DNA of 64,000 bases from Actinophytocola xinjiangensis (GTDB lineage Bacteria; Actinomycetota; Actinomycetes; Mycobacteriales; Pseudonocardiaceae): the NCBI RefSeq assembly GCF_001921215.1, contig NZ_MSIF01000025.1, forward strand, positions 1-64,000, given 5' to 3'. Below are positions 1 through 64,000 of this stretch, piece after piece (the stretch's first letter is position 1; each line of letters opens with the position of its first letter). Both the position numbers and the translations under genes were made by a program. The notes beneath the pieces are model-generated. The model searched no databases and was not told the DNA's origin. It saw only the letters and a list, made by a program, of their open reading frames with translations.

Positions 1-97
1 GGACATCAGCAATCACATGATCAACGAGACCGTGCCCGCCCCATCAACTGGGTGATCGACTTTGCCGACCCCCTGCCGGTGAGGGTGGGGGCCGTAC

Positions 98-220
98 CTA
101 GGGGTACTGGGGCTTGCCCCGGTTGTCCGCGAGTTGGACCTGGCCGTGGTCATGGGGCGGGTTCGTGTCCGTCTGCCGTGTGGCGTTCCCGTGCCCGTAG
201 AAGGACAGTTCGGCCTCCAA
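98..220 (-). CDS. possible small hypothetical protein (weak)
   Basis: A 40-codon frame reading right to left from a TTG, ending in ADNRGKPQYP. Its third codon positions are mostly G or C and the wording (SFYGHGNATRQ, HDHGQVQLADN) looks like protein rather than an antisense shadow. There is no ATG or GTG start and no clear ribosome site, and the frame stays open further upstream, so the real start is unknown. I recognise no family. It could equally be the remnant of a gene. The remaining bases 1-97 show nothing I can support. Confidence 0.25.
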   Translation of the reverse strand: MEAELSFYGHGNATRQTDTNPPHDHGQVQLADNRGKPQYP

Positions 221-273
221 CGCCGCACGGACCGTCTCCGCCTTGCGGAACCCGGATCGGTCGTTGTGGGTGT

Positions 274-675
274 TCAGGGGATGGGTTGGCCCAGGCCAAG
301 GAGGTTGCCCTCGCTGTCGCGGAACCAGGCGCCTCGTTCGCCGGTGCCGACCGAGGGGTAGTTGCCGGCCACCTCGACGATGCCGTCGACGGTGCGGAGC
401 CCGGGCAGGTCGACGTCCTCGAAGACGACGCCGCGGTGGCGTAGTTCGGTGACGACGGCGTCCAGGTCGGTCACCTCGAAGGCCATCTGGGTGTGTTCGC
501 CCGATGACGCTCCGGTGGAGGCGAACAGGGCGAAGCGGGTCGGGCCCAGGCGGTAGAGAAGGCCTCCCGGGCGTTCCTCCGAGGGTTCCAGGCCCAGTTT
601 GTCGGCGTAGAACGCTCGGGCTCGGGTCAGGTCCTGGCACGGCAGCCTGGTCGCCACCTGCGCGTCACTCAGCAT
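274..675 (-). CDS. VOC / glyoxalase-bleomycin resistance fold protein
   Basis: A 133-residue protein opening MLSDAQVATRLPCQDLTRA, followed by the typical single VOC repeat: FYADKLGLEPSEE, LLYRLGPTRFALFAS, MAFEVTDLDAVVTELRHRGV and a C-terminal AWFRDSEGNLLGL. The family binds small molecules or a metal and includes glyoxalases, dioxygenases and drug-binding resistance proteins. The final E in RDSEGN is at the usual metal-ligand position. The start ATG is preceded by GGGG; longer upstream reading has no support. It is divergent from the YeaQ-like gene. The substrate is not deducible. Confidence 0.8.
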   Translation of the reverse strand: MLSDAQVATRLPCQDLTRARAFYADKLGLEPSEERPGGLLYRLGPTRFALFASTGASSGEHTQMAFEVTDLDAVVTELRHRGVVFEDVDLPGLRTVDGIVEVAGNYPSVGTGERGAWFRDSEGNLLGLGQPIP

Positions 676-787
676 GACCCCGATGGTGCCAGGGAAGTTC
701 AGGGTCGGCCTCCGGGCGATGCCCGATGGTCCTCGCCGCCCCGCCCGGGTGATGCTGGAGTCGGCTTGGAGAACGAGGGAGGACGTC

Positions 788-1057
788 GTGGAGATCACCG
801 GAATCATCACCGCCATCGTGTTCGGGGCGATCATCGGTGGGTTGGGGCGCGCGGTGGTCCCGGGCCGGCACCGGCTCTCGCTGCTCGCCACTCTCCTCGT
901 CGGCATCGTGGGGGCGGTGATCGGGACGGGGGTCGCCGATCTGGTGGGCGTCGCCGACACCGACGGGATCGACTGGACCGAGATCGCCATGCAGGTCGTG
1001 TTCGCCGGCGGCGGGGTCTCGCTGTTGACCCGGGCTCGCACGCGACAGAACCACTGA
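788..1057 (+). CDS. GlsB/YeaQ/YmgE-family small membrane protein
   Basis: An 89-residue integral membrane protein with glycine-rich helices (ITAIVFGAIIGGLGRAVVPG, LLATLLVGIVGAVIGTGVADLVG, IAMQVVFAGGGVSLLT). This is the pattern of the 'transglycosylase-associated' YeaQ/GlsB family, whose members respond to envelope or general stress in other bacteria. The GTG start is chosen because AGGGAGGA sits about six bases upstream. It stands alone between a divergent VOC gene and a repeat-rich gap. Its molecular function is unknown. Confidence 0.8.
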   Translation: MEITGIITAIVFGAIIGGLGRAVVPGRHRLSLLATLLVGIVGAVIGTGVADLVGVADTDGIDWTEIAMQVVFAGGGVSLLTRARTRQNH

Positions 1058-1117
1058 ACCCGCGCGGCCCGCACACGACCCACCAGGGGGAGTCGGGTGC
1101 GGGGCCGTGCTCGCGCA

Positions 1118-1230
1118 CCGGGCCGCGCGGCTTCGCACCGGGCCGCGCGGCTGCGCGCCGGGCCGCGCGGCTATGCGCCGGGCCGGCGCGCGGACCCCAG
1201 CGGCTACGCGCCGGGCCGGCGCGCGGACCC
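1118..1230. repeat. GC-rich short tandem repeats in an intergenic gap
   Basis: Three consecutive 20-base units starting CCGGGCCGCGCGGCT (at 1118, 1138 and 1158) are followed by a 33-base unit starting CCGGGCCGGCGCGCGGACCC at 1178 and a partial second copy at 1211. They lie in the 413-base gap 1058-1470 between the YeaQ-like gene and the NfeD-like gene. Overlapping small frames here are low-complexity, rich in Arg, Ala and Gly, and are not credible proteins. The rest of the gap (1231-1470) shows no clear gene; a promoter for the downstream operon is expected near its right end. Confidence 0.75.
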
Positions 1231-1470
1231 CGGCCGCGAACCGCGCACTCCATCGCACGCCGCTCGCGCGCCGACCCGGACCGTGCACGAACCCACGCGG
1301 CGATCCTCGGCGATCCACTCGCGAACCCGCGCGAGACCCCACCCCTCCCCGGAACCGTGTAACAGTGCGGTAACCGGACGTGCTGTGGTGAGGAGTTTCT
1401 TCGTTTTGCCCCTGGACGTGGGAAATCGCTGGGTATAGTCCCCCCACGTACGGGCCAGGGGAGGGCGGTT

Positions 1471-2031
1471 ATGGGCGACTTCTTCGACGCCGCGCTGTCC
1501 TTTCCCGCTCTGCCACTGACTTTCCTGCTCGCGTTCGTCGTCCTCTACTGGTTGCTGGTGTTGCTCGGCACGTTCGACGTCGAGCTGTTCGCCGGGGACG
1601 GGTCCTTCGGGGACGGGCTCGGACTGGGGGGTGTTCCGGTCACGGTCACCGCCTCGGTACTGATCGTGGTGGGGTGGTTCGCCACGTTGGCCGGGGGGCT
1701 GATCTTCGACGGTGTCGTCGCCGGTGTCGGGGCGATCGTCGTCGGGTTGTTCCTGGGGTTGTTGGCGGCCCGGGCGGTCGCCACTCCGTTGCGGCGGCTG
1801 TACGCGACCGGGGTCGAGCCGTCCCGCAACGACTTCGTCGGTCGGGAGTGTGTCATTCGCACCGGCCGGGTTTCCGCTGACTTCGGCCAGGCCGAGGTCA
1901 CCGCCGCGGACGGGTCCTCCGCGATCGTCCAGGTGCGGCAGACCGGTGAGCACCAGCTCACCTCGGGGCACCGGGCGTTGATCTTCGACTACGACATCGA
2001 CGGCGAGTTCTTCTGGGTCGCGCCGGCCTGA
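1471..2031 (+). CDS. yqiJ-like: NfeD/YqiJ-like membrane protein
   Basis: A 186-residue protein with hydrophobic segments at roughly residues 12-32, 55-75 and 80-98. A soluble C-terminal beta domain follows (VEPSRNDFVGRECVIRTGRVSADFGQAEV... HQLTSGHRALIFDYDIDGEFFWV), which looks like the OB-type domain of NfeD/YqiJ. Such proteins are encoded next to flotillins and are thought to act in membrane microdomains. The downstream flotillin starts 20 bases after the stop, so the two are almost certainly co-transcribed, as in E. coli yqiJ-yqiK. Confidence 0.8.
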   Translation: MGDFFDAALSFPALPLTFLLAFVVLYWLLVLLGTFDVELFAGDGSFGDGLGLGGVPVTVTASVLIVVGWFATLAGGLIFDGVVAGVGAIVVGLFLGLLAARAVATPLRRLYATGVEPSRNDFVGRECVIRTGRVSADFGQAEVTAADGSSAIVQVRQTGEHQLTSGHRALIFDYDIDGEFFWVAPA

Positions 2032-2051
2032 GTATCACAGAGAGGTCCACA

Positions 2052-4007
2052 ATGGAGGTCATCTTCATCGCTGTCGGCGTGGTGCTCGCCGTACTGCTCA
2101 TCCTGCTGCTCGCGATCAGCCGACTGTTCCGCAAGGTCGAGCAGGGGCGCGCGCTGATCGTGTCCAAGGTGCGCAACGTTCACGTCACGTTCACCGGCGC
2201 GGTCGTGTTACCCGTGCTCCACAAGGCGGAGTACATGGACATCTCCGTCAAGACGATCGAGATCGGCCGGATGGGTCAGGAAGGCCTGATCTGCCAGGAC
2301 AACATCCGCGCCGACATCCGGATCACCTTCTTCGTGCGGGTCAACAAGACCAGTGAGGACGTCATCAAGGTCGCGCAGGCCATCGGCACCGAGCGCGCCT
2401 CCGACCAGGGCACCCTCCAGGAGCTGTTCAACGCCAAGTTCTCCGAGGCCCTCAAGACCGTCGGCAAGCACCTCGACTTCGTCGACCTCTACACCAAGCG
2501 CGACGAGTTCCGCGACCGCATCCTCGCGGTCATCGGCACCGACCTCAACGGCTACAGCCTTGAGGACGCCGCCATCGACTACCTCGAGCAGACGCCACTG
2601 GCCCAGTTGGACAGCAACAACATCCTCGACGCCCAGGGCATCCGCAAGATCACCGAGCTGACCGCCATCGAGCACGTGCGCACCAACGAGTTCCAGCGCA
2701 CGGAGGAGAAGGAGATCACCAAGCAGAACGTCGACGCCCGCGAGGCCATCCTCGAACTGGAGCGCCGGCAGGCCGACGCGGAGAACCGCCAGCGCCGCGA
2801 GATCGAGACGATGAAGGCCCGCGAGGAGGCCGAGACCGCCAAGGTGCAGGCCGAGGAGCGCCTCAAGGCGCAGACCGCGAACCTGCGCACCGACGAGCAG
2901 CTCGGCATCCAGGACCAGAACCGTGCCCGCGAGGTCGCCGTCGCGGAGAAGAACCGCGAGCGGGTCATCGCCATCGAGACCGAGCGGATCGAGAAGGACC
3001 GCCAGCTGGAGGTGGTGTCCCGCGAGCGGGAGATCGCCGTCGCCACCGCCGCCAAGGACAAGGAGGTCGAGGTCGAGAAGCGGACCGTGGCCGAGGTCGT
3101 GCGGGAGCGGATCGCGGTGGAGAAGACCGTGGCCGAGCAGGAGGAGAACATCAAGCGGCTGCGGGCGGTCGAGGAGGCCGAGCGTGACCGGCAGGCCATC
3201 GTGATCCGCGCCGAGGCGCAGGCCCAGGAGAACCTGGTCAAGGACATCAAGGCCGCCGAGGCCGCGGAGGCCGCAGCCAAGTTCAAGGCCCGCGAGGAGC
3301 TGCTGATCGCCGAGGCGCGCCAGCAGGCCGCCGAGCTGGAGGCCACCGCGAAGATCCGGCTGGCCGAGGGCATCCAGGCCGAGGCCGCCGCCGAGGGCCT
3401 GGCCGACGTGCAGGTGCGTGAGCGCGGCGCCGAGGTCATCGAGAAGGAGGGCCGCGCCGAGGCGATCGTGGTGCGGGAGAAGGCGCTGGCCGGCGCGGAC
3501 GCGCTGCGCGAGAAGCTGCGCGGCGAGGCAGAGGGTCTCACCGAGAAGGCCGCGGCGCTCGCCGCGATGGACGCCGCCTCGCGCACCCACGAGGAGTTCC
3601 GGATCCGGCTGGAGGCCGAGAAGGACATCCGGATGGCCGGCATCGAGGCCCAGCGTGACGTGGCCGAGCAGCAGGCGCTGGTGCTGGCCAAGGGCCTGGA
3701 GAAGGCCGACATCGACATCGTCGGCGGCGACACCGTGTTCTTCGACCGGCTGATGGGGTCGATCGCGCTCGGCAAGGGCGTCGACGGGTTCGTCGAGCAC
3801 TCCGACGTGGCGAAGACGCTGGCCGGCCCGTGGCTCAACGGTTCGGCCGACTTCACCGAGGACATCAAGCAGATCCTCGGCTCGATGGGCACCGAGGACG
3901 TCAAGAACATCTCCATGTCGGCGTTGCTGATGAAGATGATGCGGGACGGGGCGCTGCCGGTCAGCGTGCCCGATGACGCGGCCGCCGCGCTCACACCGAA
4001 GTCGTGA
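2052..4007 (+). CDS. yqiK-like: flotillin / YqiK-like SPFH protein
   Basis: A 651-residue protein with an N-terminal membrane helix (IFIAVGVVLAVLLILLLAISRLF), an SPFH/band-7 domain (about residues 28-220: VEQGRALIVSKVRNVHVTFTG, ICQDNIRADIRITFFVRVN, LNGYSLEDAAIDYLEQTPL) and a very long Glu/Arg/Lys-rich coiled coil (about 220-530). A C-terminal flotillin tail follows (VLAKGLEKADIDIVGGDTVFF). Flotillins scaffold membrane domains. The coiled coil is rather longer than in ordinary flotillins. The stop overlaps the start of the giant AAA gene by four bases (GTGA), implying translational coupling. Confidence 0.9.
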   Translation: MEVIFIAVGVVLAVLLILLLAISRLFRKVEQGRALIVSKVRNVHVTFTGAVVLPVLHKAEYMDISVKTIEIGRMGQEGLICQDNIRADIRITFFVRVNKTSEDVIKVAQAIGTERASDQGTLQELFNAKFSEALKTVGKHLDFVDLYTKRDEFRDRILAVIGTDLNGYSLEDAAIDYLEQTPLAQLDSNNILDAQGIRKITELTAIEHVRTNEFQRTEEKEITKQNVDAREAILELERRQADAENRQRREIETMKAREEAETAKVQAEERLKAQTANLRTDEQLGIQDQNRAREVAVAEKNRERVIAIETERIEKDRQLEVVSREREIAVATAAKDKEVEVEKRTVAEVVRERIAVEKTVAEQEENIKRLRAVEEAERDRQAIVIRAEAQAQENLVKDIKAAEAAEAAAKFKAREELLIAEARQQAAELEATAKIRLAEGIQAEAAAEGLADVQVRERGAEVIEKEGRAEAIVVREKALAGADALREKLRGEAEGLTEKAAALAAMDAASRTHEEFRIRLEAEKDIRMAGIEAQRDVAEQQALVLAKGLEKADIDIVGGDTVFFDRLMGSIALGKGVDGFVEHSDVAKTLAGPWLNGSADFTEDIKQILGSMGTEDVKNISMSALLMKMMRDGALPVSVPDDAAAALTPKS

Positions 4008-7000
4008 CGGCCACCACCGAACAGGCGCCGGCTGCGGCGGGCCTGGACGCGCGCACCTACGAGGTGTTGCGCTCCCGGCTCGCCGAGCAGGCCGCCGAGC
4101 TGACCCGCCGCGCCGAGGCGCTCAACGCGCGGCGGCTGGAGGTGTTCGGCAGTACCGACATGCGGCTGGTCGGCGCCGAACGGATCCGCACGGTCAACAA
4201 CTGTGTGCCGCGTGACGTGGTGTCCGTCCCGGACAGTGACGGGGACGTCGCGAGCGGGCTGATGTTGTTCGGCTACAACGTGTTCATCGGCCTCAAGCCG
4301 GAGACCACGGTCGACGACGTGTTCTCGCTGCACCGGTTCACCCGCGACGGCGAGGCGTTCCGGTTCGAGGACGCCGGGCGTGACGAGCGGCCGGAGCTGC
4401 TGGGCGACGAGCGGTTCCGGCGCGACTTCACCGAGCTGTACCGGTACTACCGGGAGACCCGGCTGCTGCAGCTGCGCCCGATCGAGGGCAAGCTGCTGGC
4501 GGTGTTCCAGACCGGCCCGCGCACCGAGGACATCAAGGTGCTGCGCTGGTCGGTCGGCGCCGACGGCTCGCTGTCCTACCTGGACAACACGGGCGAGCGG
4601 GACCACGTCTTCCCGGCGGCGCACGACTTCACCTGGACCGAGACCACCCGCGAGCAGCACGTCCTTGGCCGCCACCCGCACGTGTCGATCGAGGACGAGG
4701 TCTTCATCGAGACGGTCAACGGCGACCTGACGGTCAAGGTGGAGAACAACACCGAGGTCGGCGAGGGCATCTACCGCGAGTCGGTCGACGAGCCGTTGCA
4801 GAGCCTGGCCGACGCCGACATCCGCTACGCGCGGGTCGGCCCGCTGATCCTGCTGAAGATCCTGCCCTACAACGAGAAGACCTGGCGTTACCTGGTCTAC
4901 AACACGCGCACCCGGTCGGTGGTGCGCCTGGACGGCATCGGTCAGGCCTGTCAGCGGCTGCCCGAGGACCAGGGCCTGATCTTCCCCGGCGGCTACTACC
5001 TGGCCACCGGCGTGTCCCGCACGTTCGACACGGCCACCGACGGCCTGGAGTTCGAACGGGTCATCCGCTCCCCCAACGGCGAGGACGTGGTGTACGTCTT
5101 CCACGCCCGTCGGGAGGGCCGCTCGCTGCTGCTGCCCTACAACGTGATCCGCAAGGAGGTCGCGACGCCGCTGCCCTGCCACGGGTTCTCGCTGTTCGAG
5201 GACGGCACGCTGGTGGCGTTCCGCGCGGACTCCGAGGAGCCGACGCGGGTGCACCCGATGCAGGTGTGGCAGACCCCGTACGTGTCGGACAGTTTCGCCG
5301 CCGCGCAGCCGGTGGGCACCGGGCCGCTGGAGCGGATCGGCAACGCCGATCTGGTGCGGGGGGTGTCCGACTGCCTGTCGGTCACCCGGATGATCGGCGA
5401 GATGGCCCCGTCGACGGCGATGTTCGAGGGTCTGATCGCCGCCTGTACGCGGGCGTTCGACAGCTACCACTGGCTGGGTGACACCGAGCTGGGTGACCTG
5501 CGGACGCCGGTGGCGGATGTGCGGGCGACGGCCGAGCAGGTGCTGGCCGAGTTCGAGACCGTGCAGACGCTGACGGCCTCGGCCGCCGCCCAGCTGACCG
5601 AGACCGACGAGCACTGCCGGTCGCTGGTGCGCCGGGTGCGTGGCGAGGCACCGAAGTCGGCCGACCAGTGGGTCGGTCAGCTCGCGGAGCTGCGCCGCGC
5701 CCAGGGACACCTGGTGACGTTGCGCGAGGTCCGCTACGTCGACACGGCGCGGATCGACGAGCTGGCGGCGACCCTGGAGTCCGAGCTGGCCGCGGCGGCG
5801 ACCCGCGCGGTCGAGTTCCTCAGCGGGCCGGACGCGTTCACCGGCTACCACGAGCAGGTCGCGGCGCTGGTCGCCGACGCGGAGGCGATCGCGACGGTCG
5901 CCGAGGCCGGGCCGGTGGCCGAGCGGCTGGCCGAGCAGGCCGCCGGGCTGGAGATCGTCACCGAGGTCGTCGGCGGGCTGGAGATCGCCGACGCGACCGT
6001 GCGTACCCAGATCCTGGAGCGGATCGGCGAGGTCCTCGGCGGCGTGAACCGCGCGCGGGCGACCCTGGACGGGCGGCGCAAGGCGCTGTTGTCAACCGAG
6101 GGCCGGGCGGCGTTCGCCGCCGAGTTCGCGCTGCTGGGGCAGGCGATCACCGGCGCCCTGGCGGTCGCCGACACCCCGCGCCGGTGCGACGACGGGCTCG
6201 GGAAACTGTTGCTGCGCCTGGAGAACCTGGAGTCCCGGTTCGCCGAGTTCGACGACTTCCTTGGGGAGCTGTCGGCCAAGCGCACCGACGTGTACGAGGC
6301 GTTCTCCTCGCGCAAGCAGGCGCTGGTCGACGAGCAGGCGCGGCGCGCCGACCGGCTGGTCGACTCCGCCGAACGCATCCTGACCAGCGTCAACCGGCGG
6401 GTGGCCGGGCTGTCGTCGCTGGACGAGATCAACACCTACTTCGCCTCCGACCCGATGGTCGCCAAGGTCCGTTCGGTCGCCGAGGAGCTGCGCGAGCTCG
6501 ACGACGCGGTCCGCGCCGAGGAGCTGGCCGGCCGGCTCAAGGCCGCCCGTCAGGAGGCCGGCCGCTCGCTGCGCGACCGCGCCGACCTCTACGGCGACGG
6601 CGGCGAGACCGTGCGGCTTGGCCGGCACCGGTTCGCGGTCAACACCCAGGCCATCGACCTGACGCTGGTGCCCAAGGACGGGCGGATGTCGCTGGCGGTC
6701 ACCGGCACCGACTACCGCGAGCCGGTCACCGACACCGAGTTCGAGGCCACCCGAGGCTACTGGGACCAGCTGCTGGTCTCGGAGTCGCCGGAGGTCTACC
6801 GGGCGGAGTACCTGGCGGCGTGCGTGCTGGAGGAGACGCCCGACCTGGAGGATCTGCTGGGCGCGGTCCGCCGGGCCGCCGAGGCCCGCTACGACGAGGG
6901 CTACGAGCGGGGCGTGCACGACCAGGACGCCGCCGCGATCCTGGCGGTGCTGGCGCGGCTGTCGGCCGGCGCCGGGCTGTTGCGCTACCCGCCGGACGCG

Positions 7001-8902
7001 CGCGCGGCCGCCCAGGTGTTCTGGGCGTCGGGCACCGACGAGGCGACCCGCGAGCGGTGGACGACCCGGGCGGGGTCGCTGGCCAGGGCGCGGGCGGCGT
7101 TCGGTGCGGTGCCGGCGATCGGTGACCTGTGCGGCGAGCTGGCGTCGGCCATGGCCGAGTTCGGCCGGGCGGCCGGGCTGCCCGAGGCGCCAGCGCTCGC
7201 GGCCGAGTACCTGTTCGAGGAGCTGGCGACGCCCGACGGGTTCGTGACCGGCGCCGGGGCGCGGGCGATCGTGTCGCGGTTCCGCCGGTCGCTGGCCGGG
7301 CGCCGCGAGTTCGACAACGACCTGCAGGCACTGGGCGATGACCTCCAGGCCAGGTACCAGCTGGTCGACGCGTGGCTCTCGGCGTTCCTGACCACCACCG
7401 ACGAGCTGTCCCCGGTGGACCTGCCGGAGGCGGTGGCGATCGAGCTGTGCGGCCCCGGACTGTCCAGAAGGGACTCGTCGGCGGCGCTGTCGGCCACGGT
7501 GGAGGGTCTGCTCGGGTCGCATCCCCGGGTGGTCGACCGCCGGCTGGAGGTGCGCCTGGACGAGCTGCTGACCCGGGTGCGGACCTTCCGCACCGAGCGG
7601 GTGCCGGGGTTCCGGGCGTACCAGAAGACCCGCAACGCGCTGGTCGAACGCGAACGCAATCGTTTGCGGCTGGAGGAGTTCCGGCCGAAGGTGATGAGCG
7701 CGTTCGTCCGCAACCGGCTGCTCGACGAGGTGTACCTGCCGCTGATCGGCGACAACCTGGCCAAGCAGCTGGGCGCCACCGGCGACGACAAGCGCACCGA
7801 CCAGATGGGTCTGCTGCTGCTGATCTCCCCGCCCGGCTACGGCAAGACGACGTTGATGGAGTACGTCGCCAACCGCCTGGGCCTGGTGTTCGTGAAGGTC
7901 AACGGCCCGGCGCTGGGCCACGACGTGACCTCGCTCGACCCGGCCGACGCGCCCAACGCCACCGCCCGCCAGGAGGTCGAGAAGATCTCCTTCGCGCTGG
8001 AGCTGGGCAACAACGCGCTGCTGTACCTGGACGACATCCAGCACACCAACCCGGAGCTGCTGCAGAAGTTCATCTCGCTGTGCGACGCGCAGCGGCGGAT
8101 GGAGGGCGTGTGGCAGGGCCGGACGCGGACCTACGACATGCGCGGCAAGCGGTTCGCGGTGTGCATGGCCGGCAACCCGTACACCGAGCAGGGCAAGCGT
8201 TTCCGGATCCCGGACATGCTCGCCAACCGCGCCGACGTGTGGAACCTCGGTGATGTGCTGTCCGGGAAGGACGACCTGTTCGCCCTGAGCTACGTCGAGA
8301 ACTCGCTGACGTCCAACTCGGTCCTGGCGCCACTGTCCACCCGGGAGCGCGCGGACATCCAGCTGCTGGTGCGGCTGGCCGGCGGGGACGACTCGGTGCG
8401 CACCGAGCAGCTCGCGCACCCGTACTCGGCGGTCGAGCTGGACCAGATCCTGTCGGTGCTGCGCAAGGTGTTGCGCGTGCAGCGGGTGGTGCTGGCCAAC
8501 AACAAGGCCTACATCGCCTCCGCAGCGCAGGCCGACTCGTCGCGCACCGAGCCGCCGTTCCTGCTGCAGGGCTCCTACCGCAACATGAACAAGCTGGCCG
8601 AACGCATCGTCCCGGTGATGAACGACGCCGAGCTGGAGTCCCTGGTGGACGACCACTACCTCGGTGAGGCGCAGACGCTGACCGCCGGTGCCGAGGCGAA
8701 CCTGCTCAAGCTCGCCGAACTGCGCGGGACGCTCACCGAGGCCCAGGCCGCGCGGTGGGCCGAGGTCAAGGCCGCCTACCTGCGGGACAAGGCGCTCGGC
8801 GGCGCGGCCGACGACCCGATGACCAGGGCGATCGGCGCCGTCGGGCTGTTGGCCGACCGGGTGGCGCAGGTGGAGACGGCGATCCGGGCCGCGTCGGGCT
8901 GA
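4004..8902 (+). CDS. giant flotillin-associated AAA ATPase ('DNA repair ATPase' type)
   Basis: A 1632-residue protein. The N-terminal half is a large non-enzymatic region (about 1-480) with repeated beta-rich segments such as YRYYRETRLLQLRPIEGKLL and PGGYYLATGVSRTFD. Helical, coiled-coil-like stretches cover about 480-1200. The C-terminal ATPase has Walker A PPGYGKTT at about residues 1276-1283, Walker B LLYLDDIQ near 1340 and a sensor-like MAGNPYT. Databases often name such proteins DNA repair ATPase, but I see no nuclease or DNA-binding signature. The GTG start overlaps the flotillin stop (GTGA), so a complex with the flotillin and NfeD-like proteins at the membrane is the natural inference. 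Confidence 0.85.
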   Translation: MTATTEQAPAAAGLDARTYEVLRSRLAEQAAELTRRAEALNARRLEVFGSTDMRLVGAERIRTVNNCVPRDVVSVPDSDGDVASGLMLFGYNVFIGLKPETTVDDVFSLHRFTRDGEAFRFEDAGRDERPELLGDERFRRDFTELYRYYRETRLLQLRPIEGKLLAVFQTGPRTEDIKVLRWSVGADGSLSYLDNTGERDHVFPAAHDFTWTETTREQHVLGRHPHVSIEDEVFIETVNGDLTVKVENNTEVGEGIYRESVDEPLQSLADADIRYARVGPLILLKILPYNEKTWRYLVYNTRTRSVVRLDGIGQACQRLPEDQGLIFPGGYYLATGVSRTFDTATDGLEFERVIRSPNGEDVVYVFHARREGRSLLLPYNVIRKEVATPLPCHGFSLFEDGTLVAFRADSEEPTRVHPMQVWQTPYVSDSFAAAQPVGTGPLERIGNADLVRGVSDCLSVTRMIGEMAPSTAMFEGLIAACTRAFDSYHWLGDTELGDLRTPVADVRATAEQVLAEFETVQTLTASAAAQLTETDEHCRSLVRRVRGEAPKSADQWVGQLAELRRAQGHLVTLREVRYVDTARIDELAATLESELAAAATRAVEFLSGPDAFTGYHEQVAALVADAEAIATVAEAGPVAERLAEQAAGLEIVTEVVGGLEIADATVRTQILERIGEVLGGVNRARATLDGRRKALLSTEGRAAFAAEFALLGQAITGALAVADTPRRCDDGLGKLLLRLENLESRFAEFDDFLGELSAKRTDVYEAFSSRKQALVDEQARRADRLVDSAERILTSVNRRVAGLSSLDEINTYFASDPMVAKVRSVAEELRELDDAVRAEELAGRLKAARQEAGRSLRDRADLYGDGGETVRLGRHRFAVNTQAIDLTLVPKDGRMSLAVTGTDYREPVTDTEFEATRGYWDQLLVSESPEVYRAEYLAACVLEETPDLEDLLGAVRRAAEARYDEGYERGVHDQDAAAILAVLARLSAGAGLLRYPPDARAAAQVFWASGTDEATRERWTTRAGSLARARAAFGAVPAIGDLCGELASAMAEFGRAAGLPEAPALAAEYLFEELATPDGFVTGAGARAIVSRFRRSLAGRREFDNDLQALGDDLQARYQLVDAWLSAFLTTTDELSPVDLPEAVAIELCGPGLSRRDSSAALSATVEGLLGSHPRVVDRRLEVRLDELLTRVRTFRTERVPGFRAYQKTRNALVERERNRLRLEEFRPKVMSAFVRNRLLDEVYLPLIGDNLAKQLGATGDDKRTDQMGLLLLISPPGYGKTTLMEYVANRLGLVFVKVNGPALGHDVTSLDPADAPNATARQEVEKISFALELGNNALLYLDDIQHTNPELLQKFISLCDAQRRMEGVWQGRTRTYDMRGKRFAVCMAGNPYTEQGKRFRIPDMLANRADVWNLGDVLSGKDDLFALSYVENSLTSNSVLAPLSTRERADIQLLVRLAGGDDSVRTEQLAHPYSAVELDQILSVLRKVLRVQRVVLANNKAYIASAAQADSSRTEPPFLLQGSYRNMNKLAERIVPVMNDAELESLVDDHYLGEAQTLTAGAEANLLKLAELRGTLTEAQAARWAEVKAAYLRDKALGGAADDPMTRAIGAVGLLADRVAQVETAIRAASG

Positions 8903-8904
8903 GC

Positions 8905-9669
8905 TCAGCTGGTCGGGCCGCCGACCAGGACCGACCAGCCGCCGTCGACGCGCAGCGTGCTGCCGGTGGCGGCGGCCAGCGCCGGGTCGGTGGCCAGCGC
9001 GACCACGGCCGCGACGTCGTCGGGCTCGACCATCCGGCGCAGGACCGACTCGCGGGCCAGCGCGTCGGCCCGCTCGCCGGTGAGCAGCGCGGTGGTGGCC
9101 GGCGAGCGGACCGCGCCCGGGGTGACGGTCAGCACGCTGATCCCGTCCCGGGCGGACTCGGCGGCGACGTGGCGGGCGAAGGTGGCCAGCGCGGACTTCG
9201 CGGTGCCGTGCGCGAGCCGCCCGCCGCCCACGTAGTCGGCGGCGGTGCTGCCGAGGTAGACGATGCGCCCGCGGCGTTGCTCCCGCATGGGTTCGAGCGC
9301 GCGCCGGGTGACGTGGAAGGCGCCGGCCAGCTCCCCGTCGACCTTGGCCGCGAACGTCTCCCACGGCAGGTCGGCCAACGCCGCGAACGGCGGCGGAACC
9401 GTGTTGGCGTTGACGACCAGCGTGTCGAGCCGCCCCCGCTCGGCGAGGACGCCGGCGATCAGCCGGTCCACCTCACCCGGATCGGTGACGTCCGCGCCGG
9501 CCGCGGTCGCGCTGCCGCCGGCGGCCCGGACCTCGCGCACCACGGCGTCCGCGTCCGCCGCGCCGGTGCGGTAGTTGACGATCACGTGGTGTCCGCGCGC
9601 CCCGAGCGCCCGGGCGACGGCCGCCCCGACGCCCCGCCCGGCGCCGGTGACGATAGTTGTGGGTGACAC
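8905..9669 (-). CDS. SDR-family oxidoreductase
   Basis: A 254-residue classical short-chain dehydrogenase. Visible are the nucleotide-binding motif TGAGRGVG, an NAN segment at the usual NNAG position (VVNANTV), and the C-terminal RVDGGWS. The catalytic region reads YLGSTAADYVGGGRLAHGTAKSAL: Ser and Lys are present, but the catalytic Tyr position is occupied by His (H-G-T-A-K), so activity may be altered. The GTG start follows GAGGAGGAA. It is divergent from an HxlR regulator and ends two bases after the AAA gene on the opposite strand. The substrate is unknown. Confidence 0.85.
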   Translation of the reverse strand: MSPTTIVTGAGRGVGAAVARALGARGHHVIVNYRTGAADADAVVREVRAAGGSATAAGADVTDPGEVDRLIAGVLAERGRLDTLVVNANTVPPPFAALADLPWETFAAKVDGELAGAFHVTRRALEPMREQRRGRIVYLGSTAADYVGGGRLAHGTAKSALATFARHVAAESARDGISVLTVTPGAVRSPATTALLTGERADALARESVLRRMVEPDDVAAVVALATDPALAAATGSTLRVDGGWSVLVGGPTS

Positions 9670-9796
9670 GCTTCCTCCTCGGTCTGAGCTGCGCGCTAAC
9701 CTAGAGAAAGTGCCCATTCGGGCGGAAGGCGCTTACCGCGCGGTGTGCCGCTCACCCGAGGGTGAGCCCGCAGCCCACAGGCCGGAGCCCGACCAG

Positions 9797-10135
9797 ATGA
9801 GTGACGTGTTTCACCGGGACTGCCCGGCCCGCGAGCTGCTGGGACACCTCGCGGGCCGGTGGACGGTGCTGGTCCTCACCGCCCTGCTGACCCGCCCCCA
9901 CCGCTTCCACGAACTACGCACGGTCGTCGAGGGAATCAGCGACAAGAGCCTCACGGCCACCCTGCGCCCGCTGTGCCGCCACGGCCTGGTCCACCGCGCG
10001 GTCGGCACCGAACTGCCACCGTCGGTCACCTACTCGGTGACCCCGCTGGGCCGGGGCGCGGCCGCCGCCCTGGCACCGCTGCTCGACTGGATCCGAGCAA
10101 ACGCCGACCAGATCCTGCCCGGCGACGAGCGTTAG
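9797..10135 (+). CDS. HxlR-family transcriptional regulator
   Basis: A 112-residue winged helix protein. It shows the family hallmarks CPARELLGHLAGRWTVLVLTALL, RFHELRTVVEGISDKSLTATLRPLCRHGLV and SVTYSVTPLGRGAAAALAPLLDWI. The Cys near the N-terminus corresponds to the redox- or aldehyde-sensing cysteine of HxlR/HypR-type members. It is divergent from the adjacent SDR with about 127 bases between starts; regulation of that SDR is the usual arrangement (inference). The ATG at 9797 is preferred over upstream in-frame starts because it begins at the conserved domain. Confidence 0.88.
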   Translation: MSDVFHRDCPARELLGHLAGRWTVLVLTALLTRPHRFHELRTVVEGISDKSLTATLRPLCRHGLVHRAVGTELPPSVTYSVTPLGRGAAAALAPLLDWIRANADQILPGDER

Positions 10136-11094
10136 TCGACCTCGACGAGGGTGACCGCCTCGCGGATGGTGGCGGGGTCGGCGTTGGTGGAGAAGGCCTT
10201 GGCCCAGTGGGTGGCGTCGACCTGGACGACGGCGAGGCGGCCGTCGGCGGTGGTGCGTACGGGGGTGCCGTCGACGATCTGCTTCTGGTCGACCGGGACC
10301 CAGGTGGGGTCGAGGTCGGCCTTCTCCTCGGCGGTGACGACCAGCGGGCCCTGGACCCGGGCGGGGGCCTTGCCCTGGTGCAGGCTCAGGGTGACGCACG
10401 TGTCGGCCGTCTGGCACACGGTGGGGGAGCCGTCGGCCCAGGAGATCTCGTCGTAGCCGGCGGGGAGCGCGGACAGCGCCAGGTCGACGTCCAGTGCGGT
10501 CGGGGTGCCGGTCACGTTCTCGGCCACCCGGCGCAGGGCGTCGAGGGGGACGGCCGGTTCGGTGCCGCTGACCACGGCCCAGCGGTTGTCGGGCAACTGC
10601 CAGATCAGCTGGGTCTGGCCGGGGCCGAGGCGGCGCAGCGTGCCGGGCCGGCCGGCGACCGTGGTCGGTTCGTCGACAGCCTCGGGGAGCGGGTCGTCGA
10701 CCTGGTCGCTGACCCACACGACCACGGTCCGGAAGTCGCCGCCGCCGACGTACTGGGCCGAGCCGAGGGTCTCGGACACCCGCCAGGTGTCCAGGTGATA
10801 GCCCGACGGTAGCCAGCCGGCGGTGAACGGCAGGGACGGGGCCGCCGGCACGGTCGCGGTCGCCGACGACGCCGGGGCGAGGCCGGTCGGGGAACCGTTG
10901 TCGCCGGGCGTGGTGGCGACCACGACGCCGAGCGCGACGGCCGACGCCACACCGGCCACGCCGGCGACATTGGTGATCTGGCGGCGACGGCGGCGCCGAC
11001 GGATGCCCGCCTGGACGCCGGTGAACACGTCGGTCTCGGCCGGGGCGTGGCGTTCCAGCGCGTCCAGCGACTGGCGCAACTCGTTCTCGATCAT
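10132..11094 (-). CDS. membrane-anchored anti-sigma-like protein
   Basis: A 320-residue protein with a cytoplasmic N-terminus (MIENELRQSLDALERHAP), a basic stretch RRRRRRR, one membrane helix (VAGVAGVASAVALGVVVATT, about residues 44-63) and a large exported domain. Its ATG overlaps the stop of the upstream sigma factor (ATGA), the standard layout for an ECF sigma with its membrane regulator. The extracytoplasmic part has two cysteines (VCQTADTCV) that could form a disulfide. It carries no recognised zinc anti-sigma motif, so the mechanism is open. It ends four bases inside the converging HxlR gene. Confidence 0.75.
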   Translation of the reverse strand: MIENELRQSLDALERHAPAETDVFTGVQAGIRRRRRRRQITNVAGVAGVASAVALGVVVATTPGDNGSPTGLAPASSATATVPAAPSLPFTAGWLPSGYHLDTWRVSETLGSAQYVGGGDFRTVVVWVSDQVDDPLPEAVDEPTTVAGRPGTLRRLGPGQTQLIWQLPDNRWAVVSGTEPAVPLDALRRVAENVTGTPTALDVDLALSALPAGYDEISWADGSPTVCQTADTCVTLSLHQGKAPARVQGPLVVTAEEKADLDPTWVPVDQKQIVDGTPVRTTADGRLAVVQVDATHWAKAFSTNADPATIREAVTLVEVD

Positions 11095-11588
11095 GGTTCG
11101 GTTACCTCCACGGGGTGGACCTGGGTGCGCAGCTCGGCGAGCGCGCGGGAGAGGTGGCTGCGCACCGTGCCGGCGGCGCAGCCGAGGATCGCGGCGATCT
11201 CGGTGTCGGTCAGGCCCTCGTAGAACCGCAGCACGACCACGGCGCGTTGCCGACGCGGCAACGTCGCCAGCAGCGCGGACACCTGATCCCGGTCCGCGAG
11301 CCGCGTCGCGGGATCAGGGGTCGTCGCACGGCTGAACTCGCCGATGTCGGGAACCGTCCTGGTCGAACGCACCGACAGCAGCCGCCGCCAGGACAGGAAC
11401 CCGTTGGTGATCATGCGGCGGACGTAGAGGTCCGGCCGATCCATCCGCCCGATCCGCCCCCACCGCGCGTGGGCCCGCACGAGGGCGTCCTGGGTCAGGT
11501 CCTGGGCGAGATGGGCGTCGGCCGTCAGCACACCGGCGAACCGGGTCAGCGGCCCCAACTGCTCACGCAGGAACTCGTCGAAATCCAC
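11091..11588 (-). CDS. ECF RNA polymerase sigma factor, SigE family
   Basis: About 165 residues. Region 2 reads FLREQLGPLTRFAGVLTADAHLAQDLTQDALVRAHARWGRI and region 4 reads LATLPRRQRAVVVLRFYEGLTDTEIAAILGCAAGTVRSHLSRALAELR. This is the actinobacterial SigE-family layout, with the typical opening DFDEFLREQ. The GTG at 11588 is chosen as start; a TTG three codons upstream is possible. It is coupled to the membrane protein downstream, which probably controls it. Target promoters cannot be read from this window. Confidence 0.88.
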   Translation of the reverse strand: MDFDEFLREQLGPLTRFAGVLTADAHLAQDLTQDALVRAHARWGRIGRMDRPDLYVRRMITNGFLSWRRLLSVRSTRTVPDIGEFSRATTPDPATRLADRDQVSALLATLPRRQRAVVVLRFYEGLTDTEIAAILGCAAGTVRSHLSRALAELRTQVHPVEVTEP

Positions 11589-11624
11589 ACCCCTCAAACG
11601 CGTCCACCACCCGGAAGTGTTGAG

Positions 11625-11837
11625 TCACGTCTCCCAGACGAGATCCAGCGGCGTGATGTGGCTGAACCGTTGGAGCGCCGACTCAGCCGAACTGTGGACC
11701 CCGAACATGGTCTGCCCACCCCGATCGCGGCGGAAAGTGATCACGTCCCGGCGTGACGCCAGACTGATGTCCAACCCGTAGGCGAAAATCTTGCTGCTGT
11801 CCTCCGCGCTCACGAGCGCGAACGGTATCGCTGTCAC
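11625..11837 (-). CDS. small hypothetical protein
   Basis: A 70-residue soluble protein (MTAIPFALVSAEDSSKIFAYGLDISLASRRD... GQTMFGVHSSAESALQRFSHITPLDLVWET). The GTG start has a good ribosome site (GGAGAAA, seven bases upstream). It lies 18 bases downstream of another small gene and both are divergent from an XRE/DUF397 pair, a common place for effector-like genes of BldB-type systems. I recognise no domain. Confidence 0.6.
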   Translation of the reverse strand: MTAIPFALVSAEDSSKIFAYGLDISLASRRDVITFRRDRGGQTMFGVHSSAESALQRFSHITPLDLVWET

Positions 11838-11855
11838 TGGCTTTCTCCAGAGATT

Positions 11856-12290
11856 TCAGTGGCGGGGCCACGTACGTATACGAACGGGTACCCGATCGCC
11901 GGGCACCCCGGTTCCTTTCAGCGCCGGCATGACCGACGGCAGACCGCCCGGCTCGCCGGGATCCGGAAGGGTGAGCAGTGCGCGCAGAACCCAGACCATC
12001 GTGACGCCCCGCAGCACCTTGTCCGTTCCGGGGAGCGCGGCGTCATCGCTTCTGCCGTACCACCAGTGAACTTGCGTCGGCGCGAAGACGTCCGAGGTGG
12101 GGGCCACCGGTGCCCGGTAGGCATGTGTACCCTTCTCGTCGGCGAGCACCAGAACATCGGTGCAGTTGTCCCACCCGAATACACCGGCCAGTACTTCCGG
12201 GCCGTGACGGTCGTCCCGGAAACGGTGCCACACGTAGCCGCGTTTGCTGGCGGTCACCAGCAAAGCGTCAAGTTCTGACTTTCCGCTCAT
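11856..12290 (-). CDS. hypothetical protein divergent from XRE regulator
   Basis: A 144-residue protein (MSGKSELDALLVTASKRGYVWHRFRDDRHGPEVLAGVFGW... HWWYGRSDDAALPGTDKVLRG). The composition is soluble, with several Trp residues and a basic C-terminus (VRIRTWPRH). Codon use is somewhat less GC-biased than in the neighbours, consistent with accessory DNA. It is transcribed away from the XRE regulator, with 87 bases between the two starts. No family is recognised. Confidence 0.6.
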   Translation of the reverse strand: MSGKSELDALLVTASKRGYVWHRFRDDRHGPEVLAGVFGWDNCTDVLVLADEKGTHAYRAPVAPTSDVFAPTQVHWWYGRSDDAALPGTDKVLRGVTMVWVLRALLTLPDPGEPGGLPSVMPALKGTGVPGDRVPVRIRTWPRH

Positions 12291-12377
12291 ACCCGTTCCT
12301 CTTACTTCTGCTTGGGGACAAGGTACTTTTGGTTGCGGAACCGCGCTGCGAATTCCGTGGTACGGAAGGGGACATGA

Positions 12378-13199
12378 ATGTCGGAGCAGAATCCAGGCGC
12401 GCGTGACCGGATGTGGGGAAGTCGGCTGCGGGTGATCCGCAACGAGCGCTGCGAGTTGCCGCTCGAACGGGCGGCGAAGCTGGCCGGTTGGCACGGATCA
12501 AAGTTGAGCCGGACCGAACGGGGTCTACGCCCGGTGTCCATACAGGACTTCGCGACGTTGGTCACCGCCTGGGGCCTGCCGGCCAAGGAACGCGACGCGA
12601 TCCTGACCGAGCTGGCAACGGGTGCCTCATCCGGATGGTGGGATCGTCCGATACCTGGCGTTCCCGAGGACGTGGGGACACTTGCTGGCTATGAGGCGGA
12701 AGCGGTCGAACTGGTCGCTGTCGCGGTCGCCGTGGTCCCCGGTCTGCTGCACACCTACGAGACCGCTGTTGCCGCGATGGCCGCGAACGGCCTCACTCGC
12801 AGGGACATCGAACTCGGCTGGATCGCCCGCCTGCGCCGCCAACAGATCCTCGGCAAGGTCGATTTCTCGGTGTACGTCACCGAGGCAGCGCTGAGGACCC
12901 ACTGGGGAGGCAAGGACGCCCACCACGCACAGCTGGCTCACCTCCTTCGCTGCATGGAGATCGGCACTGCCGGCATACGTGTGATTCCTCATCAGCAGAC
13001 CGGCGCACTGTTGTTGCACACGTGGCACTGGATGCGTTTCCGGCACACACCACCGGTCGTGTACGTCGAGTTGGCAACCGGCGCCACGTACATCCACGAA
13101 GCCGATCACTACACCGCGATCCTTGACCGGCTCGACCAGGTTGCGCTTCCGAAGGACGGAAGCCGTACCCTTATCAGGCGACTGATGGAGGGTGGATGA
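12378..13199 (+). CDS. XRE helix-turn-helix regulator with DUF5753 domain
   Basis: A 273-residue protein. The N-terminal HTH (LRVIRNERCELPLERAAKLAGWHGSKLSRTERGLRPVSIQDFATLVTAWGL) is followed by the DUF5753 domain (YEAEAVELVAVAVAVVPGLLHTYETA... GIRVIPHQQTGALLLHTWHWMRF... ATYIHEADHYTAILDRL). This type is expanded in mycelial actinomycetes, each copy next to a DUF397 protein, and the pairs influence development and antibiotic production. Its stop overlaps the DUF397 start (ATGA). Confidence 0.92.
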   Translation: MSEQNPGARDRMWGSRLRVIRNERCELPLERAAKLAGWHGSKLSRTERGLRPVSIQDFATLVTAWGLPAKERDAILTELATGASSGWWDRPIPGVPEDVGTLAGYEAEAVELVAVAVAVVPGLLHTYETAVAAMAANGLTRRDIELGWIARLRRQQILGKVDFSVYVTEAALRTHWGGKDAHHAQLAHLLRCMEIGTAGIRVIPHQQTGALLLHTWHWMRFRHTPPVVYVELATGATYIHEADHYTAILDRLDQVALPKDGSRTLIRRLMEGG

Positions 13200-13354
13200 T
13201 CATGTGGCGCAAGTCGTCAAGGTCCGGATCTGGTGACTGTGTCGAGGTGCGCAACGACCTCGCTGCCGTTCGGGACAGCAAGAACCCCGGCCTCACCTTG
13301 CCCGTGGGCCGGACCGCCCTGAGCCAGTTACGGCTGTTCGCGCGGGGGCGCTGA
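13196..13354 (+). CDS. DUF397 small protein
   Basis: A 52-residue protein (MIIMWRKSSRSGSGDCVEVRNDLAAVRDSKN...). The core W-R-K-S-S-R-S-x-x-x-G-D-C-V-E-V followed by VRDSK is diagnostic of DUF397. The ATG at 13196 overlaps the stop of the XRE gene; a second in-frame ATG two codons later is an alternative. DUF397 proteins are thought to antagonise or partner the adjacent XRE/DUF5753 regulator. The C-terminal part is shorter and less canonical than usual (LSQLRLFARGR). Confidence 0.85.
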   Translation: MIMWRKSSRSGSGDCVEVRNDLAAVRDSKNPGLTLPVGRTALSQLRLFARGR

Positions 13355-13458
13355 CGCTCACCCGGCCCTCAGGCCCGACCGTTCCCTTCGCGACGCCGCG
13401 ACGAGATCCCGTGTCGAATTCCCACGACAAAGAAATCCACCTTCGCAAAACTGTCGAA

Positions 13459-13482
13459 CGTGTCAGGTGAATGCCTGACACG
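13459..13482. promoter_or_regulatory. 9-bp inverted repeat (candidate operator)
   Basis: CGTGTCAGG, a six-base spacer, then CCTGACACG: perfect arms. It lies in the 231-base gap between the DUF397 gene and the GT87 gene, 104 bases before the GT87 start. The symmetry suggests a dimeric regulator site; no regulator can be assigned. Confidence 0.5.
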
Positions 13483-13525
13483 GGTCGGTAGCGAGTCCCT
13501 AACGTTTGGACATTGGCCGTACTGG

Positions 13526-13541
13526 GATCACCCGCGTGATC
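13526..13541. promoter_or_regulatory. GATCAC/GTGATC inverted repeat (candidate operator)
   Basis: GATCAC, four bases, GTGATC, located 45 bases before the GT87 start codon, where an operator overlapping a promoter would sit. It is the second palindrome in this gap. The function is inferred from position only. Confidence 0.45.
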
Positions 13542-13585
13542 ACTACGCTACGCGCGTTTGTCGTTCCGGTAGGTGAGGGGAACTC

Positions 13586-14797
13586 ATGGCGGCCGTCGAC
13601 AGCATTCGGTCCCGATCAGCGGGACGCATCTCGTTGGTGGTGCTCGGCGCGGCGGCACTGTCCGTCGCGCTGGCCTTTCTCGCCAGGGCCCTCGTCGACG
13701 AGGGACCGTGGACCACCTTCGACCTCCAGGTCTTCCACGCCAGCGGCGAAGCCGTGCTTCGCGGCGACAACCCCTACCTGTACTGGCTGGAACAGGACCA
13801 GCTCAGCCTCGTCTACCCGCCCTTCGCCGGGCTGCTGTTCGCGTTGCTGGGCCTGCTGTCCATGGAGGCCGTGCGCATCGTCTGGTTCACCGGGATCTTC
13901 CTGGCGGTGCAGGGCATCGTGTGGCTGACCACCGGCTGGATCGGGGTGCGCCGCCGGTGGGTGCGGCTGGGTGCCGGGGTCGCCGCCGCCGGGCTGTTCC
14001 TCCTGTTCAACCCGGGCTGGCAGGAACTGTGGTCGGGCAACATCAACACGTTCCTCGCCCTGCTGATCGTCGCCGACCTGGTGCGCCGCGACGGCGCGCG
14101 CGGTCGCGGCGTGCTGATCGGCGTCGCCGCCGGGATCAAGCTCACGCCGGGGCTGTTCATCCTGTACTTCCTGCTCACCCGGCGTTTCCGTGAGGCGTGG
14201 ACGGCGCTGGGCACGTTCGCGGTGACCGTCGTCGCCGGGTTCGCGGTGCTGCCGGGGCCGGCGTGGGACTACTGGCGCAGCCACGCGTGGGACGCCGACC
14301 GGATCTACCCGTTCCCCAACATCCCGTTGAACCAGAACCTGCGCGGGATGCTCGCCCGGCTGACCGGTGACCCCGACGTCAGCGTGTCCTGGCTGCTGGC
14401 CGCCGTGGTCGTGGCCGTCGGCGGGCTGGCGGTGTGCGTGGCGCTGCACCGCCGGGGGCTGGTGACCGAGGCGGCGGTGCTGGTCGGGGTGATCGCGCTG
14501 CTGGTGTCGCCGGTGTCCTGGGCCTACCACTGGGTGTGGCTGGTGCCGGCACTGATCGTGCTCGGCGCGCACGCCGTGCGGACCCGTTCGTGGACGTGGG
14601 GTGGCGCGGTGGTGCTGACGGCGGCGGCGGCGTTCGTCGCTCCGTACACGTTCATGCCCCTGGACGAGGGAATGACTCCCTCGACCGTGGCCCAACAGTT
14701 CGAGACCAACTCGTTGACGATCGCCGGCCTGCTGCTGCTCGTGGCGGCCGTCGTCGCGGTGGTCCGTCCGCGCCCGGATCCCGTGCCCGCCGCGTGA
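13586..14797 (+). CDS. GT87 / DUF2029 polyprenol-phosphate-mannose-dependent glycosyltransferase
   Basis: A 403-residue GT-C-fold membrane protein with about ten hydrophobic helices. The first loop carries the acidic catalytic region of the family (TTFDLQVFHASGEAVLRGDNPYLY); LVYPPFAGLLFALLGLL and GNINTFLALLIVADLVRRD are also typical of GT87. Relatives add mannose to lipoglycans or glycoproteins on the outer membrane face using polyprenyl-phosphate-mannose. The next gene, coupled by a four-base overlap, encodes a likely donor synthase, which supports this role. Confidence 0.82.
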   Translation: MAAVDSIRSRSAGRISLVVLGAAALSVALAFLARALVDEGPWTTFDLQVFHASGEAVLRGDNPYLYWLEQDQLSLVYPPFAGLLFALLGLLSMEAVRIVWFTGIFLAVQGIVWLTTGWIGVRRRWVRLGAGVAAAGLFLLFNPGWQELWSGNINTFLALLIVADLVRRDGARGRGVLIGVAAGIKLTPGLFILYFLLTRRFREAWTALGTFAVTVVAGFAVLPGPAWDYWRSHAWDADRIYPFPNIPLNQNLRGMLARLTGDPDVSVSWLLAAVVVAVGGLAVCVALHRRGLVTEAAVLVGVIALLVSPVSWAYHWVWLVPALIVLGAHAVRTRSWTWGGAVVLTAAAAFVAPYTFMPLDEGMTPSTVAQQFETNSLTIAGLLLLVAAVVAVVRPRPDPVPAA

Positions 14798-15507
14798 GCG
14801 GGCCGGTCGTCTCCATCGTCGTCCCGGCCCGCGACGAGGCCGACAACCTGCCCGACCTCATCACCCGCATTCACCGGTCGGTGGGCACCCGTTGGGTGTA
14901 CGAGTTACTTGTTGTCAACGACAGTTCGGTCGACGGCACGGCCGCCGTCGTCACCGCGCTGGCCGCCACCCACCCCGTGACCCTCGTCCACCGCACCCAC
15001 AGCCCCGGCAAGGGTCTGGCCATCGCCGAAGGTTTCGGCCACGCCACCGGCGACGTGCTGTGCATGATCGACGCCGACCTCCAGTACCCGCCGGAAGCCC
15101 TTCCCGCCATGGTGGCGATCGTGCTGTCCGGCGCCGCCGAGGTCGTCGTGGCGAACCGGGTCGTCCACGACACGAGCCTGGGCCGTCGGCTGCTCAGCCG
15201 CCTGTCCCGGTGGCTGCTGCAGCGCCTGCACGGCCTCGACGTCGACGTCCAGTCCGGCCTCAAGGTCCTGCGCCGAACCGTCCTCGACCAGATCGAGTTA
15301 CGCCCGAACGGGTGGGCCTTCGACCTGGAGTTACTGCTCGACGCCCGAGCCGCCGGCCACACCATCACCGGCCACGACATCGACTTCGCCAGAAGAACCC
15401 GGGGCCGCACCAAGATCAACGTCCTCCTGGCCGGCTGGCAGGTCCTGCGCAACGCGATCTGGCTACGCCTCACCCGCGACGACAGCGGTACCCCCGACAC
15501 GCCCTAG
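14794..15507 (+). CDS. GT2 polyprenol-phosphate-sugar synthase (Ppm-like)
   Basis: A 237-residue GT-A glycosyltransferase. It reads VVSIVVPARDEADNLPDLITRI, then VVNDSSVDGTAAVV, then the metal-binding D-A-D in CMIDADLQYPPEALP. These are features of dolichol/polyprenol-phosphate mannose synthases. It has no C-terminal membrane domain. The GTG start overlaps the stop of the GT87 gene (GTGA), so donor synthesis and transfer are probably coupled. GDP-mannose as substrate is an inference from family and context. Confidence 0.82.
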   Translation: MSGPVVSIVVPARDEADNLPDLITRIHRSVGTRWVYELLVVNDSSVDGTAAVVTALAATHPVTLVHRTHSPGKGLAIAEGFGHATGDVLCMIDADLQYPPEALPAMVAIVLSGAAEVVVANRVVHDTSLGRRLLSRLSRWLLQRLHGLDVDVQSGLKVLRRTVLDQIELRPNGWAFDLELLLDARAAGHTITGHDIDFARRTRGRTKINVLLAGWQVLRNAIWLRLTRDDSGTPDTP

Positions 15508-15591
15508 CCTGGGCCTGACCTGCTCGGCGGAGTGGGCGCCGGACGTGGTGTACGACCCGGAGACCGGGACGATCGAGAACAGGCCGAACCG

Positions 15592-16266
15592 ATGGTGGAT
15601 CTCTTCTCCGCAGCGAGTACCGAGGACGCGGTTCGACTCCAGATGCGGCTCGCGCCGCTGGTCGAGCGGGTGCCCCCGCCCGGGTTCGCCCCCACCACGG
15701 CGACTGGCCTGGACGTCGCCTACGCCGAGGACTCGACGACGGTGGCCGCCGCCGTGGTGACCGTCGACCTGGCCAGCGGCGCCGAGGTGGTGTCCGCGTC
15801 CGCGGTCGGCGTGAGCGACTTTCCCTATGTGCCGGGCCTGTTCGCGTTCCGGGAGCTGCCGACCCTGCTCGCCGCGCTGGACCGGTTGGCCGATCCGCCG
15901 CAGCTACTGGTCGCGGACGGGAACGGGATCGCGCACCCACGACGTTTCGGGCTCGCCTCGCACCTCGGCGTGGTGACCGGGCTGCCGAGTATCGGTGTCG
16001 CGAAGACCCCGCTCGGCCGCTACCAGCCGCCCGCCGACGACCGTGGCGCCACCAGTCCCCTGATCGACGGTGACGACGAGGTGGGGGTGGCCCTGCGCAC
16101 CCAACGCGGCGTGAAGCCGGTCTTCGTGTCGGTCGGCCACCGGATCGATCTGCCCACCGCCTGCCGGTACGTGTTGCGGCTGGCCCGCCGTTACCGCCTG
16201 CCGGAGACCACCCGGCTCGCCGACCAGTTGTCCCGCCGCGCGCTGCGCTCGTCCCGGGATCGCTGA
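15592..16266 (+). CDS. nfi: endonuclease V (deoxyinosine 3' endonuclease)
   Basis: A 224-residue protein with the family signatures in order: TGLDVAYAED (catalytic Asp), SDFPYVPGLFAFRELPTLLAAL, LLVADGNGIAHPRRFGLASHLGV (catalytic Asp region) and GVAKTPLGRY. The enzyme nicks DNA next to deoxyinosine and related lesions. The length is normal. The ATG at 15592 is chosen as the first good start before the conserved fold; an upstream GTG at about 15532 would add twenty unconserved residues. It is followed directly by the DnaA-box-like cluster. Confidence 0.92.
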   Translation: MVDLFSAASTEDAVRLQMRLAPLVERVPPPGFAPTTATGLDVAYAEDSTTVAAAVVTVDLASGAEVVSASAVGVSDFPYVPGLFAFRELPTLLAALDRLADPPQLLVADGNGIAHPRRFGLASHLGVVTGLPSIGVAKTPLGRYQPPADDRGATSPLIDGDDEVGVALRTQRGVKPVFVSVGHRIDLPTACRYVLRLARRYRLPETTRLADQLSRRALRSSRDR

Positions 16267-16291
16267 CCGTCACGTCCGGTGATCGCAGGTC

Positions 16292-16422
16292 TGTGGATGG
16301 TCGTGTGGACAACCCGCCCTCGGGTGTGGACAGGTGGTGGTCACGAGGGTGCGGACCTGTGGACAACCAGGCCCGCACCGCACGTCGGGCGCTGTGGACA
16401 CCCCGCTCGCGCCTGTGGATGT
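16292..16422 (-). promoter_or_regulatory. cluster of six DnaA-box-like sites
   Basis: Six copies of TGTGGA(C/T)NN on the plus strand start at 16292, 16304, 16325, 16358, 16393 and 16414. Read on the minus strand they are CCATCCACA, TTGTCCACA, CTGTCCACA, TTGTCCACA, GTGTCCACA and ACATCCACA; two match the high-GC actinobacterial DnaA box TTGTCCACA exactly. All point the same way. Spacings are 12, 21, 33, 35 and 21 bases, near multiples of a helical turn. The sites fill the gap between endonuclease V and the PLP lyase. This suggests a DnaA-binding or titration locus; no replication gene adjoins it. Confidence 0.7.
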
Positions 16423-17579
16423 CAGACCTTCGCCAGGGCCCCCGACAGGTCCGCCACCAGGTCGTCGACGTGTTCGATGCCGCAGCTGAAGCGGACCAGG
16501 TCGTCGTGCACCCCGGCGGCGGCCCGCGCCTCGGGGGTCATGCCGGCGTGCGAGGTCCGCGCCGGCAGCGTCACCAGCGACTCGATCCCGCCCAGTGACG
16601 GCGCCACCGCCGGCAGGGTCAGCGACGACAGGAACGTCTCCGCCGCCGCGACACCGCCGGCCAGCCGGAAGCTGAGCATGCCGCCGAAACCGCTCAACAG
16701 CTCCGAGGCGACCGCGTGGTCCGGGTGGTCGGCCAGCCCGGGGTAGTTCACCGCCGACACCGTGTCGTTGGCCGACAGGAATTCCGCGAGCGCCAGCGCC
16801 GTCGCGTTCTGCTCACGCACCCGCAGCGCCAGCGTCTTGAGCCCCCTGGCCAGCAGGAACCCGGCGTGCGGGTCCAGCGTGCCGCCGTAGATGTTCAGTG
16901 TCCGCCGCACGCTGTCGACCAGCTCCGTCGAGCCGGCGACCGAGCCGGCGACCAGGTCGGAGTGGCCGTTGAGGTACTTCGTCGCGCTGTGGAAGACCAG
17001 GTCGAAGCCGGCGGCGAGCGGCCGGAAGTTGACGGGGCTCGCGAACGTGTTGTCGACCACGCTGACCAGGCCGGACGCCTTCGCGAACGCCACCAGCTCG
17101 GGCAGCCGGCCGACCCGCATCAGCGGGTTGGTGATCGTCTCGACCAGCACCGCCTTCGTGTTCGGGCGGCGCGCGGCCTCCCACGACGACGGGTCGTGCG
17201 GGTCGATGACCGTGTACTCCCAGCCCAGCCGGTCCGCGTGCTTGGCCAGGAAGTCGTGAGTTCCGCCATACAGCACGTCGCCGACCAACAGGTGGTCACC
17301 GGCTGCCAGCAGGGTGTGCAGGATCGTGGTGACCGCCGCCATGCCCGAGGCCGTCGCCACCGCCGCCTGGGCGCCCTCCAGTGCCGCCAGCTTGTCGTGC
17401 AGGTAGCGCTGCGACGGGGTCGAGTTCAGCCGCAGGTACTGGATGTCGTGGTAGCTCTCGCCGGGCGCCGAACGGTAGACCGTGCCCTGGTAGATCGGGA
17501 AAACGACCGAGCCGTCCGGATCGGACACCTGCTCGCCGGCGTGTACCGCGAGGGTCTCCATCCGCGCGTCGTCCTGCAC
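16422..17579 (-). CDS. Cys/Met-metabolism PLP enzyme (cystathionine gamma-synthase/lyase type)
   Basis: About 385 residues with the family hallmarks: RYLHDKLAALEGAQAAVATASGMAA, VDNTFASPVNFRPLAAGFDLVFHSATKYLNGHSD with the PLP lysine in SATKYL, and GGIESLVTLPARTSH near the end. The enzymes carry out gamma-replacement or elimination on cystathionine, O-acyl-homoserine or methionine. The GTG at 17579 is preferred because GAGGAGG precedes it by five bases. It may be ordinary sulfur metabolism rather than part of the cluster. Its 3' end abuts the DnaA-box-like sites. Confidence 0.88.
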   Translation of the reverse strand: MQDDARMETLAVHAGEQVSDPDGSVVFPIYQGTVYRSAPGESYHDIQYLRLNSTPSQRYLHDKLAALEGAQAAVATASGMAAVTTILHTLLAAGDHLLVGDVLYGGTHDFLAKHADRLGWEYTVIDPHDPSSWEAARRPNTKAVLVETITNPLMRVGRLPELVAFAKASGLVSVVDNTFASPVNFRPLAAGFDLVFHSATKYLNGHSDLVAGSVAGSTELVDSVRRTLNIYGGTLDPHAGFLLARGLKTLALRVREQNATALALAEFLSANDTVSAVNYPGLADHPDHAVASELLSGFGGMLSFRLAGGVAAAETFLSSLTLPAVAPSLGGIESLVTLPARTSHAGMTPEARAAAGVHDDLVRFSCGIEHVDDLVADLSGALAKV

Positions 17580-17727
17580 TCGAACCTCCTCGTCGCCGCT
17601 GCTCACCGGCTCAGCCTACGTCGCGGTCGGGTCCGTGCCGACCGGTCGCGTTGCTCGGGCTTCGAGGGGGAATTGCGCAAATCGACCTAGCGTCGCCGGC
17701 AGACATCCAGGTGGAAAGGAACCTCCC

Positions 17728-18705
17728 ATGGCGACAGAATCCGCCGGCCCACTGGGGCGCGAGGAACTGATCGAGGCCTACCGGGTCATGCGGACCATCC
17801 GCGCCTTCGAGGAGCGGGTGCACACCGAGTTCGGGACCGGGGAGCTGCCCGGCGCGGTGCACCTGTACGCCGGGCAGGAGGCCGTCGCCGCCGGGGTGTG
17901 CGGCGCGCTGACCGAGGGCGACTACATCGCCAGCACCCACCGCGGCCACGGGCACGCCATCGCCAAGGGCTGCGACATCAACGCCATGATGCGCGAGCTG
18001 TACGGCAAGGCCGGCGGCTCGTGCAACGGCAAGGGCGGCTCGATGCACATCGCCGACTTCGAGCGCGGCATGCTCGGCGCCAACGGGGTCGCGGCCGGCG
18101 GGGCGCCGCTGGCGTGCGGGTCGGCGCTGACCGCCAAGGTGCTGGAGCGCCCGCACGTGTCGGTCGCGTTCGTCGGTGACGGCGCCGCCAACCAGGGGTC
18201 GTTCGCCGAGTCGCTGAACCTGGCCACCGTCTGGCAGCTGCCGGTGGTGTTCGTCGTCGAGGACAACGGCTACGCCCAGGCCACCGGCACCCGCTACCAC
18301 CTGCGCGGCCTCGACGTCGCCCGGCGCGCGGAGGCCTACGGGATGCCGGCGGTGGTGGTCGACGGCACCGACTACTTCGCCGTGCGGGCCGCCGCCGACG
18401 AGGCCGTCAAGCGGGCCCGCGACGGGGGCGGGCCCTCGCTCATCGAGTGCCAGGCCGGCCGGTTCTTCGGCCACATGGAGGGCTTCGACCAGCAGGGCTA
18501 CCGGGGCGAGGGCGAGGTCGAGCGGCTGCGCGCCGACGCCGACTGCCTCGTCCGGTTCGCCGCCGCGTCCGCGCTGAGCACCGAGCAGTTGGCGGAGGTC
18601 GACGTGACGGTCGACGCGGCCGTCGAGGTCGCCGTCGCCGACGCCAAGGCCGCGCCGGTGCCCGAGCTGTCCGAGCTGTTGACCGACGTCTACGTGTCCT
18701 ACTGA
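17728..18705 (+). CDS. thiamine-diphosphate-dependent 2-oxoacid dehydrogenase E1 alpha-like subunit
   Basis: A 325-residue E1 alpha protein of the acetoin/pyruvate dehydrogenase type. It shows YAGQEAVAAGVCGAL, STHRGHGHAIAKG, GKGGSMHIADF and the ThDP/Mg motif starting VGDGAANQG (GDG at 150-152) and ending VVEDN. The ATG at 17728 has a GAAAGGA ribosome site. The beta subunit follows after 20 bases, but no E2 or E3 gene is present. Known E1 pairs without E2 attach two-carbon branches to sugars (avilamycin, aldgamycin-type pathways), so a carboligase role is possible. Confidence 0.85.
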   Translation: MATESAGPLGREELIEAYRVMRTIRAFEERVHTEFGTGELPGAVHLYAGQEAVAAGVCGALTEGDYIASTHRGHGHAIAKGCDINAMMRELYGKAGGSCNGKGGSMHIADFERGMLGANGVAAGGAPLACGSALTAKVLERPHVSVAFVGDGAANQGSFAESLNLATVWQLPVVFVVEDNGYAQATGTRYHLRGLDVARRAEAYGMPAVVVDGTDYFAVRAAADEAVKRARDGGGPSLIECQAGRFFGHMEGFDQQGYRGEGEVERLRADADCLVRFAAASALSTEQLAEVDVTVDAAVEVAVADAKAAPVPELSELLTDVYVSY

Positions 18706-18725
18706 AGACCCGGGAGCGAACAGAG

Positions 18726-19757
18726 ATGACCCAGTCACCGCGAGTGCTGTCCTACCTGGACGCACTGAACGAGGCGTTGGCGCTGGAGATGGCCGCCGAC
18801 CCGTCGGTCGTGGTCTTCGGCGAGGACAACGTCGGCGGCCACGGCTGCGACGGCACCATGGGCCACGCCTGGGGCCCGACCCGTGGCCTGCACAACCAGT
18901 TCCCCAAGCAGATCTTCGACGCGCCGATCACCGAGGCGGCGTTCGTCGGCGCCGCCGTCGGCGCGGCGGCCACCGGTCTGCGGCCGGTCGCCGACCTGCT
19001 GTTCGTCGACTTCGCCGGGGTGTGCTTCGACCAGATCCTCAACCAGGCGGCGAAGTTGCGTTACATGGTGGGCGGCAAGGCGAAGGTGCCGATGGTGCTG
19101 CGCGCCATGTGGGGCACCGGGATGCGCCGGGGCGCCCAGCACTCCCAGGCGCTGTACTCGCTGTTCACCCACATCCCCGGCCTGAAGGTGGTGGCGCCGT
19201 CGAACCCGGTGGACGCCAAGGGGCTGCTCGCCTCGGCCATCCAGGACGACGACCCGGTGATCTTCTTCGAGCACAAGCTGCTGTACTTCGGCAGCCGGGG
19301 CGTCGTCCCCGAGGAGCGGTACACCATCCCGATCGGCGAGGCCAAGGTCGTCCGCGAGGGCGGTGACGTGACGATCGTGGCGGTCGGCCGGATGGTCAAC
19401 GAGGCTCTCGGCGCGGCCGAGAAGCTTGCGGCGGAAGGCATCCAGGCGGAGGTCATCGACCCGCGCACGCTCTCGCCGTTCGACTTCGACACCGTGTACG
19501 CCAGCGTGGAGAAGACCAGCCGGCTGGTCGTGGTGGACGAGTCGAGCCCGCGCTGCTCGATCGCCACCGACATCGCCGGCACGGTCGCCGAGAACCGGTT
19601 CGCGTCGCTGTCGGCGGCGGTGCGCACCGTCACCGGCCCGCACGCGCCGGTGCCGTTCAGCCCGGTGCTGGAGGACGCGTTCGCGCCCAACGCCGACAAG
19701 ATCGTCGACGCTGTTCGTTCCACCCTCCCGAGTTCCGTCATCAGCAAGGCATCCTGA
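18726..19757 (+). CDS. 2-oxoacid dehydrogenase E1 beta-like subunit
   Basis: A 343-residue transketolase-like beta subunit. VVFGEDNVGGHG carries the catalytic Glu that activates ThDP. Further family blocks are FDAPITEAAFVGAAVGAAATGLRPV, GGKAKVPMVLRAMWG and DDPVIFFEHKLLY, and the C-terminal domain contains VIDPRTLSPFD. It forms the active heterotetramer with the alpha subunit upstream. It is followed in the same operon by a SnoaL-like protein (nine bases) and an FAD monooxygenase, tying the E1 pair to secondary metabolism rather than central carbon flow (inference). Confidence 0.85.
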   Translation: MTQSPRVLSYLDALNEALALEMAADPSVVVFGEDNVGGHGCDGTMGHAWGPTRGLHNQFPKQIFDAPITEAAFVGAAVGAAATGLRPVADLLFVDFAGVCFDQILNQAAKLRYMVGGKAKVPMVLRAMWGTGMRRGAQHSQALYSLFTHIPGLKVVAPSNPVDAKGLLASAIQDDDPVIFFEHKLLYFGSRGVVPEERYTIPIGEAKVVREGGDVTIVAVGRMVNEALGAAEKLAAEGIQAEVIDPRTLSPFDFDTVYASVEKTSRLVVVDESSPRCSIATDIAGTVAENRFASLSAAVRTVTGPHAPVPFSPVLEDAFAPNADKIVDAVRSTLPSSVISKAS

Positions 19758-19766
19758 GGAGTTGAC

Positions 19767-20162
19767 ATGTCCGACCACCCCAACGTTCAGCTGATGGAGA
19801 AGGTGTACGCCTCGTTCGGCGTCGGCGACGTCGAGACCGCGGCCACCTACTGGCACGAGGACTCGGTGCACCACTACCCCGGGCGCAACCCGCTGTCCGG
19901 TGAGCACGTCGGCATCAAGGACTCCACGGCCTTCGCCAACAAGATGTGGGAGCTGACCGAGGGCAAGATGCGGATGGACGTCGCCGAGATCGGCGGCAGC
20001 GACAACCACGCCTTCGCCATCCTGCACACCCGCTACGAGCGCAAGGGCCGCGTGCTGGAGATGCCGTTCATCAACGTGGCGCGCATCGTCGACGGGAAGA
20101 TCAAGGAGTTCTGGACCTACCCGAACGACCAGTACGCCGTCGACGAGTTCTGGAACGCGTGA
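19767..20162 (+). CDS. SnoaL-like / NTF2-fold protein
   Basis: A 131-residue alpha+beta barrel protein: VQLMEKVYASFGVGDVETAATYWHEDSVHHYPGRNPLSGEHVGIKD... RIVDGKIKEFWTYPNDQYAVDEFW. SnoaL-fold enzymes act as cyclases, hydroxylase partners or isomerases on small polyketides. It has a strong ribosome site (GAGGAG) and sits between the E1 beta gene and an FAD monooxygenase two bases downstream, so these four genes are one operon. The exact reaction is unknown. Confidence 0.82.
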   Translation: MSDHPNVQLMEKVYASFGVGDVETAATYWHEDSVHHYPGRNPLSGEHVGIKDSTAFANKMWELTEGKMRMDVAEIGGSDNHAFAILHTRYERKGRVLEMPFINVARIVDGKIKEFWTYPNDQYAVDEFWNA

Positions 20163-20164
20163 GC

Positions 20165-21598
20165 ATGAAGGTCATCGCTGTTGGTGGCAGCGTCACGGGG
20201 CTCGCCGCGGCGGCCGCCCTGGCCGACGCCGGCCACGAGGTGCTGGTGCTGGAACGGGAAGCCGCCGCCCCGCCGTCCACATTGGACGAGGCGGCGGATG
20301 GGTGGGCGCGGCCGACGGTGCCGCAGGCCGCGCACTCGCACGCCTTCGGGTCGCGGGGCACGAACCTGCTGCGCGACCGGCTGCCCGACGTCTACGAGGA
20401 CCTGCTCGGCGCGGGCACCGGCAGGGTCAACCTGGCCGACTCGCCGCCGCCGATGCTCGGCGACTTCGCGCGTGAGCCGGCCGACGACGACCTCAACATG
20501 CTGACCGTGCGGCGCTCGGTGTTCGAGTGGGTGCTGCGGGCGCGGGCGCTGTCGCGGCCGGGCGTGTCGGTGCGGACCGGTGCGACCGTGCGCGGCCTGG
20601 TCACCGGTGAGGGCCGGGTGACCGGCGTGCGGCTGGCCGACGGCACCGAGCTGAGCGCCGACCTGGTGCTGGACACCAGCGGGCGCAAGACCGACGCGCC
20701 GAAGTGGCTGGCGACGGCCGGGCTGCCGGTGCCCGAGCAGACCAGCGAGAGCTGCCGGATCACCTACTACACCCGCTACTACCGCCGGTTGACCCCGGCG
20801 CCGCCCGGGCCGCTCAACCGCGGCTTCGGCGCGGGCGGGCTGTGGGACAGCTACACGGCGGTCCTGTTCCTGGGCGACGGCGACACGTTCTCCATCTCGC
20901 TGGGCGTGCTGCCCGACGACAAGGAGATGAAGTCGCTGCGCGAGGAGGAGGCGTTCACCGCCGCGATCCGGGCCACCCCGCTGCTCGCGGGCTGGGTCGC
21001 GCCGGGCAACTCCGAGCCGATCTCGCCGGTGTACGCGATGGGCGGGCTGGACAACAGCTCGCGCCTGGCCGACCCGGCCGGCGACCTGCCCGTCGGCTTC
21101 TACGGCCTGGGTGACGCGGTGTGCACGACCAACCCGGCCTACGGTCGGGGCGTGTCGCTGGCGCTGGCGCACGTGTTCGAGCTGGTCGACCTGCTGGCCG
21201 CGCACCCGACGGTGGACCGGGCGCAGGCCGCGCGGTTCGCCGGGGCCAGCAAGGGTCTGCTCGCGCCGTGGCTGGGCGAGTCGATCGCCAACGACCGTGG
21301 TCGGGCCGGCCTGTGGGCGGCGACCGTGGCCGGTGAGCGGCCGCAGATGCCGCCGCCGGGCATCGTCACCTTCGGCACCGCCGTCGCGGCGTCCACCAAG
21401 GACGCCCAGGTGTGGCGGCGGGTGGCGCAGGTGATGATGTCGCTGGTGTCGCCGGCCGAGCTGTACGCCAACGACGAGATCACCGAGCGGGTCGGCCGGG
21501 CGCTCGCGGGCGGTCCGCCCCCGCAGCTGCCCGGTGCCAGCCGCGCGGACCTGGTCGCCGCCGTGCGCGGGGCCACCGCCGGCCAGCAGGCCGCCTGA
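20165..21598 (+). CDS. FAD-dependent aromatic-hydroxylase/halogenase-like oxidoreductase
   Basis: A 477-residue flavoprotein. The N-terminal nucleotide-binding loop is GGSVTGLAAAAALADAGHEVLVLERE, the family GxGxxG with variations; an FAD-binding GxD block follows near GLGDAVCTTNPAYGRGVSLALAHVFEL (about residue 318 on). The middle TYYTRYYRRL is characteristic of uncharacterised actinobacterial oxidoreductases. No W-x-W-x-I-P halogenase motif is seen, so hydroxylation or oxidation is more likely than halogenation. The start ATG is two bases after the SnoaL stop. The substrate may be the aromatic PKS product (inference). Confidence 0.8.
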   Translation: MKVIAVGGSVTGLAAAAALADAGHEVLVLEREAAAPPSTLDEAADGWARPTVPQAAHSHAFGSRGTNLLRDRLPDVYEDLLGAGTGRVNLADSPPPMLGDFAREPADDDLNMLTVRRSVFEWVLRARALSRPGVSVRTGATVRGLVTGEGRVTGVRLADGTELSADLVLDTSGRKTDAPKWLATAGLPVPEQTSESCRITYYTRYYRRLTPAPPGPLNRGFGAGGLWDSYTAVLFLGDGDTFSISLGVLPDDKEMKSLREEEAFTAAIRATPLLAGWVAPGNSEPISPVYAMGGLDNSSRLADPAGDLPVGFYGLGDAVCTTNPAYGRGVSLALAHVFELVDLLAAHPTVDRAQAARFAGASKGLLAPWLGESIANDRGRAGLWAATVAGERPQMPPPGIVTFGTAVAASTKDAQVWRRVAQVMMSLVSPAELYANDEITERVGRALAGGPPPQLPGASRADLVAAVRGATAGQQAA

Positions 21599-21610
21599 TC
21601 CATTCATCCG

Positions 21611-21642
21611 CCCGTGGCACCCCGGAGCCGGGGTGCCACGGG
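21611..21642 (+). terminator. hairpin terminator after the FAD monooxygenase gene
   Basis: A perfect 14-bp stem (CCCGTGGCACCCCG / CGGGGTGCCACGGG) with a four-base loop, 13 bases after the stop codon. It lacks a T-run, as usual in high-GC actinomycetes. It separates the E1/SnoaL/FAD operon from the next gene, whose ATG lies 26 bases beyond, so it may attenuate rather than end transcription. Confidence 0.7.
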
Positions 21643-21667
21643 CGTCCGCGCGAACAGGAGAGAACGT

Positions 21668-22303
21668 ATGCGGCTGGCCGTGTTCGGCGCGACCGGAGGA
21701 ACCGGGCGCGCGGTGATCTCACAGGCGCTGGAGGCCGGCGACAAGGTGACGGCGCTGGCCCGCAACCCCGCCGACCTGGCGGAGTTCGGCGAGGCCGTCA
21801 CCGTCGTCGGCGGCGACGTCCTCGACCCGGCGGCGGTCGGCGAGGCGGTGGCCGGCGCGCAGGTGGTGATCTCCGCGCTGGGCATCGGCATGCACCGCCA
21901 CGCCACCACCGTGTACTCCCAGGGGACGGCGAACATCATCGCCGCGATGCGCGCCGAGGGCGCCGAGCGGCTGCTGGTGGTGTCGACGTCGTCGCTGGAA
22001 CCGCCCTCGCCCAAACAGTTCGCCGAGTGGTTCCTGTCGAAGTTCCTGCTGCACCGGATCCTCGCCAAGCCGTACGCGGACATGGCCCTGATGGAACGCC
22101 ACGTCCGCGAGTCCGATGTGGACTGGACGCTGGTGCGGGCGGCGCGGCTGACGAAGGGCCCACTGACCGGCGTCCACCGCGCCGCCGTCAACGAGAAACT
22201 CCGCGGCTGCTGGTCGATCTCCCGCACCGACGTCGCCCACTACCTGCTGCTGCACGCCACCGACGCGGAGGTCTCCCGCGCCACCGTGGAGATCGCCTAC
22301 TGA
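21668..22303 (+). CDS. NAD(P)-binding NmrA/atypical SDR protein
   Basis: A 211-residue Rossmann protein: MRLAVFGATGGTGRAVISQALEAGDKVTALARNP, then GGDVLDPAAVGEAVAGAQVVISALG. This is the flavin-reductase/NmrA-like class, lacking the classical Tyr-x-x-x-Lys pair. LVVSTSSLEPPSPKQFAEWFLSKF and DVDWTLVRAARL match the C-terminal pattern. Such proteins serve as redox sensors or reductases. It is convergent with the next small gene. Confidence 0.78.
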   Translation: MRLAVFGATGGTGRAVISQALEAGDKVTALARNPADLAEFGEAVTVVGGDVLDPAAVGEAVAGAQVVISALGIGMHRHATTVYSQGTANIIAAMRAEGAERLLVVSTSSLEPPSPKQFAEWFLSKFLLHRILAKPYADMALMERHVRESDVDWTLVRAARLTKGPLTGVHRAAVNEKLRGCWSISRTDVAHYLLLHATDAEVSRATVEIAY

Positions 22304-22306
22304 GGG

Positions 22307-22696
22307 TCAGTCCGCCGTCGGGGGGCGGCCCGGCGGCGGGCCGAGCGGGCCGGACAGGTGGCAGTGCGCGATCTGCCAGCTGGTGTCGGCCTTCGCGAGT
22401 ACCAGCGTCAGCCGGAAATCGCCGTTGGCGGGGTGGCCGTTGTAGCTACCCTCCTGTGTGGACGCCGCGAGCACGACGGCGGTGTCGCCGTACTCGCGGA
22501 CGAGCACGTCACCGAGGTCGAACGCGGTGGGTCGCAACGCGCCGGAGCGGTAGCGGCCGATCCACTGTTCCTTGGTGAGCACGAAACCCAGCGGTCCGAC
22601 GCCCCGGAAGTCGTCGGTCAGCAGAACCTCGAGTGAGTCGGAGTCCCCCTTCGCCTCGGCGCTCGCGAACCGTTCGATCGTCTCGGAAACACTCAT
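22307..22696 (-). CDS. NTF2-like / DUF4440-type protein
   Basis: A 129-residue NTF2-fold protein: ETIERFASAEAKGDSDSLEVLLTDDFRGVGPLGFVLTKEQWIGRYRSGAL... GDTAVVLAASTQEGSYNGHPANGDFRLTLVLAKADTSWQIAHCHLSG. The group includes steroid-isomerase-like enzymes and ligand-binding proteins. It ends in a Pro/Gly-rich tail. It stands alone on this strand, convergent with the NmrA-like gene and divergent from a membrane protein gene 90 bases away. The substrate is unknown. Confidence 0.75.
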   Translation of the reverse strand: MSVSETIERFASAEAKGDSDSLEVLLTDDFRGVGPLGFVLTKEQWIGRYRSGALRPTAFDLGDVLVREYGDTAVVLAASTQEGSYNGHPANGDFRLTLVLAKADTSWQIAHCHLSGPLGPPPGRPPTAD

Positions 22697-22786
22697 GACC
22701 CAACCATACTGTCGATTCTCTCGCGGGGCACTCGACGGCAGATCGGGAAATCACTGCCCGAACCCGGCCGGATCTACCATCATCCA

Positions 22787-23452
22787 ATGACGACAACGGT
22801 TTCCCGGCCGACCGACACCTCGGTCGCCGCTCCCGCCGTGGTGACCGCCGGGTTGTTCGTCGCGAGTCTGCTCGCCGGGCTGTTCGCCGCCGGGGCGGTC
22901 TACACCTCGCCGTTCACCGACGACGCCGACATCGCCGCCTTCTACGCCGCGCATCCCACGCTGGTGTCCTGGGTCGGGTTCCTCCAGTTCGGCACCGGGC
23001 TCGCGCTCGCCGTGTGCACCGCCACCCTGGTCACCCGGCTGCGCGGGCTCGCCCCGGGACTGCCGGGGCCGATCGGGGTCGCGTCGGCCGGCGGGCTGGT
23101 GGCGGCGGTGTTCCTGGCGCTCAACGGGGTCGTGCAGTGGGTGATGGCCCACCCGGGGGTGACCGCCGAGCCGGCGGTGCGCCGCGCCCTGCACCACCTG
23201 TACTTCGCGCTCGGCGGGTTCGCGCACGTCGCGGCGGCGGCGTTGCTGGTGGGGGCGGTGAGCCTGGTGGCGTTGCGAACCGGGCTGCTGCCGGGGTGGC
23301 TGTCGGCGACCGGCCTGGTGATCGCGGGGGTGTCGGTCGCCTCCAGTCTCACGTTCGTGGCCGAGGCGGTGACCGTGCTGATCCCGGTCGGCCGGTTCGC
23401 CGCGTTGCTGTGGCTGGTAGCGGTCGGGTTCCTGGTGCCGCGCCGAACCTGA
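22787..23452 (+). CDS. integral membrane protein, DUF4386-like
   Basis: A 221-residue membrane protein with about six hydrophobic segments (AAPAVVTAGLFVASLLAGLF, LVSWVGFLQFGTGLALAVCT, GLVAAVFLALNGVVQWVM, FAHVAAAALLVGAVSLVAL and others). The motif DDADIAAFYAAHP between the first two helices is common in DUF4386-type proteins. It lies 31 bases upstream of the PKS gene on the same strand, so co-transcription is possible. Its function is unknown. Confidence 0.65.
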   Translation: MTTTVSRPTDTSVAAPAVVTAGLFVASLLAGLFAAGAVYTSPFTDDADIAAFYAAHPTLVSWVGFLQFGTGLALAVCTATLVTRLRGLAPGLPGPIGVASAGGLVAAVFLALNGVVQWVMAHPGVTAEPAVRRALHHLYFALGGFAHVAAAALLVGAVSLVALRTGLLPGWLSATGLVIAGVSVASSLTFVAEAVTVLIPVGRFAALLWLVAVGFLVPRRT

Positions 23453-23483
23453 GGTTCCTTGCCGGTCGGGACTGGCGACCGAT

Positions 23484-26400
23484 GTGGGCGGGACGTCCCA
23501 AACGGATGATCGAGGCGTGGAGAACTCTCGGGAAGACCCGCGCGACGCGATAGCCATCATCGGAATGGGGTGTCGGCTGCCCGGTGGGGTGAACTCGCCG
23601 GAGGCGTTCTGGAACGCGTTGGTCGACGGGCTGGACGCGATCGGCGAGGTGCCGGCCGACCGTTGGGCCCACTACCGCGACGCCAGCCAGGACAACGCCG
23701 CCGCGCTGCGCCGCACGACCGGGCTCGGCGGCTTCGTGTCCGAGGTGGACGGGTTCGACGCGGCCTTCTTCGGGATCTCGCCGCGCGAGGCGGCGCTGAT
23801 GGACCCGCAGCAGCGGATGGCGCTGGAGGTCAGCTGGGAGGCCCTGGAACACGCGGGCATCGTTCCCGGCGCCCTGGCCGGCACCGACACCGGTGTGTTC
23901 GTCGGGGTCAACACCGACGACCACGGGCGGCGGCTGCTGGAGGACCTGCCGCGCATCGAGGCGTGGACGGGCATCGGCTCGTCGATGTGCGCGGTCGCCA
24001 ACCGGGTCTCCTACACCCTCGACCTGCGCGGGCCCAGCCTCGTCGTGGACACGGCGTGCTCGTCGTCGCTGGTGGCGCTGCACCTGGCGTGCCAGAGCCT
24101 GCGGCTGGGCGAGACGCCGGTGGCCATCGCCGGCGGGGTGATGCTGATGCTCGCCCCCGGCCTGACCATGGTCATGGACGCCGCTGGCGCGCTGGCCCCC
24201 GACGGGCGCTCCAAGTCCTTCGACGCGTCGGCCGACGGGTACGGGCGCGGCGAGGGCTGCGGCATGGTCGTGCTCAAACGCCTGGCCGACGCCCGGCGCG
24301 ACGGCGACCGGGTGCTGGCCGTGGTCCGGGGCAGCGCCGTCAACCAGGACGGGCGCACCAACGGCATCATGGCCCCCAGCCGCGAGGCCCAGGAACACAT
24401 GCTGCGCCAGGCCTGCACCCAGGCGGGTGTCACGCCAGAGTCGGTCGACTACGTCGAGGCGCACGGCACCGGCACCCGCGCCGGTGACCCGATCGAGGCC
24501 GGCGCCATCGCCTCGGTCTACGGCGTTGGCCGGCCCGCCGACCGGCCGTGTCTGATCGGCTCGGTGAAGTCCAACATCGGGCACCTGGAGGCGGCGTCGG
24601 GCATCGCCGGCGTGATCAAGGCCGTGTTGGCCATCGAGCACGCCGCCATCCCGCCCAGCCTCAACCTGACCACCCCCAACCCGGACATCCCCTGGCAGGA
24701 CTCCGGGCTGCGGGTGGTCACCGAGCTGACCCGCTGGCCCAGCACCGGCGGGCCGCGCCGCGCCGGGGTGTCCGGCTACGGCTACGGCGGCACGATCGCC
24801 CACCTGGTCCTCGAACAGGCGCCCGGCGCGCGGGCCGTGCCGGCGCCGGACCGGGGGACGGCGCTGCGGGTGTACCCGTTGTCCGGCAACACGGTCGAGG
24901 CCGTGCGGGACTACGCGGCCACGCTGGCCGACCGGCTCACCGCCGACGCCGCGCTGGAACTGGCCGACGTCGCGCACACCCTGGCCGACCGGCGCGCGCA
25001 CCTGACCCACCGCGGCGCCGTGCTGGCCGCCGGCCGCGACGAACTGGTCGCGCGGCTGCGGCAGATCCCGTTGGGTGAGCCGCGTGACGGGCTGGTCACC
25101 GGGCAGGTGCTGGACGGGGCGCGGCGCGGCGCGGTGTGGGTGTTCTCCGGGCACGGGTCGCAGTGGATCGGCATGGGCCGTGAGCTGCTGGGCACCGAGC
25201 CGGAGTTCGGTGCGGTGCTCGACGAGCTGGAGCCGATCTGCCTGGCCGAGCTGGGGGTCTCGCCGCGCCGGGCGCTGCTGGAGGGCGACCTGCTGCACAC
25301 CGACCGCATCCAGCTGTTGATCTTCGCCATGCAGGTGGGGCTGGCCAGGGTGCTGACCGCGCGCGGCCTGGCCCCGGCGGCGGTGCTCGGCCACTCGGTC
25401 GGCGAGATCGCGGCGGCGGTCGTCGGCGGGGTGCTGGACCTGGCCGACGGCGCCCGGCTGATCTGCCGGCGTTCGGCGCTGCTGCGCCGGGTCGCCGGGC
25501 AGGGCGCGATGGCCATGGTGAACCTGCCGTTCGCCGAGGTCCGCGCCCGACTGTCCGATGTGGACGGCGTGGGGGCGGCGATCGCGGCGGCGCCGTCGTC
25601 GACGGTCGTCGCCGGGGACGTCGCCGAGCTGGAGGTGGTGGTCAAGGAGTGGACCGCCGCCGGGCTGCACGTGCAGCGGGTCAACTCCGACGTGGCCTTC
25701 CACAGCCACCACATGGACCCGCTGGTCGGCGACCTCGCCGAGGCCGTCGCCGACCTCGCACCGCGCGCCGGTGCGGTGCCGGTGTACTCGACGTCGCTGG
25801 AGGACCCGCGCGGGCGCGACGTGCGCGACGGCGCCTACTGGGCCGGCAACCTGCGCAACCCGGTGCGCTTCGCCGGCGCCGTGTCGGCGGCGCTGGCCGA
25901 CGGGTACCGCGCGTTCGTCGAGATCGCGCCGCACCCGGTGGTGTCGTACTCGATCAACGAGGTGCTCGCCGCCGAGGGCGTCACCGACGCGGTCGTCGCG
26001 CACACGCTGCGCCGCAACCGGCCAGAACAGGCGTCGCTGCTGACCAACCTGGCCGCGCTGCACTGCCACGGCGTGCCGGTCGACTTCTCCGGCCAGGGCG
26101 GCGGGCTGGTGGAGCTGCCGGTGATCGCCTGGCGCCACCGCGCCCACCGGGTCGACCAGCGGGCCAGTGCGACAGTCCACTCCCGACTGCACGACGTGGA
26201 CGGTCACACGCTGCTCGGCGCGCCGCTGACCGTGCACGGCACCTCGGCCGTGCGGCTGTGGCAGACCTGGCTCGACCTGGACAGCCGGCCCTACCCCGGC
26301 GACCACCCGGTGCAGGGCACCGAGATCGTGCCGGCGGCGGTGCTGCTCACCACGTTCCTCGCCGCCGCCGGCGGGCACGCGCTGGCCGACGTGTCGCTGC

Positions 26401-28709
26401 GGGTGCCGGTGTCCCCGGCCCTGGCCCGCGAACTCCAGGTCGTGCAGATGGACGGCACGCTGCGGCTGTGCTCGCGACTGGGCGCCGAACGGGACTCCGA
26501 GCCGGACGCCGGCTGGCTGACCCACACCACCGCCGTCGTGCCGCCGGTCGCCGAGACCCCGGGCGCCGAAACCCTGCCGCTGGCGCGACTGCGCGACCGC
26601 TGCACCGAACGGCTGGACCCCAACTACGTGATCGACCGGCTGGCCTCCCTCGGCGTGGCCGCCATGGGCTTCCCGTGGCGCGTCGAACGGATCCGGCGCG
26701 GCGCCGGGGAGCTGTTCGTGCGGGTGCTCGCCGACCCGGACGACACCCTGCCGCCGACCTGGGCGTCCATTCTGGACGCGGCACTGTCGGCGGCGTCGGT
26801 GGTGTTCGACGGCCAGGCGACGCTGCGGATGCCGGCGGCCATCCGGCGGGTCACCGTCGGCGGCCACCCGCCGGCCGAGGCGGTGATCAGCGTGCGGGTG
26901 CGGCCCGGGTCGGCCGACACCGTCGACGTCACCGTCGCCAGCCCCGACGGCACCGTCGTGGCCACCCTCACCGGCCTGCGCTACGGCGTGCTCGACGGCG
27001 ACATCGGCGCCCCGGCCAGCCCCCGCCGGCTCGTGCACCACGTCGAATGGCGGCCCTACGAGCTGCCCAGCCGCCCGCGCGGAGCCCTGGAGGGCGTGGT
27101 GTTCGTCGGCGACGCCGGCCTGGCCGCGCGCCTGGGCGACTCCTTCGCCGACGCCGGTGTGCCGTGGGAGTCGGTCGCCGATCCGTCCACCCTGGAGGAG
27201 TTACGTCCCGGTCAGGGCACCGCCGTGCTGGTCGCCGCGCCGGCCGGCACCGACGCCGCCGCCGCGACCTGGCTGCTGACCAGGACCGCCCAGGTCCTCG
27301 CCGGCTGGGACACGGCCCCCACGCTGTGGTGTCTGACCCGGGGCGTGCGTGAGGCGGCGAGCCTGGACGCGGTCGCCGAGTCGGCGCTGTGGGGCGCGGG
27401 GCGCGTGCTGGGCGGGGAGTACCCGGCGTTCTGGGGCGGGATCGTCGACCTGTCGGCCACCGACCCGGTCGGCTCCGCCGGCCTGCTGCGGCTGCTGCTC
27501 ACCGCCCGCCCCGCCGAGGACGTGCTCAGCCTGCGGCACGCCGACCTGGCCGTGGCCCGGCTCGCGCCCGTCGACGGCGCCCCCACCCGCCCGCCGCTGA
27601 CCTGCCACCCCGGCGGCACCTACCTGGTCACCGGCGGCCTGGGCGTACTGGGCCTGGAGGTCGCCGGCTGGCTCGCCGGGCGCGGCGCGCGCCGGCTGGT
27701 GCTCGCCGGGCGCCAGGCACTGCCGCCGCGCACCGAGTGGGACCGGGCCACCGACCCCGACCTGGTACGGCGGATCGAGGGTGTGCGCGCGTTGGAGGCC
27801 GCCGGGGTCACCGTCGCCACGCTCGCCCTGGACGTCGCCGACCCGGCCCAAGCCGCCCGCGAACTGTCCGCCGCGACCCTGGGCCTGCCGAGGATCCGGG
27901 GGGTCGTGCACGCCGCCGGGGTGCTGGACAACCGGCTGGCCGGCGAGGTGGACCACGCGTCGCTGGAGCGGGTGCTGGCCCCCAAGGCCGGCGGCGCGCT
28001 GGTGCTCCACGAGCTGTTCCCGCCCGGCAGCCTGGAGTTCCTGGTGCTGTTCTCCTCCGCCGGCCAGCTGCTCGGGCTGCCCGGCCAGACCTCCTACGCC
28101 GCCGCGAACGCCGTGCTCGACGGCCTGGCCAGGCACCGGGGCGACGCGCTGAGCCTGGCCTGGACGTCCTGGCGCGGCCTGGGCATGTCGACCTCGTCGG
28201 CGGCGATCGACGCCGAACTGGCCGCGCGCGGCACCGGCGACATCACCGCCGAGGAGGCGTTCCGGGCGTGGGAGTACGCGCAGCGGCAGCCGGTCGACCA
28301 CGTCGCCGTGCTGCGCACCGTGCCGACGCTGCCCGGGATGCGCCGCCCGCCGCTGCTCGCCGAGCTGACCGCCGACCAGGCGCCCGCGCCGGCCACCACC
28401 GGCACCCCGTGGGCCGGGCTGCGCGACGGCGAGCTGCGCGAGTACCTGGCCGGCGAGGTCGCCGCCCAGGTCGCGGCGGAGCTGAAACTGGCCGTCGACG
28501 AGCTGGACGTGCGCCGCCCGCTGATCGAGATGGGACTGGACTCGGTGATGACCCAGCTCATCCGGGGGCGGCTGGAACGCCAGTTCCGGGTCAGCCTGCC
28601 GGCGACCCTGCTGTGGAACTCACCGACCGTGCGGGCGATCAGCGACTTCCTCGCCGAGCTGCTCGCCGGCGAGAGCCTGATGGGAGAGGACAGGACCAAT
28701 GCAGCGTGA
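23484..28709 (+). CDS. iterative type I aromatic polyketide synthase (KS-AT-DH-KR-ACP)
   Basis: About 1741 residues, a single module. KS: catalytic Cys near 192 in DTACSSSLVAL, then EAHGTGTRAGD and SNIGHLEAASG. AT: GHSVGEIAA (Ser near 638) with a VAFHSHH motif, favouring malonyl-CoA. DH/product-hydrolase fold: HPVQGTEIVP (His near 941) in the PypGdHPvqG context typical of 6-methylsalicylate-type synthases. KR: TGGLGVLG near 1382 with SYAAANAV. ACP: GLDSVM, Ser near 1687. No thioesterase. Size and order match bacterial 6-methylsalicylate and naphthoate synthases (ChlB1, NcsB class). The start is uncertain: GTG 23484 or GTG 23517. The 3' end overlaps the ligase by 11 bases. Confidence 0.92.
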   Translation: MGGTSQTDDRGVENSREDPRDAIAIIGMGCRLPGGVNSPEAFWNALVDGLDAIGEVPADRWAHYRDASQDNAAALRRTTGLGGFVSEVDGFDAAFFGISPREAALMDPQQRMALEVSWEALEHAGIVPGALAGTDTGVFVGVNTDDHGRRLLEDLPRIEAWTGIGSSMCAVANRVSYTLDLRGPSLVVDTACSSSLVALHLACQSLRLGETPVAIAGGVMLMLAPGLTMVMDAAGALAPDGRSKSFDASADGYGRGEGCGMVVLKRLADARRDGDRVLAVVRGSAVNQDGRTNGIMAPSREAQEHMLRQACTQAGVTPESVDYVEAHGTGTRAGDPIEAGAIASVYGVGRPADRPCLIGSVKSNIGHLEAASGIAGVIKAVLAIEHAAIPPSLNLTTPNPDIPWQDSGLRVVTELTRWPSTGGPRRAGVSGYGYGGTIAHLVLEQAPGARAVPAPDRGTALRVYPLSGNTVEAVRDYAATLADRLTADAALELADVAHTLADRRAHLTHRGAVLAAGRDELVARLRQIPLGEPRDGLVTGQVLDGARRGAVWVFSGHGSQWIGMGRELLGTEPEFGAVLDELEPICLAELGVSPRRALLEGDLLHTDRIQLLIFAMQVGLARVLTARGLAPAAVLGHSVGEIAAAVVGGVLDLADGARLICRRSALLRRVAGQGAMAMVNLPFAEVRARLSDVDGVGAAIAAAPSSTVVAGDVAELEVVVKEWTAAGLHVQRVNSDVAFHSHHMDPLVGDLAEAVADLAPRAGAVPVYSTSLEDPRGRDVRDGAYWAGNLRNPVRFAGAVSAALADGYRAFVEIAPHPVVSYSINEVLAAEGVTDAVVAHTLRRNRPEQASLLTNLAALHCHGVPVDFSGQGGGLVELPVIAWRHRAHRVDQRASATVHSRLHDVDGHTLLGAPLTVHGTSAVRLWQTWLDLDSRPYPGDHPVQGTEIVPAAVLLTTFLAAAGGHALADVSLRVPVSPALARELQVVQMDGTLRLCSRLGAERDSEPDAGWLTHTTAVVPPVAETPGAETLPLARLRDRCTERLDPNYVIDRLASLGVAAMGFPWRVERIRRGAGELFVRVLADPDDTLPPTWASILDAALSAASVVFDGQATLRMPAAIRRVTVGGHPPAEAVISVRVRPGSADTVDVTVASPDGTVVATLTGLRYGVLDGDIGAPASPRRLVHHVEWRPYELPSRPRGALEGVVFVGDAGLAARLGDSFADAGVPWESVADPSTLEELRPGQGTAVLVAAPAGTDAAAATWLLTRTAQVLAGWDTAPTLWCLTRGVREAASLDAVAESALWGAGRVLGGEYPAFWGGIVDLSATDPVGSAGLLRLLLTARPAEDVLSLRHADLAVARLAPVDGAPTRPPLTCHPGGTYLVTGGLGVLGLEVAGWLAGRGARRLVLAGRQALPPRTEWDRATDPDLVRRIEGVRALEAAGVTVATLALDVADPAQAARELSAATLGLPRIRGVVHAAGVLDNRLAGEVDHASLERVLAPKAGGALVLHELFPPGSLEFLVLFSSAGQLLGLPGQTSYAAANAVLDGLARHRGDALSLAWTSWRGLGMSTSSAAIDAELAARGTGDITAEEAFRAWEYAQRQPVDHVAVLRTVPTLPGMRRPPLLAELTADQAPAPATTGTPWAGLRDGELREYLAGEVAAQVAAELKLAVDELDVRRPLIEMGLDSVMTQLIRGRLERQFRVSLPATLLWNSPTVRAISDFLAELLAGESLMGEDRTNAA

Positions 28710-30354
28710 CGGATTCACCCCGTGGCCGGCCGAGTTCGTCGAGCGGTACACCTCGGCGGGCTACTGGCGCGGCAAGCCACTGGGCCACTGGCTGTGGAGC
28801 TGGGCCGACGAGCGGGGCGAGCGTGTGGCCATCGTCGACGGCGAGTACGCGATCACCTACCAGGACCTGGCCGAGCACGCCGACGCGCTGGCCGACAACC
28901 TGCTCGACCTGGGCCTGCGCGAGGGCGACAACATCCTGGTGCAGCTGCCCAACACCTGGGAGTTCGTGGCGTTGTTCCTGGCGTGCCAACGGATCGGCGT
29001 CGCGCCGGTGCTGGCACTGCTGGCCCACCGCGAGCACGAACTGAACTACCTGGCCGACCTCGCGCACGTGCGGGCGATCGTCGTGCCGGACACCTGGCAG
29101 CGGTTCGACCACCAGCGGCTGGCCGGTGACCTGGCCGAGTCCCTCGGCCGCCCGTGCGAGGTCCTGGTCCTCGGCGAGCACGTCGACGAGTCCCATGTGG
29201 ACCTGCGGACGCTGCTGGAACGCGGCCAGGAACCGACCCGGCTGCGGGCCCGGCTCGACGCCCAGGCCCCCGACCCCGGCGAGATCGCCCTGTTCCTGCT
29301 CTCCGGCGGCACCACCGGAACCCCGAAGATCATCAGCCGCACCCACCAGGACTACGAGTACAACGCGCGGCAGTCCGGCGCGGTCTGCGGCTTCGACGAG
29401 TCGACCGTGTACCTGGTGACCCTCCCCATGGGACACAACTTCCCGCTCGGCTCGCCGGGGATCCTCGCCACCCTCATCCACGGCGGCCGGGTCGTGATGA
29501 TCCGGTCCCCCAAACCCGAGGTCGCCTTCCCGGCGATCGAACGCGAACGCGCCACGGTCACGTCGCTGGTGCCGGCCATCGCCCAACGCTGGGTCGAGGC
29601 CGCCGCCACGACCACCCACGACCTGTCGTCGCTGGACCTGGTGCAGGTCGGCGGCTCGGTCATCGACCCGGCGTTCGCCGCCCGCATCGGCCCCGCCCTG
29701 GGCTGCACCCTCCAGCAGGTGTACGGCATGGCCGAGGGCCTGCTGAACTACACCCGCCCGCACGACCCGGTCTCGGTCACCAACCACACCCAGGGCCGCC
29801 CGATCAGCGAGGCCGACGAGATCCTCATCGTCGACGAGGACGGCCGCCCGGTGCCCTTCGGCGGCACCGGCGAGCTGCTCACCCGGGGCCCGTACACGCC
29901 GCGCGGCTACTTCCGGGCGCCCGACCACAACGCCCGCGCCTACACCCCCGACGGCTGGTACCGCACCGGTGACCTGGTGCGATGGCACCGCAACGGCAAC
30001 TTCGTCGTCGAGGGCCGGGTGAAGGACCTGATCAACCGGGGCGGCGAGAAGATCTCCGCGCCCGAGGTCGAGGCGGTCGTCGACCTGCTGCCGGCGGTGC
30101 GCCGCGTGTCGGCCATCGCCCTGCCCGACCCCGAGTACGGCGAACTGGTCTGCGTCTGCGTCGTCCTCCACGAGGACTACTCCCTGACACTGGACGAGGT
30201 CCGGGCACTGTTCGCCGCCCAGGGTGTGGCGAAGTTCAAACACCCCCAGCAACTGGAGATCGTCACCGACTTCCCGCTCACCGCCGTCGGCAAGGTCGAC
30301 AAGAAGGCCCTGCGCCAGGACATCCTCGCCCGGGGCGAGAGCCGGGCGGCCTAG
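28699..30354 (+). CDS. aryl-acid adenylating enzyme / aryl-CoA ligase (EntE/DhbE/NcsB2-like)
   Basis: A 551-residue ANL enzyme. Core motifs are SGGTTGTPK (about 202-210), YGMAEG, GWYRTGDLV, GRVKDLINRGGEKISAPEVE and the C-terminal GKVDKK with catalytic Lys near 532. PMGHNFPLGSPG contains the His-Asn pair seen in DhbE-type 2-hydroxybenzoate-activating enzymes, where Asn contacts the acid. It starts inside the PKS gene (11-base overlap), so it almost surely activates the PKS product, as NcsB2 does in neocarzinostatin. Whether it makes a CoA ester or loads a carrier protein cannot be told; no free carrier protein is in the window. Confidence 0.9.
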   Translation: MQRDGFTPWPAEFVERYTSAGYWRGKPLGHWLWSWADERGERVAIVDGEYAITYQDLAEHADALADNLLDLGLREGDNILVQLPNTWEFVALFLACQRIGVAPVLALLAHREHELNYLADLAHVRAIVVPDTWQRFDHQRLAGDLAESLGRPCEVLVLGEHVDESHVDLRTLLERGQEPTRLRARLDAQAPDPGEIALFLLSGGTTGTPKIISRTHQDYEYNARQSGAVCGFDESTVYLVTLPMGHNFPLGSPGILATLIHGGRVVMIRSPKPEVAFPAIERERATVTSLVPAIAQRWVEAAATTTHDLSSLDLVQVGGSVIDPAFAARIGPALGCTLQQVYGMAEGLLNYTRPHDPVSVTNHTQGRPISEADEILIVDEDGRPVPFGGTGELLTRGPYTPRGYFRAPDHNARAYTPDGWYRTGDLVRWHRNGNFVVEGRVKDLINRGGEKISAPEVEAVVDLLPAVRRVSAIALPDPEYGELVCVCVVLHEDYSLTLDEVRALFAAQGVAKFKHPQQLEIVTDFPLTAVGKVDKKALRQDILARGESRAA

Positions 30355-30422
30355 CGACCCGCCGCCCGGACCGGCACGAAAACGGGGCGGCGCCTGTCGG
30401 TGCAGGTCAGTAGCATCGGGCC

Positions 30423-31079
30423 GTGTCCTACCTCGCCTCAGTGAACGTCGGTGTCCCCCGGACCAACCCGGCGAAGCCCGCCGGCACCACCGGCATCGAC
30501 AAGCGCCCGGTGTCCGGTCCGGTCGCCGTCACCGCCCCCGGTCCGAAAGGGACGGGGGCGGTCGGCCTGGCCGGCGACCGGGTCTACGACATCGCCGACC
30601 ACGGCGGCGACGACCAGGCCGTGTACGCCTACGCCCGCGAGGCCCTCGACGGCTGGTCCACCCGCCTCGGCCGCCCCCTGGCCGACGGCGTCTTCGGCGA
30701 GAACCTCACGACCGTCGGCCTCGACGTCGACGGCGCACTGATCGGCGAGCGCTGGCGGATCGGGCCGGACCTGCTGCTGGAGGTGTCCTGCCCGCGCATC
30801 CCGTGCAGCACCTTCCAGAGCTGGATGGCCGAACCTGACTGGACGAAGACGTTCATGGCGGCGGCCGAACCGGGCGCCTACCTGCGCGTCCTCGAACCCG
30901 GCGAGATCCGCGCGGGCGACCCGGTCACGGTCACGCACCGGCCCGCGCACGACGTGACCGTCGCCCTGGCCTTCCGCGCCATGACCCTCCAGCCCGACCT
31001 GCTGCCCCGCCTCGTCGTCGCCGACGCCCTCCCCGCCGACGACCTCGCCAAGATCCACCGCCGCCTCGGCAACGCGTAA
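30423..31079 (+). CDS. MOSC-domain protein (YiiM-like)
   Basis: A 218-residue protein with the MOSC core: DHGGDDQAVYAYAREALDGWSTRLGRPL, FGENLTTVGLDVDGALIGERWRIG and the conserved Cys segment VSCPRIPCSTF. MOSC proteins handle molybdenum-cofactor sulfur or reduce N-hydroxylated compounds (YiiM). The GTG start is 68 bases after the ligase stop. It ends four bases from the converging XRE-deformylase gene. A link to the PKS product is possible but not shown. Confidence 0.85.
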   Translation: MSYLASVNVGVPRTNPAKPAGTTGIDKRPVSGPVAVTAPGPKGTGAVGLAGDRVYDIADHGGDDQAVYAYAREALDGWSTRLGRPLADGVFGENLTTVGLDVDGALIGERWRIGPDLLLEVSCPRIPCSTFQSWMAEPDWTKTFMAAAEPGAYLRVLEPGEIRAGDPVTVTHRPAHDVTVALAFRAMTLQPDLLPRLVVADALPADDLAKIHRRLGNA

Positions 31080-31082
31080 GGC

Positions 31083-32558
31083 CTAGTACTTCCAGCTTGT
31101 TCCACTGCCGCGATACTGTTCGACCGGGATGGGCTCGACCCCCTCGCGCATCCGATCGGTGTAGAGGCAGCCGTGCAGGTGATCGACCTCGTGCGCGACC
31201 AGCCGAGCTGTCCCGCGCTCGAACACGGTGATCATCGGATCACCATCGATGGTGGTGTGCTCGACCTGGATGACGTGCGAACGTGGCACCTGACCACGTA
31301 CGTCGAAGAATGACAGGCAGCCCTCGTACTGCTCGTCGATCTCGCCGCCGTGTTCGACAACGCTCGGGTTGAACAGGGTGAGTACCTCACCCTCCGGAGT
31401 CCGTACGATCGCGGCGGCCCGGTCGATGCCGATCTGGGGGGCCGCCACACCCATACCCTTGCCAAAGGTGTGGACCCGCGCGACCCGTTGCGCCGCCGAG
31501 GCCAGCGCGGCCACGACCCGCCGGGCCTCATCGGCCTCAGCCGGAAGATCGAACTGGCGGGCCACCCGCCGCAACCGATCATCATCTGCCTGGACGATCC
31601 CGAGCCCAGCCATGACCTCACTCGGGGTGGGTGCGGGTCCGTGGGCAGCGCGGCCACGGAAATCCCATTCGAGCCGGTAACGAGCGTGTAGTGAAGGGTC
31701 CTCACACGACCACGAGAAGATGTGTCGGTCGCTGCTCACGTCGCGAGCGATGGCGGTGGCGAACGGGACCGCCTGCGAGGTCATCGAGGTGTACAAGCCC
31801 CATACGGAAGTGGTGAGTTCCGCCGGGAAGTTCAGAACCACCGACAGCGTCCGGGTCGGCAGTCGAACCGCGCGCTGGAACCAGTTCCCCCAATGAACCT
31901 CACTCACCGTGTACTCGTACTCGATCCAGCAGGATTCCCCGGGATACAGAGGAAAATGGCCGTGTTCGCCGGAGAAGAGCAGCCAGATCTCCTTGAAGGC
32001 GTCGCGATCATGGTGGACGGTCCACCTCATCGGGTTCGTGCGATCGGGTCCGTGCCAGGCCCGCAGACCGATCTCGTCCCAGGTGAGTGGGGTCTCGCTG
32101 TAAAGCTGGTTCGAGCGCTCCGGATCGCCCGGGAAACGGTCGACGGAGATACGGACGAGATAACGACTGATCGGCTCGCCGCTGTTGTTGACCAGATGGC
32201 GCCGCTGGGTGAGCCGATAGACCCCGTCCTGGTAGTGCAATGTCGCGTCGTCGTGGTTGACGACCAGACTTCCGGTCCCGCCCTTCTCCCCGAGGTCATT
32301 CGGCACAGGTGACCGGCTGTGGACGGGACGTGCGTGGTCGCGGAACGCGGCACGCAGGGCCCCGCCGGTACGCAACGCCTTCTCGGCCTGCATCGCGAAG
32401 GCCTCTGACGGCCGTTCGGTTCCGGACTCGACCTTGGACACGTACGAGCGGTCATAACCCATCGCCTTGGCAAGGGTGGTTCGGGAGTGGCCCCGTACGT
32501 CCCGCCATCGTTTGAGCTCGATGGCGAACCCGTTGACCTCTGCGTCCGCCGGATCCAT
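31083..32558 (-). CDS. XRE helix-turn-helix / peptide deformylase fusion
   Basis: About 491 residues in three parts. Residues 10-65 are an XRE HTH (ELKRWRDVRGHSRTTLAKAMGYDRSYVSKVESG). Residues about 95-310 are an uncharacterised beta-rich domain (RRHLVNNSGEPISRYLVRISVDRFPGD... GNWFQRAVRLP). Residues about 340-491 are a peptide deformylase with all three metal/catalytic motifs: GMGVAAPQ (368), EGCLS (412) and HEVDH (456). The enzyme therefore looks active. Deformylases remove formyl from N-terminal Met; coupling to a DNA-binding and a sensor-like domain is unusual. The ATG at 32558 is preferred over an upstream M because it fits the HTH. It is divergent from a methyltransferase gene. Confidence 0.88.
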   Translation of the reverse strand: MDPADAEVNGFAIELKRWRDVRGHSRTTLAKAMGYDRSYVSKVESGTERPSEAFAMQAEKALRTGGALRAAFRDHARPVHSRSPVPNDLGEKGGTGSLVVNHDDATLHYQDGVYRLTQRRHLVNNSGEPISRYLVRISVDRFPGDPERSNQLYSETPLTWDEIGLRAWHGPDRTNPMRWTVHHDRDAFKEIWLLFSGEHGHFPLYPGESCWIEYEYTVSEVHWGNWFQRAVRLPTRTLSVVLNFPAELTTSVWGLYTSMTSQAVPFATAIARDVSSDRHIFSWSCEDPSLHARYRLEWDFRGRAAHGPAPTPSEVMAGLGIVQADDDRLRRVARQFDLPAEADEARRVVAALASAAQRVARVHTFGKGMGVAAPQIGIDRAAAIVRTPEGEVLTLFNPSVVEHGGEIDEQYEGCLSFFDVRGQVPRSHVIQVEHTTIDGDPMITVFERGTARLVAHEVDHLHGCLYTDRMREGVEPIPVEQYRGSGTSWKY

Positions 32559-32588
32559 TGCCAACCCCCACCACTTCAAACTGTGAGT

Positions 32589-32612
32589 GTGCGTGAACGC
32601 ACCGTGAGTCAC
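32589..32612. promoter_or_regulatory. palindromic operator candidates between the XRE-PDF and methyltransferase genes
   Basis: GTGCGT-ga-ACGCAC (32589-32602) is followed at once by GTGAGTCAC (32604-32612), itself symmetric about its centre. Both sit in the 133-base divergent gap, about 31-54 bases upstream of the XRE-PDF start. They are plausible binding sites for the XRE domain of the neighbouring gene. TTGACG (32639) and TTGACT (32650) further right could be -35 elements. Confidence 0.45.
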
Positions 32613-32691
32613 TGCTCAGTCTAGCCACCGTCCCACGGTTGACGTCTCCTTGACTTCTCCCGACACCAACGAGTCCGCGCCGAGGAGAGCA

Positions 32692-34134
32692 ATGATGAGC
32701 GTCCAGGCCCTCGCCACCGACTCCGGCCCAGCCGGATCACGGAACTTCGTCCATGAGCACAAATCCGACCCCGGCTACCTGGACAACGCCGCGAACACGC
32801 ACGGATCAGAGAAAGCCTCCCTGGTGTGGCGTGCCCTGGGGCGTGTGGGGCGCGACCGACAACGGATGGTCGAGGTCGGCCCAGGTGGAGGGGCAGCGGT
32901 CGCTCACCTGGCCGCACAGTTCGCCAACTCTGGAGACAGAGGGCCTTCCCAGACGCCTGGCCCTCAGCTGACCCTGATAGAGGCACCCGGGGTGACCTCA
33001 CAGTCGCTGGTTCGGGCCATCGAGGAGTTCAACAGGATTGGTGAATGCGAGCTACGCCATGGGCTGGCTCGGGACCTCGGCACGCTGCTCACCGAGCCGG
33101 TGGACGTGATCGGCGCGTCCGCCCTGATGCACGAGGTGTACTCCTATGGCGGCGGATACGCCGGGTTGCACGCCATGATGCGAACCTTGCCCACGGTGCT
33201 GAAATCCGGTGGGTTCTTCGCCTACCGGGACGTATTCGCGGTGGACGGACCGTCGCTGCACGACCGGGTCGTCCAGTCGTACCACTCGCGGGCCTGGTTG
33301 ACCTTCCTTCGACTGTTCACGCCGCTGTACCTCGCGGAGGGTACACACCCCTATCACCGCGCGGACGACGAGCTGGTGGCCCACCAGCACTCCCGGATCG
33401 TGCCGGTGGCGGAACTGGACCGAGAGGCCTGTGCGGTGATCACGGCGCCGGTCGGGCTGTTCCGCGAGATCCAACGTCACTATGTCACCTTCCGCGATCA
33501 CGTGTGGCGCTCCGGAATCCTGGGTTTCACTCCCGTACTGGACGGTGAGCTGGCTGCGGACTGGATCGACTTCCACACCGGCCACAAACGGGTGCACTAC
33601 CGGCTCGGCGGCGAGGTGCGCTGGCTGACCGCCCACCAGCGGAGGATGCTGGCCGCGATGAGCGAGCCCTACACCGACCACCAGACCATCGACAGTGACA
33701 TCGCCGACGCGGTGACCGATGTTGCCCTGCTGGCGTTTCTGGACGCCGCGGAGTCCGGCGACGCCACCTGCCGACAGGTGTGGGACAGCTGGCTGGCGCG
33801 CGAAGGTCGAGAAACCTACGCCTATCTGACCGCCGACCAACTGATCACCGCGTTCGCGGTGTGTTCGGCGCAAGCAGGTACCGGTACGGTCCTGATGCCT
33901 GTCCTGGCCGGGGACATCACCCGTGTCGACCGGCGCTACTACAACCGGTTCCTGACCAGACGGCTGGCCAACCCGTTGCCCGACGCGAAGCTGCTCGTGT
34001 TGTTCCAGAACGTGCCGTGCGCTGACGAGACCACCCTGCGCCGGGCGTTCGACACCGTTGCCAGCTGCTGTGGCAAGTCGAGCCTGGCCCGGATGTACAC
34101 GGCAATCAACAAGGGAGACAACGGGGCGTCATGA
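32692..34134 (+). CDS. class I SAM-dependent methyltransferase-like protein with unknown C-terminal domain
   Basis: About 480 residues. The N-terminal half has the SAM motif VEVGPGGG (about 60-67), the acidic end LTLIEAPG, and MHEVYSYGGGYAGLHAMMRTLPTVLKSGGFFAYRDVF at the post-motif region. The C-terminal 200 residues (for example WRSGILGFTPVLDGELAADWIDFHTGHKRVHYRLGGEVRWLT) match nothing I recognise. The ATG at 32692 or 32695 is chosen from the ribosome site GAGGAGAG; an upstream TTG is less likely. It is coupled to the CYTH gene by an ATGA overlap. The substrate is unknown. Confidence 0.75.
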   Translation: MMSVQALATDSGPAGSRNFVHEHKSDPGYLDNAANTHGSEKASLVWRALGRVGRDRQRMVEVGPGGGAAVAHLAAQFANSGDRGPSQTPGPQLTLIEAPGVTSQSLVRAIEEFNRIGECELRHGLARDLGTLLTEPVDVIGASALMHEVYSYGGGYAGLHAMMRTLPTVLKSGGFFAYRDVFAVDGPSLHDRVVQSYHSRAWLTFLRLFTPLYLAEGTHPYHRADDELVAHQHSRIVPVAELDREACAVITAPVGLFREIQRHYVTFRDHVWRSGILGFTPVLDGELAADWIDFHTGHKRVHYRLGGEVRWLTAHQRRMLAAMSEPYTDHQTIDSDIADAVTDVALLAFLDAAESGDATCRQVWDSWLAREGRETYAYLTADQLITAFAVCSAQAGTGTVLMPVLAGDITRVDRRYYNRFLTRRLANPLPDAKLLVLFQNVPCADETTLRRAFDTVASCCGKSSLARMYTAINKGDNGAS

Positions 34135-34700
34135 GCGTGATCGAGGTGGAGCGCAAGCGGGAGCTGGGCGACGTCGTGGCCCTGCGGACACGCCTGGCCG
34201 ACACCGGTTTCCGCGAGGTGGGTACGAGCGTCGAGGTCGACACCTACTACAGCCGCCCGGATGTCGACTTCCTGGCCACTGTGGAGTGTTTGCGTGTTCG
34301 ACGGAGTGACGAGTTCGCGGAGATCACCTACAAACCGCCCTCCGACGCCGTCACGCACTCGGCGGCGGGCGTCATCGCCAAACCCGAGACCACCGTGGTC
34401 CTGTCCTCGCCGAGCCAGGCCACCGCCGCCGACACCCTGTTGGACGTGTTGGGCATGGTGGCGCTGTGCACGGTCGAGAAGTCCCGCACCTCCTTTCGTC
34501 ACCCTGACCACGACGACGTCACCGTGGCCATCGACCTGGTCACCGGCGTCGGTCCGTTCGTGGAGACCGAGGTGATGGCACACGATCCGGCGGTGGCGAC
34601 CCTGTTGTTGGACGAGGTGGAACGGCAACTCGGCCTGACCGCTTGCCCGGTGGTCCGGCTGCCCTACCGCGACCTGATTCTGCACCGGACCACGGCGTAA
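34131..34700 (+). CDS. CYTH-domain protein (class IV adenylate cyclase / thiamine-triphosphatase-like)
   Basis: A 189-residue CYTH domain. It begins with the signature E-x-E-x-K (Glu5, Glu7, Lys9 in IEVERK), followed by VDTYYSRPDVDFLATVECLRVRR, EITYKPP, VEKSRTSFRHP and VAIDLVTGVGPFVETEV, which provide the inner-tunnel acidic and basic residues. The family binds triphosphates: it makes cAMP (CyaB), hydrolyses thiamine triphosphate or cleaves tripolyphosphate. Translationally coupled to the methyltransferase. The product cannot be chosen from sequence. Confidence 0.85.
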   Translation: MSVIEVERKRELGDVVALRTRLADTGFREVGTSVEVDTYYSRPDVDFLATVECLRVRRSDEFAEITYKPPSDAVTHSAAGVIAKPETTVVLSSPSQATAADTLLDVLGMVALCTVEKSRTSFRHPDHDDVTVAIDLVTGVGPFVETEVMAHDPAVATLLLDEVERQLGLTACPVVRLPYRDLILHRTTA

Positions 34701-34734
34701 GGGCGGCCACCCTCCTCGCGGAGGATGACCGCCC
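34701..34734. terminator. hairpin between converging CYTH and LLM genes
   Basis: GGCGGCCACCCTCCT pairs with AGGATGACCGCC across a short loop, with two mismatches. It occupies the gap between two converging genes, the expected place for a bidirectional terminator. Confidence 0.6.
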
Positions 34735-34742
34735 CGGGCGGA

Positions 34743-35603
34743 CTACTTGCCGACGACCTCGCGCAGTTCCTTGAGTTGGTCCAGCGAGGACCCGCACGGT
34801 GCGAGCACGACCTCGTCGCAGCCGATGTCGCGCAGGCGCGTCAGGGTCTCGGTCAGTTTCGCCTCGCCGACGGCGGCGTTGCGGGCCACCAGTTGGGCGT
34901 AGGGCGGGGCGAAACCGTAGTAGTCGTTGAGGTAGCCGTCGGCCAGTTCGCGCGCCGACGAGCCGAGCGCGAAGTAGGTCAGCGACACGATCCTCGGTGA
35001 CCCCTCGCGGCCGGCCTCCCGCCACGCCGCCCGCAGCGCGTGCACGCCGCCGGTGAACATGTCGACGCCGCCGCCGCCGGAGATCCAGCCGTCGGCCACC
35101 CGCGCGGTCCTGGCCAGGGCGGCCGGTGAGTGGCCGCCCATCAGGATCGGCGGCGGCGAGGCCACGGTCGGGCCGATGCCGCCGGCGAAGCCCCGGCGAG
35201 CTCCCGACCAGATCTCCCGCAGCTCCGCGACCTGCGCCTCGACCCGCCGCCCGCGCCCGGCCATCGGCACCCCGCTGGCGCGGAAGTCGTCCGGGCGGGC
35301 ACCGGCGGCGACCCCGAGGACCAGCCGGCCGCCGGACAACCTGTCCACGGTGGCCGCCTGCTTGGCCAGCAGCGCGGTGTTGGCCTGCAACGGCGAGATC
35401 ATGATCGTCGTCGCCAGCCTGGCCCGTTCGGTGACCGCCGCCGCGGCGGCCAGGGTCGTCAGGCAGTCGTAGTTGTCGTAGACCAGCCGGTCGAGCGTGG
35501 CCAGGCTGGAGAACCCGGCCCGGTCGGCCTCCCTGGCCCACTCCAGCACCGTGTCGCCCGCGACGTCGCGGATGACGCTGGGCAGGCCGACGCCGATCTC
35601 CAT
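34743..35603 (-). CDS. LLM-family (luciferase-like) F420/FMN-dependent oxidoreductase
   Basis: A 286-residue TIM-barrel flavoenzyme: EIGVGLPSVIRDVAGDTVLEWAREADRAGFSSLATLDRLVYDNYD, RARLATTIMISPLQANTALLAKQAATVDRLSGGRLVLGVAAGARPDDF and PPPILMGGHSPAALARTARVADGWISG. This pattern marks the actinobacterial F420-type group; the cofactor is not certain. It is the last gene of a minus-strand tailoring operon; its ATG overlaps the stop of the SchA/CurD gene (TGATG). A redox step on an aromatic or quinone intermediate is the likely role. Confidence 0.85.
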   Translation of the reverse strand: MEIGVGLPSVIRDVAGDTVLEWAREADRAGFSSLATLDRLVYDNYDCLTTLAAAAAVTERARLATTIMISPLQANTALLAKQAATVDRLSGGRLVLGVAAGARPDDFRASGVPMAGRGRRVEAQVAELREIWSGARRGFAGGIGPTVASPPPILMGGHSPAALARTARVADGWISGGGGVDMFTGGVHALRAAWREAGREGSPRIVSLTYFALGSSARELADGYLNDYYGFAPPYAQLVARNAAVGEAKLTETLTRLRDIGCDEVVLAPCGSSLDQLKELREVVGK

Positions 35604-35986
35604 CAGGCGGCCTTCTCGCCCGCCGCCGGTGCCCGGCGGTTGAGCACGTTCTCCATGCCCGCCTTCTGGAAGAACGCCCGCGCGCCCTCCGGGGAGAGCA
35701 TGTCCCGCTCCTCGGTCAGGTGCTCCTCCAGTTGCCGCTCGAACTCCTTGACCTCGGGCTGGCGGCTCATGTGCGCGGCCACCACCGGCAGTGGGCCGTC
35801 GACCTCGATGACCCGGATGGCCGCGCCCTCGCCGACGAAGGCCATCGTCGCCAGCAGCCGGCCGACGACCGTGCCGTCCGGTGCGGTGATCTCGAACTGG
35901 GGCCGGCCGCTGGTGGCGAACAGCTTCTTGACCGCATCCTCGCTACCCCGCTTGATCGGGTAGTAGAGCGCGTGCCAGGTGGACAT
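35603..35986 (-). CDS. SchA/CurD-like domain protein
   Basis: A 127-residue protein beginning STWHALYYPIKRGSEDAVKKLF. It continues TSGRPQFEIT, VGRLLATMAFVGEGAAIRVIEVDGPLPVVAAHMSRQPEV and SPEGARAFFQKAGM. This is the SchA/CurD domain found in spore-pigment and other aromatic polyketide clusters, where it is a tailoring component of unclear chemistry. Its presence ties this operon to aromatic polyketide processing. The ATG at 35986 is preferred because the family begins at this point; upstream codons overlap its ribosome site GGAGGTAAGG. Confidence 0.85.
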   Translation of the reverse strand: MSTWHALYYPIKRGSEDAVKKLFATSGRPQFEITAPDGTVVGRLLATMAFVGEGAAIRVIEVDGPLPVVAAHMSRQPEVKEFERQLEEHLTEERDMLSPEGARAFFQKAGMENVLNRRAPAAGEKAA

Positions 35987-36008
35987 CCTTACCTCCATCA
36001 CAAGGGAC

Positions 36009-36761
36009 TCAATGGCTGGCGGTCACGCCGCCGTCGACGTAGATGACCTGGCCGTTGACGAACCGGGCCAGCGGCGAGGCGAGGTAGGTCACCGCGCTCG
36101 CCACCTCGTCCGGCTCGGCGAAGCGGCCGATCGGGATCCGCTGGGCCAGCCGGGCGACGAACTGCTCGTTCTGTTGCGCCGCCTCGACGAAGTCGGTGCG
36201 CATGAACCCGGGGGCCACCGCGTTGACCGTGACCCCGCGCCCGCCCCACTCCGTGGCCAGCTGCTTGACCAGCAGGTTGACCCCGGCCTTGCTCGCGCCG
36301 TACGCGGAGAACCCCATCCGCCCGCCGGCGTCGCCGCGCACCGACGACAGGTGGATGATCCGGCCCTCGCCCCTGGCCAGCATGTGCCGGCCGACCCGTT
36401 GGGACAGCAGGAACGCGCCGACCAGGTTGGCCTGCACGACCTCGATCCACTGGGCCTCGTCGAAGTGCTCGGCCGGCACGGTGATCAGCTTGCTGGCCGA
36501 GTTGACCAGCACGTCGATGCCGCCGAACGCGGTGTCCACCTCGGACACGGCGGCGTCGATGCTGGCCGAGTCGACGACGTCGAGCGCGACCGGCAACGTG
36601 GTGTGCCCGTCGTCGGCGAGCTTCTTGGCCAGGACGGTCGCCTTCTCCAGCGACCGCCCGGCGATGGCCACCCGCGCGCCCGCCGAGGCGAACTGCTCGC
36701 TGATCACCGCGCCGAGGCCGCCGTACCCGCCGACGACCAGCACCCGCTGACCTTCGGTCAT
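36009..36761 (-). CDS. SDR-family ketoreductase-like enzyme
   Basis: A 250-residue classical SDR: VLVVGGYGGLGAVISEQF (cofactor loop), VLVNSAS at the NNAG position, SSVRGDAGGRMGFSAYGASKAGV with catalytic Ser, Tyr and Lys, VNAVAPGFMRTD and VIYVDGGVTA. It resembles FabG-type polyketide ketoreductases. The ATG at 36761 overlaps the amidohydrolase stop (ATGA). It probably reduces a keto group of the aromatic intermediate, or of a ring after dearomatisation (inference). Confidence 0.87.
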   Translation of the reverse strand: MTEGQRVLVVGGYGGLGAVISEQFASAGARVAIAGRSLEKATVLAKKLADDGHTTLPVALDVVDSASIDAAVSEVDTAFGGIDVLVNSASKLITVPAEHFDEAQWIEVVQANLVGAFLLSQRVGRHMLARGEGRIIHLSSVRGDAGGRMGFSAYGASKAGVNLLVKQLATEWGGRGVTVNAVAPGFMRTDFVEAAQQNEQFVARLAQRIPIGRFAEPDEVASAVTYLASPLARFVNGQVIYVDGGVTASH

Positions 36762-37678
36762 ACCACCCTCCTCAGGCCGAACAACTCGGCCGCGTTGCCG
36801 CCCAACACCTTCTCCTTGTCCACCTCGGACAGACCGAGCTGGTCGATGGCGTCCAGCGCGGTGTCCAGCGGGGTCGCCAGCGGCGGCGAATCGGTGCCGA
36901 ACAGCATCCGGTCCGGCCCGAACACCGCCAGCGCCGCGCGCAGCGCGGTGACCGACGGGGTGCCGGTGTCGACGTAGATCTGGCGCAGCTGCTGGGAGAT
37001 CGGCGGACCGTCCACGTTGTCCCGACGCTGGGCCATGTCCAGCTTCTCGGCCAGCAGCGCCAGCGCGCCACCGGCGTTGGGGGCGATCAGCTTCAGCCCG
37101 GGGAAGGCCTGCAACCGCCCGGCGAGCAGGATCGCCGCGACGCCCATCGTGATGTCGCACGGGCGCACGACGTGCTCGATCGCCCCGACGGCCTTCATCG
37201 CGCCGGCACCGACCGGGACGGCCGGCGGGTGCAGCAGCACCGGGGCGCCGGTCTCGGCGGCCATCGCGAAGAACTCGTCGCTGCGCGCGTCGTCGAGGAA
37301 CTCGCCGCGCACGCTGGAGTTCACGATCAGGCCGACGAACTCCGGCTCCGCCAACAGTTTCGCCGCCCGGTCGACGGCCGCCGTTCCGTCGAGCGGGTTG
37401 AGGTAGACGTAGCCGGCGAGCCGGCCTGCCTTGTCCCGCACGGTCTCGCCGACCCAGTCGTGGAAACTCGCCAGCGAATCCGCCGACTGCGCGTAGTTGT
37501 CGATGCCGGGGATCGGCAGCATGGTGCCGGCGCCGACCGGGCTGCCGACCACCGTCGTGGTGATCCCCAACGCCGCCTTGCGCTCCACCATCCCGTCGAT
37601 GTCCCCGAGACTCGGCGGCATCGGGAAACGCTTCAGCAGTTCCGGCGGAGTCACATGACCGTGAACATCTGTGATCAT
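36758..37678 (-). CDS. amidohydrolase-2 / ACMSD-type decarboxylase-like protein
   Basis: A 306-residue TIM-barrel metal enzyme. DVHGH gives the first two metal-binding His; APVLLHPPA a third; FGTDSPP the catalytic Asp. The position that normally reads H-G-G in ACMSD- and resorcylate-decarboxylase-type enzymes is N-A-G-G (LIAPNAGGALALL), so the usual catalytic His is Asn here. Family members decarboxylate or hydrolyse aromatic and related acids. In this cluster it could act on the PKS-derived acid, but the substitution argues for altered chemistry. Confidence 0.8.
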   Translation of the reverse strand: MITDVHGHVTPPELLKRFPMPPSLGDIDGMVERKAALGITTTVVGSPVGAGTMLPIPGIDNYAQSADSLASFHDWVGETVRDKAGRLAGYVYLNPLDGTAAVDRAAKLLAEPEFVGLIVNSSVRGEFLDDARSDEFFAMAAETGAPVLLHPPAVPVGAGAMKAVGAIEHVVRPCDITMGVAAILLAGRLQAFPGLKLIAPNAGGALALLAEKLDMAQRRDNVDGPPISQQLRQIYVDTGTPSVTALRAALAVFGPDRMLFGTDSPPLATPLDTALDAIDQLGLSEVDKEKVLGGNAAELFGLRRVV

Positions 37679-37804
37679 GGTTCGCTCCGCGAGGTCGCTA
37701 ACACGCCGTCTTCCCTCCTGCGCTGCTCGGCGCTGGCGCGCCTGCGCTGCTCGTCAGTCCAGACGGCGCACGCGCCCCCGCTCCGCTCACGGGTGGTCAT
37801 GGCG

Positions 37805-38290
37805 TCAGTCCCGGGGCGGGCCGAGCACCTGCCCGCCGTACTTCTGCGTCGAGGCGATCACCGCGCCGAAGTCGGGGAACGTGGAGGGGTCGAAGGCCGG
37901 GATCTCCAGCGACTCGGCCGGCGAACCGGTCTCGAAGAACCAGTTCTCGTAGCCGGCCGGGGTGCCCAGCACCAGCGTGCGCACCGTGTCCGACTCCGCC
38001 TTGTACGAGTGCGGGACGTCGCGCGGCAGGAACACCGACGAGCCGGCCGTGGCGTTGAACAGCTGCCCGCCCACCTCGATGCTCATCTCACCCTCAAGGA
38101 TGTGGAAGAGCTCGTCCTCCCTGCTGTGCACGTGCACCGGCGAACCGTAGCCCCGGTTGCAGGACATCTCGGCCAGCCAGTACTGGCCGCCGGTGTCCTC
38201 ACCGGTCGCCCGGAACACCACCAGCGAGCCGAAGTGCCAGATGGCCCGGCCTTCCTGCGGCCCGCACAGGAACGGCTTCGTGTCGGACAT
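37805..38290 (-). CDS. cupin-domain protein (quercetinase-like)
   Basis: A 161-residue single-domain cupin: SPVHVHSREDELFHILEGEMSIEVGG supplies His-x-His and Glu, and LPRDVPHSYKAESD the last His, so a metal site is complete. LVVFRATGEDTGGQYWLAEMSCNRG is typical of small quercetin-dioxygenase-like cupins. In aromatic polyketide clusters such proteins serve as oxygenases, cyclases or isomerases. It lies 126 bases upstream of the amidohydrolase gene and 122 bases downstream of the MFS gene in the same direction. Confidence 0.82.
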   Translation of the reverse strand: MSDTKPFLCGPQEGRAIWHFGSLVVFRATGEDTGGQYWLAEMSCNRGYGSPVHVHSREDELFHILEGEMSIEVGGQLFNATAGSSVFLPRDVPHSYKAESDTVRTLVLGTPAGYENWFFETGSPAESLEIPAFDPSTFPDFGAVIASTQKYGGQVLGPPRD

Positions 38291-38412
38291 GCTCACTCCC
38301 TGACCTCGTCTGCGTTGTGACCCAACGGATTCGTTTCTACGCAGCGGGGCTCGAGGAACGGGCAACGCCGGATCAGCGGGTGATCCGGCGCTGCCCCCGC
38401 GACACCGTCCTA

Positions 38413-39657
38413 CTAGGCCGGTTGAGGTACCGGGACGGCGGCCGGCTCCTGGCCGGCGGCCGAGTCGTCCTTCTCGATGAACAGCGCCGCCGTGGCGATC
38501 ACGCCCAGCGCCGCCAGAACCATGCACAGCACCAGCGCCCAGGTGTAGCCGAAGGAACTGGCCAAGCCGAGGATGATGCCGGCGCTGCCGAACCGCAGCG
38601 CGTAGGAGATGCTGGTCTGCACGGTGAAGTCCGAGCCGGCGCTGCCCGGCCGGGCGTAGTCCATGTTCACCGTGTACATCGCCGCGTAGGACGCGGTGTT
38701 GAAGATGTTGAGCAGCACGATCGCCACCAGCACCCAGAACATCCCGCCGATCCACACCACCGGCAGGATCGCCGCGATCGCCACCACCTGGCCGAGCCCG
38801 TAGAGCACCAGGGCGCGTTTGCGGCCCAGCTTCGGGATCGCCAGGCCCGCCGCGATCGCCGCCACACAGCCGATCACGCCGCCGACACCGTTGCTGAGCA
38901 TGCCGACCGCGCCGACCGACACCCCGGCGTCCATCATGATCGGGATCATCAGGCCGTACGCGCCGGGCATGCCCAGCGCCATCAGCGGGGTCAGCACGAA
39001 CGCCCAGCGGGCCGCGCCGCGCTGGCGGAACAGCGAACGCATCGACGGGCGCGCCACCGCGTTCGGGCCGACCTGCACCAGACCCGGCTCGCGGTAGCGC
39101 AGCACGCCGATCACCGGCAGCGCCGTGCACACCGCCAGCGTCACGATCGCCGGCGTCCACCCCCACCAGTCGTAGACCACCAGCACCAGGCCGCCGCCGA
39201 TGATGTCGCCGACGAACCCCGCGCCGACCTGGAGACCGTTGATGCCGCCCCGGCCGGCGCCGCTGATCGTGCGCACCGCCAGCGCGTCGGTCGCCACGTC
39301 CTGGGTGGCCGACAGGATCGCCACCACCGCGAGCGCGGCCAGGATGACCCACAGGTCGTTCACCACGTCCAGCGGGATGATCGCCAGGATCGCCACCACC
39401 GACAGCGGCTGGGTCCACAACAGCCACGAGCGGTAGTGCCCGCGCTTGCTGGACCCGAATTTGTCGACCAGCGGCGCCCACAGGAACTTGACCGCCCACA
39501 CCATGCCCAGGACGTAGATGACGCCGACGTCCTCGAGGTCGTTGCCGCGATCCCGGGAGATCGCCGTCAGCGCGGTGAACAGGAAGCCGATCGCCAGGAA
39601 CTGACTCATGTACAGGGGGACGAACAACCCCCAGATCCCACGTTTGTCACTCACCAT
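38413..39657 (-). CDS. MFS transporter (AmpG-like subgroup)
   Basis: About 414 residues with twelve predicted membrane helices. FVPLYMSQFLAIGFLFTALTAISRDRG, KFLWAPLVDKFGSSKRGHYRSWLLWTQPL and SATQDVATDALAVRTISGAGRGGINGLQVGAGFVGDIIGGGLVLVVYDWWGW match the AmpG/acetyl-CoA-transporter-like MFS group rather than drug-proton antiporters. It is the first gene of the tailoring operon, so it may move the product or a precursor. The ATG at 39657 is the best-fitting start; the ribosome site is weak. Confidence 0.8.
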   Translation of the reverse strand: MVSDKRGIWGLFVPLYMSQFLAIGFLFTALTAISRDRGNDLEDVGVIYVLGMVWAVKFLWAPLVDKFGSSKRGHYRSWLLWTQPLSVVAILAIIPLDVVNDLWVILAALAVVAILSATQDVATDALAVRTISGAGRGGINGLQVGAGFVGDIIGGGLVLVVYDWWGWTPAIVTLAVCTALPVIGVLRYREPGLVQVGPNAVARPSMRSLFRQRGAARWAFVLTPLMALGMPGAYGLMIPIMMDAGVSVGAVGMLSNGVGGVIGCVAAIAAGLAIPKLGRKRALVLYGLGQVVAIAAILPVVWIGGMFWVLVAIVLLNIFNTASYAAMYTVNMDYARPGSAGSDFTVQTSISYALRFGSAGIILGLASSFGYTWALVLCMVLAALGVIATAALFIEKDDSAAGQEPAAVPVPQPA

Positions 39658-39872
39658 CGCACCACGCATTCTCGTGACCAGCTCGAAAACCGCCACAGAG
39701 GACGTTCTAGCGGAGTACTCGAACCTCGTTCAAGGCCAACTCGAAGGATTTTCAGCCGGTCACCGGCCGCGTGGACAGTTTCCCAGTCGGGGTGGGACGT
39801 GCGGGGGACGCGAGTGGGACACCGCCCGGCCCACGCTGGACCCACCTACGCCCAGCGCATGAGGAGGCCCCG

Positions 39873-41435
39873 ATGGGCAACCCCCCGGACCAACGGTCGC
39901 CGCAGGTCGGCCTCGCCCCGTGGCAGTTGCGCACGGTGCTGATGGTGCTGCTCACCGGCCAGCTCCTCTCCGCGCTGGACCAGACCATCGTCGGCACCGC
40001 CCTGCCGACGATGGTCGGCCAGTTCGGCCACATCGACGCGTTCTCGCTGGTCGTCACCTCCTACCTGCTGACGACGACGGCCGCGATGGCGCTCTACGGC
40101 AAGCTCGGTGACCTGTACGGGCCCAAGCCCGTCTACATGTTCTCCATCGGCATCTTCACCGTCGGGTCGCTGCTGGTCGGCTTCAGCCAGGACATGACCC
40201 AGCTGGTGATCTTCCGCGCGGTGCAGGGCATCGGCGCCGGCGGGCTGGTCGTGCTGGCGTTCACCATCTCCGCCAGCGTCGTGCCGCCCCGCCAGCTGGG
40301 CCGGGTGCAGGGCATGGTCGGCGCGATGTACGCGCTGGCGTCGCTGGCCGGCCCGCTGGTCGGCGGGGCGTTCACCGAGTACGTGTCGTGGCGCTGGTGC
40401 TTCTGGATCAACGTGCCGATCGGCATCATCGGCCTGTTCGTGCTGGCCACCAACCTGAAGCTGCCGAGGGTCAGCCGCTCGGCGTCGGTGGACTACATCG
40501 GCGCGACGCTGCTGGTCGCGGTGATCTCGGTGCTGGTGCTGATCAGCATCTGGGGTGGCACCGAGTACGCGTGGGGCTCCCCGCAGGTCCTCGGGCTGAT
40601 CGCCGCCGCGGTGGTGCTGATCGCGGTGTTCCTGGTGTGGGAGGGGCGCGCGAAGGAACCGATCGTGCCGCTGTCGCTGTTCCGCAGCCCGGAGATCAGC
40701 CTGGCCATGGTGATCACCTTCGTGATCGGTGTGGCGACCATCGGCGCCTACTTCTTCCTGCCGCTGTACCTGCAGGTCGTGCGGGGTGACGACCCGACGG
40801 TCGCCGGGCTGAACCTGCTGCCGCTGATGATCGCCGTGATGATCGGCTCCGGCCTGTCCGGCTGGCTGATCGCCGCGCTGCTTGGCCGTACGAAGGTCGT
40901 GGTGGTCGCCGGTGTGGCGACGATGAGCGGCGGGCTGTTCCTGCTGTCGATGCTGGACGCCTCGACGCCGGCCTGGCAGCTGTGGCTCTACCAGGTGGTG
41001 CTGGGGCTGGGCATGGGCATGGTGATCTCCAAGCTGATCATCGCCGTGCAGAACCTGGTGAGCCGCCGGGAGCTGGGCACGATCACCGCCCAGGCCAACT
41101 TCATCCGGGTCATCGGCTCGGCCATCGGCGCCGCCGCGTTCGGCGCGGTGCTCGCCGCCCGGCTGGGCAGCGCGGCCACCTCCGACCTCACGGCCAACGC
41201 CGTCTACCAGGACCCGGCGGCCATCAAGCAGTTGCAGACCACCCAGCCGGAGGTGTACCCGCAGGTCATCGACGCCTTCACCGGCGGGTTGGCCAGGGTG
41301 TTCACCGTCGCCGGGTTCCTGATGCTGGCCGCGCTGGTGCTGGCGTTCTTCCTGCCCAACACCAAGCTGCGCAACGAGCACGGCCACCAGGGCGGCCACG
41401 GTCACCAGGGTGAGCCCGAGATGGCCAGCGCATGA
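39873..41435 (+). CDS. DHA2-family (EmrB/QacA) MFS exporter
   Basis: A 520-residue, 14-helix multidrug exporter. The hallmark LSALDQTIVGTALPTMVGQFG, motif A LYGKLGDLYGPKPVYMF and the motif C region LASLAGPLVGGAFTEYVSWRWCFWINVPIG are all present. The C-terminal tail is His/Gly-rich (HGHQGGHGHQGEPE), which could bind metal. GAGGAGG precedes the chosen ATG. It is coupled by an ATGA overlap to a second DHA2 transporter. A self-resistance or export role for the cluster product is likely. Confidence 0.9.
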   Translation: MGNPPDQRSPQVGLAPWQLRTVLMVLLTGQLLSALDQTIVGTALPTMVGQFGHIDAFSLVVTSYLLTTTAAMALYGKLGDLYGPKPVYMFSIGIFTVGSLLVGFSQDMTQLVIFRAVQGIGAGGLVVLAFTISASVVPPRQLGRVQGMVGAMYALASLAGPLVGGAFTEYVSWRWCFWINVPIGIIGLFVLATNLKLPRVSRSASVDYIGATLLVAVISVLVLISIWGGTEYAWGSPQVLGLIAAAVVLIAVFLVWEGRAKEPIVPLSLFRSPEISLAMVITFVIGVATIGAYFFLPLYLQVVRGDDPTVAGLNLLPLMIAVMIGSGLSGWLIAALLGRTKVVVVAGVATMSGGLFLLSMLDASTPAWQLWLYQVVLGLGMGMVISKLIIAVQNLVSRRELGTITAQANFIRVIGSAIGAAAFGAVLAARLGSAATSDLTANAVYQDPAAIKQLQTTQPEVYPQVIDAFTGGLARVFTVAGFLMLAALVLAFFLPNTKLRNEHGHQGGHGHQGEPEMASA

Positions 41436-42886
41436 CCGACACCCAGGTCGAGCGGCTCGACCGCAAGGTGCTGGCGGTCGCGATGATCGTGGCGCTCGGC
41501 GCGGTCACCCCGATCATCGACATGACGATCATCTCGGTGGCGCTGCACACCCTGGCCGACGTGTTCGGCTCCAGCCTGTCCACGATCCAGTGGGTCACCA
41601 CCGTGTACCTGCTGGCCTCGGCGATGGTGGTGCCGCTGACCGGGTGGGCCACCGACTGGTTCGGCGCGCGGCGGCTGTGGCTGGGCGCGTTGGCCCTGTT
41701 CACGGTGGGATCGCTGCTGTGCGGGCTGGCGTGGTCGCCGGGCAGCCTGATCGTGTTCCGGGTGATCCAGGGGATCGGCGCGGGGATGCTCGGCCCGGTC
41801 GGGACGGCGATGGTCGCCCGGGTCGCCGGGCCCAAACGGATGGGCCGGGCGATGAGCCTGGTCGGGGTGCCGCTGGTGCTGGGGCCGGTGCTCGGCCCGG
41901 TGATCGGCGGGATCGTGCTGGACCTGGTGTCCTGGCGGTGGATCTTCCTGATCAACCTGCCGGTGGGGCTGATCGCCATCGCGCTGTCCGCGCGGGTCTT
42001 CGACCGGGACCGCCCCAGCGACCGCGACCGGGTGGACGCGCGCGGGTTCTTCCTGCTGTGCCCCGGCGTGACGCTGTCGGTCTACGGGTTGGTGAACGTG
42101 TCCTCGCTGGAGGCGTTGACCAGCCCGGAGTTCCTGCTGCCGGCCGTGGCCGGGGTGGTGCTGCTGACGTTGTTCGTGCGGCACGCGCGGCGGATCGACA
42201 AGCCGCTGCTGGACATCCGGCTGTTCGCCAACCGCACGTTCGCCGCCGCGTCCGGGGTGCTGTTCCTGGCCAACGCGATCCTGTCCGGCGCGATGATGGT
42301 GCTGCCGCTGTACTACCAGCTGGCGCGGGGCGAGACGCCGCTCAACGCCGGGCTGTTGCTGGTGCCGCAGGGCCTGGGTGTGGCGATGATGATGCCGATC
42401 GCCGGCCGGATGGTCGACCGGGGCAGGCCGGGGACGGTGGTCCTGTTCGGCATCCCGCTGATCATCGCCGGCTTCATCTCGTTCACCCAGGCCGGTGACG
42501 ACGGCAGTTATCTGCGGCTCGGCCTGTCGCTGTGGGTGATCGGCGTGGGGACCGGCTGCACGATGATGCCGGCGATGACCGCGACCTACCGCGTGCTGGA
42601 CCCGAGACGGATCCCGCACGCCACGGCGACGTTCAGCGTCATCGGCGACTTCGGCGCGTCCAGCGCGGTGGCCTTGTTCGTGGTGGTGCTCGACGCGCAG
42701 ATCGCCCGGCATCCGGGCGAGGCGCACGTCGCGTTCGGCAACGTGTTCTGGCTGCCGCTCGTGCTGGCCGTCGCCAGTGCCGTTCCCGCGGTGCTGCTGG
42801 CGTGGCAGTCCCGGAGTCGTTCCAGCCGTCGTTCGGAGAGGAGCGGCCGTGAAGTGGACCGTGCACGGGGAACGGCGGATCTATGA
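41432..42886 (+). CDS. second DHA2-family MFS exporter
   Basis: A 484-residue, 14-helix transporter: VTPIIDMTIISVALHTLADVFGSS, TGWATDWFGARRLWLGALALFTVGSLLCG and VPLVLGPVLGPVIGGIVLDLVSWRWIFLINLPVG. The acidic residue in helix 1 (IIDMT) and motif C are retained. The start overlaps the stop of the preceding exporter, so both are made from one message at similar levels. The C-terminus is long, basic and unhydrophobic and overlaps the next gene by 38 bases. Confidence 0.9.
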   Translation: MTDTQVERLDRKVLAVAMIVALGAVTPIIDMTIISVALHTLADVFGSSLSTIQWVTTVYLLASAMVVPLTGWATDWFGARRLWLGALALFTVGSLLCGLAWSPGSLIVFRVIQGIGAGMLGPVGTAMVARVAGPKRMGRAMSLVGVPLVLGPVLGPVIGGIVLDLVSWRWIFLINLPVGLIAIALSARVFDRDRPSDRDRVDARGFFLLCPGVTLSVYGLVNVSSLEALTSPEFLLPAVAGVVLLTLFVRHARRIDKPLLDIRLFANRTFAAASGVLFLANAILSGAMMVLPLYYQLARGETPLNAGLLLVPQGLGVAMMMPIAGRMVDRGRPGTVVLFGIPLIIAGFISFTQAGDDGSYLRLGLSLWVIGVGTGCTMMPAMTATYRVLDPRRIPHATATFSVIGDFGASSAVALFVVVLDAQIARHPGEAHVAFGNVFWLPLVLAVASAVPAVLLAWQSRSRSSRRSERSGREVDRARGTADL

Positions 42887-43409
42887 CTGCCCGTGGCTGG
42901 CCCTGTACCTGGTCGACGTGGAGGTGCCGGGGCGGGGCCGCTACGACCACCACCTGCTGAGGGTCCGCCCGTCGGTCGGCATCGCGATCTACGACCCGCC
43001 CAGCGACCGGGTGCTGATGGTGTGGCGCCACCGGATCACCACCGACGCCTGGAACTGGGAACTCCCCGGCGGCTGGGTGGATCCGGGCGAGACCCCGGAA
43101 CAGGCGGCGATCAGGGAGGCCGAGGAGGAGACGGGTTGGCGCCCGGAGTCGCTGCGCGAACTGTGCTACCTGCAACCGATCGCCGGGATCGCCAACGCCG
43201 AGCAGTGGATCTACCTCGCGGAGCGGTCCGTCTACACGGGACCCGCGAGCGACCCGTACGAGGCGGAGGGGATCCACTGGGTGCCGCTGGCCGAGATCCC
43301 CGGGATGATCGGCCGGCGGGAGATCGTCAGCGCCGCGTCGATGGTGGCGCTGCAGCAGCTGTCCCTGGAGCGGGGGGCGCGCGGGCTCGCCCCCCGCTCG
43401 GCGGCCTAG
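42849..43409 (+). CDS. NUDIX hydrolase (ADP-ribose pyrophosphatase-like)
   Basis: A 186-residue protein with a full Nudix box starting GGWVDPGETPEQAAIREAEE and ending ETGW (G-x5-E-x7-REAEEETGW), preceded by NWELPGG. YLQPIAGIANAEQWIYLAERSV fits the ADP-sugar/ADP-ribose subgroup, which hydrolyses nucleotide diphosphate compounds. The GTG start lies within the 3' end of the exporter gene (38-base overlap) behind GAGAGGAG, so it is translated from the exporter message. Confidence 0.87.
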   Translation: MKWTVHGERRIYDCPWLALYLVDVEVPGRGRYDHHLLRVRPSVGIAIYDPPSDRVLMVWRHRITTDAWNWELPGGWVDPGETPEQAAIREAEEETGWRPESLRELCYLQPIAGIANAEQWIYLAERSVYTGPASDPYEAEGIHWVPLAEIPGMIGRREIVSAASMVALQQLSLERGARGLAPRSAA

Positions 43410-43424
43410 CCGCGATCCGCATGG

Positions 43425-43463
43425 TTGACCAACGTTGACCAGGCCTGGTTGACCAAGTATCGT
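43425..43463 (+). promoter_or_regulatory. three TTGACCA repeats with promoter-like spacing (TA autoregulation site)
   Basis: TTGACCA occurs at 43425, 43435 and 43449. TTGACC at 43435 and TATCGT at 43458 are 17 bases apart, a good -35/-10 pair, which would place the transcript start after the GTG at 43462. The repeats directly precede an antitoxin gene, where autoregulatory operators usually lie. Confidence 0.5.
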
Positions 43464-43482
43464 GAAGCGTGTGGAACGGGTA

Positions 43483-43698
43483 GTGAAGGTGCAGGAAGCC
43501 AAGACGCGGTTGTCCGCGATCCTGGCCGACGTCGAGCGAGGGGAGGAGATCGTCATCGCGCGCGGGGACGTCCCCGTGGCTCGGCTGATCCCCTTTCAGG
43601 AGCCGGCGGCGCGAGAGTTGGGCTTCGTGCCCTATCGCGTTCCCGAACAGTTCGACGAGCCGCTTCCCGAGGAGGAGTTGGCGGCGTGGGAGGCATGA
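43483..43698 (+). CDS. Phd/YefM-family antitoxin
   Basis: A 71-residue protein: VKVQEAKTRLSAILADVERGEEIVIARGDVPVARLIPF is the Phd/YefM DNA-binding fold. The C-terminus is acidic (FDEPLPEEELAAWEA), as expected of a toxin-wrapping tail. The GTG at 43483 fits the family start and the putative promoter; GTG 43462 would add seven residues. The stop overlaps the toxin ATG (ATGA). Confidence 0.85.
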   Translation: MKVQEAKTRLSAILADVERGEEIVIARGDVPVARLIPFQEPAARELGFVPYRVPEQFDEPLPEEELAAWEA

Positions 43699-44093
43699 CG
43701 CCGCGCCGGCTGATGCTCGACACGCATGTGCTGCTCTGGGCCCTGACCGAGCCGGCTCGACTCTCTGAGCAGATCCGCGACCTGGTCGCTGATCGCCGCA
43801 CGGAACTGTTCGTGTCCGCGGCCTCGGCGTGGGAGATCGCGACGAAGCAACGACTGGGGAAGCTGCCGCAGGCCGACGTGCTGGTGCGCGCCTATCAGCA
43901 GCACCTTGGGCGGCTCCAGGTGGAGAGCATCCCCGTCGACGACGAACACGGCCTCCTCGCGGGATCCATGGAATGGGCGCATCGGGATCCGTTCGATCGC
44001 ATGATCGCCGCGCAGTGCATGTCCGAGTCACTGCCGCTGGCGACAGCTGACGAGGCGTTCCGCACCCTGACCGGAGTTCAGGTGCTGTGGTGA
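43695..44093 (+). CDS. PIN-domain toxin (VapC-like)
   Basis: A 132-residue PIN nuclease. Acidic residues are present at LDTHVLLW (Asp), SAASAWEIATK (Glu), HRDPFDRMIAAQ (Asp, Asp) and ATADEAF (Asp). The HVLLWAL and DPFDR wording is that of the Sll0205-like subgroup usually paired with Phd antitoxins. Such toxins cut tRNA or other RNA. All catalytic positions are intact, so the module may be functional. Confidence 0.88.
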   Translation: MTPRRLMLDTHVLLWALTEPARLSEQIRDLVADRRTELFVSAASAWEIATKQRLGKLPQADVLVRAYQQHLGRLQVESIPVDDEHGLLAGSMEWAHRDPFDRMIAAQCMSESLPLATADEAFRTLTGVQVLW

Positions 44094-44285
44094 CCGGCCA
44101 GCCCTGTCGTCGGGTCAGCACCGGGTCGGCGATCGCCGTCCACGAATGACGGGCCTGGCGTCGGCCTACGGGGTGCGCAGCTCCTGGCGGATCCAGTCGA
44201 CCGCCGCCCCGCGATCGTCCTGCCCACGCCCCTGGAGCGACGCTGGCAGGCCCTGCGCCAGCTCCAGGCCCGCGTCGACGACGCC

Positions 44286-44675
44286 GTGGAACGCGCCCTC
44301 CAGCGTGAGCACGCGCTGTCCGTCTCGGAGTACCAGGCGCTGGCGGCACTGGGCTACTCGGACGACGGCGGGCACCTGCGCCAGCAGGTACTGGCCGACG
44401 CGATCCCGCTCAACCACAGCTCGGTGAGCAGGCTCGTCGCCCGGCTGGAGCGCGCGGGCCTCACCGAGCGCTACCTGTGCGAGGCCGACCGCCGCGGCGT
44501 CTACACCCAGATCACCGACCACGGCCGGCGCCTGCTCGAACGCGCCCGCGAAACCTGCCACCAGGTCCTGGACACCGCGTTACGCGACGCCCACCAGGAC
44601 GAGACGCTCGCCGACCTGGCCGCCCACGTGCACCCCGTGGCGGCGGCACGACCGGGTCACCGGCCCGGTTCGTAG
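44286..44675 (+). CDS. MarR-family transcriptional regulator, apparently 5' truncated
   Basis: The reading frame holds a MarR winged helix: SVSEYQALAALGYSDDGGHLRQQVLADAIPLNHSSVSRLVARLERAGLTERYLCEADRRGVYTQITDHGRRLLERAR. In-frame sequence before the GTG at 44286 (LERRWQALRQLQARVDDAVERAL) looks like the missing first helix, yet no ATG, GTG or TTG occurs between the toxin stop at 44093 and 44286. Either GTG is used and the protein is short, or the true start was lost. The bases 44094-44285 hold no other gene. Convergent 19-base overlap with the lipoprotein gene. Confidence 0.65.
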   Translation: MERALQREHALSVSEYQALAALGYSDDGGHLRQQVLADAIPLNHSSVSRLVARLERAGLTERYLCEADRRGVYTQITDHGRRLLERARETCHQVLDTALRDAHQDETLADLAAHVHPVAAARPGHRPGS

Positions 44676-45697
44676 AGGAAGACACCCTCGCTCGCCTCCC
44701 GCCGGCGGACCGTGCGCCACGGAGAGTCCGCCGGCTCACCCAGCCGGTCGGCGATGTCGTCCAGTTGGGCGAGGTAGGTCTCGTCGGTCATCGCCTGCGC
44801 CGAGCGGCCCTCCCGCAGCAGACCGTCCCGCCGGCCGACGAACAGGTAGCCGTCCACACCGGGATTGCCCTTTCCCTGGTCGTCCCCCGGGAGCGGATCG
44901 TTGAAGTAGGGCGCGTCGAGGTCCGCCAGCCAGGTGTTCTCGATCTCGATGACCGACGGCACCGGCCAGTCGGCCATCCGGTCCTCCAGTTCGTCGTTGC
45001 GCCGCCGCAGGCCCGGATCCTGGTTGCCGAACCCCTGGTGGTCGTCGATGACGAAGGTGAGACCGTCGTACCCCCGCGCCTCGTACTGCCCGACGAGCGT
45101 CCCCGGCCGATGACGCATGTGATTGATACCGAAGAACATCAGCGCCTTGCGCCCGCGCGCCAACACCTCGTCCGCCATCAGCGACGCGGCGAACCCGTCG
45201 CGGTCGGACAACCGTTCGAGTTCCTCGACACTGTCGATCCGACTCCAGTCCAGCGGCGGGTCGGCGGCCAACACCCGCAGCCTCCGGTCGTCGGGAAGCC
45301 CCTCGTTGATCCGCCGCACCAACGGAACCAGCTGCTCGACGAACACGGAGAACCCGCACTCCGGCTGGCTGGTCGTACGCCAGACGGGGCGCACGTCCAC
45401 GTCCGCGCCGTTGACGTAGTCGTCGAGCAGGTCCTGGTGGAACGCGTTGCCGCACTCGATGACGATGTCGTCCACCGCGGCGGGCAGATCGGGGTTACGG
45501 ACCAGGTCGAGGAGGAAGTCGTCAACGTCCTTGTTCCCGTGCGAGGCACTGAACCCACCGACGACCTGATGATCGTCGAACGCGTCCAGGATGGCTCGCT
45601 GGGCATCACGCGGTCGCACGTTCGGTTCCGTGGCCGCCCCGTCGACACAGCCACCGACCATCACCACGGCGCAGAGCACGACCCACAGTCTGTTCAT
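44657..45697 (-). CDS. secreted lipoprotein of unknown function
   Basis: A 346-residue protein with a signal peptide and lipobox (MNRLWVVLCAVVMVGGC; modified Cys at 17). The exported domain reads AILDAFDDHQVVGGFSASHGNKDVDDFLL, VVECGN-like IVIECGNAFHQDLLDDY and GRKALMFFGINHMRHRPGT, suggesting an alpha/beta enzyme-like fold with several conserved His. I do not recognise the family with confidence. A divergent copy of residues about 30-75 lies 0.9 kb away and interrupts the next gene. The gap 45698-45913 carries no gene. Confidence 0.7.
   Translation of the reverse strand: MNRLWVVLCAVVMVGGCVDGAATEPNVRPRDAQRAILDAFDDHQVVGGFSASHGNKDVDDFLLDLVRNPDLPAAVDDIVIECGNAFHQDLLDDYVNGADVDVRPVWRTTSQPECGFSVFVEQLVPLVRRINEGLPDDRRLRVLAADPPLDWSRIDSVEELERLSDRDGFAASLMADEVLARGRKALMFFGINHMRHRPGTLVGQYEARGYDGLTFVIDDHQGFGNQDPGLRRRNDELEDRMADWPVPSVIEIENTWLADLDAPYFNDPLPGDDQGKGNPGVDGYLFVGRRDGLLREGRSAQAMTDETYLAQLDDIADRLGEPADSPWRTVRRREASEGVFLYEPGR
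45461..45606. repeat. source copy of a ~145-bp direct repeat
   Basis: This part of the lipoprotein gene recurs in the same orientation at 46381-46524. By eye the two agree at close to nine positions in ten, with one six-base gap that removes two codons without shifting frame. They share the run GGGGTTACGGACCAGGTCGA and its flanks exactly. Confidence 0.85.
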
Positions 45698-45913
45698 CCA
45701 CCGAACGCTAGAAGCCGTCCGGGCTACGGTCGTCCCACCACGGAGCGCTCTTCGCCGTAACCCCAACGAGGGAACCAGTTCCCTCGCGCGGGGGACCAGC
45801 CGAGCGGGGTCGACTAGTTCGGAGGGGAGCTCCATGCCGGGCGTGTCCACGGCCGGTCCCCCGGTCGCGTCGGTAGCCTGCGTGCGACCGGCTGCCGTGG
45901 GTTGTGGGGTGGG

Positions 45914-46564
45914 ATGCGGACGCGTATCGAGTGGGCTGCGTTGCCTGAGGAGACCCGGGTGGGGATCGAGGGTCGAACCGGGCCGATCCGGGCCGTGCGG
46001 GGGGTGGCGGGGGGCCGGAACTCGCCGTTGGCGGTCGTGGTTGAGGTGGATGGTGGGCGGGTGTTCGTCAAGGGAGTTCGGGGTGACCATCGCACGGTGG
46101 TCACACAGGACCGGGAGGCGGGGATCGGTCCGTGTGTGCGTTCGGTGGCCCCGGCGGTGTTGTGGCACCTGCCGGATGTCGGGGGGTGGAACGTGCTCGG
46201 GTTCGAGTACGTCGACGGTCGGCATGCCGACTATTCCTCTGGTTCGGCGGACCTACCGGCTGTGGTCGACGTGATGGTGCGAGCCGGTGAGATCCGGGTT
46301 CCCGCCACGGCGCCCGTGCGGGACGCGCGACAGGCGTTCCGATCCTATGTAGACGATGTGGCCGCCATTTGGCGGACGATGACGATGTCGTCCACTGTGA
46401 CGGGCAGGTCGGGGTTACGGACCAGGTCGAGGAGGAAGTCGACGACGTTCCCGTGCGAGGCACCGAACCCACCAACGACCGGGTGGTCGTCGAACGCGTC
46501 CAGAAATGGCTTGCTGGGCTTCACGTGGGCGTTCGGGGTGGTCCTCGTGTGGGGGATGCGATGA
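45914..46564 (+). pseudogene. aminoglycoside-phosphotransferase-like kinase, C-terminus replaced
   Basis: The first about 155 codons encode the N-lobe of an actinobacterial APH-fold kinase: MRTRIEWAALPEETRVGIEGRTGPIRAVRG, VFVKGVRGDHRTV, REAGIGPCVRSVAPAVLWHLP, LGFEYVDGRHADYSSGSADLPAVVD. The catalytic loop (H-x-D-x4-N) and DFD-type metal site that should follow are absent. From about 46375 the sequence is instead an antisense stretch of the neighbouring lipoprotein, giving an unrelated tail. The gene is therefore truncated and probably dead. Confidence 0.78.
46381..46524. repeat. second copy of the lipoprotein-derived repeat
   Basis: On the minus strand this fragment still reads FLDAFDDHPVVGGFGASHGN followed by VVDFLLDLVRNPDLPV, a recognisable paralogue of lipoprotein residues 30-75, with an in-frame two-codon deletion. 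The pattern of change looks like coding divergence, so it is probably the stump of a second lipoprotein gene. Confidence 0.82.
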
Positions 46565-46591
46565 GCTCCACTCCCGTGTTGCCACGGCTCG

Positions 46592-47551
46592 TCAGATGGT
46601 TCGCGGCGGGTCGACCAGTTGGATGCCGATCGCGACGACACCAAGAGCTTCGCGCTCGGGTGGATAGATCTGGCGGATGTTGTTGACCTGCTCCTCACGG
46701 GTCGCCAACGGGTTGACCGAGGCGACGGACTCATGGTCGAACATCTCGTCGAAGTTCGCGTACCGGGCGACCCGGGTGACACGGGTCAGCACCTCGTCGC
46801 CCTGGCAGCGGAAGCGGATCAGCGATCCTTCCTTGATCTTCTTGCGGCTGGCGTCGTTGACCCGGATCTCGGTCGTCTTGCGGCCGGTGGCGATCAGGTC
46901 GAAGTAGCGCTTGTAGATGCCCATCTCGTGGGCGCGGACGGGCATGGCGGTGGGTCGTGCGGACATGAGACGGCCGAGCTCCCTGACGGTGAACGAGCGG
47001 AAGAAGTGTTTGGGGTCGGTGAGCAGCTCACCGACGAGCCAGACGAGCGAGTCGACATAGTTGTCGAGTTCGCCGGGCCAGGTGGTGGTGTCAAGCATCC
47101 ACGGCTCGACGTCGGCAGGCAGAGCGCCGGTGCCCTGCTCGCGCAGCAGCGACTTGGACAGCTTCGCGCCGGTCGGTGCGAGGACCTGCGGGGTGAAGAT
47201 CCGCATCGGCATCTGTGCGGCGGGGGTTCCCAACGCGCCCAGTGCGCCGTCGACGAGTTGGCACCCGAAGGCCCAGTCGCCGCCCTTCATCATCACGTGC
47301 AGGACGTCGGGGTCGCGTCCGAGCGCGCGTTCCTTGACCAGGTTGCGATAGAGGGTGGCGAGGTCGAGGTAGGGCTGGTCGTCCTCGGGGTCGACGTGGC
47401 TCTCGTAGTGCCCGTGGTCCAGGCAGACCGCGGTGAACGTCGCGCCGTCCTCGTCGAGTCGGGCCAGTCTCGTCCGGTCGGCGCGTTTCTCCGCCCAACC
47501 GCAGTCGGGACACGGAATGCGGATGTGGACGGTGCCGTGTGAGGGGGCCAT
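46592..47551 (-). CDS. aminoacyl-tRNA-synthetase-like / ASCH-domain fusion, likely 5' damaged
   Basis: A 319-residue protein. Residues 10-20 contain CPDCGW, zinc-binding in style. HVMMKGGDWAFGCQLVDGALGALG and GAKLSKSLL (KLSKS at 130-134) resemble the C-terminal part of a class I synthetase catalytic core with its KMSKS loop. Residues about 205-315 form an ASCH/PUA-like RNA-binding domain (GIYKRYFDLIATGRKTTEIRVNDASRKKIKEGSLIRFRC). The N-terminal half of the Rossmann fold with the HIGH motif is missing here. Sequence just upstream appears to be its 5' end in another frame. Probably non-functional or re-purposed. Confidence 0.6.
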   Translation of the reverse strand: MAPSHGTVHIRIPCPDCGWAEKRADRTRLARLDEDGATFTAVCLDHGHYESHVDPEDDQPYLDLATLYRNLVKERALGRDPDVLHVMMKGGDWAFGCQLVDGALGALGTPAAQMPMRIFTPQVLAPTGAKLSKSLLREQGTGALPADVEPWMLDTTTWPGELDNYVDSLVWLVGELLTDPKHFFRSFTVRELGRLMSARPTAMPVRAHEMGIYKRYFDLIATGRKTTEIRVNDASRKKIKEGSLIRFRCQGDEVLTRVTRVARYANFDEMFDHESVASVNPLATREEQVNNIRQIYPPEREALGVVAIGIQLVDPPRTI

Positions 47552-47709
47552 CCACCACCGTTGATCTGGGTGCCGACCACGAACTTGATCCGTGTCGGCC
47601 GGGCCGCCCGCACGCGCGGCCGGATGAGGTCGATGGTGCGCGACAGGGCGTTGGCCAGGACGCTGTTGGGTGAGATCAGTGTGGTCGATTTCCCGTTGCG
47701 GGACAACAC
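47552..47709 (-). pseudogene. 5' remnant of the synthetase-like/ASCH gene
   Basis: A GTG at 47709, overlapping the stop of the upstream gene, opens a 53-codon stretch with strong GC third-position bias (VLSRNGKSTTLISPNSVL... IKFVVGTQINGG). It ends in what looks like the first beta strand and the beginning of a nucleotide-binding loop. It then runs into the ASCH gene in the wrong frame. The simplest reading is one original gene that lost its middle by a frame-disturbing deletion near 47555. Confidence 0.5.
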
Positions 47710-48314
47710 TATCGCGCTCCCCGGCTCGGTTTGGGCAGACGCAGGTTGGCGCAGATGAAGTCCAGTCGGGCGTCGGCGGCGTCGGGAGCGACGAAAACCG
47801 GCTCGTAGCCGGCGTCGTAGTAGCCCTGCACGATCAGTTCGTGGACCCGGCGGATCTCGCGATCCTTCGCCCAGACGATGTCGTCGGGGTCCTCGAAGGT
47901 GTCCAGCGGGTCGAGCACGAAGATCGCGTCGTAGCGGTGGCGTCGGGTCGCCGTTTCCAGCTCGGTGGTCGGTTTGAGTCCGAAGAAGCCCTCCCAGCCG
48001 TACCCGTCGGGGATGCCGCGGTTGTAGAACCTGATTCCGCTCGTGTGCGCGGTGTACTCGGCGACGAACGCCTCCAGCACTTCCAGGGAGTAATCGCGGC
48101 GGTCCTCGCGGCGTAGGTGGCGGCCGAGGTGTTCGCGGTGCTTGCGGTAGATCTCCCGGCCGGGCTCCTCCCGCATGCAGGGGATGTGGGCGGCGTGGAT
48201 CCGCTCGATCAGGTCGTCCTTGGCCGAGGACGGACCACCGGTGATGACATAGCGGCGTGGAGGGCCGTCCTCGGCGGCCGCGAGCGCCGCCGCGAGCGGG
48301 TTGGTCGTGGTCAC
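47709..48314 (-). CDS. NadR/Ttd14-like P-loop protein with degenerate Walker A
   Basis: A 201-residue protein of the AAA_28/NadR-kinase-like fold: RRYVITGGPSSAKDDLIERIHAAHIPCMREEPGREIY, later YDAIFVLDPLDTFEDPDDIVWAKDREI and GYYDAGYEPVFV. In intact members the loop reads GGPSSGKTT; here Gly and both Thr are replaced (SSAKDD), so phosphate binding is probably lost or weakened. The GTG start overlaps the stop of the gene upstream (GTGA), and its stop overlaps the start of the synthetase-like remnant. The three form one operon. Confidence 0.72.
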   Translation of the reverse strand: MTTTNPLAAALAAAEDGPPRRYVITGGPSSAKDDLIERIHAAHIPCMREEPGREIYRKHREHLGRHLRREDRRDYSLEVLEAFVAEYTAHTSGIRFYNRGIPDGYGWEGFFGLKPTTELETATRRHRYDAIFVLDPLDTFEDPDDIVWAKDREIRRVHELIVQGYYDAGYEPVFVAPDAADARLDFICANLRLPKPSRGAR

Positions 48315-49213
48315 TGCGTTGGTCCGTTCTCGTGGATGGCGGTGGCACGCGGCTCCTGGTCGAGTAGTCCGTCGACCCAGGCGTTGCCCAGCCCGGTCTC
48401 GTGGTGCAGGGCGTGGACGAACTGTTCCCGGCTGGCGCCGCCGACGGCGGCCTCGGTCAGTCGCGACGCCTGCGCCTCGGCCAGCCGTGGCGTCCAGCCG
48501 GTCAGGGCGATCAGGACGTCGACCGACGTACCGGCCTCCGCGCGGTAGGCGGTGGTGTAGTCGATCGCCTCGGCGCGGGCCAGGGCCCAGCGCCAGGCCG
48601 CGGTCACCGCGGCGTGGATCAGGTCGATCCGGTTCGCGCGCAGGCTGACCAGCCGTTCGACGGCGAGCAGTTCGGCGCGGGCGGCGTAGAGGGCCGACCA
48701 CAACCGGGTCAGCTGCTCCTCGTGCTCGGTGACCTCCCAGGCGAACGGGTCGGCCGGCACCGGTTGGCGGACGGTGACGGGGGCCAGTCGCGGGGCGATC
48801 ATGGGGGTGCGGGTGAACCGGTCGGCGTCGGCCAGCAGCTCCCAGGCGATCTTCTCGACCAGCCTGGGCTCGACCCGCTTGCGGAAGTGGTGGACCTCGT
48901 GGCCCACCTGCTCGGCCGCCACATCCCGGCGGGCGGTGAGGTTCAGCCCCGGCCCGGCCGGCAGCAGACCGAACAGTGCCCGCGCCGCCGGGGCGAGGCG
49001 TGCGTCGGGAAACCGGGCCAACAGCCCGCGCAGGGTGCCGTTCAGGGCCGCGGTGCGACTGGCCGTGTCGGCGGGATCGACCGCCCTGGCCACGACGCCG
49101 CGCAGGTCGAGCAGAACGGGGGGCGCGGTGGCCGAGGTGACCGGTAGCCCCTGCCGCAGCAGCTGCGCCACCGCCGAGACCACCTCGTCCTCGACTGGGC
49201 TTTTTGTGGGCAT
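48311..49213 (-). CDS. hypothetical actinobacterial protein
   Basis: A 300-residue soluble protein, mostly helical. It has LTARRDVAAEQVGHEVHHFRKRVEPRLVEKIAWELLADADRF in the middle, a wording common in actinobacterial proteins of unknown function that accompany ATPases or NACHT-like genes. RLWSALYAARAELLAVERLVSLRANRIDLI continues as helix. The ATG at 49213 lies inside one arm of a 22-bp inverted repeat and lacks a clear ribosome site; an internal GTG behind GAGGACGAG is an alternative start. Confidence 0.6.
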   Translation of the reverse strand: MPTKSPVEDEVVSAVAQLLRQGLPVTSATAPPVLLDLRGVVARAVDPADTASRTAALNGTLRGLLARFPDARLAPAARALFGLLPAGPGLNLTARRDVAAEQVGHEVHHFRKRVEPRLVEKIAWELLADADRFTRTPMIAPRLAPVTVRQPVPADPFAWEVTEHEEQLTRLWSALYAARAELLAVERLVSLRANRIDLIHAAVTAAWRWALARAEAIDYTTAYRAEAGTSVDVLIALTGWTPRLAEAQASRLTEAAVGGASREQFVHALHHETGLGNAWVDGLLDQEPRATAIHENGPTQ

Positions 49214-49252
49214 GCCCGTAGTGAAGCACAATGCCCAGAAAAAGCCCAGTCG
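49192..49252 (-). promoter_or_regulatory. 22-bp inverted repeat enclosing the start codon of the downstream gene
   Basis: Arms 49192-49213 and 49231-49252 pair at 21 of 22 positions around a 17-base loop. Read on the minus strand, the second arm is the ATG and next six codons of the hypothetical gene ending at 48311, and the first arm lies five bases after the stop of the glycosyltransferase gene. In RNA it would bury the start codon in a strong hairpin. The T-run is inside the stem, so it does not resemble an ordinary terminator. Confidence 0.7.
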
Positions 49253-49257
49253 CGGTG

Positions 49258-50430
49258 CTAGCTGATCAGGTCCGGCAGTTGGGCGGCGACCTCGGCGGGG
49301 GACGGCATGGACGCCATTTCCTGGGCGATGGCGTTGGCGGCGTCGGTGCTGGCGGTGTCGGACAGCAGGGACTTGGCCTTGACGGCCACGGCTTCGGCGG
49401 TGACCTCGGCGAACAGGAGGCGTTGGCCCGCTCCGGCCGCGCAGACCATCTCGGCGTTGAGGAGTTGGTCGGGGCCGGGGCTGTTCTGGAGGAACAGTTG
49501 GGGCCGCGCCGCGTGCATGGAGCCGAACGTGGTGCCGTTGCCGCCGTGGTGGACCGACAGGTCCACGTGGGGCAGCAGGTCGGCCTGGGGGACCCAGGAC
49601 TGGAGGACGACGTTGTCGGGGACCTCGCCGAGGGTCGAGGGGTCCAGTTTCCCTGAGGCGACCAGGACGGTGGCGTCCAGGGTGGACAGTCCGTCGATGG
49701 CGGCGCGGAGCATCTCGACCGAGTCGGACTCGGTGCCCAGGGACAGGAAGATCAGGGGGCGGGTGCGGTCGCGCACCCACGCCGGGACCTCGCCGGGGGC
49801 GGCGTTGAACGGGATCAGGCGCAGCTGCGTGCGGTCGGCGATCTCCATGAACTTGGGGTCGTTGAGCGACGGCGGGCAGATGTCGAGGAACTTGTTGCCC
49901 AGGTAGATCGGGTACGCGGCCGGCAGGGAGATGCCCAGGGTCTCGGCGTAGTCGCGCAGGACCTGGCCGGAGGACGCCATCAGGGGGTCCTCGTCCGAGC
50001 GGGGACGGCCGGTGCCGTGGCACAGCGCGGGAATGCCGGCCAGGCGGGCCGCGAGGCCGGGGCCGGGGCTGTACGCGCCGTGGATCACCAGGTCGGGCCG
50101 CACCTCGTCGAACAAGGGCAGCAGGTCGTCGACGAAGGCCTGGGGCATGAGCCAGCTGAACTTCGTGGAGATCAGGCCGATGGCCTCGCGCTGCTCCAGC
50201 TCCTCGAAGTTCGGGGTTTCGGCCCGCACCTGCTCCGACGCCTGGGCGACCACGTCGTTGGTCGAGCGGCCGGCGCGGACCGGGCGCAGGCCCAGGTCGG
50301 CCAGCAGGCCGTGGCGTACCTCGCCGGTGGCGACGGTGACGTCGTGGCCGGCGTCGCGGGCGGCGACCGCGAGGGGCAGCAGTTGGAGGAAGTGTCCGAA
50401 CGACGGGAGTCCCGAGAAGACGACGCGCAT
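49258..50430 (-). CDS. GT1-family natural-product glycosyltransferase (MGT/CalG-like)
   Basis: A 390-residue GT-B enzyme. The N-domain starts [36 protein letters not shown]; the C-domain carries [44 protein letters not shown] and [28 protein letters not shown] is the nucleotide-binding motif of macrolide/enediyne-type glycosyltransferases that use dTDP- or UDP-sugars. It is divergent from the amino-sugar operon, so it probably transfers that sugar. The ATG at 50430 is chosen over an upstream ATG because the family begins MRVV/MRIL. Confidence 0.9.
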
Positions 50431-50620
50431 GAACCCCATGCTAAGCACGCCCACCCGGCCGGTCGGGAATGTTCGAGGAAGGCTCGATCAGGGACCAAGG
50501 GGTCGGGAAAACGGGTGGGAACCAGTCCCACGAGCCCGGGAATTCCGCCCTACTGTTCGGGACCGTTCGAATGGGAACGTCAATGTCATCTGCACGCCCA
50601 ATCAGTGAGGTGGTGTCGGG

Positions 50621-51088
50621 GTGACCGACGTATTGCCAGGGCCCGGTGTCCAGGACCAGAACGTGGTGGTCGGTCGGATCAACCCCTGCCGGATGGTCCA
50701 GCTCACCGAACACAGCGACCCGCGCGGCAAGCTGACCGTCGTCCAGCCGGAGTCCGAGATCGACTTCGAGATCAAACGCGCCTTCTACGTCCACGGCGTC
50801 CCCGACGGGACCGACCGGGGCGGGCACGGCCACAAACGCATCCACCAGCTGATCGTCGCCGTGCACGGCGCCTTCACGGTCACCGTCGACGACGGGTTCA
50901 ACCGGCGCGCCTACCTGCTCGACGACCCCAGTCGCGGCCTGTACGTCGGGCCCATGGTGTGGGGGGACATGACCGGCTACGCCCCAGGCACCGTCGGGTT
51001 GTGGCTGGTCAACGAGCCCTACGACCCGGACGAGTACTACCAGCACTACGACGAGTTCCGCGCCGACGCGAGGAGGCTGGCGGCGTGA
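50621..51088 (+). CDS. FdtA-like NDP-4-keto-sugar 3,4-ketoisomerase
   Basis: A 155-residue cupin of the WxcM C-terminal/FdtA family. The motifs are [27 protein letters not shown], then [12 protein letters not shown] with catalytic His69 and His71, and [34 protein letters not shown]. Known members move the keto group of dTDP-4-keto-6-deoxyglucose from C4 to C3 before 3-amination. The GTG start at 50621 is eight bases after a GAGG. It overlaps the aminotransferase start, forming a matched pair. Confidence 0.88.
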
Positions 51089-52200
51089 AGGTCCCCTTCC
51101 TCGACCTTCGCTCGCCCTACCAGGAACTGCGCGCCGACCTGGACGCCGCCACCCAGCGGGTCTACGAGTCCGGCTGGTACCTGCTCGGCCCCGAGGTCGA
51201 GGCGTTCGAGTCCGAGTTCGCGGGCTACTGCGGCGCCCGGCACTGCGTCGGGGTCGCCTCCGGGCTGGACGCCATCGAGCTGATCGTGCGGGCGTTGGGC
51301 ATCGGGCCCGGTGACGAGGTCATCGTGCCGTCCAACACCTACATCGCGACCTGGCTGGGGGTGACCGCCGCCGGGGCGACGCCGGTGCCGGTGGAGCCGG
51401 AGCCCGCCTCGTTCAACCTGGACCCGGCGCGGATCGAGGCGGCGATCACCCACCGGACGAAGGCCGTGCTGGCCGTGCACCTCTACGGCCGGCCGGCCGA
51501 CCTGGACGCCATCGACGCGGTCGCCGCGAACTTCGGGCTGGCGGTCATCGAGGACGCCGCGCAGGCGCACGGCGCCCGCTACCGGGGGCAGCGGGTCGGC
51601 GCCCGGTACGCGGCCGCGTTCTCCTTCTACCCCGGCAAGAACCTCGGCGCCATCGGCGACGGCGGCGCGGTGGTCACCAACGACCCGGCGGTCGCCGAGC
51701 AGGTGCGGTTGCTGCGCAACTACGGCTCGAAGGTCAAGTACCACAACGACGTCAAGGGCACGAACTCCCGCCTCGACGAGTTGCAGGCCGCGCTGCTGCG
51801 GGTCAAGCTCGCCCACCTCGACGACTGGAACGCCCGCCGGGGCACGGTCGCCGCCCGCTACCTCGACGAACTCGCCGGGATCGACGGGCTGGCGCTGCCC
51901 GACGTCGCGCCCGACCACGAGCCGGCGTGGCACCTGTTCGTGGTGCGCCACCAGCGGCGCGACGACCTGGCCGAGCGGCTGACCTCGGCGGGGATCGGCA
52001 CGCTGATCCACTACCCGGTGCCCCCGCACCTGTCCCCGGCCTACGCCGACGCCGCCATCCCGCCCGGCTCGCTGCCGATCGCCGAGCTGCTGGCCGGGGA
52101 GGTGCTGAGCCTGCCGATGGGCCCGCACGTCACCGAGGAGCAGACCGGTGTGGTGATCGACGCCGTGCGCGCCGCCGCCGGGGAGATTCCGCACGCCTGA
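51085..52200 (+). CDS. DegT/DnrJ/EryC1-family sugar aminotransferase (FdtB-like)
   Basis: A 371-residue PLP enzyme: [74 protein letters not shown] with Asp157 and [15 protein letters not shown] with the PLP lysine at 185. The opening and the pairing with an FdtA homologue indicate 3-amination of a keto sugar. The GTG start overlaps the isomerase stop and has an AGGAGG site. The downstream terminator closes this two-gene unit. Confidence 0.9.
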
Positions 52201-52216
52201 CCTCACCGGCCACCCT

Positions 52217-52250
52217 CCGAATGCCGCCCGCGCCGGGCGGCATTCGGCTT
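52217..52250 (+). terminator. rho-independent terminator after the aminotransferase gene
   Basis: A perfect 14-bp stem (CCGAATGCCGCCCG / CGGGCGGCATTCGG) with a three-base loop, followed by CTTTTCC. It starts 17 bases after the stop codon. A clear intrinsic terminator. Confidence 0.9.
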
Positions 52251-52389
52251 TTCCGGACTCGTGGACGGATCGAGAACGTGACGAATTCCCGGCTTTCTGG
52301 GGACCGCCGGCCCACTACGTGGGGACAGCGGCGGAGCCAACCTTAGGCGATATCGATGGCGGCCGTCGCTCTGCTTGAGGAGCTGTTCA

Positions 52390-53736
52390 ATGCGATTCAT
52401 CTCTGGTCAACATGAACTGAAAGTAGCGGTTATCGGACTCGGGTACGTCGGTTCGTGTATCGCGGCGACGCTCGCGGATCGCGGCCTCGACGTCGTGGGT
52501 ATCGACACCGACTCCCGGCTCATCGACGAACTGGACAACGGCTTCTGCCGGTTCGAGGAGCAGGGTCTGCCCGAGCTGCTGTTCGCCGGCATCAGGGCCG
52601 GGAAGTTGCGGGTGTCCACCGACGCCGGTGAGGCCGCCGGCGCCGACGTGGTGCTGATGACCGTCGGCACCCCCGTCCGCGAGGACGGCTCGCTGGCCGA
52701 CGAGCAGTTGCAGAGCGCGATCCGCGAGCTGGCCGGCAACCTGCGGCGCGGGCAGCTGATCGTGCTCAAGAGCACCGTCCCGCCGGGCACCACCCGCAGC
52801 CTCGTGCTGCCGCTGCTGCAGAGCAGCGGGCTGACCGGCGGCGAGGACTTCGGGCTCGCGTTCACCCCCGAGCGTCTCGCCGAGGGCACCGCGCTGCACG
52901 AGCTGAACACGTTCCCGATCGTGGCCGGTGGCCTGGACGCCGACAGCGCGGCCGACGCCGCCGAGTTCTGGCGCCAGGCGCTGGGCGTCGAGGTGATCGC
53001 CCTGGACTCGCTGGAGGCCGCGGAGATCGTCAAGCTCGCCGACAACTGGTGGATCGACCTGAACATCGCGCTGGGCAACGAACTGGCGAAGTTCTCCGCG
53101 CTGTTCGGGGTGGACGTGCTGGACGTCATCTCGGCGGCCAACTCGATCCCCAAGGGCAAGGGGATGGTCAACATCCTGCTGCCCAGCGTCGGTGTCGGCG
53201 GCTCCTGCCTGACCAAGGACCCGTGGATGGTGTGGCACTCCGCCCGCGAACGCGGCCTGGAGATCCTCACCGCGCCGGCCGGGCGCGAGGTCAACGCCGG
53301 GATGCCCGAGTACACCGCGCAGCTGGCGGTGGACGGGCTGACCAAGCTGGGCAAGGACCCGGCCACGTCCAAGGTCGCCGTGCTGGGGCTGGCGTTCAAG
53401 AACAACACCGGTGACCTGCGCGCCACCCCGACCAGGGACGCCGTCGAGGCCCTGGACCGCGCCTGCGGCGAGGTGGTCGTGTACGACCCGCTGGTGGACG
53501 CCGCCGAGGCGGAGAAACTGTTCGGCCGCCCGCTGGCCGGCTCGGTCCAGGACGCGGTGCGCGACGCGGACTGTGTGGCCGTCCTGGCCCTGCACCGCGA
53601 CTTCGCCGACCTGGACTTCGCGTCCCTGCCGGTCGCCGCCGACTGCCTCGTGCTCGACGGCCGCGCCTACTACTCCCGCGACAAGATCGCCGAACTCAAC
53701 TCCCTCGGCTACGCCTACCGCGGAGTCGGCCGATGA
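52390..53736 (+). CDS. nucleotide-sugar dehydrogenase (UDP-glucose/ManNAc 6-dehydrogenase family)
   Basis: A 448-residue protein: LKVAVIGLGYVGSCIAATLADRGLDVVGIDTD (NAD loop), FTPERLAEG, AEIVKLADNWWIDLNIALGNELAKF and VGVGGSCLTKDPW with catalytic Cys273. VLGLAFKNNTGDLRATPTRD marks the C-terminal domain. The family oxidises the C6 alcohol of an NDP-hexose to a uronate. The ATG at 52390 has GAGGAG seven bases upstream. It overlaps the epimerase gene (ATGA). The exact NDP-sugar is uncertain: the wording is nearer WecC/UDP-ManNAc types than classical Ugd in places. Confidence 0.88.
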   Translation: MRFISGQHELKVAVIGLGYVGSCIAATLADRGLDVVGIDTDSRLIDELDNGFCRFEEQGLPELLFAGIRAGKLRVSTDAGEAAGADVVLMTVGTPVREDGSLADEQLQSAIRELAGNLRRGQLIVLKSTVPPGTTRSLVLPLLQSSGLTGGEDFGLAFTPERLAEGTALHELNTFPIVAGGLDADSAADAAEFWRQALGVEVIALDSLEAAEIVKLADNWWIDLNIALGNELAKFSALFGVDVLDVISAANSIPKGKGMVNILLPSVGVGGSCLTKDPWMVWHSARERGLEILTAPAGREVNAGMPEYTAQLAVDGLTKLGKDPATSKVAVLGLAFKNNTGDLRATPTRDAVEALDRACGEVVVYDPLVDAAEAEKLFGRPLAGSVQDAVRDADCVAVLALHRDFADLDFASLPVAADCLVLDGRAYYSRDKIAELNSLGYAYRGVGR

Positions 53737-54716
53737 AGGCCGTGGTTACGGGGGGCTGTGGGTTCATCGGCAGTCACCTGGTCGAGGCGTTGGTCGCGCG
53801 GGGCGACGAGGTCACCATCTTCGACGGGGCGCCGCCGCCGCACTGGCAGCAGACCGCGCGCCGGCACGCCCGCTACGTGCCCGGTGACGTGCTGGACCGC
53901 GAGGCGCTCGCCACGGCCATCACCGCCGAGGCGGACGTCGTGTACCACCTGGCGGCGGTGGTCGGGGTGGACAACTACCTGGCCCGGCCGCTGGACGTCA
54001 TCGACGTCAACTTCACCGGCACCCGCAACGTGCTGGACCTGGCCGCCGACGCCGGCGCGAAGGTCGTGGTGGCCAGCACCAGCGAGGTGTTCGGCAAGAA
54101 CCCGGCCGTGCCGTGGCGCGAGGACGACGACCGGGTGCTGGGCGCGACCTCCGCCGACCGCTGGACCTACAGCTCCAGCAAGGCACTCACCGAGCACCTC
54201 ACGTTCGCCTTCGTCCGCCAGCGCGGTCTGGACGCGACGATCGTGCGGTACTTCAACGCCTACGGGCCCCGCCAGCGGCCGGGTTTCGTGGTGAGCCGGT
54301 CGGTGCACCGGGCATTGAACGGGAAACCGGTGGTGGTCTACGACGACGGTCTGCAGACCCGCTGCTTCACGTTCATCGACGACGCGATCGCCGGCACCCT
54401 GCTGGCGGCCGACAGTCCGGCGGCGGTCGGTCAGGCGTTCAACATCGGCAGCATGATCGAGACCACGATCGGTGACGCCGCCGAGCTGGTCGTCAAGCTC
54501 GCCGGGCCGGAGACCGAGCTGCACCACGTGGACACCGGAGTCCGGCTGGGACAGTCCTATGAGGACCTGTCGCGTCGGGTGCCGGACAACACCAAGGCCA
54601 GGACGGTCCTGGGCTGGACGTGTGAGACCTCGCTGGAGAACGGCCTCGCCAGGACCATCGAGTGGGCCAGGAACAGCCAGTGGTGGCTGGACCTGGACGA
54701 CAGCGGCGCCGAGTAG
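53733..54716 (+). CDS. NAD-dependent sugar epimerase/dehydratase (UDP-glucuronate decarboxylase-like)
   Basis: A 327-residue extended SDR: VVTGGCGFIGSHLVEALVARGDEVTIFD, VYHLAAVVGVDNYLARPLDVIDVN, STSEVFGKNPAVPW, and WTYSSSKALTEHL with Tyr146 and Lys150. RYFNAYGPRQRPGFVVS and FTFIDDAIAGTLLAA complete the fold. Coupled to the dehydrogenase by an ATGA overlap. The pair mirrors uronate-forming plus decarboxylating enzymes that make pentoses in several antibiotic pathways; a 4-epimerase is the alternative. Confidence 0.87.
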   Translation: MKAVVTGGCGFIGSHLVEALVARGDEVTIFDGAPPPHWQQTARRHARYVPGDVLDREALATAITAEADVVYHLAAVVGVDNYLARPLDVIDVNFTGTRNVLDLAADAGAKVVVASTSEVFGKNPAVPWREDDDRVLGATSADRWTYSSSKALTEHLTFAFVRQRGLDATIVRYFNAYGPRQRPGFVVSRSVHRALNGKPVVVYDDGLQTRCFTFIDDAIAGTLLAADSPAAVGQAFNIGSMIETTIGDAAELVVKLAGPETELHHVDTGVRLGQSYEDLSRRVPDNTKARTVLGWTCETSLENGLARTIEWARNSQWWLDLDDSGAE

Positions 54717-54728
54717 GGCGGGGCGTGG

Positions 54729-55283
54729 TCACCGTCCCCAGCGGGTACGGCCCCACGGCTTGACCACCGAGAGCAGCACACAGATGGTGTACACCGAGGT
54801 CGAGACGATGCCGGCGGAGACCAGTGCCATGTCGTCCAGCGTGACCAGCTGGTCGGCGGCGGTGGTCTCCACCGCGTCGCGCCGCGACTGGAGCTCGGGG
54901 ACCAGCGAGAACGTGGTGAGCAGCACGACCACGGTGGTCAGCAGGAACTTCGTGAGCACCCACTTGTGCCGCACCAGACCCCACTTGGTGCCCAACGCCA
55001 GCAGCAGCCCGGTGGCGAACGCGATCCAGGCGATCGGGATCAGGACCACGTCGGCGATCACGCCCAGCGCGTTGAGCATCGAGTGTTGCAGCTCGGGGCT
55101 GTCGGTGGTCAACGCGGTGGCACCCAGCGCCAGGTCGGCGAAGGTGACGCCCAGCCAGCCGACGGCCGTCATCACGTGCAGGACGAGCACGGTTCTGCGC
55201 ACCGGTTGGGGCATCAGCCCGATCCGGCGGGCGGGCCTGGCCCGGGTGGCGGTCGGGTCGTTCACCTTGCTGTCCGAAGTCAC
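54729..55283 (-). CDS. DUF2269-like integral membrane protein
   Basis: A 184-residue protein with four hydrophobic helices: VLVLHVMTAVGWLGVTFADLAL, MLNALGVIADVVLIPIAWIAFATGLLLAL, VLTKFLLTTVVVLLTTFSLVP and MALVSAGIVSTSVYTICVLLSVV. The early H-V-M-T-A-V-G-W-L-G is characteristic. GTG 55283 is preferred, with GGGGGAG eight bases upstream. The gene opposes the sugar operon and is divergent from the CCR gene. Its function is unknown. Confidence 0.72.
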   Translation of the reverse strand: MTSDSKVNDPTATRARPARRIGLMPQPVRRTVLVLHVMTAVGWLGVTFADLALGATALTTDSPELQHSMLNALGVIADVVLIPIAWIAFATGLLLALGTKWGLVRHKWVLTKFLLTTVVVLLTTFSLVPELQSRRDAVETTAADQLVTLDDMALVSAGIVSTSVYTICVLLSVVKPWGRTRWGR

Positions 55284-55423
55284 CGGGAACAACTCCCCCT
55301 GACGGGAAACCGACGGAAAACACTGTCAGACCAATTCAACCCCACCGACGCTAGCGGATCGGTCGTGACCACGCGTCCCGGCAGGTCGGCACGAGCGCGT
55401 CGCGACCGAACGAGGAGTCCGTG

Positions 55424-56764
55424 ATGAACGTCGATGCGCTTGGCCAGGCGGTCGTGGACGGGGCAGGGCCCGAGGAGTTGGCGCGCCACGAGGTGCCGGC
55501 CGACTACTACGCCTCCTACATCCACCAGGACGACGTCGACATGTTCCGCGGTGTCGCGGACAAGGACGTGCGCAAGTCCTTACGCCTGGGCAGGGTGCCG
55601 ATGCCGGAACTGGCCCCGGACGAGGTGCTGGTCGCGGTGATGGCCGCCGCGGTCAACTTCAACACCGTGTGGTCGGCGATCTTCGAGCCCCTGCCCACCT
55701 TCCAGTTCCTCAAGCACCTGGCCCGGCGCGGCAAGTGGGAGTCGCGCCACGACCAGCCGCACCAGGTCGTCGGCTCGGACGCCGCCGGGGTGGTCGTCGC
55801 GATGGGCGACGGCGTGCGCGGCGGGTGGAAGCTGGGCGACCACGTGGTCGTGAGCCCCAGCTACGCCGACGACCAGGACCCGCTGGTCCAGGACGACTCG
55901 ATCAAGGCCGGCACGCTGGCCTGGGGTTTCGAGACCAACTTCGGCTCGTTCGGGCACTACTGCGTCGTGCGGTCCAGCATGCTGATGCGCAAGCCGGCCC
56001 ACCTGTCGTGGGAGGAGGCGGCCGCCAACCCGCTGTGCGCTGGCACCGCCTACCGGATGCTGGTCAGCGACCACGGCGCCCGGATGAAGCAGGGCGACGT
56101 GGTGCTGCTGTGGGGCGCGACCGGCGGCCTGGGCGCCTACGGCGTGCAGTTCGTCAAGAACGGCGGCGGGATCCCCGTCGGCGTGGTCAGCTCGCCCGCC
56201 AAGGAGCAGCTGGCCCGCGACCTCGGCTGCGACGTGGTGATCAACCGCGAGGAGCTGGGGATGGCCGGCTACGACGGCCTGGATCCCGGGCGCACCATGG
56301 AGATCGGCCGCCGGCTCGGCAAGATCATCCGCTCGCAGGTCGGCCAGGACCCCGACATCGTCTACGACTACGTCGGCCAGAAGACCTTCGGTGTCTCGGT
56401 GTTCGTCGCCAAGGCCGCCGGCACCGTGGTCACCTGCGGGTCGAGCACCGGCTACCAGCACCAGTTCGACAACCGCTACCTGTGGATGCGGGTCAAGCGG
56501 ATCATCGGCAGCCACGGGGCCAACATGCGTGAGCAGCTGGACTGCAACCGGTTGATCGAGCGCGGGCGGATCGCCCCGACGCTCTCGGCCGTGTACCCGC
56601 TCGCCGAGGTGCCCGAGGCGGTGCGTCTGGTGCAGACCAACACACACACCGGCAAGGTCGGCGTGCTGTGCCTGGCCCCGTCGGAGGGCCTTGGCATCAC
56701 CGACCCCGTGCTGCGCGAGCGCATCGGCGAGGACCGGCTGACCCTGTTCCGCCGGGCCACCTGA
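55424..56764 (+). CDS. ccr: crotonyl-CoA carboxylase/reductase
   Basis: A 446-residue MDR-type enzyme. NADP loop GATGGLGAYG at 231-240. The four CO2-site residues known from the Kitasatospora enzyme (Asn81, Phe170, Glu171, His365) correspond to Asn80, Phe169, Glu170 and His364, in NFNTVWSAIFEP, WGFETNFGSF and RIIGSHGAN, so carboxylation is expected. It makes ethylmalonyl-CoA from crotonyl-CoA, or analogues from other enoyl-CoAs. ATG 55424 is preferred over GTG 55421 for its spacing to GAGGAG. First gene of a run leading into the phospholipid genes; no PKS that obviously uses ethylmalonyl-CoA is in the window. Confidence 0.92.
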   Translation: MNVDALGQAVVDGAGPEELARHEVPADYYASYIHQDDVDMFRGVADKDVRKSLRLGRVPMPELAPDEVLVAVMAAAVNFNTVWSAIFEPLPTFQFLKHLARRGKWESRHDQPHQVVGSDAAGVVVAMGDGVRGGWKLGDHVVVSPSYADDQDPLVQDDSIKAGTLAWGFETNFGSFGHYCVVRSSMLMRKPAHLSWEEAAANPLCAGTAYRMLVSDHGARMKQGDVVLLWGATGGLGAYGVQFVKNGGGIPVGVVSSPAKEQLARDLGCDVVINREELGMAGYDGLDPGRTMEIGRRLGKIIRSQVGQDPDIVYDYVGQKTFGVSVFVAKAAGTVVTCGSSTGYQHQFDNRYLWMRVKRIIGSHGANMREQLDCNRLIERGRIAPTLSAVYPLAEVPEAVRLVQTNTHTGKVGVLCLAPSEGLGITDPVLRERIGEDRLTLFRRAT

Positions 56765-56819
56765 ACCTGACCACGCGGCCGAACCGGCCGCCCGAGAAAA
56801 AGATGAACTGGGGATCAGC

Positions 56820-57503
56820 ATGACAGTCGACGACGACTTACGTGGCAACGACCTGTCCGCCAACGACCTACCCACCCGAAAGATCTCCTCGGCCGGGCTC
56901 TACTCCCTGAAGGCCTGGTTCGCCGCCCGGCTCACGTTCGTCCGCGTGGTGCTGGTGCGGCGCGGCGTCAGCCCGAACACCATCAGCCTGGCCGGGATCC
57001 TGTTCGCCGCCGGCGCGGGACTGTCGCTGGCGTTGCTGCCGGCGCCGGTCGCCGCGCTGCCGGTGACGCTGCTGCTGGTCGCCCGGCTCGCCGCGGCCAA
57101 CCTGGACGGTTCGGTGGCCCGCGAGTCCGGCCGCCAGACCCGCTGGGGCGCGGTGCTCAACGAGTTCGGCGACCGGGCCGCCGACCTGCTGGTGCTCGCC
57201 GGACTGCTGGCGCACGTGTCGCTGCCGCTGGCGCTGGGCGTGCTGCTGGCCGCCTCGATGCCCTCGTGGGTGTCGCTGGCCGGCGCGGCCGCCGGAACGC
57301 GCCGGATCAACGGCGGCCCGGTCGGCAAGACCGAACGCTGCCTGCTCGTGGCGCTGGCCGCCGCGACCGGCTGGTACACCGCGTTCGCGGTGGTGGTGCT
57401 CGCCGGCTCGGTGGTCACCGGGCTGTTACGCATGGTGCGCCTGGCCCGCGAACACGAGATAGCCGCACCGACCGGGAGGACCGGACAACCAGTACGAGGC
57501 TGA
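56820..57503 (+). CDS. CDP-alcohol phosphatidyltransferase, YnbA-like with variant motif
   Basis: A 227-residue membrane enzyme. Its signature spans ANLDGSVARESGRQTRWG and AVLNEFGD, so two of the four Asp of D-x2-DG-x2-AR-x8-G-x3-D-x3-D are replaced: the first by Ala and the third by Asn. The same Asn occurs in the YnbA-like subfamily, whose product is unknown. About five membrane helices follow the N-terminal amphipathic stretch. It lies two bases ahead of a CdsA/YnbB-like gene. The acceptor alcohol is unknown. Confidence 0.82.
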   Translation: MTVDDDLRGNDLSANDLPTRKISSAGLYSLKAWFAARLTFVRVVLVRRGVSPNTISLAGILFAAGAGLSLALLPAPVAALPVTLLLVARLAAANLDGSVARESGRQTRWGAVLNEFGDRAADLLVLAGLLAHVSLPLALGVLLAASMPSWVSLAGAAAGTRRINGGPVGKTERCLLVALAAATGWYTAFAVVVLAGSVVTGLLRMVRLAREHEIAAPTGRTGQPVRG

Positions 57504-57504
57504 C

Positions 57505-58350
57505 ATGCCCTCCTGGTTGAGTCCCTATCCCGAGCTGGCGCGTGCGGTCCCGGTCATCGCCGGCATGCTCCTGGTCACCGGTGTGCTGCTGCTGTTCGTG
57601 CGCAACGCCGAACTGCGCCGGCGGTGGCGAACCTGGCTGGTCGCCGCGATCCTGCTGTGCACGACGATGTCCTTCGGCGGGCCCGGCGCCGCGGTGTTCG
57701 CCGCCGGTCTCGGTGTCGTCGGGTCGCTGGAGTACGGGCGGCTGATGGGCCTGCGCGCCGCCGACCGGACGGTCCTGGTCGCGGCCAGCGTGGTGGTGCC
57801 GTTCTCGGTGCTGTCCGGGTTCACGCCATCCTCGGTGCCCGCCGTGGGCATCGGTCTGGTGGTGGCCGCGTTGCCGCCGCTGCTTGGCCAGGACGCCGAA
57901 CGCGGCGCCACCCGCGCCGCCGCGACCGCCTTCGGCCTGCTGTGGCTGCCGATCGCGTTGAGCGGCATCGTCTCGCTGGGCGGCACCGTGCTCGCCGTGT
58001 GCGTCGCGGTCGCCTTCGCCGACGTCGGCGGCTGGTGCGGCGGGCGCGCGCTGGGCCGCTCCGGCCCGCTGAGCCGATCGCTGTCCACGCTCTCGCCGAA
58101 CAAGACCTGGGCCGGTGTGCTCGGGTCCGGTGTGTTCGCGGGCCTGGCGCTGGTGGCGCTCTCGGCGTGGACGCCGTGGCTGCACGCGGCGGTGCTGGCC
58201 GGCTGCGTGCTCGGCGACCTTCTCGAATCCATGTTCAAGCGTGGTGCGGGCGTCAAGGACGCCGGTCGCTGGCTGCCCGGTTTCGGCGGCCTGCTGGATC
58301 GCATCGACTCGCTGCTCATCACGCTGATCCTGTTGGGAGTGACGGCATGA
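57505..58350 (+). CDS. phosphatidate cytidylyltransferase, CdsA/YnbB-like
   Basis: A 281-residue polytopic protein. The C-terminal CDP-DAG synthase signature is MFKRGAGVKDAGRWLPGFGG followed by LLDRIDSL, with Lys-Asp and the two Asp of LDRID; the usual His of PGHGG is Phe. TLSPNKTWAGVLGSG and FADVGGWCGGRALGR are further family blocks. It makes CDP-diacylglycerol, presumably feeding the preceding transferase. Its stop overlaps the start of the acyltransferase gene (ATGA). Confidence 0.87.
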   Translation: MPSWLSPYPELARAVPVIAGMLLVTGVLLLFVRNAELRRRWRTWLVAAILLCTTMSFGGPGAAVFAAGLGVVGSLEYGRLMGLRAADRTVLVAASVVVPFSVLSGFTPSSVPAVGIGLVVAALPPLLGQDAERGATRAAATAFGLLWLPIALSGIVSLGGTVLAVCVAVAFADVGGWCGGRALGRSGPLSRSLSTLSPNKTWAGVLGSGVFAGLALVALSAWTPWLHAAVLAGCVLGDLLESMFKRGAGVKDAGRWLPGFGGLLDRIDSLLITLILLGVTA

Positions 58351-59573
58351 CCACCCGGACGGAGGCTCCGCGACAGCGGAGAACCGCACTGTTACCCACC
58401 CGGCGCCGGCCCCGGGCCGGCGCCCAACTGGCCGCGCTGGCCCGCAAGGTCGGCTGGCGGCTGTTCTTTTTCCTGCTCGGCGGCATCAAGGTCCACGGCC
58501 GGCTGCCCGCCGGCGGCTGTGTCGTGGTCGCCAACCACAGCTCGCACGCCGACGCGCCGGTGCTGGCCGCCTCGCTGCGGGCCCGGTCCGCGCCCCGGGT
58601 CGCCGCCGCCTGGGACTACTGGTTCCGTGGCTGGTTCCGGCGGGTGGTGTGCACCCGGCTGGTCGGCGCGTTCCCCATGCACCGCCAGGGCTCGGACGCC
58701 TACCTGTCGCTGCGGGAGCAGGCCGGGCCGCTGCTGGCCGCCGGGCAGGCCGTGGTCGTGTTCCCGGAGGGCACCCGGGGCGGCGGCGAGCTCGGCGAGT
58801 TCCGGGGCGGTGCGTTCCGGCTGGCCGCCGAGTACGGCGTGCCGGTGGTGCCGGTCGCGGTGTGCGGCACCGGGCGGATGCTGGCCAAGCGCGGTCGTCT
58901 GCGGCCCCAGCGGATCGGCGTGCGGATCGGCGCGCCGCTGGAGGCGCCGGACAAGGACCGGGCCCGCGCCGAGGTCGCGGCGCTGATCGAGGGCCACCGG
59001 CCCAGGGACAGTCGGCTGCGGGTGCGGATCGCCCGGCTGGCGGCGTCGCGGTGGGGCCTGGCGCTGGTGGCGGCGTGGTCGTTCACCGAGGCGTTGAGCT
59101 GGCCGCTGATCCCCGAGTCGCTGCTGGCCATCCTGTGTGTCGCCGCGCCGAGGTTCGCGCCCCGGCTGATCCTGACGACCGTGCTGGCCAGTGTCGCCGG
59201 CGGGGTCGCCGCTCTGGGCCTCTACGCCGCCACACCGGTGACCCTGCCCCAGCCGCTGACCACCGACCGGATGCTCGTCCAGGTGCGCACCGAGCTGCGG
59301 GCCGAGGGCGCGGCCGCGGTCGCGCACCAGCCCTCCAGCGCGATCCCCTACAAGCTGTACTCGGCCGAGGCCGGCCGGATGGGGGTGAACGCCGGCGAGT
59401 GGGCGGTGAACTCGCTGACCGCGCGCGGTGAGCGGATGGTGATCATCGGCGCGGTGCTGGCGTTGATCGGTGTGCTGGCCCAGCGGTGGCGCCGGTTCTA
59501 CCCCGTCTGGGTGGTGGCGTTCACGGGGCTGTTCGTGGTCGGCCTCACGCTGCTCGTGCGGATGTGGAGCTGA
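58347..59573 (+). CDS. PlsC acyltransferase fused to a YqaA/VTT-like membrane domain
   Basis: A 408-residue protein. Residues about 40-215 are a lysophospholipid acyltransferase: VVVANHSSHADAPVLAASL (NHx4D motif near 62), AFPMHRQGSD, VVFPEGTRGGGELGEFRGGAFRLA (near 138) and VPVVPVAVCGTG. Residues about 235-405 form a membrane domain with ALSWPLIPESLLAILCVAAPRFAPRLILTTVLASVAGG and the SSAIPYKLYSAEAGRMGVN turn, typical of DedA/YqaA-type VTT proteins, some of which move lipids across bilayers. ATG 58347 is required by the coupling; upstream in-frame sequence is antisense-like. Confidence 0.82.
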   Translation: MTTRTEAPRQRRTALLPTRRRPRAGAQLAALARKVGWRLFFFLLGGIKVHGRLPAGGCVVVANHSSHADAPVLAASLRARSAPRVAAAWDYWFRGWFRRVVCTRLVGAFPMHRQGSDAYLSLREQAGPLLAAGQAVVVFPEGTRGGGELGEFRGGAFRLAAEYGVPVVPVAVCGTGRMLAKRGRLRPQRIGVRIGAPLEAPDKDRARAEVAALIEGHRPRDSRLRVRIARLAASRWGLALVAAWSFTEALSWPLIPESLLAILCVAAPRFAPRLILTTVLASVAGGVAALGLYAATPVTLPQPLTTDRMLVQVRTELRAEGAAAVAHQPSSAIPYKLYSAEAGRMGVNAGEWAVNSLTARGERMVIIGAVLALIGVLAQRWRRFYPVWVVAFTGLFVVGLTLLVRMWS

Positions 59574-59575
59574 GC

Positions 59576-60967
59576 ATGGCCACCACGACCTCACCGGCGG
59601 CGCGCCGGATGCTGCTGCTCACCGGGCTCGGCGTGTTCATCGTCTTCCTCGACACCACGATCGTGAACGTGGCGTTCGAGACGGTGCGCCGCGCCTTCGA
59701 CGCCGACCTCGCCACCCTGGTGTGGGTGCTCAACGCCTACACGCTGGTGTTCGCGGCGGTGCTGATCCCGGCCGGACGGATGAGCGACACCTACGGTGCC
59801 CGCCGCCTGTTCCAGCTCGGGCTGTGCGGGTTCGCGCTGGCCAGCGCGGTCTGCGGGCTGGCGCCATCGCCGGGGGTGCTGATCGCGGCCCGGACCGTCC
59901 AGGGCCTGTTCGGCGCCATGATCGTGCCGGCCTCGCTGACGCTGCTGCTGCGGGCCTTCCCCCGTGGCCAGCGGGCCGGCGCGGTCAGCGCGTGGGGCGC
60001 GATGGGCGCGGTCGCCACGGCGATCGGGCCGACGCTGGGTTCGCTGCTGATCGAGTACGCCGACTGGCGGCTGGTGTTCCTGGTGAACGTGCCGGTGTGC
60101 CTGGCCGCCGCGGCCTGGGGCCGGCGGCTGCTGGCCCCCGAGCCGGCCGCGCCCCGGGGCGGGGCACCCGACCCGCTGGGCGTGCTGATCAGCGGGGTCG
60201 GCCCGGCGCTGCTGAGCTTCGCGGTGATCTACGGCCCGAGGATCGGCTGGGCGGACCCCCGGGTCCTGGGGGCGCTGGTGCTGGGCGCGGCGACCGTGCC
60301 GTGGCTGGTGCGCCGGGCCCGCCGGGTCGCCCGGCCGGCGGTGGACCTGACACTGTTCGGGATCCGCAACTTCGTCGCGTCCACCGTGGTGACGCTGGTG
60401 TTCTCGGTGTCGTTCTTCGCGAACCTGCTGGCGAGCCTGCTGTTCCTGCAGAACGTGTGGCACTACTCGCCGCTGCTGGCGGCGTTGGCGGTCAGCCCGG
60501 CGGCGCTGGTGACCGCGCTGGTCGCGCCGGCGGCGGGTGGGCTGGCCGAGCGGTTCGGCTACCGGCAGGTGTTCGTCGCCGGCGCGGCCTGCTACACCGT
60601 CGGCGCGGTGCTGCTGGCCACCCGGCTCGGGCCGGACTCCGCGTGGTTGGCCGTCTGGCTGCCGACGCTGGTGCTCAACGGGGTCGGTGTCGGCCTGGCA
60701 CTGTCCACGGTGAACAGTGCGGCGGCCGCGTCGCTGCCGGAGGACCGCTTCGGCGTGGGGATCGCGGTGAACAACAGCTTCCGCCAGTTCGGTGGGGTGC
60801 TCGGGGTGAGCCTGCTGGTCGCCGCGCTCGGGTCGGCGGCCGACCTCGGTGCCTACCGGCTGGCCTGGTGGCTGCTCGCGTCGGTGACCGTCGCCAGCGC
60901 CGTGCTGTACGTGGCGTGGCACCGCGACCGGGCCCCCGACCGGGAGCTGGCGCTGGCGGGCCGGTGA
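59576..60967 (+). CDS. DHA2-family MFS exporter (third)
   Basis: A 463-residue, 14-helix transporter: VFIVFLDTTIVNVAFETVRRAF (motif D1), GRMSDTYGARRLFQLGLCGFALAS (motif A) and VATAIGPTLGSLLIEYADWRLVFLVNVPV (motif C). It begins two bases after the acyltransferase stop, so it belongs to the phospholipid operon and may export that operon's product. A strong hairpin follows the stop. Confidence 0.88.
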   Translation: MATTTSPAARRMLLLTGLGVFIVFLDTTIVNVAFETVRRAFDADLATLVWVLNAYTLVFAAVLIPAGRMSDTYGARRLFQLGLCGFALASAVCGLAPSPGVLIAARTVQGLFGAMIVPASLTLLLRAFPRGQRAGAVSAWGAMGAVATAIGPTLGSLLIEYADWRLVFLVNVPVCLAAAAWGRRLLAPEPAAPRGGAPDPLGVLISGVGPALLSFAVIYGPRIGWADPRVLGALVLGAATVPWLVRRARRVARPAVDLTLFGIRNFVASTVVTLVFSVSFFANLLASLLFLQNVWHYSPLLAALAVSPAALVTALVAPAAGGLAERFGYRQVFVAGAACYTVGAVLLATRLGPDSAWLAVWLPTLVLNGVGVGLALSTVNSAAAASLPEDRFGVGIAVNNSFRQFGGVLGVSLLVAALGSAADLGAYRLAWWLLASVTVASAVLYVAWHRDRAPDRELALAGR

Positions 60968-60985
60968 CCGGGCCGGTGACAACGG

Positions 60986-61019
60986 CGAACCGCCGGATGC
61001 CAACGCATCCGGCGGTTCG
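60986..61019. terminator. bidirectional hairpin terminator
   Basis: A perfect 15-bp stem (CGAACCGCCGGATGC / GCATCCGGCGGTTCG) with a CAAC loop, between a plus-strand exporter ending at 60967 and a minus-strand gene ending at 61040. No long T-run, but position and stem quality fit termination in both directions. Confidence 0.85.
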
Positions 61020-61039
61020 TGTGTCGTGGTGGGACGGTG

Positions 61040-61399
61040 TCAGGCGGTGGCTTCCGCCTTGGCGCCACGGAAGGAGGCGATGGTGGCGACCACGGCGAAC
61101 ACCAGCGCGACGAGCGCACCGATCAGCCGGACCCAGTCACCGAGGACCTCCATGCCACCCTGCTCGGCACTGCCGACGCCCACGATGGACGGAATGGCCT
61201 CGGCCAGCGCGCCGAGCACGGCCACGATCGGCACCCACTTCCAGGGGGCGACGTACATCGCGACGGCGGCGACCAGGCAGATCAGCGCACCGGGCGGGAC
61301 CGGCGGCATGTCGACGCCGGCAATGCGCAGGAACACGATGCCGACGATGATACCGACCAGGCCCGCCGCGGTGAGGTTGCGGGCTGTGGGGTAGTTCAT
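61040..61399 (-). CDS. small integral membrane protein
   Basis: A 119-residue protein with four helices: AAGLVGIIVGIVFLRIAGV, GALICLVAAVAMYVAP, WVPIVAVLGALAEAIPSIVGV and LVALVFAVVATIASF. A good ribosome site (AAGGAG) precedes the ATG. It is an orphan between two terminator-like regions; the 228-base gap to its right holds only its promoter region and shows no gene. Its function is unknown. Confidence 0.72.
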   Translation of the reverse strand: MNYPTARNLTAAGLVGIIVGIVFLRIAGVDMPPVPPGALICLVAAVAMYVAPWKWVPIVAVLGALAEAIPSIVGVGSAEQGGMEVLGDWVRLIGALVALVFAVVATIASFRGAKAEATA

Positions 61400-61627
61400 T
61401 CCCTTACTCTCCTTAGCAAGCGGGTTGTGCTCCTGACGAGAAGAATCGCAGGCCGGCGACGGTGCGGCATCCGGCGTACGAAGGCTTCTCGGCTACGCCC
61501 CGGGGCGTAGGTCAGCACCGTCACCTACGTCGTGGAATCCCCGGTTTCGCACAATCGACTCATGGTAGGCCCGGCGACGTCCGGGGAACTCGCTGTTCAC
61601 TCGGGACCGCCTCGAGAAACCGGTGCC

Positions 61628-62401
61628 TCACAGCATGACCTTTCCGCCGGCCACGTCGATCGTCTGGCCGGTGACCCAGCCCGACGCCGACGAGGCCAGG
61701 AACAGCGCCGCGTTGGCACAGTCCTGCGGCGTACCCCACCGGGCGATGGGGAACTGCTTGGCGACCTGCTCGCGCATCTGCTCGGGAATGCGCTGCTCCT
61801 GGCGCTCGGTGAGGATCGCCGACGGCGCGATCGCGTTGACCCGCACGTCGCGCGCGCCCGCGTCCAGCGCCACCCGCCGGGTGAACATCAGCACGCCGGC
61901 CTTGGCCGCCGAGTACGGGATGGACGCCCGGCCCGGCAGCCGCCCGGCGGTGGAGGCCATGGTGATGATCGAGCCGCCGCCCCTGGCCATCATCGCCGGC
62001 AGGAACGCCTGCACGGTGAGGAACGTGGCGGTCAGGTTGCCGTCGATGACCGCGTGCCAGTTCTCCTCGGTCACCTCCGCCAGCGCGCCCTGGCCCTGGT
62101 CGAACCCGGCGAACGCGGCGAGCACGTCGACCTGGCCGAACTCGCGCTCGGCGGTCTCCCGCAGTTCCTCGACGGCCGACCGGTCGGTCACGTCGGCGAC
62201 CGCGCCGGCCGCCGTCCCGCCGTCGGCCCGGATACCGTCCACAACGGACTGGATGGCGTCCTTGTCGCGCCCGGTCACCACGACGTTCATCCCGTTGGCG
62301 GCGAAGGCCCGGCACACCTGGGCGCCGATCCCCCGGGAACCGCCGGTCACCACCGCCGTCCTACCCTCCAGATCCGGGTAGCGTGGCACATCGGAGGTCA
62401 T
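61628..62401 (-). CDS. SDR-family oxidoreductase
   Basis: A 257-residue classical SDR: AVVTGGSRGIGAQVCRAFAANGMNVVVTGRD, FAGFDQGQ at the NNAG position, TMASTAGRLPGRASIPYSAAKAGV with catalytic Ser, Tyr and Lys, VNAIAPSAILTERQEQ and TIDVAGGKVML at the end. It is the last gene of a minus-strand unit with the GNAT (16 bases upstream) and esterase-like genes. The substrate is unknown. Confidence 0.86.
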   Translation of the reverse strand: MTSDVPRYPDLEGRTAVVTGGSRGIGAQVCRAFAANGMNVVVTGRDKDAIQSVVDGIRADGGTAAGAVADVTDRSAVEELRETAEREFGQVDVLAAFAGFDQGQGALAEVTEENWHAVIDGNLTATFLTVQAFLPAMMARGGGSIITMASTAGRLPGRASIPYSAAKAGVLMFTRRVALDAGARDVRVNAIAPSAILTERQEQRIPEQMREQVAKQFPIARWGTPQDCANAALFLASSASGWVTGQTIDVAGGKVML

Positions 62402-62417
62402 GTCGCTCCCTTCGGCG

Positions 62418-63266
62418 TCACTGGTAGATGTGCTCGACCACGTCGAGCAGCCGGCGGAAGCCGACCTTCTCCACGACGGCCTGCATCGACTGGTACTGCA
62501 GGAAATGCGTACACACGCACGCGTCGGCGCCGGACTCCAGCGCCCGCGCGACGACCTCGCCGAGCACCAGCGTGGCGATCCCGCCGTCGCGGTGGTCGGG
62601 GCTGACGAACACCCCCGATGGCCGCACCACGCCGTGCAGCGGCGGGTTCCAGCCCGCCGCGCCGGCCGGCGATCCGTCCGGCGCCTCCCACAGGATCAGC
62701 CGCTCGTTGGCGATCTGCCCGCCGACCATGTGCTGGGTGCGGCGTTTGATCTCCTCGGGGGACAGGCCGCTGTCGCGCATGCCGGCGGTGAACCACTCGG
62801 CGACGGTCTCCAGGTCGGCCTCGGTGGCCAGCCGGGGCCGGCCGGCCGGGTTCTCCGGGCGGGTCGTCGCCGTGCACTCCATGATCCACTGGGCGCGTTC
62901 CTGGCGGACGGACTGCCCGGTCAGCTCGGTCCAGCGGGTGGTGAACGCGACCGCGGCGTCGGTCGGCCCGCTCACCCCCGGAACCGGTTCGCCCTCCTTG
63001 GACATGAACTCGGCCAGCGCGACCGCCGCCGCCGGGGGCATCGCCGAGATCGTCATCCGCATCGGCGAACGGAAATAGCCCGCGCCGACGACCGCGCCGT
63101 CGGAGTCGGTGACGGTGGTGAACACCGGGTCCCGGTCGCCGGGCGTGACCCCGTTGGGGTCCAGCCCGTGCACCAGCAGCACGTTGTTCTCCACCGGCGA
63201 GGCGCTCAGCCAGTCACCGGCCGAGGCGACGAACTCCGCCGGGTCCGGTGTGGACGTTACCTGCAT
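62418..63266 (-). CDS. GNAT-family N-acetyltransferase
   Basis: A 282-residue protein. The C-terminal half is a GNAT fold: PRLATEADLETVAEWFTAGM, LILWEAPDGSPAGAAGWNPPLHGVVRPSGVFVSPDHRDGGIATLVLGEVVARAL with the acetyl-CoA loop RDGGIA, and MQAVVEKVGFRRL. The N-terminal half looks like a degenerate GNAT repeat (VFTTVTDSDGAVVGAGYFRSP), as in two-domain family members. The substrate is unknown; self-acetylation of a product or resistance is possible given the adjacent esterase-like gene. Confidence 0.83.
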   Translation of the reverse strand: MQVTSTPDPAEFVASAGDWLSASPVENNVLLVHGLDPNGVTPGDRDPVFTTVTDSDGAVVGAGYFRSPMRMTISAMPPAAAVALAEFMSKEGEPVPGVSGPTDAAVAFTTRWTELTGQSVRQERAQWIMECTATTRPENPAGRPRLATEADLETVAEWFTAGMRDSGLSPEEIKRRTQHMVGGQIANERLILWEAPDGSPAGAAGWNPPLHGVVRPSGVFVSPDHRDGGIATLVLGEVVARALESGADACVCTHFLQYQSMQAVVEKVGFRRLLDVVEHIYQ

Positions 63267-63282
63267 CGAAGACTCCCGCTCG

Positions 63283-64000
63283 TCACTTGGCCTGCGTTGG
63301 GGTGAGTTCCTTCTCGTGCAGCAGCACGTCGTACCACTCGGCGAGCGAGCCGCCGGTCATCCAGTAGCCCTCCGCCGCCTGGTCGGGCGCGCAGATCGAG
63401 CCGATGATCCTGGCCTTGACCGGTGCGGCCAGCCACCGCTTCACGATCTCCGGCGGGTTGCGCCGCAGGTCGAGCAGGTAGCGCGGCGAGGCGTAGTTGT
63501 GGAAGTGCGACTCGACGAACCCGTCGGCCAGCGCCGGCGCGGCGATCGGCCGGCTGGCGAAGGGCGGCAGGCCCCACCCGGAGTTCACCGTGCCGGCGGT
63601 GAAGGTGATGCCGATGGAGAAGTACCGCTCGCCGAAGGCCTCCCGCAGGTGCCCGCCGGTCGGCCGGAACGTCAGCGTGCCGCGCGGCGGGACGTTGATC
63701 GTCAGCCCGTCGGAGCGCACGCTGTGCGCGCTGGTCGACAGGTAGGCGATCCGGTGGCCGGTGTACCGCTGCCACCACACGATGTTCTCGGCCATCTTCG
63801 CGTCGCGGTAGCCGTCGTCGGTTAGGTGGTGGGCGTAGTGCTCGTAGAACCCGACGATCTGCCTGGCCTGCTGGGCGATCCACTCCTGGGCCTTGGCGTC
63901 CGGCCCGGACAGCGAGGCCACCAGCGCCGCCGCGGCGCGGGCGTGCTCGACGTAGCGGTCCTTGTCGGTCACCTCGCCGATGAACCACCGCACGTGGTCG
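63283..64000 (-). CDS. erythromycin-esterase-like protein, C-terminal part (runs off the window)
   Basis: About 239 codons visible, still open at the right edge, so the real start lies outside; the GTG at 63993 is probably internal. RDAKMAENIVWWQRYTGHRIAYLSTSAHS, RPTGGHLREAFGERYFSIGITFTAG and GYWMTGGSLAEWYDVLLHEKE match the C-terminal region of the Ere/succinoglycan-biosynthesis family, where AHNAH is the usual form of the His pair; here it is S-T-S-A-H. Some members open macrolactones, but many in actinomycete clusters have other tailoring roles. Confidence 0.72.
   Translation of the reverse strand, partial: DHVRWFIGEVTDKDRYVEHARAAAALVASLSGPDAKAQEWIAQQARQIVGFYEHYAHHLTDDGYRDAKMAENIVWWQRYTGHRIAYLSTSAHSVRSDGLTINVPPRGTLTFRPTGGHLREAFGERYFSIGITFTAGTVNSGWGLPPFASRPIAAPALADGFVESHFHNYASPRYLLDLRRNPPEIVKRWLAAPVKARIIGSICAPDQAAEGYWMTGGSLAEWYDVLLHEKELTPTQAK

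Follow-up and report, generated by a model that had tools for sequence, protein, structure and literature searches.

The window analyzed here, a stretch of 64,000 nucleotides of Actinophytocola xinjiangensis DNA (contig NZ_MSIF01000025.1), encodes a protein of 491 amino acids in which an XRE DNA-binding domain, a predicted β-saddle and a peptide deformylase (PDF) are fused. We propose, with a probability of about 0.5, that this XRE–PDF protein is a regulator that is mobile, controls its own gene and is linked to an operon, and that its aminopeptidase-like half binds an N-formyl ligand and removes the formyl group. Its action as a regulator is well supported by the layout; that it senses a formylated ligand is a fair guess. 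What is new here is an operator-like site of TCAC repeats, recognized in sequence before XRE–PDF start codons. The actinomycete XRE–PDF proteins look like a class of gene switch that has not been described before and that spreads horizontally; it may read formylated molecules. The first-pass annotation knew of no described system of such make-up, and our search of the available literature likewise found no paper on an XRE–PDF fusion; the fusion is not described in the available portions of PMC7587189, PMC13118837 and PMC5719088.

The XRE–PDF gene lies on the minus strand (31083..32558) with a likely ATG at 32558; the longest open frame begins at 32612. The XRE helix-turn-helix corresponds to HTH_31 (32343..32528, minus strand, converted from the Pfam match; 1.5e-11, 44.9 bits against a cut-off of 27). 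The deformylase domain (31143..31598, minus strand) is of the class I type and was assigned from Pfam (PF01327; 1.4e-30, 106.4 bits against a cut-off of 22.8) and from a homologue alignment, in which the metal and catalytic residues are intact; the NCBIfam deformylase models match only below their own cut-offs. All three PDF motifs (GxGxAAPQ, EGCLS and HEVDH) are present. Residues Q393, E430-G431-C432, H474-E475 and H478 are invariant in 80/80 full-length homologues (those whose alignment starts no later than query residue 30 and ends no earlier than 480, which leaves out the Frankia form), and G388 and S434 are kept in 79 of the 80. Near-identical loci of sister species were retained in these counts and in those of divergence below; L040 and L041, which are the same loci as L056 and L058, were dropped throughout. 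In a tree, the PDF domains of the fusions form one group, separate from 31 stand-alone PDFs. The genome of the window has two more places that match the PDF part, so this copy is accessory. At E≤1, Pfam detected no TPR domain in the protein. The initial description of an XRE domain, a β domain and a deformylase with three catalytic motifs, divergent from a methyltransferase–CYTH pair, is thus borne out by Pfam, motifs and coordinates.

The β domain (31638..32279, minus strand) is predicted by structure modeling to fold like the N-terminal β-saddle of M1 aminopeptidases or the Ost1 domain. No Pfam family matches this region at E≤1, and a profile search of the PDB returned only an unrelated chain (E 0.44), so that sequence similarity to M1 enzymes is not detectable. 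The model of the full-length protein has a pTM of 0.50, and the arrangement of its domains is therefore unsure. As predicted, the C-terminal half would be laid out like an M1 aminopeptidase, with a β-saddle followed by a HExxH metalloenzyme, which from its sequence is an intact deformylase. With such a layout, the signal would likely be a ligand with an N-formyl group, in the simplest case an N-formyl peptide. The saddle would hold this ligand and the PDF would deformylate it, and either binding or turnover would alter the DNA-bound state.

The gene is divergent from its upstream neighbor in 76/91 loci, compared with 310/1210 (26%) of the other genes in the same loci (p ~8e-31, assuming independent loci, although some are closely related). 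This count omits matches starting after query residue 120 or ending before 480, and two loci without an upstream gene. After dereplication of the upstream regions, 58 of 74 loci are divergent. The facing genes make up 34 operon types. Many of these contain biosynthetic enzymes, and RiPP-like, deazapurine-like, sugar and radical-SAM operons are among them; the methyltransferase–CYTH pair is one type. Not all of the neighbors are biosynthetic: the facing protein has 53–90 amino acids in 13 loci, and other loci face mobile-element genes.

Directly before the start codon of the window's gene, motif and repeat searches identified an operator-like site (32577..32612, minus strand; core 32583–32608) consisting of three direct TCAC repeats at spacings of 11 and 10 bp, within what is presumably the 5′ leader of XRE–PDF. 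A candidate −10 element of the XRE–PDF promoter, TAGACT (32618..32623, minus strand), was assigned by eye in aligned upstream regions because a promoter scan gave no sigma-70 consensus. The first-pass annotation had pointed to palindromes between the genes. Short inverted pairs are indeed visible by eye in 32559–32691 (a TGAG-N6-CTCA pair and a GTGCG-TTCA-CGCAC hairpin), but a repeat search found no inverted repeat of at least 8 bases there, and the direct TCAC repeats are the stronger feature.

Upstream regions sharing at least 20% of their 12-mers were dropped, which reduced 94 regions to 74. TCAC-type repeats about one DNA turn apart, directly before the XRE–PDF start codon, score at least 15 in 46 of these 74 and below 15 in 28, compared with 0/740 shuffled regions for a weight matrix trained on the same 74. 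In a test held out by 70%-identity protein cluster, 36/74 regions exceeded all of 370 shuffles, and only 8 of 25 clusters passed. A score of 15 was reached upstream of 1/997 other genes tested, direct neighbors left out, and of 66 motif matches in 1.8 Mb of locus DNA, 58 directly precede an XRE–PDF start, on the strand of that gene. In the 9.5 Mb genome of the window, the full repeat pattern has a single match at up to three mismatches, which is the window copy. The bare TCAC pattern has 32 matches at up to one mismatch (7 for the reversed control) and one extra exact match (C5:242310), which sits between two genes unrelated to XRE–PDF and scores −3.8; thus only the full motif is specific. Across 60 relatives, the full pattern has matches in 9 genomes: the five matches with 0–2 mismatches precede XRE–PDF genes, and the four with 3 mismatches do not. 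A strict regular expression (TCA-8-TCA-7-TCA) catches 19/74 regions and a relaxed one 27/74, fewer than the matrix, partly because the Nocardia copies have GCAC as the third repeat. By eye, operator subtype tracks helix-turn-helix subtype.

The 35 motif-bearing divergent loci cover 21 operon types, and the site is therefore kept while the partner changes. It is also found in 11 of 16 codirectional XRE–PDF loci. The motif is thus tied to the XRE–PDF gene more than to divergence, and the evidence is better for self-control than for control of the partner. We infer that the XRE domain binds the helically phased repeats between its own promoter and start codon; from there it would control its own gene and the facing operon through the shared divergent promoter region. 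XRE–PDF would then be a one-component transcription regulator that is transferred among actinomycetes together with a small operon lying opposite it.

In the window, this operon would be the methyltransferase–CYTH pair on the plus strand, two genes that overlap by 4 bases. The first gene (32692..34134) encodes a protein that resembles class I SAM methyltransferases and whose C-terminal part is specific to its family. Its GPGGG motif is clear by eye; its sole Pfam match, Methyltransf_12 (E=0.12), is below the cut-off, PDB sequences gave nothing at E≤0.1, and a scan of viral contigs found no relatives. The second (34131..34700) encodes a CYTH (CyaB-like) protein (PF01928, 1.4e-20, 74.3 bits; NCBIfam cyaB, 59.0 bits against a cut-off of 57.95) with an ExExK motif retained in 3/3 aligned CYTH proteins. 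The pair probably modifies a small, possibly triphosphorylated, molecule, a weak suggestion from these families. Leaving out three weak matches (G023, G693 and G762), 16 methyltransferase loci were inspected, and XRE–PDF adjoins the pair in three: the window, L234 and L233, where the methyltransferase is broken. The site scores in L233 and L234 are 14.5 and 1.1, below the threshold of 15, with repeats visible by eye. In L271 and L274, the genes that the pair faces are other ones of XRE type, so XRE–PDF takes a regulator's place. In L052, the region upstream of the pair holds an XRE-like frame next to a TPR-like one.

The GC3 of the three genes (79, 82 and 88%) is below that of the closest flanking genes (four on the left and nine on the right, 92.8–97.6%); two genes at 43462–44093 likewise have a GC3 of 82%. 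Plasmids carry XRE–PDF (13 records in which a place covers at least 80% of the query), and in some loci it sits beside pSAM2-like Rep and integrase genes. Among six same-genus genomes, the window's included, no clean empty insertion site was shown. A MOSC gene is present in two of these six, the window's included, and the second carrier (G003) has a different gene order there. In a phylum-wide sample, 48/296 genomes match at E≤1e-20; this tally does not count fusions because just three of the places cover almost all of the query and the others match one part, mostly the PDF.

These data bear on what the unit is. The first-pass annotation had taken the three genes for one candidate regulatory system. 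The regulator-like fusion, its intact deformylase and the divergent operon with an operator-like site uphold the regulatory part. That the three genes form a dedicated unit agrees with their adjacency in three loci and their common low GC3, and is nonetheless highly improbable, since 33 other operon types face XRE–PDF and 13/16 methyltransferase loci have no adjacent XRE–PDF, at least two of them facing other XRE-type genes; the check for co-conservation proposed in the first-pass annotation had a mixed outcome, with all three genes adjacent in L234 and L233 besides the window. Nor does any observation link the deformylase in particular with a nucleotide or methyl mark, whose adjustment had been suggested. 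It is improbable that XRE–PDF is mobile-element cargo or a defense gene with incidental neighbors: plasmid copies, Rep and integrase neighbors and atypical GC3 would suit such a gene, but PADLOC models give only weak HTH matches, and the strong divergence and conserved operator-like site speak against it. As an RNA element would, the repeat lies in the presumed leader, and all 46 high-scoring regions have it on the coding strand. However, the 46 aligned copies have no consensus RNA structure (mean folding z 0.12, 1/46 below −2), and the window's spacing of 10–11 bp corresponds to one turn of DNA; we rejected a conserved RNA leader, and a leader element in place of a DNA operator is very improbable.

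What the deformylase half senses can also be read differently. It is unlikely that it detects an actinonin-type hydroxamate inhibitor or supplies a resistant deformylase, with the facing operon contributing to a chemical response. According to PMC5719088, actinonin is made by Streptomyces and acts on PDF, and both the residues intact in 80/80 homologues and the accessory copy would suit this role; however, an inhibitor sensor would have no need for the catalytic Glu, and the 34 operon types have no evident shared chemistry that answers an inhibitor. A metal or redox sensor built on the Cys-His-His iron center, with catalysis incidental, is quite unlikely. The metal ligands are invariant, and partner proteins of one cluster (L046, L131 and L135) end in a cysteine motif reminiscent of FhuF (L131 has no Pfam family), but the catalytic Glu and Gln, which metal binding does not need, are equally invariant in 80/80. 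A bolder form of our proposal is that in actinomycetes these proteins act as receptors for a formylated signal, such as an N-formyl peptide: the aminopeptidase-like half would capture the formylated N-terminus, and deformylation would end or convert the signal, switching unrelated small-molecule operons; this is doubtful. A link to the formaldehyde response was considered as well, and is one of analogy only; in the part of PMC8153426 available, def and an adenylate cyclase gene are among the mutated loci.

The operator-like motif and its linked regulator give a handle on dozens of small uncharacterized operons at once, some of them plasmid-borne. If the deformylase is the sensor, a central translation enzyme has been recruited for transcriptional sensing, and one ligand class could wake such operons together. 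If the formylated-signal reading is true, there would be a formyl-based signaling language, read intracellularly by a trigger enzyme.

The regulators BirA, NrtR and MocR are enzyme-derived, with an HTH fused to an enzyme domain as in XRE–PDF; to our knowledge, none of them uses a deformylase. RRNPP peptide-pheromone receptors join an XRE domain to a peptide-handling half, a C-terminal TPR domain. XRE–PDF has an XRE domain and a predicted peptide-handling half, but it has no TPR domain, and no pheromone gene was identified. It shares the fold and all catalytic and metal residues with class I peptide deformylase (PF01327), and differs in its fused DNA-binding domain, its separate tree group and its status as an accessory copy. 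Compared with the M1 aminopeptidases (LTA4H, ERAP1 and PepN) and Ost1/ribophorin I, to which no similarity in sequence is detectable, a deformylase replaces the thermolysin-like domain. Cluster-situated XRE regulators of actinomycete operons are divergent from their operon and have a local operator and an XRE DNA-binding domain. The sequence layout of XRE–PDF is the same, being linked to and divergent from an operon with a local operator-like site and an XRE domain, whereas its presumed sensor half is a predicted β-saddle and an intact deformylase.

The protein encoded on the minus strand at 31083–32558 (XRE-PDF, 491 residues) consists of an XRE domain, a middle domain without an assigned family, and a peptide deformylase whose Pfam match is well over the cut-off. 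The middle domain is predicted to adopt the fold of the N-terminal beta-saddle of M1 aminopeptidases. When genomes were scanned with two peptide patterns, 522 stretches matched. By tblastn, 496 of them code for a relative of the query, a number that may include unfused deformylases. The best 80 of these 496 loci were fetched. The fusion proposed in the first-pass annotation is present in the window, and residues Q393, E430, G431, C432, H474, E475, D477, and H478 are conserved in 80/80 aligned full-length proteins, drawn from the fetched loci, plasmid loci, and loci of relatives. Judged by these residues, the deformylase active site is intact across the sample. A tree was built from 28 deformylase domains of fused or split members together with 31 deformylases that are separate proteins. 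The 28 group behind a single branch (100/99) whose stem is long; one of the separate deformylases sits on a long branch and may distort where the groups join. Split versions exist at three loci (L033, L039, and L049), and the two halves can therefore be separate chains. The middle domain is carried by 23 of 394 genomes in a class-wide sample. Thirteen of the 23 belong to one genus (g281), which may be Frankia. The Frankia XRE-PDF (L114, L118, L119, L123–L125) has a longer N-terminus, with an HTH match slightly under the cut-off in the one tested, and faces one conserved protein of no assigned function.

XRE-PDF is divergent from its upstream neighbor at 76 of 91 loci, whereas 310 of 1210 other genes in these loci are. 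After dereplication, it is divergent in 58/74, and in 33 of those 58 the gap does not exceed 300 bases. Across 78 loci, some with split or partial XRE-PDF copies, the facing genes form 34 operon types, with no blastp cluster shared between types among the first five genes. Examples encode a lantibiotic-dehydratase N-terminal domain and a small protein with a cysteine-rich end (L058); radical SAM/SPASM, arylsulfotransferase, and creatininase proteins (L064, L031); varying combinations of QueC, QueD, QueE, and FolE (L128, L036, L038); a GDP-mannose dehydratase, ATP-grasp, and DegT aminotransferase cluster (L067); and ribonucleotide-reductase-like (L059), class II tRNA-synthetase-like (L072), and D-Ala ligase-like (L037) proteins. 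At other loci, XRE-PDF faces small proteins without assigned function or mobile-element genes. The regulators at L056–L060, with 71–78% identity to the window protein, together face four or more operon types: the reductase-like operon is common to L056 and L059, and L057, L058, and L060 each face a different one. Within the QueC/QueD/QueE run of L128, one protein (5961–6743) partially matches reverse transcriptase. Among the facing genes of L109 (Actinokineospora) is a WXG100-TNT domain protein (3165–5972), likely a secreted toxin. In L089, L092, and L093, pSAM2-like replication initiator and/or integrase genes adjoin XRE-PDF, which can therefore ride on integrative elements.

In the window, XRE-PDF is separated by 133 bases from a divergent methyltransferase-like gene (32692–34134), which overlaps a CYTH gene (34131–34700) by 4 bases. 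The first-pass annotation had proposed the three genes as one candidate regulatory system. All three do occur together in the window, L234, and L233 (with a broken methyltransferase), but XRE-PDF is present in only these 3 of the 16 methyltransferase loci inspected (window, L052, L053, L233, L234, L246, L271–L280), and its facing operons are diverse. CYTH accompanies the methyltransferase or its fragment in 11/16. The methyltransferase–CYTH pair is rare: methyltransferase matches at E≤1e-5, several of them only fragments, occur in 9/394 genomes class-wide and 9/397 order-wide; each count includes the window's genome and G055. XRE-type genes other than XRE-PDF face the pair at L271 and L274; one encodes 466 aa and has an HTH match under the Pfam cut-off, and the other, of 153 aa, has a match over it. 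At L052, an XRE-like frame lies upstream, beside a TPR-like frame in a different reading frame. XRE-PDF thus occupies a regulator's place, and the pair is less likely to be an obligate partner than a target of XRE-PDF. L053, L233, and L275–L280 carry broken or fragmentary copies of the methyltransferase, often with CYTH still adjacent, a state suggestive of a costly or transient function.

The GC3 values of XRE-PDF, methyltransferase, and CYTH (79, 82, and 88%) are lower than those of the nearest genes (four left, nine right; 92.8–97.6%), which suggests that the block is a recently acquired cassette. An empty insertion site was sought and none was demonstrated. The shift is not general: across homologous loci, XRE-PDF averages 3.5 points under its neighbors and is lower in 49/74. 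Two more genes of low GC3 (82%) lie at 43462–44093. The cassette is flanked by a type I polyketide synthase (assigned by eye), a dihydroxybenzoate-AMP-ligase-like enzyme, and a MOSC protein (23517–31079) on one side, and an LLM oxidoreductase and a SchA/CurD-like protein (34743–36001) on the other, possibly a single polyketide cluster that it splits.

The pattern GTGA-N7-GTGA occurs in 41 of 74 non-redundant upstream regions, against about 1.4 expected (dyad counting). The operator-like site, a 36-base EM motif of TCAC-type repeats (consensus ACTCACGGtgcgcTCACGCACACtCAC), scores ≥15 in 46/74 regions and 0/740 shuffles; in these regions it is always on the XRE-PDF strand, mostly 3–25 bases ahead of the start codon. 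With protein clusters held out, 36/74 regions, spread over 8/25 clusters, outscore all 370 shuffles. Only 1 of 997 other genes in the same loci (direct neighbors of XRE-PDF excluded) has such a site; it adjoins a glycosyltransferase operon in L034, and was probably separated from XRE-PDF by an insertion carrying an IS5 transposase. In 1.8 Mb of locus DNA, 58 of 66 hits lie directly before the XRE-PDF start and 8 elsewhere, including that of L034. The window's genome has one occurrence of the full pattern at ≤3 mismatches; the other three-gene loci score below threshold (L233, 14.5; L234, 1.1). The motif is present in 35/58 divergent loci, covering 21 operon types, and 11/16 codirectional loci. 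Like the architecture, active-site conservation, and divergent placement, this private site with its spacing of about one turn is established by observation. HTH variants track site variants by eye, as shared descent also predicts. A conserved RNA structure at the site was looked for and not found. A candidate −10 element, TAGACT-like, lies about 10 bases ahead of the repeats in the aligned regions, so the repeats would sit at and after the transcription start.

We propose that the XRE domain binds these repeats, and that XRE-PDF would repress its own gene and adjust the facing promoter. Control of the facing operon is the less supported of the two, since the site is part of the leader of the regulator itself. 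The saddle–deformylase half would bind an N-formyl ligand and turn it over. The catalytic glutamate of deformylase is required for catalysis and not for metal binding; that it is invariant argues most strongly for turnover, as opposed to sensing of a metal or inhibitor alone. No description of an XRE–beta–PDF fusion was found in the literature searched, which included few subscription journals. XRE-PDF appears to be a one-component regulator linked to an operon, with a sensor that derives from an enzyme and is of a kind not met in that literature.
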